Positions 1 to 32,184 of a stretch of DNA of 32,184 bases are shown in pieces; within the stretch, counting starts at the first letter, position 1; every line of letters begins with the position of its first letter. The stretch is from Chloroflexota bacterium (GTDB lineage Bacteria > Chloroflexota > Ktedonobacteria > Ktedonobacterales > JADMIN01): positions 1 through 32,184 of the forward strand of contig JAKAIY010000029.1 in NCBI GenBank assembly GCA_021814145.1, written 5' to 3'. The notes below the pieces were generated by a model. The model saw only the letters and a list, made by a program, of their open reading frames with translations, was not told the origin of the DNA and did no database searches. Made by a program: the position numbers and the translations under genes.

Positions 1-152
1 CCGGATGGGGTGGGCAGGTTGCGGGCCGGTCGCTCGAACGCACCCAGGCGGCGGGCGTTCAGGCCGAACACCGCGAAGAAATCGCGCCAGAAGGATTGCG
101 CGTCCGCCTGTTCGCTGGTCGCGTCAGGGAGTGAAGGCGTTGTTCCGTCCAT
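1..152 (-). CDS. DNA methyltransferase of restriction-modification type, N-terminal fragment (runs off the left edge)
   Basis: Only the first 50 codons are in the window. After an ATG at 152 and about 20 variable residues comes FWRDFFAVFGLNARRLGAFE, which resembles the opening of large class I SAM-dependent DNA methyltransferases of the type IIG/MmeI-like group, where an F-W-x-D-F-F-x-V-F-G segment is followed by R-R-x-x-x-F-E. Those proteins methylate adenine in duplex DNA and may carry a nuclease domain. The catalytic NPPY and SAM-binding motifs would lie outside the window, so the activity cannot be confirmed. The frame stays open upstream to a TAG at 291-293, but the ATG at 152 fits the family's usual N-terminus. 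No good Shine-Dalgarno site precedes it. Confidence 0.6.
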   Translation of the reverse strand, partial: MDGTTPSLPDATSEQADAQSFWRDFFAVFGLNARRLGAFERPARNLPTPS

Positions 153-293
153 GGTGGGAGGCGTGGCCTGTGGCGTCCCGGCGGGAGAAGTTGTCCGCGC
201 CTCCTCGGCGGACGACCCGCGCGTCCGGCCTACCCGGCGGCGGGTAAGAGAGGTATCCTGATCGTCTGGCACACAGGCCTCCTGAAATGTCTA

Positions 294-1975
294 CAACCCA
301 CGGCATTCGCGCGTGGTCTGGTGGTAAAAGCTCAAAAAACACATCGGGCGCATATAGGTGGTTGGGCTATGGGCGCGCGGTATGGGCGCGGCGCCTGAAA
401 GCGCGCATAAAATCGTCGAAAAATGTCAGGGTCAGGCGCGTCTGGATCGCCAGGCTACCAGTCCGCGCTCCCCAGCGTGCGCGCCGCCCGCAAGTATCTT
501 GGGAAATTCCAGCGTTCCCCACTCTCTCAGCCATATCCGCTCTATGATCGTCTGTAGTCGCCGCTGTGGCCTCATGACCTTGTGGCCACAGCGCGCCGTC
601 GCTGGCGAATCGCCGGGCGCGCTCCCCGCGGCGTCTCCCTTGTACTCTCCCCCAAACACGCTTCCGGCCAGTCCAGATGCGGAACAGCGGCCTGTCGGGA
701 CATTCGGCGGAGCATCCCATCGTGGCGGCGCGCCTGCCAGAGCCAGCGTCATGAGAGGCGCGCTACAGCGCCAGCGATTACGACTGGCCGCCTGGCATTT
801 CCATTAGAAACGCGCCAGAGAATGGCGCGCATGGCGCGCTGGAAGCTGGATAATCCAGATAGCTGGCGCGCTGGAGAGCGGCTCGACGCGCGGGCGCCGT
901 TTTCAATGGCGCGTGGAGCGCGAACACCAGGATACGGCGCACGACGCCGCGATGTCTGCGACGCTCGCGAAAAGCAACGAGAAACATACCGTGAGTGAGC
1001 GTCAGACGCGGGCGCTTCCGCGCGCTCCGGAACGCATGAGCGCATCCCGCGTGAATCGCGCTGACTCAGGTAAAACGTGCGGCGCTGGAGATAGGGGCGC
1101 GAGCGGATCAGGAGAATCGGTCAGAGAAAAGCTCTCCGCGTCTTCAAACGGATGGGCGCGCGCTGGCCGCACACACTAGCCTTTGTGGTCCCCCTTTGTT
1201 ATAGCAGGTTCCACCGGGATTGTCCACAACCACACGGAACCGCTTCCCGATGTGGCAAGCGCCTGATCGCGCCAGTCCCGTCCGCTGGAGTGTCGAGCGG
1301 GGTGCGGGAGCGCGCGGCGCGCTGGAACCGCGCATGCCGCTCAACCAGTCGAGCGGCTGGATGGAATTGCCGTCACACACGCGAAGCGTGAAAGAGATGC
1401 GGCGATATTCAGGATAAAGCGCGCATGCGCGCCGCACTGTTCGCGGGGAGCCTCAGAGGTCATGAACGGCCCTGCGGCGGGTGGCTCCAGCGCGCATGGG
1501 AATGTGTCGGGCGTGCGCGTTGATAGCAGTATACCACGCCTGGGCGCCCCCAGGCCAACATCCCCCAAATCCGTGCAGGGCCTTCGAATTGTTGAGCTTT
1601 CCGCGCCGCGCGTACGAGATTGAGCCGGCGCAGGCCGGCTTCGTGACCGCCAGGCGAGCGGAGCGAAGCCCCCCGTGCGGGTTCGGGGTTCCCGCACGGG
1701 GCCCTTAGGCGCGGCTTTAGCCGCCAGCCGCCAGCTTCCACGGCCACCCATGTGACCAGCCCATCTGGGCGCGCGTTCTGGATAATAGAACAAATATTCT
1801 ATATACTGTTCCGTGTGAGCGGCGCCACACGCGGCGCCCTGACCAGTGGAGCGTGTCTGCGGAGCGTGAAGACGGATAGCGCGGGCGAACAGGCGAACAC
1901 CAGAAGAACGGCGCGGCGCCCCGGCGTGACAAGGGAGGCTCCGCGCCTGGGCCAGGCTAACGTGGTCTGACATGA
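294..1975. other. gene-poor, GC-rich stretch of about 1.7 kb
   Basis: I find no ORF here with protein-like composition and a ribosome-binding site. The open frames are Arg/Pro/Ala-rich by-products of GCGC-rich DNA. The stretch contains a short inverted repeat (CTGTGGCC...GGCCACAG, about 565-592), one DnaA-box-like TTGTCCACA at 1220-1228, a perfect 11-bp hairpin at 1671-1701, and an AT-rich island at 1781-1811 with TATACT at 1802-1807. It could be decayed coding sequence, a long regulatory region or an unrecognised RNA. Confidence 0.5.
1671..1701. other. perfect 11-bp inverted repeat (hairpin)
   Basis: CCCCGTGCGGG at 1671-1681 and CCCGCACGGGG at 1691-1701 pair perfectly around a 9-nt loop. 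Neither side has a T-run, so it is not a classic intrinsic terminator. It lies in the gene-free stretch, about 290 bp before the gene at 1991. Confidence 0.5.
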
Positions 1976-1990
1976 TGGAGGGTACACGAG

Positions 1991-2512
1991 ATGGGTTGGC
2001 TTTGGAGCGGGCGCGGCAAGCCGCGCAGCCGTCCGCGAGTGGCGCGGGCGATCGTTGAGGCGCATGACGCGCATACAGGCGCGGCCCCAGAGCTGGGCGG
2101 CGCGACGGCGCTGATGGAGCAGGCGCTCTGGTCGCACGACCAGCCCACGCCCGTCCAGCGGCGCGCGGCGCCGGGCGGGTGGAGCGCGCCGGATGGTGGC
2201 ATGGCCGCCCGCGCGGAGCTGGGGGTGAGCCTGGTGGGCGCAGCCCCAGCCCGGCGGCATGATTTCGGCAATGTTGGCCTCCTCCTCGAGCGCGCCGAGG
2301 ATACCGCCCGCAAGCTGGGCCGCAGTCGCGCCGAGATGTGGGAGGAGGCCCTGCGCGCCTGGCTGGAGACCCAGGCCGCGAGCGCGCTCGATGAGGGTGG
2401 CGAGACTGGCGAGGGCGCCAAGGCCGCGCCGCGCCCCTGGCTCTTCGAAGCGCGACGCCAGCGTGTCTGGGGCGAGATTGACGAGACGCTGAGCGACCTG
2501 CGCAGCGCATAG
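1991..2512 (+). CDS. small protein with a possible ribbon-helix-helix-like segment
   Basis: A 173-residue protein starting at an ATG preceded by GGAGGG (about 1977-1982). Residues 1-90 are Ala/Gly/Pro-rich and unrecognised. Around residues 94-131, GLLLERAEDTARKLGRSRAE followed by MWEEALRAWLE has the pattern of a ribbon-helix-helix (CopG/MetJ-like) unit: a short hydrophobic strand, a helix, G-R-S-R, then a second helix ending W/Y-L-E. The final 20 residues look helical and charged. No toxin-like partner is adjacent; the next gene is convergent. An AT-rich island with TATACT lies about 180 bp upstream. The gene is plausible, the RHH assignment tentative, and DNA binding is not shown. Confidence 0.5.
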   Translation: MGWLWSGRGKPRSRPRVARAIVEAHDAHTGAAPELGGATALMEQALWSHDQPTPVQRRAAPGGWSAPDGGMAARAELGVSLVGAAPARRHDFGNVGLLLERAEDTARKLGRSRAEMWEEALRAWLETQAASALDEGGETGEGAKAAPRPWLFEARRQRVWGEIDETLSDLRSA

Positions 2513-2591
2513 CGGGCGAGCGGGTAAGGTGAGAGGGCGAGGCGCTGGGGGCGGCCAGGCGGCGGGGCGCCGTGGAGGAAGGAGAAGCGGC

Positions 2592-4271
2592 TTACTCGCG
2601 CCCGGCGGCCTCCTCTTTCTCCACCGCCCCCTCCAGCCCCGTCGCCTGCAGGCAGAGGTCGAGCAGGAGCAGCGCGCCGGCCCGCTCTGGCGCGCTAACT
2701 CCCGTAACGCCCACACGTCGCAACTCCTCCTCGTCTTCATCGCGGGCGATACGCGCGAGGATGGGCGCCGAGGGGTTGACGCGGCGCGTGGCGCGCACGA
2801 TCTCGCGCGTGGCGCCGGAGTCGGGCAGCGCGACGACCACCAGCCGCGCGCGCTCGGGATGCGCCGCCGACAGGATGATGGGGGAGGAAGCGTCCCCATA
2901 GATGACAGGAATTCGCTCAGCCCGTACCAGCCGCGCCAGGCGCAGGTCCTGCTCGATCACCGCGACCGGGAGGCCATTCTGGCGCAGCCCACGCGCGACG
3001 TAGCTGCCCACGCGCCCGTAGCCGATGATGAGGGCGTGATCGCGCAACGTCTCCGCCTCGCGACTCCACCAGGATGAGTGGGTGATGTAGCGTCGCATGA
3101 CCGGCGCGCGCTCCAGCAGCCGCTCCAGGGCAGGGACAGCCTGAAAACCGAGCGGGGTGAGCAGGATCGTCAGAATGGAGGCGGCCAGGATGAGGCTGTA
3201 GAGGTCCGCCGAGATCGCGCCTACATCGAGGCCCCGCTGCGCCAGCACATAGCTGAACTCGCCGAGCGAGACCATGCCCAGGCTCGTGAACAGAGTCGTC
3301 CGGACGCCAAGACGGAAGGGCAGGATGGCCACCAGCGTGATCAGCGTCTTGGCGGCGATGATAAAGAGCGTCAGCCCGATCACGGACGGCAGGTTGCTCA
3401 TGATGAAGCGGGGATTGACGAGCATGCCGATGGAAACGAAGAACAGGGTCGCGAACAGGTTGCGCATCGGCACAACCTCCGCGATGACCCGGTGCTCAAA
3501 CTCGGACTCGGTGAGCAGAAGGCCGCCCAGGAACGCGCCGAGCGCCGGCGAGAGACCGAGGAGCGCGCTGATGGTCGCGGTACCCAGCGCGAGCGTCACG
3601 GCGGTCAGGATGAACAGCTCAGGCGAGCGCAGCCGCTCAACCCGCGCCATGATGCCCGGCACGACCCGCACGCCCAGGAAGAGCACCGTGGCGATAAAAA
3701 CGCCGGCCCGCGCCAGGATGAGCGCGAGATTGAGCAGGCTGACGCCAGAGCCAGCGGTTATGGGAGGCAGCAGCACGATCATGAACACGACCGCCAGGTC
3801 CTGCACGATCAGCATGCCAAGCAGCGTGCGCCCATGATTTGAGGCGGCCTCGCCGCGATCGAGCAGCGTTTTGAGGATCACCATCGTGCTGCTGATGGAA
3901 ATGACGCCGCCGAAGAACAGACTTTGTGAGGCTGGCCAGCCGATCAGCAGGCCCAGCCCAAATCCCGCCGCTATCAGCAGGAGCGCCTGAATGGAAACGC
4001 CGATGAGCGCGACATTGCGCACGCGCGCCAGCTCTTTGAGCGAGAACTCGATGCCAAGCGCGAACATCAGAAAAACAACGCCGATCTCAGCCAGCGCGGC
4101 GATCTGCTCACGATCTCCCACAAAGCCAGGCGTGAACGGGCCAAGCGCGACGCCAGCGAGCAAATAGCCCAGGATCACCGACTGATGCAGCCGGTGCGCG
4201 ATGAGGCCGCCGATCAGGGCCGCCGTCACGGCGATGGCTACATTGAGGATGAGGTGAAATTGGGCGCCCAC
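2592..4271 (-). CDS. KefB-type monovalent cation:proton antiporter with RCK (TrkA-N) domain
   Basis: A 559-residue inner-membrane antiporter of the CPA2 group. Residues 1 to about 380 form a Na+/H+-exchanger-type domain of about 12 hydrophobic segments, including LIAHRLHQSVILGYLLAGVA and EFSLKEL. From about residue 410 comes a Rossmann-type TrkA-N/RCK domain with GYGRVG at about 417-422 and a following acidic residue after the second strand (VIEQD), typical of nucleotide-gated K+/H+ transport. The C-terminus is a short acidic EKEEAAG tail. I place the start at a GTG at 4271, with AAGGAG nine bases upstream, rather than at the longer in-frame ATG at 4388, because the extra 39 residues are not hydrophobic or conserved-looking. 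It is transcribed away from the gene at 4480. The exact ion (K+ or Na+) cannot be read from sequence. Confidence 0.85.
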   Translation of the reverse strand: MGAQFHLILNVAIAVTAALIGGLIAHRLHQSVILGYLLAGVALGPFTPGFVGDREQIAALAEIGVVFLMFALGIEFSLKELARVRNVALIGVSIQALLLIAAGFGLGLLIGWPASQSLFFGGVISISSTMVILKTLLDRGEAASNHGRTLLGMLIVQDLAVVFMIVLLPPITAGSGVSLLNLALILARAGVFIATVLFLGVRVVPGIMARVERLRSPELFILTAVTLALGTATISALLGLSPALGAFLGGLLLTESEFEHRVIAEVVPMRNLFATLFFVSIGMLVNPRFIMSNLPSVIGLTLFIIAAKTLITLVAILPFRLGVRTTLFTSLGMVSLGEFSYVLAQRGLDVGAISADLYSLILAASILTILLTPLGFQAVPALERLLERAPVMRRYITHSSWWSREAETLRDHALIIGYGRVGSYVARGLRQNGLPVAVIEQDLRLARLVRAERIPVIYGDASSPIILSAAHPERARLVVVALPDSGATREIVRATRRVNPSAPILARIARDEDEEELRRVGVTGVSAPERAGALLLLDLCLQATGLEGAVEKEEAAGRE

Positions 4272-4479
4272 AGAATCGCACTCCTTCTCAGGCCGGGTCC
4301 ATCCACTATATCTCAATATACCGCCTTGCGCTTGCCGCGCGGGCGCAAGCCTCCGCGCGGCCCCAACACAGATCCGCCCATCTGGCATATACTGGTCACT
4401 GCGCTCTGGTTATCGCGGAGGCGCCACCGGCGCGTTCGCGTCAAAACGTCGGAAGTTCCAGCATTGAGAGGCATTCCTG

Positions 4480-4887
4480 ATGTCCCAAAACGCGCCGCGC
4501 GAGTCCGCGCCGCCCGCGCTCTTCGATCCCGCCAGTGTACGAGCGCGCGACTACGAGCCCGCCGCCGTGGTCGCGCTCGCCATCTGGTGTATGGCAAGCG
4601 TCGTGCTGATGTTCTACGGCAATGCGCTGCTGGACACCTCCGGGCTGGGCCTGGCGGTCGCCGAGGTCGCCGTGCTGCTGCTCATTGACCGCCACGGCTT
4701 CTATACCGGCGTCGGCCTGTTCCATGTGGAGCGGTGGAGCAAGGCGCAACGTGTGACGCTGGCCATCGCCGAGGTCCCGCTCTTTCTCTTCGCGCTCGTC
4801 ATCTACGTCATTCGCGTCGGCATGCTGAAGTTCTCCCAGTTGCCGTCCTCTCCGTCGGGCTCCGGCGGCGACCGGCGCTCACGCTAG
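4480..4887 (+). CDS. small membrane protein of unknown function
   Basis: A 135-residue protein with an N-terminal polar stretch of about 25 residues, then about three or four hydrophobic segments (AVVALAIWCMASVVLMFYG; LAVAEVAVLLLI; VTLAIAEVPLFLFALVIYVI) and a basic C-terminal tail ending GGDRRSR. The start ATG follows GAGAGG by about nine bases. Its stop lies 15 bp before the trehalose-phosphatase start, so the two probably form an operon. A TATACT hexamer at 4388-4393 lies about 90 bp upstream without a convincing -35. I do not recognise the family. Confidence 0.65.
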   Translation: MSQNAPRESAPPALFDPASVRARDYEPAAVVALAIWCMASVVLMFYGNALLDTSGLGLAVAEVAVLLLIDRHGFYTGVGLFHVERWSKAQRVTLAIAEVPLFLFALVIYVIRVGMLKFSQLPSSPSGSGGDRRSR

Positions 4888-4902
4888 GAGCGGGTGTGTT
4901 CC

Positions 4903-5772
4903 ATGAAGACGCCTCACCCCAGACCCTGGCCCTCTCCCGAAGCGGAGGCCGCGCTGCTGGCCGCGCTCTCATCGCGCCCGTGCGGCCTCTTCTCCGATAT
5001 GGATGGCGTCCTCAGCCCGATCGTTGACTCGCCCGACGCCGCCGTCCTGGCGCCCGGCGCGCTGGGCGCGCTGGTAGCCGCCCAGCGGAGCTTCGCCGCC
5101 GTCGGAATCATCTCAGGCCGCGACCCGCGTGACCTCTGGCGCATGGCTCCCGCGCCCGGCCTGATCTACGCTGGCAACCACGGCTTCGAGCGGCTCACCC
5201 TGGATTTCGGCGGCGCATTCCGTGTCGAAACGATTCCCGAGGCGCAGCCCTGGCGCGATCCCGTCCACCAGGCGCTGGAAGCCCTGCGCGCCGAGCTGGG
5301 GCCGGCCCTGCCCGGCGCCATCTTCGAGGATAAAGGCGTCACCGCCAGCCTCCACGTCCGCCAGACGGCAGACCCGGAAACAGCGGAGCGCGCCGCGCTC
5401 GCCGCCGCCCGCCGCGTCGCCCGCCGCTACGGTCTGCGCGTGACGCGCGGGCGCCTCGTCGTGGAGCTGCGCCCGCCCATCACGATAAACAAGGGCATTG
5501 TCATCACCAGCCTCTGCCGCGAGCGCGGCCTGCGCGGCGTCATCTACCTTGGCGACGACCGCACCGACATGGACGCGTTCCACGCCATCCGCCGCCTCGC
5601 CACGGAGACGCCGGAGTTCCATGCGGCCAGCGTCGCGGTCCTCAGCGACGAGGCGCCGCCGGGCCTCGCGCGCGCGGCGGATGTCACCGTCACCGGCGTC
5701 ACGGGCGTAGTGGCGCTGCTGGAGTGGCTGGCCGGGCGCGCCGCTTCACGTGATGGCGGCGCGCCCGCGTAA
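4903..5772 (+). CDS. otsB: trehalose-6-phosphate phosphatase-like HAD enzyme
   Basis: A 289-residue HAD-superfamily phosphatase expected to remove phosphate from trehalose 6-phosphate, the last step of OtsAB trehalose synthesis. Visible motifs: DMDGVLSPI (nucleophile Asp32, acid/base Asp34); ISGRD, the usual HAD motif II region; YAGNHGFE, characteristic of trehalose-phosphatases; a Lys in IEDKG/TINKG; and GDDRTDMDAF from about residue 217 with the Mg-binding Asp residues. I use the ATG at 4903 because GGAG at 4887-4890 is 12 bases upstream; the GTG at 4894 would sit only 3 bases from it. No otsA is next to it. Related HAD sugar phosphatases (mannosyl- or glucosyl-3-phosphoglycerate phosphatase) are a less likely alternative. 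Confidence 0.85.
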   Translation: MKTPHPRPWPSPEAEAALLAALSSRPCGLFSDMDGVLSPIVDSPDAAVLAPGALGALVAAQRSFAAVGIISGRDPRDLWRMAPAPGLIYAGNHGFERLTLDFGGAFRVETIPEAQPWRDPVHQALEALRAELGPALPGAIFEDKGVTASLHVRQTADPETAERAALAAARRVARRYGLRVTRGRLVVELRPPITINKGIVITSLCRERGLRGVIYLGDDRTDMDAFHAIRRLATETPEFHAASVAVLSDEAPPGLARAADVTVTGVTGVVALLEWLAGRAASRDGGAPA

Positions 5773-5888
5773 GGCGCGCATAGGGCGAAAGTACGCGCCC
5801 TGGCTCCATCGCGTCGCGATTCAGCTAGAATGGTCGCGAACCTCATCCTTCCCAAAACACCCCACGCGCGGAAAGATGGCGAAACGGC

Positions 5889-6953
5889 ATGACAAGGACT
5901 TCACGGGGCGGGCGAATGATCGCGTCCGCGTCCCGCCCGCTCATCTGGCTGGTAATGATGGTGACGCTGGCGGGCTGCGGCGCGCCGCTCAGCGCGGCCC
6001 GGCCAGCCGCTACCGCTACGCCCGCGACGCCGGCCGCCATTCCCATGCCGCCGATGCTCGGCGCGTACCATATCTTCGCCGCCGACCTGCTCACCGGCGA
6101 TGTCGCCTCCCTCGGCGCGCAGACAGTCAACGTCTCGCGCAGCGTCCACGGCCTCGGTCTCTCACCCCATGACCACTGGCTCTACGTCACCGACGTATCC
6201 GGCGACCGCCTGGTCGCCTATCGCCTTCAGAATGGGCGCCTCTCCGATGAGCGCGCGGCGGCGGTTGGCGACTATCCCGTCCACATGGTGGAGACCACCG
6301 ACCAGCGGTTCATCTTCGTCACCAACTTCTATGGCGCCAGTGTCTCCGTCGTCTCGCTCCAGACCTGGCGCGTGGTCAGGACCATCGCGACGCCGCGCAG
6401 CCCCCACGGCATTGTTCTCTCGCCTGATGGACGCTACGCCTACGTCGCGTGCTACCTGGGACACGCCATCGCCGTGCTGGATGTCGCGACGCAAACGCTC
6501 GTCGCGACCATCCCCTTCCCGGCGCAGGCGCAGCCCTTCGGCCTGGCCATTAGCCCCGATGGCCGCTATGTCTACGCCAGCGACAACTTCTCGGGCCGGC
6601 TCTACGTCGCGGATACAGCGACGCGGCGGCTGATTACGGGCGTGTCGGTCGGGCAGCGCCCCGCCCTGATCGCCCGCTCGCCCAACGGGCGCACGCTCTA
6701 CGTCGCGAACGGGGCCTCGCGCAGCGTCAGTGTCCTCGATATCGGCGCGGACCCCGCCGCGCCTCGCGTCATCACGACCATCCCCATCACCGGCTATCCC
6801 CACGGCATCGCCATCACACCCGATGGCCGCTACGTGATCGTCGCCGATACCGCTGGCGGCCAGCTCTCGGTGATTGACACGCTGACGGAGCGGGTGATCG
6901 CCGATGTCAGCGGCTTGCGCTATCCCAACGACGCCATCGCCACAGCCGCGTAG
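5889..6953 (+). CDS. YncE-like YVTN beta-propeller lipoprotein
   Basis: A 354-residue exported protein. The N-terminus has basic residues, a hydrophobic stretch and the lipobox LAGC near residue 30, so it is probably a lipid-anchored surface protein. After a Pro/Ala/Thr linker come about seven blades of the YVTN/YncE type, each carrying variants of SPDGRYAYVA followed by I-x-V-L-D and a T-x-x-V-x-x-I strand (for example PHGIVLSPDGRYAYVAC, FGLAISPDGRYVYASD, PHGIAITPDGRYVIVADT). Such propellers bind partners or ligands, and function cannot be assigned from the fold. An alternative start is the ATG at 5916, which would still keep the signal peptide. It lies 116 bp after otsB. Confidence 0.8.
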   Translation: MTRTSRGGRMIASASRPLIWLVMMVTLAGCGAPLSAARPAATATPATPAAIPMPPMLGAYHIFAADLLTGDVASLGAQTVNVSRSVHGLGLSPHDHWLYVTDVSGDRLVAYRLQNGRLSDERAAAVGDYPVHMVETTDQRFIFVTNFYGASVSVVSLQTWRVVRTIATPRSPHGIVLSPDGRYAYVACYLGHAIAVLDVATQTLVATIPFPAQAQPFGLAISPDGRYVYASDNFSGRLYVADTATRRLITGVSVGQRPALIARSPNGRTLYVANGASRSVSVLDIGADPAAPRVITTIPITGYPHGIAITPDGRYVIVADTAGGQLSVIDTLTERVIADVSGLRYPNDAIATAA

Positions 6954-7018
6954 CGCCATTCCCCGCTGTCGTACAATGCCCAGAGAGGGATAGCGCGGCC
7001 AGGGAGGCGCCCATTCAC

Positions 7019-7048
7019 ATGAGAGGAGGCTGCAAACGAGGAGGTTGA
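7019..7048 (+). CDS. possible nine-codon leader ORF containing the pfk ribosome-binding site
   Basis: ATG at 7019 begins MRGGCKRGG and stops at a TGA (7046-7048), six bases before the phosphofructokinase ATG. GGGAGG lies about 11 bases upstream. The strong GAGGAGG for the downstream gene is inside this ORF, so ribosomes finishing here would be well placed to reinitiate. It may equally be a chance ORF. Confidence 0.2.
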   Translation: MRGGCKRGG

Positions 7049-7053
7049 GCGCT

Positions 7054-8007
7054 ATGCGCATCGCGGTGTTAATGAGTGGTGGTGATGCGCCCGCGATGAA
7101 CGCCGTCCTGCGCGCCATCACCCGCTACGCTCTGGGGCATCGCGCCGAGGTGATCGGCATCCATGACGGCTTCTACGGGCTGCTCGCCGGCCTGACCAGC
7201 CCGCTGACGCACGTGGATGTGCGCGGGCTGGAGGAGCGGGGCGGCGCCTGGCTCGGCAGCGCGCGCGAACCGCGAATGCTCAGCCACATCTTCCAGAAGC
7301 GCGCGGCGCGGCGCCTGCGCGACATGGATGTCAGCTCGCTGATCGTCATCGGCGGCAATGGCAGCCAGCGCGGCAGCTACGCGCTGGAGCGCCTGGGCGC
7401 GCGGGTGATCGGCGTCGCCTCGACGATTGACAACGATCTGGCTGAGTTCGACACCACGCTCGGCGTGGACACGGCGATCACCGCCGCCACCCGCGCGATT
7501 GACGATCTCAAGACCACCGCGACCAGCCACCGGCGCGTGTTTATCGTGGAGGTGATGGGCCGCCATTCGGGCTATCTCGCCACGCGCGCCGCCCTCGCCT
7601 CAGGGGCGGACCTGGCGCTTGTCCCCGAGGCGCCCATCGAGGCGTGGGACGTGCTGGCCACCGTCCGCCGCGCCTTCCTCGCGGGTGAGCGGCACGCGAT
7701 CATCGTCGCCGCCGAGGGCTTTCCCACCCCCTCGTCGGAGGTCCTCTTCCGGCTGCGGCGCAACGGCATAGACGCCCGGCTCTCCGTGCTGGGCCACCTT
7801 CAGCGCGGCGCCCAGCCGACCGCCGCTGACCGGCTGCTCGCCGCGCGCATGGCCGTCGAAGCGGTCGAAGCGGCGCTGGCCGGCGATCATGGCTTCGTCC
7901 TCGGCCCCTCGCGCGGCGACATTGTCCGCGTCTCCTTCGCGGCCGCCACCAGCCCCTGCGTCAAAGTCACCGCCGACGATGTGCGCATTATCCGCGCTCT
8001 CGCCTGA
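7054..8007 (+). CDS. 6-phosphofructokinase family protein with variant Mg-site motif
   Basis: A 317-residue protein of normal bacterial PFK length, expected to phosphorylate fructose 6-phosphate in glycolysis. Motifs in order: GGDAPAMN (residues 9-16, where the usual form is GGDAPGMN); GGNGS (100-104, where ATP-PFKs have GGDGS); TIDND (124-128, with the catalytic Asp at 126); VEVMGRHSGYLA (from about 165); LVPEAP; and LGHLQRGAQPTAADR near the C-terminus. Gly103 matches the residue that favours ATP over pyrophosphate. Asn102 replaces the Asp that helps hold Mg-ATP in E. coli PfkA. The ATG at 7054 is chosen because GAGGAGG (7038-7044) lies nine bases upstream. The fold is certain; substrate and phosphoryl donor are less so. 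Confidence 0.85.
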   Translation: MRIAVLMSGGDAPAMNAVLRAITRYALGHRAEVIGIHDGFYGLLAGLTSPLTHVDVRGLEERGGAWLGSAREPRMLSHIFQKRAARRLRDMDVSSLIVIGGNGSQRGSYALERLGARVIGVASTIDNDLAEFDTTLGVDTAITAATRAIDDLKTTATSHRRVFIVEVMGRHSGYLATRAALASGADLALVPEAPIEAWDVLATVRRAFLAGERHAIIVAAEGFPTPSSEVLFRLRRNGIDARLSVLGHLQRGAQPTAADRLLAARMAVEAVEAALAGDHGFVLGPSRGDIVRVSFAAATSPCVKVTADDVRIIRALA

Positions 8008-8070
8008 GGGAGCGGATAATCACGGCCCATGCGGGCGCGGCGCGGCTGGACGCCGCTTGCCCGCGCATGG

Positions 8071-8105
8071 TACACTCTTGCCAACGTCCGGTTATTCCAA
8101 GGAGG
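8071..8105 (+). promoter_or_regulatory. -10-like TACACT and strong Shine-Dalgarno of the 34-codon ORF
   Basis: TACACT (8071-8076), with a weak TGGACG -35 (8047-8052, 18-bp spacer), precedes AAGGAGG (8099-8105). The latter is seven bases from the ATG at 8113. The ribosome-binding site is much better than that of the ABC transporter gene that follows. Confidence 0.35.
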
Positions 8106-8112
8106 CGCGCAT

Positions 8113-8217
8113 ATGCCCGCAACACTGTCTCATGCCCCTTGCGTCACTGGTGTGGCCAGCACAGAAGCGCGCGCCCCGTCATCACGCGAAGTGATTCCCA
8201 TTTTCCCGGTTCGCTGA
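8113..8217 (+). CDS. 34-codon ORF upstream of the ABC exporter genes
   Basis: The ATG at 8113 follows a strong AAGGAGG by seven bases and opens a 34-residue frame ending FPVR. The peptide has one Cys, is rich in Ala, Ser, Thr and Pro, and has no membrane segment. I recognise no family. It lies 199 bp before the exporter operon, so it could be a leader peptide, a small peptide exported by that transporter, or chance. An inverted repeat ATCAC-GCGAA-GTGAT (8181-8195) sits in its 3' part. Confidence 0.4.
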   Translation: MPATLSHAPCVTGVASTEARAPSSREVIPIFPVR

Positions 8218-8416
8218 AGCCATCCGAACGCCCGCAAGTTTCCTGGGCGCTTTGATGTTTTTCCCCTCGCTCCTGGCGACGCGACGGCCACAAGCGCCCT
8301 CTCGCTTCGTGACCGTTTCTGTGTTCCCATCCTCACGTCCAGCGTAGAGACACCGCTGGCCCCAGGGGGCGATCACCCTGCGGCTATTGGCTCTCCTACG
8401 ACGACACAGGATGGTT
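8218..8416. other. untranslated region before the ABC exporter operon
   Basis: About 200 bp with no supported gene between the small ORF and the first ABC gene. The base composition is less GCGC-rich than the flanks, with a TTTGATGTTTTTCCCC stretch at about 8250. I see no clear terminator, promoter or known riboswitch. Confidence 0.3.
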
Positions 8417-10237
8417 ATGGACCAGAAATCCGCGACCCCAACCAGCCATGAAAGCGCCCAGCGCGCTGAAAGCGGCTCCGTTCTCCAGCGCTGGCTTCGT
8501 GCGCTCAACCGTTACTGGCGGCTGCTGGCCCGCTATCTGCGGCCGCAGTGGCCGTGGATGGGCCTGCTGGCGGTGATCCTGGGCGGCTCCATCGGGGCGC
8601 AGGTGGCCATGCCATTGGTAGCCAGCCGCTTCATTGACCAGGCCACCTCTGGCGGGTCGCCGCGCGCGCTGGTCCTGCTGGCGCTGCTGAGCATGGCGCT
8701 GGCGCTGGCGGGACAGGGCATGGCCGTCGCCGAAGCCTATGTGGCCGAGCGGGTGAGCTGGACGGCCACAAACGCGCTGCGCGCCGACCTCATCGCTCAC
8801 CTGCTGCGGCTGGACGCCACATTCCACACCTCCCACACGCCGGGCGAGCTGATCGAGCGGGTGGATGGTGACGTGGCCACACTGGCCCGCTTCTTCTCAC
8901 GCTTTGTGGTCTATGTGCTCGGCAACGGCGTCCTGATCGCCGGCGCGCTCGGCCTGCTCTATCACGTGGACTGGCGGGTCGGCCTGTTGATGAGCGTCTT
9001 TGTCGCGCTGGCCCTCGCGGCCATGCTGCGCATCCACGCCGCCGCCACCCCCGCCTGGGCCGCGGACCGCCAGGCCAGCGCCGGCTTTTATGGCTTTCTG
9101 GGCGAGTACCTGGCCGGGCTGGAGGATATCCGGGCCAGCGGGGCGGGCGCGTTCGCGCTGCGCCGCTGCGCCGAGGTGATGCGCTCATGGCTGGCCGTGA
9201 CGCGCAGGGCGCAGATGTGGGGCTACGGCATGATCGCCACCAGCGAGGGCCTGTTTGGGATTGGCGCGGCGTCCGCCTTTGCGCTGAGCGCCCTGCTGTT
9301 CAAGGCTGGCGCGTTGACCATCGGCGCCGTCTACCTGATCTTTCAGAGCGCCGAGATGCTGCGCCAGCCAACTGAGCAGCTCCGCCGGGAAGCGCAGGAC
9401 TTGCAGCAGGCGGACGCCAGCATGGGCCGTGTCGAGGAGCTTCTGGCCATGAAGCCGCGTGTGGCCGATGGCCCTGGCGCCGCGCTGCCGCCCGGCCCGC
9501 TGGCGGTGGAGCTGGACGGCGTCTCATTCGGCTACGCCGAGGGCGTCCCGGTTCTGCGCGACATCAGCGTGCGCCTGGAGCCGGGGCGCACGCTGGGAAT
9601 CGTGGGCCGCACTGGCAGCGGCAAGACCACGCTGACACGGCTCCTCCTGCGCTTCTACGATCCACAGGCTGGCGCCGTGCGCCTGGGAGGCGTGGACCTG
9701 CGAACGGTCCGCCTGGCGGCGGCGCGCGGGCGCATCGGCCTGGTCACGCAGGATGTGCGCCTTTTCCACGCCAGCGTGCGCGACAACCTGACGCTCTTTG
9801 ACGACAGCGTGCCGGATGAGCGGATCAACGCCGCGCTAGACACCCTGGGCCTGACAGACTGGCTGCGGGAGTCATCGCGCGGGCTGGACACCCCGCTAGG
9901 GCCAGAGGGCGCCGGGCTCTCGGCGGGCCAGGCGCAGGCGCTGGCCTGCGCGCGGGTCTTGCTGCGCGACCCCGACCTGGTGATCCTGGACGAGGCGTCC
10001 TCGCGTCTCGACCCGGCCACAGACCGGATGGTCCATACGGCGCTGGGGCGGCTGCTCGAAGGCCGCACAGGGATCATCGTGGCGCACCGCCTGGCCACGC
10101 TCGCCTACGCCGATGACATCCTGGTGCTGGAGGACGGGCGGGTGCGCGAGTACGGGCCACGGCTCGCTCTCGCCGCCAACAGCGCGTCGCGCTTCGCTGA
10201 GCTGCTGCGGGTCGCCGCTGAGGAGGTTATCGCATGA
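8417..10237 (+). CDS. ABC exporter half-transporter, subunit with the catalytic Glu
   Basis: A 606-residue fused permease-ATPase: about six membrane segments (residues about 40-310), then a nucleotide-binding domain. Walker A is GRTGSGKTT (about 397-405), the Q-loop region is GLVTQDVRLF, the signature is LSAGQ (about 501) instead of LSGGQ, Walker B is DLVILDE with the catalytic Glu at about 526, and the H-loop is in IIVAHRL. The start could be the ATG at 8411 or 8417; I prefer 8417, which has AGGA five bases upstream. It overlaps the next gene by four bases (ATGA). Together they should form a heterodimeric exporter of the BmrCD/TM287-288 type. The substrate (drug, lipid or peptide) is unknown. 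Confidence 0.88.
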   Translation: MDQKSATPTSHESAQRAESGSVLQRWLRALNRYWRLLARYLRPQWPWMGLLAVILGGSIGAQVAMPLVASRFIDQATSGGSPRALVLLALLSMALALAGQGMAVAEAYVAERVSWTATNALRADLIAHLLRLDATFHTSHTPGELIERVDGDVATLARFFSRFVVYVLGNGVLIAGALGLLYHVDWRVGLLMSVFVALALAAMLRIHAAATPAWAADRQASAGFYGFLGEYLAGLEDIRASGAGAFALRRCAEVMRSWLAVTRRAQMWGYGMIATSEGLFGIGAASAFALSALLFKAGALTIGAVYLIFQSAEMLRQPTEQLRREAQDLQQADASMGRVEELLAMKPRVADGPGAALPPGPLAVELDGVSFGYAEGVPVLRDISVRLEPGRTLGIVGRTGSGKTTLTRLLLRFYDPQAGAVRLGGVDLRTVRLAAARGRIGLVTQDVRLFHASVRDNLTLFDDSVPDERINAALDTLGLTDWLRESSRGLDTPLGPEGAGLSAGQAQALACARVLLRDPDLVILDEASSRLDPATDRMVHTALGRLLEGRTGIIVAHRLATLAYADDILVLEDGRVREYGPRLALAANSASRFAELLRVAAEEVIA

Positions 10238-12027
10238 AGCCACTCCCAACCTGGCGCTACATGGTGGAAATGGCCCGCTACCGGCCCCGGCTCTACCTGC
10301 TCCACGCGGTGTTATGGGGCGCGTTTGACCTGTCATACCTCCTGGCGGGGCTGGTCGCCCGCGCCTTCTTCGATGCGCTCACCGGGCAGGCGCGGCTGTC
10401 CGTGGGCGCATGGGGGCTGATCGCGCTGCTGGCGGCGCTCGCCATGAGCCGTGTGGCGCTGTGGCTCTCCGCTGGCCTTGTCGAGATCATCTTGCGGTTC
10501 ACGATGAGCGGGCTGGCGCGCCGCAACCTGCTGCGGCGCGTCCTGGAGCGTCCGGGCGCTCTCGCGCTGCCCTACTCCGCCGGCGAGACGATCAGCCGCT
10601 TTCGCGACGACGCCTATCAGGCTGAAGATAACATGGACTGGTCTGACGAGATCGTGAGCCACGGGCTGCTGGCCGTGGTCGCGTTCCTGATCCTCCTGAG
10701 TATCAACGTCCGCATGACGCTGGCCGTCATCTTGCCGCTTGTGGCCGTGGTGGCGATCGCGCAGCGGGCGAGCGCGGCGCTGGAGCGTTATCGCGCGGCC
10801 AGCAGCGAGGCCACCAGCCAGGTCACCGGAGCCATCGGCGACATCCTGGCGGCGGCGCAGACAATGCAGGCCACCGGCGCCGAAGAACGGGTCGTGGCGC
10901 GCTTCCGGCGGCTGAACGAGCGCCGCCGCGCGGCGATGCTGGCTGATCGCCTGGCGACGCAGACACTGAACGCCATCACGGGCAACGCGGTGAGCGTGGG
11001 CGCCGGGCTCATCATGCTGCTGGCCGCCAGCGGTTTGCGCTCCGGGAGCCTGACAGTAGGCGACTTTGTCCTGTTCATCACGTACCTGGGCCTCATCGCC
11101 GACTTTACCGCCGGACTTGGCGAATACCTGGCCGTCTACAGACAGACTGGCGTCGCGTTCGCGCGCATGGGCGCCCTGGTGGACGCCGCCCCGCCAGCGG
11201 CGCTGGTGGAGCATGCCCCGCTGTACCTGCGCGGCCCCTTGCCCCCGGCGGCGGAGCCCGCGCCTGCGGGCGCCGACCGTCTGACTCTCGTGGAGGCGCG
11301 GGGGCTGACCTACCATCACCCACAGTCGGGGCACGGGATCGCTGGAGTGGACCTCTATCTGCCGCGTGGCAGCGTGACAGTGGTGACAGGGCGCATCGGC
11401 GCGGGCAAGACAACGCTCCTGCGCGCGTTCCTGGGCTTGCTGCCCCCAGAGGCGGGCGAGGTCCGCTGGAACAGCCGCGCCGTGGACGACGCGGCCTCCT
11501 TCCTCATACCACCGCGCGCGGCGTATACGCCGCAGACGCCGCGCCTGTTCAGCGAGACGCTCCGGCAGAACATCCTCCTGGGGCTCCCCGACGATCCCGC
11601 GACCCTGGCCGCCGCCGTGCGGGGCGCCGCGCTGGAACGCGATGTACAGGAGCTGGAGGCGGGACTGGAGACACTGGTTGGCGCCCACGGCGTCAGGCTC
11701 TCCGGTGGCCAGGCGCAACGCGCGGCGGTGGCGCGCATGCTGGCGCGCGGCGCCGAGCTGCTGGTAATAGACGACCTGTCCAGCGCGCTGGATGTGGAGA
11801 CAGAGCGCATGGTATGGGAGCGCCTGTTCTCCGGCGATCCGGTGACATGCCTGATGGTCTCGCACCGTCGCGCCGCGCTGCTCCGCGCCAGCCACATCAT
11901 CGTGCTGAAGGACGGTCATGTTGAGGCCCAGGGAGATCTCGCCTCCTTGCTGGCGAGTTGCGCGGAGATGCGCTCCCTGTGGCGCGACGCCAGCGATTCC
12001 GCCGCCCTGGAGCGGTCCGGCGGCTGA
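10234..12027 (+). CDS. ABC exporter half-transporter, subunit with Asp after Walker B
   Basis: A 597-residue permease-ATPase, translationally coupled to the gene before it (four-base overlap). It has about six membrane segments, then Walker A GRIGAGKTT (from about 386), a full LSGGQAQR signature (from about 489) and Walker B LLVIDD. Asp514 replaces the catalytic Glu; the H-loop His in MVSHRR is kept. The asymmetry is complementary: this subunit's Asp-type Walker B would pair with the partner's altered LSAGQ signature to make the degenerate site. The partner's Glu and this subunit's LSGGQ would make the active site. This is the known design of heterodimeric type IV exporters. Confidence 0.88.
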   Translation: MKPLPTWRYMVEMARYRPRLYLLHAVLWGAFDLSYLLAGLVARAFFDALTGQARLSVGAWGLIALLAALAMSRVALWLSAGLVEIILRFTMSGLARRNLLRRVLERPGALALPYSAGETISRFRDDAYQAEDNMDWSDEIVSHGLLAVVAFLILLSINVRMTLAVILPLVAVVAIAQRASAALERYRAASSEATSQVTGAIGDILAAAQTMQATGAEERVVARFRRLNERRRAAMLADRLATQTLNAITGNAVSVGAGLIMLLAASGLRSGSLTVGDFVLFITYLGLIADFTAGLGEYLAVYRQTGVAFARMGALVDAAPPAALVEHAPLYLRGPLPPAAEPAPAGADRLTLVEARGLTYHHPQSGHGIAGVDLYLPRGSVTVVTGRIGAGKTTLLRAFLGLLPPEAGEVRWNSRAVDDAASFLIPPRAAYTPQTPRLFSETLRQNILLGLPDDPATLAAAVRGAALERDVQELEAGLETLVGAHGVRLSGGQAQRAAVARMLARGAELLVIDDLSSALDVETERMVWERLFSGDPVTCLMVSHRRAALLRASHIIVLKDGHVEAQGDLASLLASCAEMRSLWRDASDSAALERSGG

Positions 12028-12030
12028 GGC

Positions 12031-12102
12031 GAGCGGGTTGCGGCGCGGGCGGTCCTGGCGGCGGCTCCCACCGCCACGAGGCGCGGTGTTAACCACCCGC
12101 TC
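12031..12102. other. branched inverted repeats after the ABC operon
   Basis: GAGCGGGT (12031-12038) pairs with ACCCGCTC (12095-12102), enclosing a second inverted repeat GGCGGT/ACCGCC. It starts four bases after the exporter stop. There is no T-run, so if it stops transcription it is not a canonical intrinsic terminator. Confidence 0.35.
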
Positions 12103-12139
12103 CGCGCCAGCGAGGTTGACATCCCCTCTGGCCAACCTG

Positions 12140-12168
12140 TTGACAGACGCGCCCGCGCTCTCTATACT
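12140..12168 (+). promoter_or_regulatory. SigA-type promoter for the small membrane protein
   Basis: A perfect TTGACA (12140-12145), a 17-bp spacer and TATACT (12163-12168) form a near-consensus housekeeping promoter. Transcription would start about 120 bases before the ATG at 12298. A second TTGACA at 12116-12121 lies 24 bp upstream but lacks a matching -10. Confidence 0.7.
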
Positions 12169-12297
12169 GGGCGCCAGCCTGCCTCGCCCGCGCGCGCCTT
12201 GCTCGCGTGAATCAGGACGGGACTGGGCAGTGAATGGCCTCATGCGACCGTGGCGGGGCGCCGCGGCCAGCGATTCGCATTCAATGGAGAATATTTC

Positions 12298-12480
12298 ATG
12301 CGTGGAGCAGGCTATGGACTCGCCGTCCTTGGTATCATCCTGGTGCTTGGTGGCGTCTTGAATCACTGGGTCCTCAGGGCAAATCCCATAGCGCACACCA
12401 GCACCGTCCTGGGAGGAGTGGGCGCGGTCGTCGCCGTCATCGGCCTCGCGCTCACTTTCGTGGGTGGGCGCAACGCCTAA
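12298..12480 (+). CDS. 60-residue protein with two membrane segments
   Basis: The ATG at 12298 follows TGGAGA by about nine bases. The protein is two hydrophobic helices (YGLAVLGIILVLGGVL and VGAVVAVIGLALTFVG) joined by a short loop containing HWVLRANPIAHTST. An in-frame upstream ATG at 12250 has no good ribosome-binding site. It has its own near-consensus promoter and a hairpin just after the stop, so it is probably a single-gene unit. Function unknown. Confidence 0.65.
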   Translation: MRGAGYGLAVLGIILVLGGVLNHWVLRANPIAHTSTVLGGVGAVVAVIGLALTFVGGRNA

Positions 12481-12503
12481 CCACACGCTATTTTCTCATC
12501 CCG

Positions 12504-12542
12504 ACCGCCCATCCCGCGCCGCATGGCCCGTGGATGGGCGGT
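12504..12542. terminator. 11-bp inverted repeat after the small membrane gene
   Basis: ACCGCCCATCC (12504-12514) and GGATGGGCGGT (12532-12542) pair perfectly around a 17-nt loop, 23 bp after the stop. No T-run follows, so a terminator role is likely by position only. Confidence 0.4.
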
Positions 12543-12769
12543 GTCGTTCGCCCGCGCCTCAGCCCCCCGCGCATCCCCACTTCAGCGCCACCAGCCGCGC
12601 GCCGGGCGCGGCATCATACGCCACGCCCGCTCATTAGCGTCTCTAGCCGCCGCTGGCATACAATACCAGCGCCAGGTGCCCCAGCCTTACGCGGGCGGAC
12701 CTCATGGGCGTCAGCCCCCCAGGCGTGGAGACGCCCGCCAGATTATCCGGCGAGAGGAGCGACATCTCA

Positions 12770-13132
12770 ATGCCCCGCAGCGACGATCTACCAGACGGCC
12801 ATCGTTTCATCCCCGCCGCGCGCCTGAGTGACATCCCGCCGGGTGGTCTGCGGCGGGTCGCGATCGAGGGACGGCTGATCCTGCTCGCCAGCGTCGCGGG
12901 CGGCGTCTTCGCCGTGGATGATGACTGCACCCACATCAGCGGCCCCCTCGATCGTGGCGAGCTGGACGGCTATACGCTGACCTGTCCGGTCCATCTCGCC
13001 CGCTTTGATGTCCGCGACGGGAGCGTCCTGCGCGGGCCTGCCCGCGACCCACTGCCCACATACCCTGTGCGCGTTGAAGGCGATCAGGTGCTCGTCGCCT
13101 TGCCCGATAGCGATCCGGGCGCCGGCCGGTAG
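12770..13132 (+). CDS. Rieske-type [2Fe-2S] ferredoxin-like protein
   Basis: A 120-residue soluble protein with a complete Rieske site: C53-T-H55 and C72-P-V-H75, i.e. C-x-H-x16-C-x2-H, followed by the usual hydrophobic-F-D-x-R-D-G turn. It resembles the small Rieske subunit of nitrite reductase or dioxygenase systems and should carry electrons through a two-Cys, two-His cluster. There is no signal or membrane segment and no oxygenase neighbour. The ATG at 12770 has GAGAGGAG about ten bases upstream. The longer frame from 12704 lacks this. The next gene begins 46 bp later. Confidence 0.85.
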   Translation: MPRSDDLPDGHRFIPAARLSDIPPGGLRRVAIEGRLILLASVAGGVFAVDDDCTHISGPLDRGELDGYTLTCPVHLARFDVRDGSVLRGPARDPLPTYPVRVEGDQVLVALPDSDPGAGR

Positions 13133-13178
13133 AGCAGCCACAGGGATTGACATAGCACAAGGAGAGGAGCAGTCCGCC

Positions 13179-13811
13179 ATGCGCGGAACATCCCATGTTG
13201 TCTTCGGCCTCGCTGGAGCGGTCGTCATCGCCAGCGCCACCCACGTCGCGGGGCCTTCCATCTTCGCGGCTCCCGCGACGATTGACCTCGTCGCGGAGAA
13301 AGTGGTCTTCTACGGCTTCGCCGCGCTCGGCGCGCTCACGCCCGACATAGACAACGCCCGCAGCGCGCTCGGCAAGCGCCTTGGCCCGATCAGCAAGGGA
13401 ATCCAGCATTTGACCGGCCACCGCACGTTTTTCCATAGTCTGCTCGGCCTTGCGGTTGTCGGGGCTATCGTCTGGATGGCGCAATACACCCTTGGCCTCG
13501 CGCTCTACAATATCGGCCTCACGGACGCCGGCGTCGCCCTCAACGCGGGCCTCAACCCCAGCGGACTCTTCCTCGCCCCCGGAGTCGGCGTCGCCTTCGC
13601 GGGCCTCATGATTGGCTACTTCCTCCACCTCGTCGCTGACAGCCTCACCCTGGAAGGGGTCCCCTGGCTCTGGCCCTACAAGGTCTATTTTGGCTTCCCT
13701 CCCAACCGCCATCTCCGCTTCCGCACTGGCACAATCTGGGAGACCATCACCGTCGTCGCCGTCTCTGTCGCCGTCATCGCCGCCGTCGCGTTTGGCGCGC
13801 TTGGCGTGTAA
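13179..13811 (+). CDS. YdjM-like membrane-bound metal-dependent hydrolase family protein
   Basis: A 210-residue integral membrane protein. It shows the family's polar residues: His6 in GTSH, TPDID (Asp56, Asp58), GHRTFFHS (His81, His86) and GYFLHLVADSLT (His150, Asp154), set among several hydrophobic helices. The family is annotated as inner-membrane metal-dependent hydrolase (YdjM/DUF457), with unproven substrates. GGAGAGGAG at 13161-13169 is well placed for the ATG at 13179. The longer frame from 13005 overlaps the Rieske gene and is rejected. A parS site follows the stop by 20 bp. Confidence 0.8.
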   Translation: MRGTSHVVFGLAGAVVIASATHVAGPSIFAAPATIDLVAEKVVFYGFAALGALTPDIDNARSALGKRLGPISKGIQHLTGHRTFFHSLLGLAVVGAIVWMAQYTLGLALYNIGLTDAGVALNAGLNPSGLFLAPGVGVAFAGLMIGYFLHLVADSLTLEGVPWLWPYKVYFGFPPNRHLRFRTGTIWETITVVAVSVAVIAAVAFGALGV

Positions 13812-13824
13812 CGCCTGGATAGAT

Positions 13825-14904
13825 GTGAGTGTGTTTCACGTGAAACATTCATCCGCCACGACGAACGGCGCGCCCCCTTCCGCCCCGCCGCCTGAGGGGA
13901 AAGGGACGCCATCACGCGCGCTCACCATCCTGCGCGCGCTTCGTGTGTCGCAGTGGACCAAGAACGCGCTTGTCGCGCTCGCGGCGCTCTTCTCCCGCCA
14001 GCTCATCCATCCCCCGACGCTCCTGCGTGTCGCCGTGGCCTTCTTCGCCTTCAGCTTCGCCGCCAGCGCCATCTACATCTTCAACGATCTGCGTGACCGC
14101 GAGAGTGACCGCCTCCACCCGACCAAGCGCCGCCGCCCCATCGCCGCCGGACTGCTCAGCGAGCGCGCCGCCGCCATCCTCGGCGCGCTCGCGCTCGCCA
14201 TCAGCCTCGCCCTTACGGGGCTGCTCGCCTCTGGCGCGCTCTATCCAACCGCCGCTCTCCTGCGCGACCCCTTCGCGGCCTATGGCGGCGCGCCATTCCT
14301 CTTTGCCGCTTCGGTCGCCGCCTACCTCGCGCTCAACGTCGCGTACACGCTGCGCCTCAAGCGCCTCGTCCTCTGGGATATCTTCGCCATCGCCCTCGGC
14401 TTCGTTCTGCGGGCGCTTGCTGGCGCTTTCGCCGCCGGAGTCTACATCTCCCCCTGGTTCTACCTCACCGTCATCTTCCTCTCGCTGGTCCTCGCGATTG
14501 GCAAGCGCCGCGCCGAGCTTGTCCGCGCGACCGCCGCCGCCAGCGCCACGAGCCGCCAGCCCGACGAGTCCGGCATGCGCCACGCGCTGCGCGACTACAC
14601 CCTGCCGCTCCTCGACCAGCTCATGGGCGTCGCCGTCACCGGCGCCCTGATAACCTACAGCCTCTACACGTTCCAGGCCGATGCCGCCGGCGGCTCGCTC
14701 CTCATGCTCACCGTCCCCTGCGTCATCTTTGGCGTTTTCCGCTATCTCTACCTCGTCTACGTCCGCGCCCAGGGTGAGGCCCCTGACCGGCTGCTCTTCA
14801 CCGATCCCCAGATTCTCGGCGCCGTCCTCGTCTGCCTGCTCATCATCACCACCGCCCTCTATGGCCCGGCGCTCGGCTCCACGCTCCACCTCACGCGCCC
14901 CTGA
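13825..14904 (+). CDS. UbiA-family prenyltransferase, decaprenyl-phosphate phosphoribosyltransferase-like
   Basis: About 359 residues with eight or nine membrane helices. The first Asp-rich motif is N87-D-x-x-D91-x-x-x-D95-R-x-H-P-x-K-x-x-R-P, the pattern of the DPPR synthase (Rv3806c-like) branch. QWTKN before it and the FYLTVIFLSLVLAIGKRRAE segment after it also fit. Such enzymes transfer 5-phosphoribose to a polyprenyl phosphate, feeding cell-wall arabinose in actinobacteria; in this organism the end use is unknown. No ATG lies upstream of the conserved part. GTG codons at 13825, 13831 and 13840 are candidates, so the parS palindrome (13832-13847) either lies in the first codons (giving FHVKH) or spans the start. 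The ribosome-binding site is weak. Confidence 0.75.
   Translation: MSVFHVKHSSATTNGAPPSAPPPEGKGTPSRALTILRALRVSQWTKNALVALAALFSRQLIHPPTLLRVAVAFFAFSFAASAIYIFNDLRDRESDRLHPTKRRRPIAAGLLSERAAAILGALALAISLALTGLLASGALYPTAALLRDPFAAYGGAPFLFAASVAAYLALNVAYTLRLKRLVLWDIFAIALGFVLRALAGAFAAGVYISPWFYLTVIFLSLVLAIGKRRAELVRATAAASATSRQPDESGMRHALRDYTLPLLDQLMGVAVTGALITYSLYTFQADAAGGSLLMLTVPCVIFGVFRYLYLVYVRAQGEAPDRLLFTDPQILGAVLVCLLIITTALYGPALGSTLHLTRP
13832..13847. promoter_or_regulatory. parS site 1
   Basis: Exact TGTTTCACGTGAAACA, the palindromic ParB-binding parS consensus. It lies 20 bp after the YdjM-like stop and at the 5' edge of the UbiA-family gene. Confidence 0.9.
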
Positions 14905-14944
14905 GGCTGTCGCCCGCGCGCGGCCAGGCCAGCCGTGAGCGCCT

Positions 14945-15673
14945 TTACTGCGCGCGCCCGCCCAGCCGGTAGAGTCTCCACCCGACGGCGAGGAACCAGG
15001 CCGGCAGGAGCAGCCCGTAACCCAGGTAGCCAGCGCCCATGATGGGCCTGAGCGCCTCGCTGACGACACCCAGGACGCCAGTAGCTATGCCGGCATAGGC
15101 GACGCCCTTATGGAAGACGCCCCGCAGCATGAGCAGCGAGAGAATCAGGACGCCAACCGGGGTCAGGATGCCGGGAGGGTTCGGTATGACATTCTGCGCG
15201 ATAAAGCCCTCGGCGGCGGCGGCGAAGGCGGCGCGCTCTTCGTCGGTGGTGGCGGCCTGGTACTGATCGCTCAGGTAGACCAGGCTGGGCGCGCCGCCGC
15301 CGGTCGCCGGCCAGGCTAGCGTGAGCGCCCAGGAGGTCACGCCGGCTACAGCGCCTATCGCGGCGTAGCTCTTGTTCAGCCGCTTGAGCGCGGCGTAGAG
15401 CGACAGGAAGACGACAATGGCGCAGACGCTGGGGCCGTACCACAGGGCCTGCTTGAGGATGTAGAGCTTCCTGTGGGCGGCGATAGAGCGCAGTGTGGCC
15501 ACCCCGCCCGCGTCCGGCTGCCGGGGCGCGCTAAACTCCAGCGCGAGTGACACGGCGATGAGCGCGACGAAGAGCGCCCCCGCGACGCCGCCCGCGCGAT
15601 AAAGCTCCCTCCACGACGGGTCCGGAGAGGTCTCAGCCGCTCCCGGTGATCTTCTTCCTTGCGAAACCGACAT
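14945..15673 (-). CDS. DUF4386-like multi-pass membrane protein
   Basis: A 242-residue protein with about six hydrophobic segments, starting about 30 residues in (GALFVALIAVSLALEF, SVCAIVVFLSLYAAL, AIGAVAGVTSWALTLAWPA, GILTPVGVLILSLLML, AGIATGVLGVVSEAL, LLPAWFLAVGWRLYRLG). Length and layout resemble DUF4386 proteins, whose function is unknown; I hold that family name loosely. The ATG at 15673 has AGAGGAG about ten bases upstream, so the longer frame to 16009 is not used. It is convergent with the UbiA-family gene, 40 bp apart. Confidence 0.65.
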   Translation of the reverse strand: MSVSQGRRSPGAAETSPDPSWRELYRAGGVAGALFVALIAVSLALEFSAPRQPDAGGVATLRSIAAHRKLYILKQALWYGPSVCAIVVFLSLYAALKRLNKSYAAIGAVAGVTSWALTLAWPATGGGAPSLVYLSDQYQAATTDEERAAFAAAAEGFIAQNVIPNPPGILTPVGVLILSLLMLRGVFHKGVAYAGIATGVLGVVSEALRPIMGAGYLGYGLLLPAWFLAVGWRLYRLGGRAQ

Positions 15674-15764
15674 GATGATGCGCTCCTCTGGCGTATCACA
15701 CTTCTTCAGACGGCCGTATCCCCGCGCACATTTGAGTCCAAAGCCGCGGCGCCCATGTGGCGCG

Positions 15765-16277
15765 TCACCGGAGCTCGCAGATGTAGGATAGGGCTGGCTT
15801 GCCGTTGAGCGTGAGCTCACCGACGGCGACAAATCCGTTGTGTTCAAGCGCCTTGCGCGAGGCCGGATTGTCCAGCGTGACCCTTGCGCGCAGCCTGGTG
15901 AGTCCATACGCTGTGGCGGCAAGCTCGCGCGCCTGGCGCACCGCCGCTGTGGCCAGTCCATGCCCGGCGGCCTTCTGCGCGATCCGGTATCCGAGTTCCG
16001 CCGACCCATCCGCCACTTCGTACAGGTTCACCCGCCCCACCACCTCGCCGCGCTCAGTCACCAGCAGATGGAAGTAAGCCGCCCCGGTGGCCTGCAATGC
16101 AAGCAGTTGCGCATGCCGCGCGTCGAACTCAGCAAAGAACTCGTCGCCCCGATCCGGAATAGACGCCGCGAAGTACGCCCGATTCTCCCGCTCGAACGCA
16201 AGCAGGGCTGGCGCGTGATCGAGGCGGAGCAACTGAAGGTCTGGTGTGGGAAGGCGGAGGCGCGGCGGCGATTCCAA
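15765..16277 (-). CDS. GNAT-family N-acetyltransferase (RimJ/RimL-like)
   Basis: The conserved part is a complete RimJ/RimL-type acetyltransferase: RLPTPDLQLLRLDHAPALLA at the N-terminus, EVVGRVNLYEV in the central sheet, ELGYRIAQKAAGHGLATAAV (acetyl-CoA site of the Q/R-x-x-G-x-G/A type), and RLRARVTLDNPASRKALEHN followed by GF near the C-terminus. It should acetylate an amine on a protein N-terminus or small molecule; the substrate is unknown. The start is uncertain. The frame is open back to 16487, but those 70 residues do not look conserved. I use a TTG at 16277, just before the domain, with GGGGAAA nearby, giving 170 residues, normal for the family. Confidence 0.72.
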   Translation of the reverse strand: MESPPRLRLPTPDLQLLRLDHAPALLAFERENRAYFAASIPDRGDEFFAEFDARHAQLLALQATGAAYFHLLVTERGEVVGRVNLYEVADGSAELGYRIAQKAAGHGLATAAVRQARELAATAYGLTRLRARVTLDNPASRKALEHNGFVAVGELTLNGKPALSYICELR

Positions 16278-16617
16278 CCCATTTCCCCTGTCTTCCTTCG
16301 ATTCCGTGTGAGCGGGAAACCCGCCGACGGCCTGCCCACCGAGAAAGGAACGTTCACCGGTCTCAGGCGCGTCTCGTTCGTCTCGTTCTCCCAAGCGCTT
16401 CTTCCTTATGCCCAATGATGATTGGGATGACTGTTCAGCCCCAGGCAGGGTGGAGGGGATGCCAGCAAAGAGCGTATGGCGGCTCATTGAGGAGGGCGGC
16501 GATTTGTTCCTGGCCCGTCATGCCCCTATGCTACACTATGCTGCGACTCCGCCTGGATAGTTCCCCTAAGCCATGACAGGCCCGCTCAAGGAGATGAGCG
16601 CGCCCACCGCCATAATA

Positions 16618-16661
16618 GCGACGCCTGGATGTGTTTCACGTGAAACACGTCCGGGCGTATC
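16618..16661. repeat. 44-bp near-palindrome with a parS core
   Basis: The 18-bp palindrome at 16631-16648 is extended by 13-bp arms. GCGACGCCTGGAT on the left and GTCCGGGCGTATC on the right match at 9 of 13 paired positions, with two of the mismatches G-T wobbles in RNA. As RNA this could form a stem of about 19 pairs. It starts 16 bp after the stop of the peptidase gene at 16678, where a terminator would sit. Confidence 0.55.
16632..16647. promoter_or_regulatory. parS site 2
   Basis: Exact TGTTTCACGTGAAACA, extended to an 18-bp perfect palindrome (16631-16648). It lies 30 bp downstream of the class I amidotransferase-like gene's stop (minus strand). Confidence 0.9.
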
Positions 16662-16677
16662 GCCAGAGGTCGCGCGT

Positions 16678-17412
16678 TCATCCCTCCCGGCAGGCGCGCG
16701 CGAACGCCGCGAAGAGCCTGCGGCTCAGCTCGTCAGTCTCGAACAGCTCCTCGGGGTGATATTGCACCGCCAGGGCGAAGCGGTATGCGGGCAGCTCCAT
16801 CCCCTCCGCCACGCCGTCATCCGCGCGCGCCACGATCCGCACGTCCGCCCCTGGCTCGCGCACGGCCTGATGGTGCAGGCTGTTCACCGCCAGCCGCTCA
16901 GCGCCCAGAATCTCCATCAGCCGCGAGCCAGGCTCCACGACCACCTCATGTGTCCGGGCCGAGCGCGGCAGATGCCCCATCGCGTGCGGATGGGACTCTG
17001 GCCGCTGCGCTTCCAGGTCCTGATAGAGCGTTCCGCCGCGCGCCACATTCAGCGTCTGCATGCCCCGGCAGATGCCCAGCGTCGGCAGGTCGCGGGCCAG
17101 CGCCATGCGGGTCAGCGCCAGCTCCATCGCGTCCCGCTCCGGCTCTAACGGCCCGCAGACCGGCAGCCGCTCCTCGCCATAGCGCGCCGGGTCCAGATCC
17201 TCGCCGCCAGATAGCAGCAGCCCATCCAGCCGCGCGCACACCGACTCCAGCGCCGCGTCATCCATTGGCGGGATCAACAGCGGAGCCAGGCCCACCCCGA
17301 TCAGCGCCTGCGCATACGACTGATTATTGCCGTAGAATAACCGCCCAGACCCCGCGCGCTCGCCAGTGTAGCACGGAATCCCCACGACTGGCGTCCCGCC
17401 ACCAGCGCCCAT
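16678..17412 (-). CDS. class I glutamine amidotransferase-like peptidase C26 (gamma-glutamyl-GABA hydrolase family)
   Basis: A 244-residue soluble hydrolase of the PuuD/peptidase C26 type, expected to cleave a gamma-glutamyl amide bond such as in gamma-Glu-GABA. The nucleophile is Cys115 in LGICRGMQ; His219 and Glu221 in QYHPEE complete the triad. GLLLSGGEDLDPARYGE (from about 64) and SLHHQAV are also typical. AGGAGG lies six bases before the ATG at 17412. Other putrescine-pathway genes are absent, so the true substrate is open. A small hydrophobic ORF (17459-17542) lies 46 bp upstream, and a parS-centred palindrome follows the stop. Confidence 0.85.
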   Translation of the reverse strand: MGAGGGTPVVGIPCYTGERAGSGRLFYGNNQSYAQALIGVGLAPLLIPPMDDAALESVCARLDGLLLSGGEDLDPARYGEERLPVCGPLEPERDAMELALTRMALARDLPTLGICRGMQTLNVARGGTLYQDLEAQRPESHPHAMGHLPRSARTHEVVVEPGSRLMEILGAERLAVNSLHHQAVREPGADVRIVARADDGVAEGMELPAYRFALAVQYHPEELFETDELSRRLFAAFARACREG

Positions 17413-17458
17413 CACACGCCTCCTGTCCGCCTGGACTGTATGTCGTCGCGCGCCTCGC

Positions 17459-17542
17459 TCATTCTCCACGACCCGATGTCATCATCAGCGCCCACACCAG
17501 AAAGAACCAGCCTATCAGCATGCCCAGGACTATGCCCGCCAT
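17459..17542 (-). CDS. possible 27-residue single-membrane-helix peptide
   Basis: The ATG at 17542 opens MAGIVLGMLIGWFFLVWALM, followed by a short polar tail ending SGRGE and a TGA at 17459-17461. The entire middle is one hydrophobic helix of about 20 residues, as in bacterial small membrane proteins. An in-frame TAG lies three codons upstream, so this is the only start. The Shine-Dalgarno site (GGAAGGG, about 13 bases away) is weak. A possible promoter (TTGACC, 20-bp spacer, TATACA, 17599-17630 minus strand) lies upstream and could serve this ORF and the peptidase gene. Confidence 0.35.
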   Translation of the reverse strand: MAGIVLGMLIGWFFLVWALMMTSGRGE

Positions 17543-17693
17543 TGTGCGCTATTCGCCCTTCCAGGACGCGGCTAACCCCCGCCGCGCCTTCTCGTGTCTG
17601 TATATGTTCTGTCATGGCCTCAGCGGTCAAGCTTCCATTACACCTGGCGACGCCCCGCGACGCCCACGGTAACGCGCCCAGCCGCAACAGCCC

Positions 17694-19073
17694 CTATGTC
17701 TTCTTTCGCCGGCGCGGGGACGCTTCGCCCGATGGCGCTTTGCCTGTGGTGGTGTTTCCCCGCTTCCGGGGCGTGGCGGCGGGTGGCGCGGCTCGCCCTC
17801 CCGCGGGAGCCGCGCGCGGCGCGGTCTTTCGCTCCCGCCGTGGCGCGGCGCGCGTCTGTATCCGCGGCTTTCCCGCCTGCCCCGAGGGCGCGTCCAGCAC
17901 TGGCACGATCTTCACCGGCGCCGGGGCTTCCTCCAGCGGCGCTGGCTCTGGCGCGGCGGCCACCTCAACGGGTAGCGCCCCCGGCTCTGGTGATACTGGC
18001 GGCAGCGTGGGAGCTGGAACGCGCGCCTCCACCCGCTCGGCCTCAGCCACGGCTTCAGCCACCGTGCGCGCCTCCACGCGCCGCGCGACCTGCCGTGGGA
18101 TTCGCCGGCCCAGCCAGCGGCGCAGCGCCCCCACGAACAGCTTCGGCTGATCCTGATAGACAGTCGCCCCCGCCGAGAGGATCACCTCCAGGTCGGCCCG
18201 CGGGTTCAGCGCCGCCAGCCGCTCGAGCCGCGCCACCGGCAGCTTCCAGTCGCGCTCGCCGATCACCAGCAGCGTCGGCGGCTCCAGCGTGGGGAACACC
18301 TGCTGGATAGGAAGGTCCAGTTCGCCGGTCATCAGCGCCAGCGCGCCATACTGTCCGCCAAACTGGTGCGCGCTGGCGTAGAGGTGGTCCACCGTCTCGT
18401 CATCCACCTGTCCCGGCCCCACCGCGCTGCGCAGCCCTTCCGCCAGCCGCAGCGCCGGGCGCAGACTCAGCGCGGCGTAAGGTGTCAGCCCCAGCGCCGC
18501 GCGCTGGAACAGCCGCGCCACCACCTGGCCAGCCGCTGGCTCCAGCCGCTCTCCCGCCTCCAGGTATGGCCCCACCAGCGCCAGCCGCTCGAACAGCTCT
18601 GGCGCGTCCGCCGCCGCCCGCGCCGCGATATTCGCCGCCCGCCCGCGCGCGACCACCACCGCTGGCCGCCCTATCACATCGCGCAGGAACCCCACCAGCA
18701 TCCCGGCGTAAAACTCGCCCGTCAGGGTCAGCGGCGGCCGCTCCGACATGCCGAATCCCAGCCAGTCTGGCGCGTAGACGCGATACGTCTCCGCCAGCCG
18801 CTCGTATATCGCCCGGAACTCGTAGTTCGACGCGCCGGGATAGAAATCGTGCAGCAGCGCCAGCGGGACGCCGTCCTCTGGCCCCGCCACCGAATAATAC
18901 ACCTCGCCGCCGTGCTGGCGGTCCAGCCGCCCCTCGCCCGGCAGCCCGCTCTTCAGTGGCTGCGGCGTCATCAGCGCGTGCCGCGCCGTCACCAGCGCCG
19001 CGCCCCCCGCCAGACCCAGACCCACCAGCGCCGCGCCCCGCCGCGCCCCCCGCGCGATCGTTCTCAGTCGCAT
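17694..19073 (-). CDS. alpha/beta-hydrolase-fold pseudoenzyme with a long basic C-terminal tail
   Basis: A 459-residue protein. Residues 13-30 are a membrane anchor or signal segment. Residues about 45-325 have the alpha/beta-hydrolase order: LALLHDFYPGASNYEF, YRVYAPDWLGFGMSERPP, the elbow, a cap, LLVIGERDW, and a final helix ending ALRRWLGRR. The elbow reads VARGRAA (141-147), so Gly replaces the usual Ser of G-x-S-x-G. The usual C-terminal catalytic His region reads GATVYQDQP with no His. Asp275 is kept. It therefore looks catalytically inactive. Residues about 330-459 are Pro/Ala/Glu-rich, then Arg/Lys-rich, ending RRRKKT, and are likely disordered. The ATG at 19073 has GGGGGAA upstream; the longer frame to 19280 is rejected. 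Confidence 0.7.
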   Translation of the reverse strand: MRLRTIARGARRGAALVGLGLAGGAALVTARHALMTPQPLKSGLPGEGRLDRQHGGEVYYSVAGPEDGVPLALLHDFYPGASNYEFRAIYERLAETYRVYAPDWLGFGMSERPPLTLTGEFYAGMLVGFLRDVIGRPAVVVARGRAANIAARAAADAPELFERLALVGPYLEAGERLEPAAGQVVARLFQRAALGLTPYAALSLRPALRLAEGLRSAVGPGQVDDETVDHLYASAHQFGGQYGALALMTGELDLPIQQVFPTLEPPTLLVIGERDWKLPVARLERLAALNPRADLEVILSAGATVYQDQPKLFVGALRRWLGRRIPRQVARRVEARTVAEAVAEAERVEARVPAPTLPPVSPEPGALPVEVAAAPEPAPLEEAPAPVKIVPVLDAPSGQAGKPRIQTRAAPRRERKTAPRAAPAGGRAAPPAATPRKRGNTTTGKAPSGEASPRRRKKT

Positions 19074-19650
19074 CGTCCATTCCCCCGTATCCTCAAAACA
19101 GGAAGATCGGCGCCGGGCGTCTCCCGCCCTCAGGTTATTCACGCCCACATGCGATCGCTGCGCGCGCCGGCCAGCTCCAGCCGCGTCTCCGCATGTCACA
19201 GGCCAGCGAACCAGCTTACTACCACAAACGAGCGACCCTGCTCCCTGGCGCCACCCCTCCCTCCATCGCCCGGTATCCATGCGCTACGCTTTCCTGCTTA
19301 GCGTATCCCAAGATTCACCGCACGCTTCTAGCGCCCGCCTGACTCTTCAGGTACAATAGAGTCGCGAGCCGCGCTGAGTCCCCCAGCTTGCCCACACAAG
19401 GCAGTGTGCCCGTCTCGCGCCACTCCGCGACGGGCGTCCCGCGCGCCCGCCCCGGCGCGACAGGATCCAGCGCACAGGGCGAAGCCGCCCACTCCCAGAC
19501 AGGATAACACTTGCCGCGCCCGCCAGCCCTGTTTCAGGGAGCGCGCGCTGTGAGCGTCGCCGCCCCCATCAAGATGACGAACGACCGGGGGAAGTCAACC
19601 TGAGGACCCATTCACTACGCCCGCTCACCGGCGGAGAAAAGGATAGCGCC
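19074..19650. other. intergenic region between divergent hydrolase-fold genes
   Basis: About 580 bp without a supported gene. It holds a plus-strand -10-like TACAAT (19352-19357), a hairpin in which GCCCGTC...GACGGGC (19408-19435) can extend to about ten pairs with a small bulge, and a short CCCTG-TTT-CAGGG hairpin (19527-19539). It should contain both divergent promoters. Confidence 0.4.
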
Positions 19651-20397
19651 GTGCTGCGAATAACCAAGACCGCCAGCTCCGTACCGACCCACGACCTGAC
19701 CGACACCCGCGAATACCCTCCATCCAACGCTATCTCCCTGACTGTCTCCACTCCGCTCGGCCCCGTTCATGGCCTCTGGCGTCCTTCCATCCGTAACCAC
19801 GCCGCCGTTCTCTTCCTCCCCGGACGTGACAACGCCCTCACTGGCCCCGCTGACCTCTACACCCAGCTCGCCCCCGCTCTCCAGCGCGCCGCCGCTATCG
19901 TCCAGCTAGGCTACCGCCGCCCCGATTCCTTCTCCGATTGCCGCGCCTGTGTCCTCGACACGCTGGACGCGCTCAGCCGCCAGGGCATCGAGCGCGTCGC
20001 CCTCATCGGCTGGGACATCGGGGGAACCGTCGCCATCGCCGCGGGCTCTCAAAGCCCGCTCGTCACAGGCATCGCCTGCCTGGCGCCCGACACGCGCGCC
20101 AGCGACGCCAGCGACCTTGTCGCCGCCACCGCCGCTATCAGCCCGCGCCGCTTCCTGCTCGCCCACGGCTCCGCCGATATGGTCATCCCGCAGAGCGTCT
20201 CGATCCTGCTGCACGCCCAGGCTGGCCATTCCAGCGAGCTTGCCCTCTACATCCGCGAGACTCACGACTTCACGCGCAGCCGCGCCGCCATCCTGCAACG
20301 CCTTACCCTCTGGACCACTGCCCTCCTGCGCACGCCGTTCAAGCCTGGCCGCCCCACCGGTGCCTATCCGCGCCCGATCCTCGCCGCCAGCCGCTAA
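19651..20397 (+). CDS. dienelactone-hydrolase-like alpha/beta-hydrolase with Asp at the nucleophile position
   Basis: A 248-residue soluble protein, the only plus-strand gene between 15 and 28.8 kb. GLWRPSIRNHAAVLFLPGRD forms the first strands. The elbow is VALIGWDIGG with Asp122 where serine hydrolases have Ser and dienelactone hydrolases have Cys. The acid is Asp176 in HGSADMVIP and the base His205 in ETHDF. An Asp-Asp-His arrangement is that of haloalkane dehalogenases and epoxide hydrolases, yet overall length and layout are closer to the dienelactone-hydrolase group. The GTG start at 19651 has AAAAGGA seven bases upstream. The substrate is unknown. Confidence 0.75.
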   Translation: MLRITKTASSVPTHDLTDTREYPPSNAISLTVSTPLGPVHGLWRPSIRNHAAVLFLPGRDNALTGPADLYTQLAPALQRAAAIVQLGYRRPDSFSDCRACVLDTLDALSRQGIERVALIGWDIGGTVAIAAGSQSPLVTGIACLAPDTRASDASDLVAATAAISPRRFLLAHGSADMVIPQSVSILLHAQAGHSSELALYIRETHDFTRSRAAILQRLTLWTTALLRTPFKPGRPTGAYPRPILAASR

Positions 20398-20441
20398 CCG
20401 CCTGCCCGTCCAGTCTCCCGCCGCGACAGAAGGTCATCTGG

Positions 20442-20457
20442 TGTTTCACGTGAAACA
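20442..20457. promoter_or_regulatory. parS site 3
   Basis: Exact TGTTTCACGTGAAACA between convergent genes, 44 bp after the hydrolase stop at 20397 and 18 bp before a perfect 15-bp hairpin. Confidence 0.9.
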
Positions 20458-20475
20458 TCCACTGGCCCACAACAA

Positions 20476-20517
20476 GGCCATCCCGCCGCCAACATCCATA
20501 TCGGCGGCGGGATGGCC
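20476..20517. terminator. perfect 15-bp hairpin between convergent genes
   Basis: GGCCATCCCGCCGCC (20476-20490) pairs with GGCGGCGGGATGGCC (20503-20517) around a 12-nt loop. It lies between the ends of genes at 20397 (plus) and 20561 (minus), as expected of a two-way terminator. Only the minus-strand exit is T-containing (TTGTTG). Confidence 0.55.
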
Positions 20518-20560
20518 CACGCGAGCGTGAACGGCGCTGGACGCGACGCGCCACGCGCCG

Positions 20561-20938
20561 TCATCCGCCGAGCAGCTTCGCCTTCGCCGCCGCGAACTCC
20601 TCATCGGTCAGCAACCCCGCCTGCCTCATCTGGCCGAGCTGCGTCAACTGCGTCATGATATCCGGCGCAGCAGGCGACGCCGGAGCCGCTGGAGGCTGCT
20701 GCGCCTGCTGCGCCGCCATCTGCCGCTTCATCTGCTCTATGTCCATCTGCTGCTGGGACGCCTGCTGTTGAGCGGCCGCCTGTTGCTCGGCTTCCATCTG
20801 CCGCTGCTCCGCCTTCGCGTCCATCGAGCCGCTCACGCCCTTCGCCACAGCCGTCGCCGTTCCCGCGACCACCGCCGTGCGCGCCACCGTGCCGACCAGG
20901 CCAGGTCCGCGTCGCACCACCGCGCGCCGTCTCATCAT
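20561..20938 (-). CDS. SHOCT-domain protein
   Basis: A 125-residue protein. A basic N-terminus and a weak hydrophobic segment (GTVARTAVVAGTATAVAKGV) are followed by a Gln/Ala/Met-rich coiled-coil-like stretch (about 40-80), a Pro/Ala linker, and a C-terminal SHOCT motif (ITQLGQMRQAGLLTDEEF-type, residues about 94-124, ending AKLLGG). SHOCT is a short oligomerisation-type helix pair. ATGs at 20938 and 20935 are both possible; GAGG is closer to the ideal distance for 20935. It is 66 bp downstream of the DUF6325 gene on the same strand, a pairing I recall from other Gram-positive-like genomes. Function unknown. Confidence 0.75.
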   Translation of the reverse strand: MMRRRAVVRRGPGLVGTVARTAVVAGTATAVAKGVSGSMDAKAEQRQMEAEQQAAAQQQASQQQMDIEQMKRQMAAQQAQQPPAAPASPAAPDIMTQLTQLGQMRQAGLLTDEEFAAAKAKLLGG

Positions 20939-21004
20939 GGCCTCATCACCCGCTTTCTCATATTCCGCGCCGCATGAGGCTTATCTCACGCATGCGCCCG
21001 CTTT

Positions 21005-21481
21005 TCAGAAGGTCGCTTCCATTCGCGGCCCTGCCTCGGCTTCAGGGGGGACAGGCGGCGCGGCCTCTTTCGCCCGCAGCGCCTCCTCGATCACCGGGCG
21101 CGGGATGCGCTCGATCCGCTCGACCTTGCCGTGCGCTCGCAGCATCGCGTCCACGAACTGCTTCGCCCAGAGGTTCTCGAACAGCATCGCCGCCAGGGTC
21201 GTGTTCGGCGGCGCCCCTTCCGCCAGCTCACGGATGTCATCCTCCGCGATCAGCCCCGACACCTCCGACACCAGCGGGTCGAGCGCGGCGTAGCTCGCCT
21301 CGTCCAGACTGTCCATCTCTATTCCTGTCACGGCGCCATCCGCTGACTTCTGAATAAAGACCAGGTCTATCACCCGAATCACGCCTGAATCCACCAGGTT
21401 CCGCAGCGCCGGCGCGATCTCGCCCTTGAACTGCGTTCCCGGAAATGACACAACCAACAACTCGACTGGCCCCAGCTCCAT
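21005..21481 (-). CDS. DUF6325 family protein
   Basis: A 158-residue soluble protein beginning MELGPVELLVVSFPGTQF, with the family's pattern of an opening strand, a helix (IAPALRNLVDSGVIRVIDL), a strand FIQKSADG, an acidic loop, and two long helices rich in Ala and Glu (ELAEGAPPNTTLAAMLFENL, then FVDAMLRAHGKV). Function is not known; members are often placed next to SHOCT proteins, as here. AGGAGG lies seven bases before the ATG at 21481. The longer frame to 21562 is not supported. A parS site lies 130 bp upstream of its start. Confidence 0.75.
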   Translation of the reverse strand: MELGPVELLVVSFPGTQFKGEIAPALRNLVDSGVIRVIDLVFIQKSADGAVTGIEMDSLDEASYAALDPLVSEVSGLIAEDDIRELAEGAPPNTTLAAMLFENLWAKQFVDAMLRAHGKVERIERIPRPVIEEALRAKEAAPPVPPEAEAGPRMEATF

Positions 21482-21611
21482 TGTGCGCCTCCTGTCTACA
21501 CGCCTGTTCTGGCCGCTCAAACAGATCGAGCGCCATGGAACAGAGCTCTCCGTATATCCCATCAGAAGCGCAACAACTATGCCAGCGCGCCCACTTCATG
21601 CCGCCCTTGGA

Positions 21612-21627
21612 TGTTTCACGTGAAACA
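21612..21627. promoter_or_regulatory. parS site 4
   Basis: Exact TGTTTCACGTGAAACA, only nine bp after the stop of the HTH/TPR gene (minus strand, 21637) and upstream of the DUF6325 gene, so it lies in that gene's probable promoter region. Confidence 0.9.
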
Positions 21628-21636
21628 CGCGCCACA

Positions 21637-23118
21637 TCACCCCTGCGCGCGGCGGAGACCCAGCGCCCGGAGCGCCGCCACCCGTGTATCCTCAAGCTTG
21701 CTCGCAAAGGCGGGATACAGCGTCCCGACCAGCGGAGCCAGCGCCTCAGCCGCCGCCAGCGCCTCAGCCGCGTCCAGCCACACGAGCGTCTGGGCGATGG
21801 AGAGCCGCGTCACGACCTCATGCGCCGCCCACTGCTGGTGAGTCTGCGCCAGCGAGCGCAGCAGCGTGTCGCGCGCCTGATCCGCGAGCGCCCGGCGGGC
21901 GTATGGCGGCAGGCCCGGCAGGCCCGCCAGCCGTTTGTAGCCCTCGCCCTCGGAGTAGGTGATGAGGCCGTACAGCTCATCCCGCATATCACCCGGCAGC
22001 CGCGCGATCACGCCGCGCGCGGCGTCGAGGTCCGCCTTCCAGCGCCGCTCATCGCCCCGGGCCGCCCAGACATGCGCCCGGTTGCGGTGGAGGTGGACCG
22101 CCAGCGCCAGGTCTTCCTCGCGCTCCATGCGCTGCCGCAGCGCGTAATCATATTGCCAGATACTCTCGTCGAACGCGTTGAGCTCGCGGTAGAGTGGCGC
22201 CGTGCGCTCGTAGAGCTGCGCCATCTCATGGCTGACCTCGCCGGGGGCCGCGCGGGTCAGCAGGGCGTCGCGCGCGCGCTCGTACCAGCCGATGGTCGCC
22301 GCCCGCTGTCCTTTCCAGGGAATCAGCTGCTCCTGAAGCGTCGCCAGCATGAAGTCATAGCGGAAGCTGACGCCGCGCGCCTGTGTGTCCCGCTCCAGCG
22401 CGCGGGCGCGGCGAATCAGCGCCCCCAGCTCCGCCGCCTGCGCCGCCGCCCACGCCTCACGCGGGCGGCCCTGCTCGCGCAGCCGCTCCACATTGGCGAT
22501 CAGCGCCCCGATCTCGTCGAAATCCAGCCGGCGCGTCCGCAGCATGGGGGGCGCGCCGAGGCTGAGCGCCAGCGCGCCAGCGGCGGCGAGGCGGAGCAAC
22601 TCCCGACGGCGCATAGAGCCCTCATCCAGACCAATCGCGTCACATACCGCTTCGATGCGCAGCCGCGAGCGCGCGACCGCGCCATTGAGGAAACGGGTGA
22701 CGGTCGCTGGCGCGACACGCAGCCGTCGCGCCAGCTCCCTGGCGGAAACGCGCCGCCGCCGCAACTCGGCCCGGAGCAGCGCGGCCAGCTCTTCGCGCGC
22801 CTGCCCAGAAGACCGGGTGTCCTCGCCGCCGCGCCCGGCCGTTGGGGCGGGAAGAAAGCCAATCGGCGGAGAAGCCGCCAGCCGCGCGCTCAGCCGCTCC
22901 CGGTCGGCGCCGGTAACTTCCAGCGCATCCCAGAGCGCGTCCAGCGAGAAAGCCGCCGTGGCGCGCGATTCACCATCGAGCCAGCGGCGCAGCGTTGAGC
23001 GGGCGACGCCCAGCCGCGCCGCCAGCGCGGTGATCCCGACACCGCGCGCCCGCATTCCCTCGTAGATGACCTCCGCGCGCTCCGTCCTGGGCGCGCCGGG
23101 CCGTCTGCCACGCCGCAT
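21637..23118 (-). CDS. two-HTH regulator with TPR-like C-terminal domain
   Basis: A 493-residue protein. The first helix-turn-helix is at about 27-68 (GITALAARLGVARSTLRRWL), the second at about 124-163 (VSARELARRLRVAPATVTRF). A short hydrophobic stretch follows (RRELLRLAAAGALALSLGAP, about 172-190). The rest, about 300 residues, is all-helical and reads like degenerate TPR units (ANVERLREQGRPREAWAAAQ; HLHRNRAHVWAARGDERRW). XRE-HTH plus TPR proteins bind DNA and sense peptides or partners in many bacteria; Ktedonobacteria have several with this hydrophobic linker. Whether that linker spans the membrane is unclear. The ATG at 23118 has GGAGAGG about 14 bases upstream. Target genes are unknown. 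Confidence 0.75.
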   Translation of the reverse strand: MRRGRRPGAPRTERAEVIYEGMRARGVGITALAARLGVARSTLRRWLDGESRATAAFSLDALWDALEVTGADRERLSARLAASPPIGFLPAPTAGRGGEDTRSSGQAREELAALLRAELRRRRVSARELARRLRVAPATVTRFLNGAVARSRLRIEAVCDAIGLDEGSMRRRELLRLAAAGALALSLGAPPMLRTRRLDFDEIGALIANVERLREQGRPREAWAAAQAAELGALIRRARALERDTQARGVSFRYDFMLATLQEQLIPWKGQRAATIGWYERARDALLTRAAPGEVSHEMAQLYERTAPLYRELNAFDESIWQYDYALRQRMEREEDLALAVHLHRNRAHVWAARGDERRWKADLDAARGVIARLPGDMRDELYGLITYSEGEGYKRLAGLPGLPPYARRALADQARDTLLRSLAQTHQQWAAHEVVTRLSIAQTLVWLDAAEALAAAEALAPLVGTLYPAFASKLEDTRVAALRALGLRRAQG

Positions 23119-23206
23119 GCGCCGTTTCCCATCCTCTCCGCCACAAACGGGAGCGTTCTGAGCGGACGGGGGCGCGCGGAAACATCCTGGCGCGGCATGC
23201 TGGGCG

Positions 23207-23593
23207 TCAGCGTCGCTCTATGCGCTCCCCAGCGACCGGCGTCACGCTCACACCTTCTACGCGCATCGGATTGATGAGTTCCAGCAAGGCGACGGAGACT
23301 TCGGACTCGATCCAGAAGCGGAGCCAGCGCCCGTCGCGCTCGCCGTCCAGGCCGGGTGGCTCAGGGGCCTGAATCACCACAGTGACGTGATGCCCCAGGC
23401 GTGCGCGCCCGTTCCACTCGCGCTCCTCAACGCTCACCACGACCCGCGTCACGCTTGCTCCCGGCAGGCTGTGATCGAGGACGCGCGAGGCGCATGCGCG
23501 CACCGCCTCTTCCGCGTCACCGGCCATCGCGCCAGCTCCCAGCTCGGACCCTGTCTCAGGCCCCCAGATCTCCAGAGTCACCAGGTATGACAT
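23207..23593 (-). CDS. small conserved-looking protein of unknown function
   Basis: A 128-residue soluble protein starting MSYLVTLEIWG. It alternates strand-like segments (VTRVVVSVEER, HHVTVVIQAP, LRFWIESEVSVALLELI) with one helix (AEEAVRACASRVLDHSL), a small alpha/beta layout. GGAGG lies seven bases before the ATG at 23593, better than the ATG at 23599 that overlaps it. It lies between the regulator and parS site 5. I recognise no family. Confidence 0.6.
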   Translation of the reverse strand: MSYLVTLEIWGPETGSELGAGAMAGDAEEAVRACASRVLDHSLPGASVTRVVVSVEEREWNGRARLGHHVTVVIQAPEPPGLDGERDGRWLRFWIESEVSVALLELINPMRVEGVSVTPVAGERIERR

Positions 23594-23748
23594 GCGCATC
23601 CCTCCGCATCCGCTGAGTGGGGCGCGCGGTGGGGGCCATCCCCGCCATGTCGCGCCTCGCGCCCAGTGTCGGAGAAGCGGCGGGTGTTGCGCTTGCGCGC
23701 CAAAATCATCCGCTGGCTGACCGGGCGGAAGTGGCGCGAAGGCTACTG

Positions 23749-23764
23749 TGTTTCACGTGAAACA
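23749..23764. promoter_or_regulatory. parS site 5
   Basis: Exact TGTTTCACGTGAAACA within a 20-bp perfect palindrome (23747-23766). It lies 17 bp beyond the terminator hairpin of the DapA-family gene and 155 bp upstream of the gene at 23593. Confidence 0.9.
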
Positions 23765-23776
23765 CACGCCAGCGCG

Positions 23777-23817
23777 AAAAAGCCGGTCCTCACGGGGGGC
23801 ATCCCGTGAGGACCGGC
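23777..23817 (-). terminator. Rho-independent terminator of the M20/DapA operon
   Basis: GCCGGTCCTCACGGG (23782-23796) pairs perfectly with CCCGTGAGGACCGGC (23803-23817), a 15-bp stem with a six-base loop. On the minus strand it is followed at once by TTTTT (23777-23781). It lies 35 bp after the DapA-family stop. It is the clearest intrinsic terminator in the window. Confidence 0.9.
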
Positions 23818-23852
23818 GCTGAATAACGTGTGAACAATCCAGCGGATCGCGG

Positions 23853-24791
23853 TCAGGAGATAGCCTTCTCAGGGCGCATGGCGTTGAGCAGATCGGCGGC
23901 GGCGAGGAGCGAGCGCAGGCGGACACGCTCCCCCTCGCCAAGTGGCGCGAGGGGCCGGCGCGGCTCGCCGCCATAGTGGGCGATAAGGGTGAGCGCGGCC
24001 TTGAGGCCCGCCACGCCATAGCCCGACGTGACCGCGGTATTGACCGAAATGAGACGGGCCTGAAGCGCCCGCGCCTCCGCCAGGTCGCCACGCTCAAACA
24101 GCTCGACCAGCCGCAGGCACTCGCGCGGGGCGATGTTGGCGAGCGCCGCGATGGCGCCCTTCGCCCCGACGACCATCGCCGGCAGCAGGAATCCCGCGCT
24201 GCCCGCCAGGACGGTGAAGTCCTCGCGCGCCCCAGCGGCGATCTCGGCCATCTTCGTCACATTGCCCGAGCTATCCTTCATCCCGATGATATTGGGATGA
24301 ACCGAGAGCGCGATCACCGTCTCGGCGTCGAGGTCCACGCCCGCGGCGTTGGCTGGCATATTGTAGATCATCACCGGCAGCGGGCTCGCGTCCGCGACCG
24401 CGAGGAAATGCGCCCGCTGCACAGCCATGCCCATCTTGCCGCCGTAATGGCTGGGCGGCAGAACCAGCGCCACATCGGCGCCCGCCTCTGACGCCAGCCG
24501 GCAGAGCGCCACCGTCTCGCGCGTGGACTGGCCGCCCGCCCCGGCCAGGATCTGCGCGCCGGAGCCCGCCGCCTCGCGGATCGCGGCGATCACCGCGCGC
24601 CGCTCGTCGAGGTCGAGATGAATGGCCTCACCGTTCGAACCGAGAGCGACGAAGTTGGTGATCCCCTTCTCGCGCAGGCGGGTGATATGCCGCCGCTGCG
24701 TCTCCAGATTCAGCGACTCATCCTCATGGAAGAAGGTAGGGACGGGTGGGTAAACACCGCCGATGCGGAGCGTGTCCGTCCGTTCGCTCAT
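23853..24791 (-). CDS. DapA-family (beta/alpha)8 aldolase/lyase
   Basis: A 312-residue class I aldolase of the dihydrodipicolinate synthase/N-acetylneuraminate lyase family. The Schiff-base lysine is Lys172 in IIGMKDSSGN and the catalytic Tyr is Tyr143 in MIYNMPANA. The substrate loop reads LGSNGEAIHLDLDER, where true DapA has GTTGES; GSNGE is typical of the 4-hydroxy-2-oxoglutarate aldolase-like branch. A catabolic aldolase is therefore more likely than lysine biosynthesis. The ATG overlaps the stop of the M20 peptidase gene by four bases and has AGGAGG six bases upstream, so the two are co-translated. A strong terminator follows. Confidence 0.85.
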   Translation of the reverse strand: MSERTDTLRIGGVYPPVPTFFHEDESLNLETQRRHITRLREKGITNFVALGSNGEAIHLDLDERRAVIAAIREAAGSGAQILAGAGGQSTRETVALCRLASEAGADVALVLPPSHYGGKMGMAVQRAHFLAVADASPLPVMIYNMPANAAGVDLDAETVIALSVHPNIIGMKDSSGNVTKMAEIAAGAREDFTVLAGSAGFLLPAMVVGAKGAIAALANIAPRECLRLVELFERGDLAEARALQARLISVNTAVTSGYGVAGLKAALTLIAHYGGEPRRPLAPLGEGERVRLRSLLAAADLLNAMRPEKAIS

Positions 24792-26317
24792 GAGCGGCCT
24801 CCTGGTGTTTTGGCGGGCTTCTTCGCGGCGGGCTTCTTCGCGCCGCCAGCGCCATTGGCAGGGCGGGCGCCCGCTGACGCCATGCGACTGGGGCGAGCCA
24901 GCACAGCGGGGTCCTGGCCAAGGATGTCGAAGTAGCGGACCGTCTGGCGGATGCCGTGATAATAGTTCGGCAGGTGATATTTCTCGTTGGGCGCGTGTAT
25001 GTTGTCATCCGGTAGGCCGGTGCCCATAATCACGACCGCGGCGTGCAGGACTTTGTCGAAGAGCGCGGCGATGGGGATCGAGCCACCCTCGCGCTCGAAG
25101 ACCGGCTCGCGGCCCCACTCCTGCTCCAGCGCCCGCTCCGCCGCGCGCACGTAGACGCTATCCAGCGGGACATGGACGCCATCGCCGCCGTGGATCTCGC
25201 GCACCGTCATCGTGACGCCGGGCGGGCAAAGCTCCGCGACGCGCTTCTTCAGCAGCGGCAGCACCTCAGCGGGTGGGAGCTCTGGCGGCAGGCGCAGGCT
25301 GACCTTGGCGACCGCGACCGCCGGGATCACCGTCTTGGCGCCCTCATCCACGAAGCCGCCGCGAATGCCGTGGACATCGAGCGTGGGGCGGGCGCCGACG
25401 CGCTCGCGGAGATCAACGTCCTGCTCGCCGGGCAGCGTATCCACACCCATCTCCTGCTTGAAGAGGGCGGCCATGTCAATAGGGCTGCGCTTCCACATGG
25501 CGCGCTCCTCCTCGGTGATGGGGATGAGCCGCTCGTAGAGCTCCGGGATGGTGATGCGCCCGTCGGCGCCCTTGAGGCCAGCCAGGACCAGCGCCAGCGC
25601 GTGGATCGGGTTGGGGGCGACGCCGCCAAACGTGCCGGAGTGCAGATCGCTCTTGGCGCCCCGGGCCTCGATCTCGGTGTAGAGAATGCCGCGCAGGCCG
25701 TAGATCAGCGAGGGAACGCCGGGCGCGGGCATGTGCGTATCAGCGATATAGGCCACATCGCAGGCAAGCTCGTCGGGGTGCTCCCGAACATAGGTCGCGA
25801 TGCTCTCGCCGCCGGCCTCTTCCTCGCCCTCGATCAGCAGCCGCACGTTGACGGGCAGCTTGCCATGTGCGCGCATGAGGGCCTCAATCCCCTTGACGAG
25901 GCTGAGCGTCTGGCCCTTGTCGTCCACCGCGCCACGGGCGTAGACATTGTTATCGCGGACCTCCGGCTCGAAGGGATCACTGGTCCACAGCTCGATGGGG
26001 TCCGCCGGCTGCACGTCATAATGCCCATAGAGCAGCACGGTGGGCTTGCCCTTGGCTTCCAGCCATTCGCCATAGACGAGGGGGTGGAAAGCGGTCTTGA
26101 TGACCTTGACCCGCTTCAGGCCCGCCTCCTCCATCTGCTTCGCGAGGTACGCCGCCGCCTTGCGCACATCATTGCGGCGCGCGGGCAGCGTGCTGATGCT
26201 GGGGATGCGCAGAAATCCGAAGAGGTCATCCAGGAACTGCCGCTGATGCGAGTCTACATAGGCGAGCGCCGCCTCAACCGAAGAGGTCGCGGAGGCGGAT
26301 GATGAATCAGTGCTCAT
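24788..26317 (-). CDS. M20 family (CNDP-like) dipeptidase with a Lys/Ala/Pro tail
   Basis: A 509-residue dinuclear zinc peptidase. Metal and catalytic residues are visible: H99 in LLYGHYDVQP, D132 in RGAVDDKGQ, EGEEE at about 163-167, an Asp in YIADTHM, and a His near the end in DDNIHAPNEKYH. The lid domain (about 210-370) has SDLHSGTFGG, typical of the carnosinase/CNDP branch. It should remove residues from dipeptides in the cytoplasm. The last 25 residues form a Lys/Ala/Pro tail (AKKPAAKKPAKTPGG) unlike the family norm. It is first in a two-gene operon with the DapA-family gene. AAAGGA lies about 11 bases before the ATG. Confidence 0.85.
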   Translation of the reverse strand: MSTDSSSASATSSVEAALAYVDSHQRQFLDDLFGFLRIPSISTLPARRNDVRKAAAYLAKQMEEAGLKRVKVIKTAFHPLVYGEWLEAKGKPTVLLYGHYDVQPADPIELWTSDPFEPEVRDNNVYARGAVDDKGQTLSLVKGIEALMRAHGKLPVNVRLLIEGEEEAGGESIATYVREHPDELACDVAYIADTHMPAPGVPSLIYGLRGILYTEIEARGAKSDLHSGTFGGVAPNPIHALALVLAGLKGADGRITIPELYERLIPITEEERAMWKRSPIDMAALFKQEMGVDTLPGEQDVDLRERVGARPTLDVHGIRGGFVDEGAKTVIPAVAVAKVSLRLPPELPPAEVLPLLKKRVAELCPPGVTMTVREIHGGDGVHVPLDSVYVRAAERALEQEWGREPVFEREGGSIPIAALFDKVLHAAVVIMGTGLPDDNIHAPNEKYHLPNYYHGIRQTVRYFDILGQDPAVLARPSRMASAGARPANGAGGAKKPAAKKPAKTPGGRS

Positions 26318-26610
26318 CGGTGATCCGGTCCTTTGTGTTGCCGTCTAGCATGCCGCGCTACAAAGTCCGCGCAATGAAGGGCGCTGATGTTCAGGGCGCT
26401 TCTTGGGAACGCCTGGTCACACCAGCGACGTAAGTGGAGGAGGGCGACTGGCGAAAAGGCAGCGCCCCACGTCCGGCGCAGGCGGCGGGAGGCTGTGAGC
26501 GCCGGGCGGCACGTTGATCGTATCAGGCGACGCGGCGGATGTCCAGCGTAGCGGAGAGCGATAGCGAGCGGGCGCCATCATTCGCGCCCGCGCGGCGAAA
26601 CGGCTGGCCA

Positions 26611-26642
26611 GCGGATGCTGTTTCACGTGAAACAACATCCGC
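26611..26642. repeat. 32-bp near-perfect palindrome with a parS core
   Basis: The parS palindrome is extended by arms GCGGATG (26611-26617) and CATCCGC (26636-26642). The only unpaired position is C26618/A26635. It lies 20 bp after the murJ stop codon (minus strand), so the transcript could fold into a terminator-like hairpin. Confidence 0.75.
26619..26634. promoter_or_regulatory. parS site 6
   Basis: Exact TGTTTCACGTGAAACA, 28 bp downstream of the murJ stop and the centre of the 32-bp near-palindrome. Confidence 0.9.
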
Positions 26643-26662
26643 GCGAGGCGCCGCGCGGGGGG

Positions 26663-28765
26663 CTAGCGGCCCCGGCGCAGGAACCGGCCCAGCAGGCGGT
26701 CAAACGGCAGGACGTTCTCTATGCGCAGGAAGCGCGCGATGATGAAATACGCCCCTCCCCCCGCGACGAGCGCGATGGACAGGCGGGCGATCAGCTTGAG
26801 CATCTCGATATGGGAGTAGACAGAGCTGGTGGGCAGCAGCAATTCAACGAAGAGATAGACCAGCGCGGCGGCCAGGACGGCGAAGGCGCTGGCGGCCAGA
26901 ACCTTGATGGTAAAGAAGCCGAGCTCCTTGAGGTCGAGGCCCGCCATCTCCTGACGCAGCAGCAGGAACATGACGAGCGCCTCCCCCAGCCAGGCGATGC
27001 TGGAGGCGAGCGCGATGCCTGAGGCGCCCCACGGCTCCAGCAGGATGCTCATGCCAATCACAAACATGAACTGGAGGATGCTGACCTGGGTGGGAGTGCG
27101 CGTATTCTCGAGCGCGTAGAACGAGCGGGTGAGGATCTCGACCAGGGAGAGGCCGGTGAGGCCAATGGCGAAGAAGATCAGCGGGTTATAGACGGTGGGC
27201 AGCTTGGTAGGGTCGAAGTTGTGGTAGTCGAGCAGCGCGCGGGAGATTGGCCTGGCGAAGACGATCAGGCCGAGCGAGGCGGGAATGGCGAGGAACAGGA
27301 TCGCCTGAATCGAGCGCAGCACGTTCTGGCGCAGACGGTCCCACTCGCCAGCGGAGACGAGCGTCGAGAGCGTCGGGAATGCGGCCTGGGCGAGCGCCAT
27401 GCCAATCACCCCGTTGGGAAGCTGAATAAGCGAGAACGCGGTATTATAGCCAGTCAGCACGCCCGCCGCGGCCAGGCCAGTGAGCAGGAAGCGGTTGATA
27501 AAGACCGAAGCGTAGAGAACGGTCGCGTTGAGGACACGCGGCCCCATCAGGCGCGCGATCTCGATAACGCCGGGATGGCTCACGCTGATGGCGGGCGTGT
27601 ACTGCATCTTGGCGCGGACCAGCCCGGGAATCTGGATGAGGAACTGGAGTACGGCGCCAACGACGACGCCCCAGGTGGGGCCATAGATGCCCAGGTTGCC
27701 GCCAAACACGCCATAGCTCTTATCCAGCAGGGAGGCGCCAATGCCGCCGATGATGGTCACGGTGTAGACGACCTGGCCGATGGCGGGCGTGACAAAGGAC
27801 TGGCGCGCTTGAAGGAGGGCGATGGCGACGGTGGCCCCGCCGAGGAAGATCGGCTGGAGCAGCATGATGCGGGTGAGCTGGACGGCGAGCGGGCCGTAGC
27901 AGCCCTCAGCGCCACAGTTGGCGAAGATGTCGCCGAACGCGAGGCGCATGATCGGCTCGGTGAAGATGATCGCGATGATACAGAACGCGACAAGCGCGAT
28001 CATCGCGGTGTTGAGGGCCATGCTGGCGACGCGCCAGGCCGTCGCGCGGTCTTTGCGGCGGACCATATAGTCGTTGAAGACCGGGATGATCGCGGAAGCG
28101 AGCGCGCCGCCCGCGACGATGTTGAAGATCGCGTCGGGCAGGGTAAAGGCGAGCGTGTAGGCGTCAGTCGTGGCGCCGTAGTTGAACGTGGCGGCGAAGA
28201 GTGAGGTGCGCAGCAGGCCAAAGACACGGCTGATGAGCAGCGCGGCGGAGACAATGGTGGTGGCGCGGATCAGCGTGCTGGAGCGCATCGCGGCGAGATG
28301 CATCGAGGGCTGATCGTCTACCTCGACGCCAGCCCGCGCGGCGATCACTCCGCTGGCGCCCGGCGGTGGCGCGGCGCTGGTCCCGGCTGAGCCAGCTCGG
28401 GGGGCGCGCAGGCCGCGGCTCCAGGAGCCGCCGGGACGCAGCGGCGGAAGAGCGGCGATCTTGCCTGTGCCGGTGTAGTCCTGCACGCTCATGCCTGAAA
28501 AGGAGCGCTCGACGAGCGATTCCATATAGGGATTGTTGAGCAGGGCGTCCTCAGGCTGAGGCTGGCGGGCGTCGGGCGGCACGGGCCAGAGGCCGCTGTC
28601 GCGCTCCCAGGGAGGATTGAGGTCTTCGGCGCTTTCACGCTCGCGCCGGGAGGACCCGTTTTGGGAGGACGGCGTGGGCCAAGGCGGAGAAGCGGGCTGC
28701 GCAACGCCATCCTGGCTTCCCTGGCCGCTCGCGGGAGGTTTGCGCCATCTATTGATCTGATCCAA
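26663..28765 (-). CDS. murJ: MurJ lipid II flippase with a disordered N-terminal extension
   Basis: A 700-residue MviN/MurJ protein, the membrane flippase that moves lipid II across the membrane for peptidoglycan synthesis. The core starts at about residue 155 (STLIRATTIVSAALLISRVF and GLLRTSLFAATF) and has about 14 membrane helices, with the family segments DAYTLAFTLPDAIFNIVAGG, SLIQLPNGVIGMALAQAAFP and RSFYALENTRTP. A normal MurJ has about 510 residues. The extra 155 at the N-terminus are Pro/Ser/Gln-rich, then Gly/Ala-rich, with no helix. The start is probably the TTG at 28765 (GGAG just upstream); an internal start such as the ATG of MSVQDYTG is possible. A good promoter lies at 28846-28874. 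Confidence 0.88.
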   Translation of the reverse strand: MDQINRWRKPPASGQGSQDGVAQPASPPWPTPSSQNGSSRRERESAEDLNPPWERDSGLWPVPPDARQPQPEDALLNNPYMESLVERSFSGMSVQDYTGTGKIAALPPLRPGGSWSRGLRAPRAGSAGTSAAPPPGASGVIAARAGVEVDDQPSMHLAAMRSSTLIRATTIVSAALLISRVFGLLRTSLFAATFNYGATTDAYTLAFTLPDAIFNIVAGGALASAIIPVFNDYMVRRKDRATAWRVASMALNTAMIALVAFCIIAIIFTEPIMRLAFGDIFANCGAEGCYGPLAVQLTRIMLLQPIFLGGATVAIALLQARQSFVTPAIGQVVYTVTIIGGIGASLLDKSYGVFGGNLGIYGPTWGVVVGAVLQFLIQIPGLVRAKMQYTPAISVSHPGVIEIARLMGPRVLNATVLYASVFINRFLLTGLAAAGVLTGYNTAFSLIQLPNGVIGMALAQAAFPTLSTLVSAGEWDRLRQNVLRSIQAILFLAIPASLGLIVFARPISRALLDYHNFDPTKLPTVYNPLIFFAIGLTGLSLVEILTRSFYALENTRTPTQVSILQFMFVIGMSILLEPWGASGIALASSIAWLGEALVMFLLLRQEMAGLDLKELGFFTIKVLAASAFAVLAAALVYLFVELLLPTSSVYSHIEMLKLIARLSIALVAGGGAYFIIARFLRIENVLPFDRLLGRFLRRGR

Positions 28766-28845
28766 GGCTCTCCATCCTCCGTCCTCATCATCTCTTTTCC
28801 GGCGCCGCTATTCAGGCGCGCGGCTCTTCCCGGGCAATCCAAAGC

Positions 28846-28874
28846 ATCATATCATCCCCCGCCGGGACGCTCAA
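28846..28874 (-). promoter_or_regulatory. SigA-type promoter of murJ
   Basis: On the minus strand TTGAGC (28869-28874), a 17-bp spacer and TATGAT (28846-28851). The transcript would begin about 75 bases before the TTG start, which supports the long form of murJ. Confidence 0.65.
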
Positions 28875-28981
28875 TTTCCGCGACGAGTGGATACGGGCCG
28901 CGCGGCGCCCGCCCTCTATAAGCGCAACGAAGGGGCGGTGTGAACCGTCATAACTGGCGAGAGCGGCGATGGGCAGGGGAA

Positions 28982-29011
28982 TTGCGACAGCGCGCTTGAG
29001 GCCGGTATAGT
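28982..29011 (+). promoter_or_regulatory. SigA-type promoter of lepB
   Basis: TTGCGA (28982-28987), an 18-bp spacer and TATAGT (29006-29011). The transcript would include the 22-codon leader ORF and then lepB. Confidence 0.55.
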
Positions 29012-29047
29012 GTAGAGGCGGGGCGCGTCTCCGCCCGCGCGGGAGCT

Positions 29048-29116
29048 ATGAATTCAAGGATGAGCGGTATGGCGCTTTTCCAGAAACCGGCAAGAGGCGA
29101 AGTGAGTAACTTCTGA
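29048..29116 (+). CDS. 22-codon leader ORF before lepB
   Basis: ATG at 29048 opens MNSRMSGMALFQKPARGEVS and NF, then TGA at 29114-29116. GGGAG lies just upstream. The stop codon overlaps the GAGAGGAA that serves lepB, 12 bases before the lepB ATG. It could couple lepB translation to its own or be chance. No known leader motif (such as runs of one amino acid) is visible. Confidence 0.35.
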   Translation: MNSRMSGMALFQKPARGEVSNF

Positions 29117-29128
29117 GAGGAACGCGGT

Positions 29129-29740
29129 ATGGCGCGCAGCGGCATGGCGTCTCGTGAGCGGGCGTATGACTATCAGGATGAGCAGGACGAGCGGTGGGCG
29201 AGCCGGCTGTTGCTGGAGACGCTGGAGGTGGCGGTTATCACCATCCTGGTGTTTCTGCTGGCGCGCGTATTCGTGCAGAACTATCAGGTGGACGGGCCGA
29301 GCATGACGCCGACCCTGCTGAACGGCGAATATATCCTGGTGAACAAGGCGGACTATTTTACCCACGGCCCCCAGCGGGGAGATGTGATCGTCTTCAAGTT
29401 CCCGAAAGATCCCAGCAAGGATTTCGTGAAGCGGGTGATCGGGCTTCCGGGCGATACGGTGGTGACGCATCGCGACGGTCTGGTGACGGTGGATGGCGTG
29501 ACGCTGAATGAGCCGTATGTGAACGACCATATCAACCCCGTCGCGGCGACGTGGCGCCTGGGACCCGGGCAGTATTTCGTGATGGGGGATAACCGGGGAG
29601 ACAGCTATGATTCGCGCGACTGGGGCCCCGTGCCAGCGAACGATATCCTCGGCAAGGCGGAGTTCGTCTACTGGCCGTTAGGCTCGATCCATATGGTGCG
29701 AGCCTGGTCAGGCGTATTCGCCGGAGTCCAGGCCCCTTAG
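29129..29740 (+). CDS. lepB: signal peptidase I
   Basis: A 203-residue membrane-anchored serine protease that cleaves signal peptides after export. One N-terminal membrane helix (about 31-49, TLEVAVITILVFLLARVFV) is followed by box B with the catalytic Ser58 (DGPSMTPTL). Next come RGDVIVFKFP, then the general-base Lys101 in FVKRVIGLPGDTV, and GDNRGDSYDSRDWGPV, the conserved C-terminal box. Size and single anchor fit the Gram-positive (SipS-like) form. The ATG at 29129 has GAGAGG about eight bases upstream. It is divergent from murJ and convergent with the gene at 29737, overlapping its end by four bases. Confidence 0.93.
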   Translation: MARSGMASRERAYDYQDEQDERWASRLLLETLEVAVITILVFLLARVFVQNYQVDGPSMTPTLLNGEYILVNKADYFTHGPQRGDVIVFKFPKDPSKDFVKRVIGLPGDTVVTHRDGLVTVDGVTLNEPYVNDHINPVAATWRLGPGQYFVMGDNRGDSYDSRDWGPVPANDILGKAEFVYWPLGSIHMVRAWSGVFAGVQAP

Positions 29741-30450
29741 CGGCCAGCGGAGCGGGCCTCTTCGAGCGCGGCGACCACGCGGGCGATATCCTCAACCACG
29801 TCAGCCAGCAAGTGCGGGAGCCAGTCCTCGGGGCGCGGCTGATCGCCCGCGTGGCTGTGGCGGGAGCGGAGGCGGCCAGCGGAAGCGCGACCTGGCAGAC
29901 GCTCAACCGAGGCGCGGAAGCCACTGTCGCCAAGACCCTCCGGGTCCCACAGGGGAAGCTCGACACGCTGCTCCACCGTGAGCGCCTCGGCTTCGAGGCC
30001 AGTTTCACCCAGTGAAAGGGAGATATTGGGGCGCGTCTCGACCGCGCGGCTGCTGCGCTCAGAGGCGTTGAGCTTGAGCGAGCGGGCGAACTGGCGCAGG
30101 TCGAGACTGCCAGGAGAAACGTGATCGAGGGGCAGGGTGTAGACGAGATCGAGGACGAGCGGCGGGACATTTTCCGTATGCAGATGGGGGCAGTCTTCGT
30201 CAGGCTCGTGGAAGAAGTCGCAGACGCCCTCGGCGCCCTCGATGGAGAGCGCGGTGTCAAGCGGTCCCCAGGCGAACGAGATGGCGCAGGTGGCGCGGTT
30301 CTCGGCCTCTTCACAGGGGCCGGGATGGAGCGCGCAGGTAAACTCGCGCTCGAGGGTCTGGGTATTGAGCCAGTATTCGGGATGGACAGAAAGACTGGTC
30401 GCCTCAGCAGCGTTGAGGAACAATTCCGTCACGTCTTCGTAAGTGACCAT
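29737..30450 (-). CDS. protein of unknown function with His/Cys-rich centre
   Basis: A 237-residue soluble protein starting MVTYEDVTELFLNAAEATSL, with a strand-rich middle (LEREFTCALHPGPCEEAENR; TCAISFAWGPLDTALSIEGA) and a cluster of Cys and His at about 81-93 (CDFFHEPDEDCPHLH) that could bind a metal. The C-terminus is helical and charged, ending EEARSAGR. The ATG at 30450 has AGGAGGAG about ten bases upstream. The longer frame to 30534 crosses that site and lies after the promoter, but lacks a ribosome-binding site. It has a near-consensus promoter of its own. I do not recognise the family. Confidence 0.65.
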   Translation of the reverse strand: MVTYEDVTELFLNAAEATSLSVHPEYWLNTQTLEREFTCALHPGPCEEAENRATCAISFAWGPLDTALSIEGAEGVCDFFHEPDEDCPHLHTENVPPLVLDLVYTLPLDHVSPGSLDLRQFARSLKLNASERSSRAVETRPNISLSLGETGLEAEALTVEQRVELPLWDPEGLGDSGFRASVERLPGRASAGRLRSRHSHAGDQPRPEDWLPHLLADVVEDIARVVAALEEARSAGR

Positions 30451-30539
30451 AGTGGCGGCTCCTCCTGGCGAGGCGATTGAAGGATGCGCGGCCTCGAATG
30501 CATGAAGCGGCTGGCGCGCGGTCGCCTTGGGCAATCGGT

Positions 30540-30568
30540 ATGATACATGGATGGCGGCGCGATGTCAA
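30540..30568 (-). promoter_or_regulatory. near-consensus SigA promoter
   Basis: On the minus strand a perfect TTGACA (30563-30568), a 17-bp spacer and TATCAT (30540-30545). The transcript starts about 83 bases before the ATG at 30450. It lies right at the boundary with the transposase remnant. Confidence 0.75.
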
Positions 30569-30649
30569 TTCAGGCGGCGGCCAGCACAGGGTCCTCCGAT
30601 AGTTGGCCAGGTGATGTAGATTCGCGGCATGAGGACAGCAGAGATGAGG

Positions 30650-31100
30650 GCGAGCTTGCTCTAGGCATTCGCCCAGGAGCCCGACCCACGCGCGGCGCGT
30701 GGCCGTCGGCATCCCGTAGCCCACCCTGTTGGCCGAGGTGGCGCCGCTCGTTGACCAGCCACCCCAGGGGAGGAGTTCGCCCGCGCCTTCGCGCATGGCC
30801 AGCATGCCAGCCGCTACGAAGAATGGCGCTTGTGGGCCTCCCTCCCCCCTCAACGCCTATCTGGCGGACCTCCTCGGCTGGCCCCACATCCACCAAGTGA
30901 TCCGCCTGGAACGCCGCTGCGTCGAGCGCGGCGTGACGGCCCACCAGGTCCAGTCAGCTCATCCATGTGCGCGACGTGACCTGTGGCGGGGACGCCAGCG
31001 CCATTCGCAGCGGGTCAGCGCCCACCTGGCGCCCTTACGCCTGGTCCCCTGGGGCAAGCCCTGGGCTTACTGGGTCTCATGGTGACTTGACCATCGAAAA
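30650..31100 (+). pseudogene. decayed ISAs1-type (DDE) transposase
   Basis: Fragments of one transposase lie in order in different frames. DPRAARGRRHP (from 30683) matches the family's N-terminal D-P-R-x-x-R-G-x-R-x-P. HASRYEEWRLWAS (from about 30794, same frame after a stop at 30752-30754) corresponds to the H-G-R-x-E-x-R segment. LNAYLADLLGWPHIHQVIRL and ERR (from 30849, shifted by one) match the L-G-W-P-x-x-x-Q-V-x-R-x-E-R segment. VRDVTCGGDASAIRSGSAP (from about 30967, shifted again) matches the C-terminal V-R-D-V-T-x-x-E-D-x-x-x-I-R motif. Several hundred bases between these blocks are deleted compared with an intact gene, so it is dead. I could not find its terminal inverted repeats. 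Confidence 0.7.
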
Positions 31101-31111
31101 ACCCTGGCCGC

Positions 31112-32184
31112 TCACTGGCCATCCCAGAACTTGCCCCATGCGCTCCTCCGCCAGGATTGTATGGATTCCTTGCGCGCAGAAGCTGCTGATGCCTGGGCTA
31201 CTTTTGTGTCTGCCGGCACGGCGAGCGTCGCGAGGTTGTCCTGTACCACTTGCGCCTCCCTTGGCATGCCGATAACTTCGAGAATGGTGAGCGCCTGCTC
31301 ATAGTAGCGGCGCGCCTCCTCCGGCCGCCCCAGGCTACGGGCCAGACTGCCCAGGTTATTGAGCGTCACCCCCTCGGTGGCGCGGTCGCCCACCTCACGC
31401 AAAATGGCGAGCGCCTGCTCATAGTAGCGGCGCGCCTCCTCTGGCCGCCCCAGGCTGCGGGCCAGGAGGCCCAGGTTATTGAATGTCGTCCCCTCGCCGC
31501 CGCGGTCGCCTACCTTCCGCCAGGTGGCGAGCGCCTGCTCATAGTAGCGGCGCGCCTCAGCCGATTGCCCCATATTGTCGACCAGGAGGCCCAGGTTATT
31601 GAGTGTCGTCCCCTCGCCGCCGCGGTCGCCTACCTTCCGCCAGATGGCGAGCGCCTGCTCATAGTAGCGGCGCGCCTCAGCCGATTGCCCCAGGTGGTCA
31701 GACAGGCTAGCCACGTTATTGAGCGTCACCCCCTCGGTGACGAGATCGCCTACCTCGTGCCAGATAGTGAGCGTCTGCTCGTAGTAGCGGCGCGCCTCCT
31801 CCAGCTGCCCCAGGCTACGGGCCAGGAGGCCCAGGTTATTAAGTGTCGTCCCCTCGCCGCCGCGGTCGCCCACCTCACGCCAGATGGCGAGCGCCTGCTC
31901 ATAGTAGCGGCGCGCCTCCTCCGGCTGCCCCAGGCGGTCAGCCAGGCTGGCCAGGTTATTGAGCGTCACCCCCTCAGTGGCGCGGTCGCCCACCTCACGC
32001 AAAATGGCGAGCGCCTGCTCATAGTAGCGGCGCGCCTCCTCTGGCTGCCCCAGGTGGTCAGCCAGAAGGCCCAGGTTATTGAGTGTCGTCCCCTCGCCGC
32101 CGCGGTCGCCTACCTCGCGCAAAATGGTGAGCGCCTGCTCATAGTAGCGGCGCGCCTCCTCCGGCTGCCCCAGGCGGTCAGCCA
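31112..32184 (-). CDS. tandem TPR-repeat protein, C-terminal part (start lies beyond the right edge)
   Basis: At least 357 residues, almost all from a 40-residue tetratricopeptide unit of the kinesin-light-chain/TPR_12 kind, with consensus EARRYYEQALAIWREVGDRG and GEGTTLNNLGLLADxLGQPE. At least seven full units are present. The repeats end at about residue 300 of the visible part, and a 55-residue non-repeat tail ends KFWDGQ. Such arrays bind partner proteins and often follow an NB-ARC, HTH or CHAT domain, which would lie outside the window. The frame is open to the window end. The decayed transposase is immediately downstream. Confidence 0.85.
   Translation of the reverse strand, partial: ADRLGQPEEARRYYEQALTILREVGDRGGEGTTLNNLGLLADHLGQPEEARRYYEQALAILREVGDRATEGVTLNNLASLADRLGQPEEARRYYEQALAIWREVGDRGGEGTTLNNLGLLARSLGQLEEARRYYEQTLTIWHEVGDLVTEGVTLNNVASLSDHLGQSAEARRYYEQALAIWRKVGDRGGEGTTLNNLGLLVDNMGQSAEARRYYEQALATWRKVGDRGGEGTTFNNLGLLARSLGRPEEARRYYEQALAILREVGDRATEGVTLNNLGSLARSLGRPEEARRYYEQALTILEVIGMPREAQVVQDNLATLAVPADTKVAQASAASARKESIQSWRRSAWGKFWDGQ
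31261..32184. repeat. 120-bp tandem repeat array encoding TPR units
   Basis: Near-identical 120-bp units, each with GCGCCTGCTCATAGTAGCGG, recur with exact period from 31261 to the edge (about 7.7 units). Two versions alternate, reading GGEGTT and (A/V)TEGVT at the start of the second helix, in the order A-B-A-B-A-A-B along the protein. High nucleotide identity suggests recent duplication or gene conversion. Confidence 0.9.

Follow-up and report, generated by a model that had tools for sequence, protein, structure and literature searches.

Six identical palindromes lie between the genes of a DNA stretch that has none of the usual origin genes, raising the question of whether they form a chromosomal centromere and, if so, where the replication origin lies. 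The stretch (the window, all 32,184 nucleotides that were analyzed) comes from the Ktedonobacterales, a large and little-studied group of soil bacteria that are multicellular and produce antibiotics. Bacteria separate newly copied chromosomes by means of docking sites called parS, and dnaA, dnaN, and parAB normally accompany the replication start and the centromere, an association that is common but does not define parS. A previous sequence-only reading had taken the palindromes for ParB-bound parS sites marking a segregation center near oriC. It had also found no parA, parB, dnaA, or gyr gene in the window, and none is present among the window's annotated proteins.

The window is one entire contig, C80, of a 3.93-Mb MAG in 246 contigs that is about 92% complete, with an estimated contamination of 5.24%. 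Many of the best homologues of C80 genes belong to the same genus, at 62–82% identity. Homologues of murJ at 68–69% identity are found in two Ktedonobacterales MAG contigs (L037 and L038). A TPR-protein gene at 31112–32184 carries 120-bp repeats (7.5 copies, 83% match) and runs to the contig end; these repeats are the likely reason for the assembly break there.

Six identical palindromes in a single cluster

A 16-mer scan recovered TGTTTCACGTGAAACA in six exact copies (0 mismatches), all at the positions claimed for it (Table 1). No seventh site resembling it was found in the window, even when up to three mismatches were allowed, and shuffled controls of the window held a mean of 0.03 sites. 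With the base composition of the window, exact copies are expected by chance at 5e-7 per window and 7e-5 per genome, in line with the earlier estimate of far below one match per 10,000 windows. We therefore rejected a chance origin on the expected counts and the shuffles; the clustering goes beyond chance. No other palindromic 16-mer occurs more than once in the window.

The sites are not scattered around the genome. All exact copies in the 3.93-Mb assembly are the six in the window, within 12.8 kb; elsewhere, on other contigs, there are one site with a single mismatch (C117:1025) and two with two mismatches, and a reversed-pattern control gave no match in the whole genome. All six sites are intergenic, whereas a 16-mer fits between genes at only ~12–15% of positions (p about 1e-5 or less, a value that rests on gene calls made in this analysis). 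The flanks of the six sites are unrelated and identity ends at 16 bp; on this ground we rejected duplication of a longer repeat as their source. In a congener, G001 (contig C92, locus L054), parS is likewise sited between murJ and the M20 peptidase gene.

Table 1. Positions of the parS sites and of nearby genes in the window
Feature	Position	Strand	Setting or homologues
parS site 1	13832..13847	.	Intergenic, exact 16-mer; between YdjM-like gene (13005-13811 +) and UbiA prenyltransferase gene
parS site 2	16632..16647	.	Intergenic, exact 16-mer; between GNAT gene (15765-16487 -) and peptidase C26 gene (16678-17469 -)
parS site 3	20442..20457	.	Intergenic, exact 16-mer; between hydrolase gene (19651-20397 +) and SHOCT gene (20561-20938 -)
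parS site 4	21612..21627	.	Intergenic, exact 16-mer; between DUF6325 gene (21005-21562 -) and HTH-protein gene (21637-23118 -)
parS site 5	23749..23764	.	Intergenic, exact 16-mer; between ORF 23207-23599 (-) and DHDPS-family gene (23853-24791 -)
parS site 6	26619..26634	.	Intergenic, exact 16-mer; between M20 peptidase gene and murJ
M20-family peptidase gene	24788..26317	-	Homologues close to parS sites in G001, G006, G009
murJ (lipid II flippase)	26663..28765	-	Homologues 21-23 kb from oriC in G005, about 11 kb in G039
sipS, signal peptidase S26	29129..29740	+	Homologue 20 kb from DnaA-box cluster in G005
Uncharacterized protein, no Pfam hit	29737..30534	-	Homologue (56% over 249 aa) 2.4 kb from main G013 DnaA-box cluster

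A single ParB predicted to read parS

The genome encodes a single ParB, located on contig C72 (TIGR00180, 1.7e-48), so that the chromosomal ParB expected by the sequence-only reading does exist. The protein bears a GERRWRA motif (CTP-binding), and its gene overlaps parA, an ORF with the ParA-type Walker motif KGGVGKTT. When aligned with ParB and Noc chains of solved structure, the protein has Arg and Gly at the positions equivalent to residues 173 and 201 of Caulobacter ParB. Arg-173 and Gly-201 are absolutely conserved in ParB, whereas Noc has Gln and Arg there (Jalal et al., PMC7383237). Judged by these residues, the protein is of the parS-reading type and not of the Noc type, and together with the overlapping parA this supports the claim that the palindromes are parS sites that ParB would bind.

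Noc belongs to a related protein family, and its NBS palindrome is nearly identical to parS, from which it differs at two bases only (PMC7383237). No NBS-like site (ATTTCCCGGGAAAT) was found in the window, and the ParB carries Arg/Gly in place of Gln/Arg. We therefore rejected a Noc/NBS identity for the sites.

parS arrays lie beside DnaA-box clusters in relatives

We searched 61 genomes for parS; GC skew was sampled and then read finely in three well-assembled chromosomes (G044, G039, and G038). Sites within one mismatch of parS occur in 46 of the 61, and most relatives that have sites carry compact arrays. An array 7–50 kb from a DnaA-box cluster was found in 12 relatives: three belong to the window's own family, eight to a sister family, and one to a second family.

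In the three finely read chromosomes, which belong to the sister family, GC skew turns from negative to positive beside the parS array. The DnaA-box clusters at this skew minimum (G044, 24 boxes at 7.354 Mb; G039, 24 at 2.654 Mb; G038, 15 at 0.735 Mb) span about 700 bp and are AT-rich (37–38% GC), and the nearest array site lies 12–24 kb away. In these chromosomes the cluster sits just upstream of dnaG-rpoD; G014, G022, G024, G041, and G042 likewise have pairs of DnaA boxes upstream of dnaG and parS close by. Across the sister family, the distance from the cluster to the nearest parS site is shortest in G014 (about 7 kb) and longest in G038 (about 24 kb). In G051, a complete but more distantly related Chloroflexota genome, no clear skew and no clear DnaA-box cluster were seen; it thus counts neither for nor against this arrangement.

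The parS complement varies among the relatives. G041 has an unusually large array: its genome contains 41 sites when one mismatch is allowed, and the majority of those listed are on its contig C30 at 32.5–64.1 kb, about 15–47 kb from the DnaA-box cluster. In family f3, ParB is present in all four genomes tested (G012, G015, G017, and G019), and no canonical parS, even with one mismatch allowed, occurs in G012, G015, G017, G021, or G023, while G019 has one site; this family may use a divergent parS or a different loading site.

The probable origin in the window's own family and genome

A looser DnaA-box motif, typical of GC-rich genomes, showed the clusters of the window's own family more fully. 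Three genomes of this family carry the parS array and a DnaA-box cluster on one contig, 19–46 kb (G006), 33–49 kb (G004), and 38–88 kb (G005) apart. In G005 and G006, dnaG is near parB and away from the DnaA-box cluster. In G013, from another family, the cluster lies 37–41 kb from parS and is abutted by a signal peptidase S26 gene. Beyond its compact array on contig C34, G013 carries isolated exact parS sites, 11 in all (L157–L167), that are spread over eight further contigs; these lie mostly within ORFs and have unrelated flanks, so no single repeated element accounts for them.

The window itself contains no DnaA-box cluster, which led us to reject an oriC inside it. Its own genome has one dense cluster, on contig C197, with 12 boxes at 10.29–10.80 kb and two more by 11.05 kb; six of the 30 tandem DnaA-box pairs hit in a genome scan are on C197, and any other contig has at most two. 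The gene neighbors of this cluster gave no match to those around the origins of the relatives. C80 and C197 are separate contigs in the MAG, and we infer that they are adjacent in the chromosome.

Several indirect signs suggest that the window lies beside its own origin. GC skew is −0.113 over 13.0–26.6 kb and +0.074 over 26.6–32.2 kb, and the cumulative skew reaches its minimum near 24–26 kb, beside parS site 6; this pattern could partly reflect gene orientation. The flip falls next to murJ and sipS, and the ORF at 29737–30534 has its homologue near a DnaA-box cluster (Table 1). Because array, DnaA boxes, and skew minimum coincide in the relatives and the window's skew flips beside murJ-sipS, the array is most likely an origin-proximal centromere. 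Very probably, then, a Ktedonobacterales chromosome has its parS array, or bacterial centromere, at these six sites, with the replication origin a few tens of kilobases away. The proposal of a segregation center near oriC thus holds in the relatives, where array, boxes, and skew minimum fall within tens of kilobases, and in the window's own genome it depends on the predicted junction of C80 and C197.

A centromere rearranged away from oriC in this species, and so no longer marking the origin, is an improbable alternative, although C80 and C197 are unjoined, the gene order around parS differs between genera, and G004, G005, and G006, like G013, show a weak or noisy skew. It would have to be reconciled with the three own-family genomes in which a single contig carries both array and DnaA-box cluster, 19–49 kb apart, and with the local skew flip and origin-side genes of the window.

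dnaA, dnaN, and parAB are dispersed

No canonical dnaA-dnaN-parAB-oriC cluster was found. In the window's own MAG, parB (C72), dnaA (C233), and dnaN (C219) are on separate contigs. In contiguous chromosomes of the sister family, dnaN, both full-length dnaA genes, and parAB lie 0.06–1.6 Mb from oriC (Table 2), and we rejected an oriC adjoining dnaA or dnaN for these genomes. In the own-family genome G005, 17 kb of a 20-kb segment (contig C1, 253000–272999; L058) consists of N; such long runs mark it as a scaffold, so its megabase-scale distances and order are soft. The absence of parAB, dnaA, and gyr from the window is real and looks order-wide rather than peculiar to the window.

Table 2. Distances (Mb) of dnaA, dnaN, and parB from the DnaA-box cluster in relatives
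Genome	dnaA	dnaN	parB	Remark
G039	0.64 and 0.89	0.45	0.12	
G044	0.49 and 1.56	0.87	0.33	
G038	0.74 and 1.27	0.54	0.06	dnaA at 1.27 measured around the circle
G024	0.60 and 0.88	0.40	0.16	dnaA at 0.60 split, two frames
G042	0.38 and 1.02	0.42	0.34	
G005	0.32 and 1.92	1.21	0.84	Own-family scaffold; distances soft

All five relatives examined closely (G005, G006, G038, G039, and G044) encode two full-length DnaA proteins (loci L060, L070, L151, L152, L132, L136, L101, L110, L086, and L088). The paralogues share roughly 40–60% identity, and both retain ATPase motifs together with a box-binding signature of the GRDH[ST]T type. In the contiguous genomes, oriC is distant from both genes; in the window's own MAG, which is about 92% complete, one DnaA was seen. 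The position of dnaA is a poor origin marker in this group: the public chromosome record of G038 begins at dnaA, whereas the predicted oriC is 0.74 Mb away. From these data we tentatively propose, with slightly less than even confidence, that the Ktedonobacterales origin neighborhood is broken up, with oriC and the parS array kept together (in one family beside dnaG-rpoD) and two diverged full-length dnaA genes, dnaN, and parAB spread over 1–2 Mb.

Comparison with the published chromosome architecture

We found no study of parS in Ktedonobacteria in the openly licensed full-text literature. The available portion of a study of Ktedonobacteria chromosomes (PMC13289182, mSystems 2026) reports a skew V and a predicted ori, and describes dnaA/dnaN as colocalized with parA/parB in a contiguous locus; parS does not come up in it. 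It covers the same chromosomes as ours, those of Dictyobacter aurantiacus, Tengunoibacter tsumagoiensis, and D. vulcani, for which we take G039, G038, and G024, respectively (the names are inferred), and the skew V is common to both analyses. The gene positions differ: the locus is contiguous there, whereas we find dnaA, dnaN, and parB hundreds of kilobases apart. Our data do not support the contiguous-locus statement at gene scale; the statement may have been made at the scale of chromosome plots.

According to the same portion of PMC13289182, Ktedonobacteria have secondary replicons of 1.6–3.5 Mb, from which ParB is reported to be absent. The window, without dnaA or parAB, could in principle derive from such a megaplasmid or chromid, as in Dictyobacter, instead of the main chromosome. 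We consider this very unlikely, because the window carries housekeeping genes (murJ, sipS, and a phosphofructokinase gene), the genome has a single ParB when such replicons reportedly lack one, and homologous arrays sit at the skew minimum of main chromosomes. Furthermore, the secondary replicons of G039, G038, and G024 (contig C2, described as chromid-like) contain no exact parS, suggesting that parS separates the chromosome from the secondary replicon.

It is just as unlikely that C80 is a contaminant in the bin from another Ktedonobacterales organism. The contamination estimate leaves room for one, but C80 holds the only parS cluster of the bin, which matches the single ParB, and many of its best homologues are from the same genus; even if C80 were foreign, the reading of the array would be unchanged. 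Finally, a dispersed or mobile repeat, or the operator of another regulator such as Noc, might produce six identical intergenic palindromes, several of them near a gene start or end, but this is negligibly probable given the unrelated flanks beyond 16 bp, the lack of NBS-like sites in the window, the parS-type residues of the one ParB/Noc-family protein found, and the recurrence of arrays at the origins of relatives.

Relation to known ParABS systems and implications

As a chromosomal parS array, the cluster resembles well-known systems. Bacillus subtilis Spo0J/parS and Streptomyces coelicolor ParB/parS have the same 16-bp consensus in several clustered sites, which lie near oriC there as they probably do here, and chromosomal ParABS systems, like the genome studied here, have one Spo0J-type chromosomal ParB with a ParA. 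Unlike in those systems, parAB and dnaA/dnaN lie away from the array and oriC, 0.06–1.6 Mb off in the relatives. By analogy with the mechanism worked out in well-studied ParABS systems (PMC7333895), ParB dimers encoded on C72 would load at the individual palindromes, where they would close into CTP-dependent clamps and then spread along the adjoining DNA. The six sites in 13 kb would join as one nucleoprotein complex, which ParA would move poleward and which would load or recruit SMC. It is on this analogy that we propose ParB binding, spreading, and segregation at the sites. The sites and their genomic setting are what we observed, and binding is what the analogy predicts. The array is thus ordinary in kind; what makes it noteworthy is that, across the order, the origin genes usually found around it are dispersed.

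These results provide a sequence-defined predicted centromere and origin for the Ktedonobacterales, so that origin labeling, ParB imaging, and marker-frequency mapping can now be designed. The dispersal calls into question the published contiguous dnaA/dnaN/parAB locus. If the broken-up arrangement is correct, the synthesis of DnaA and ParB need not take place close to the origin, and the two DnaA paralogues may split initiation roles between them.
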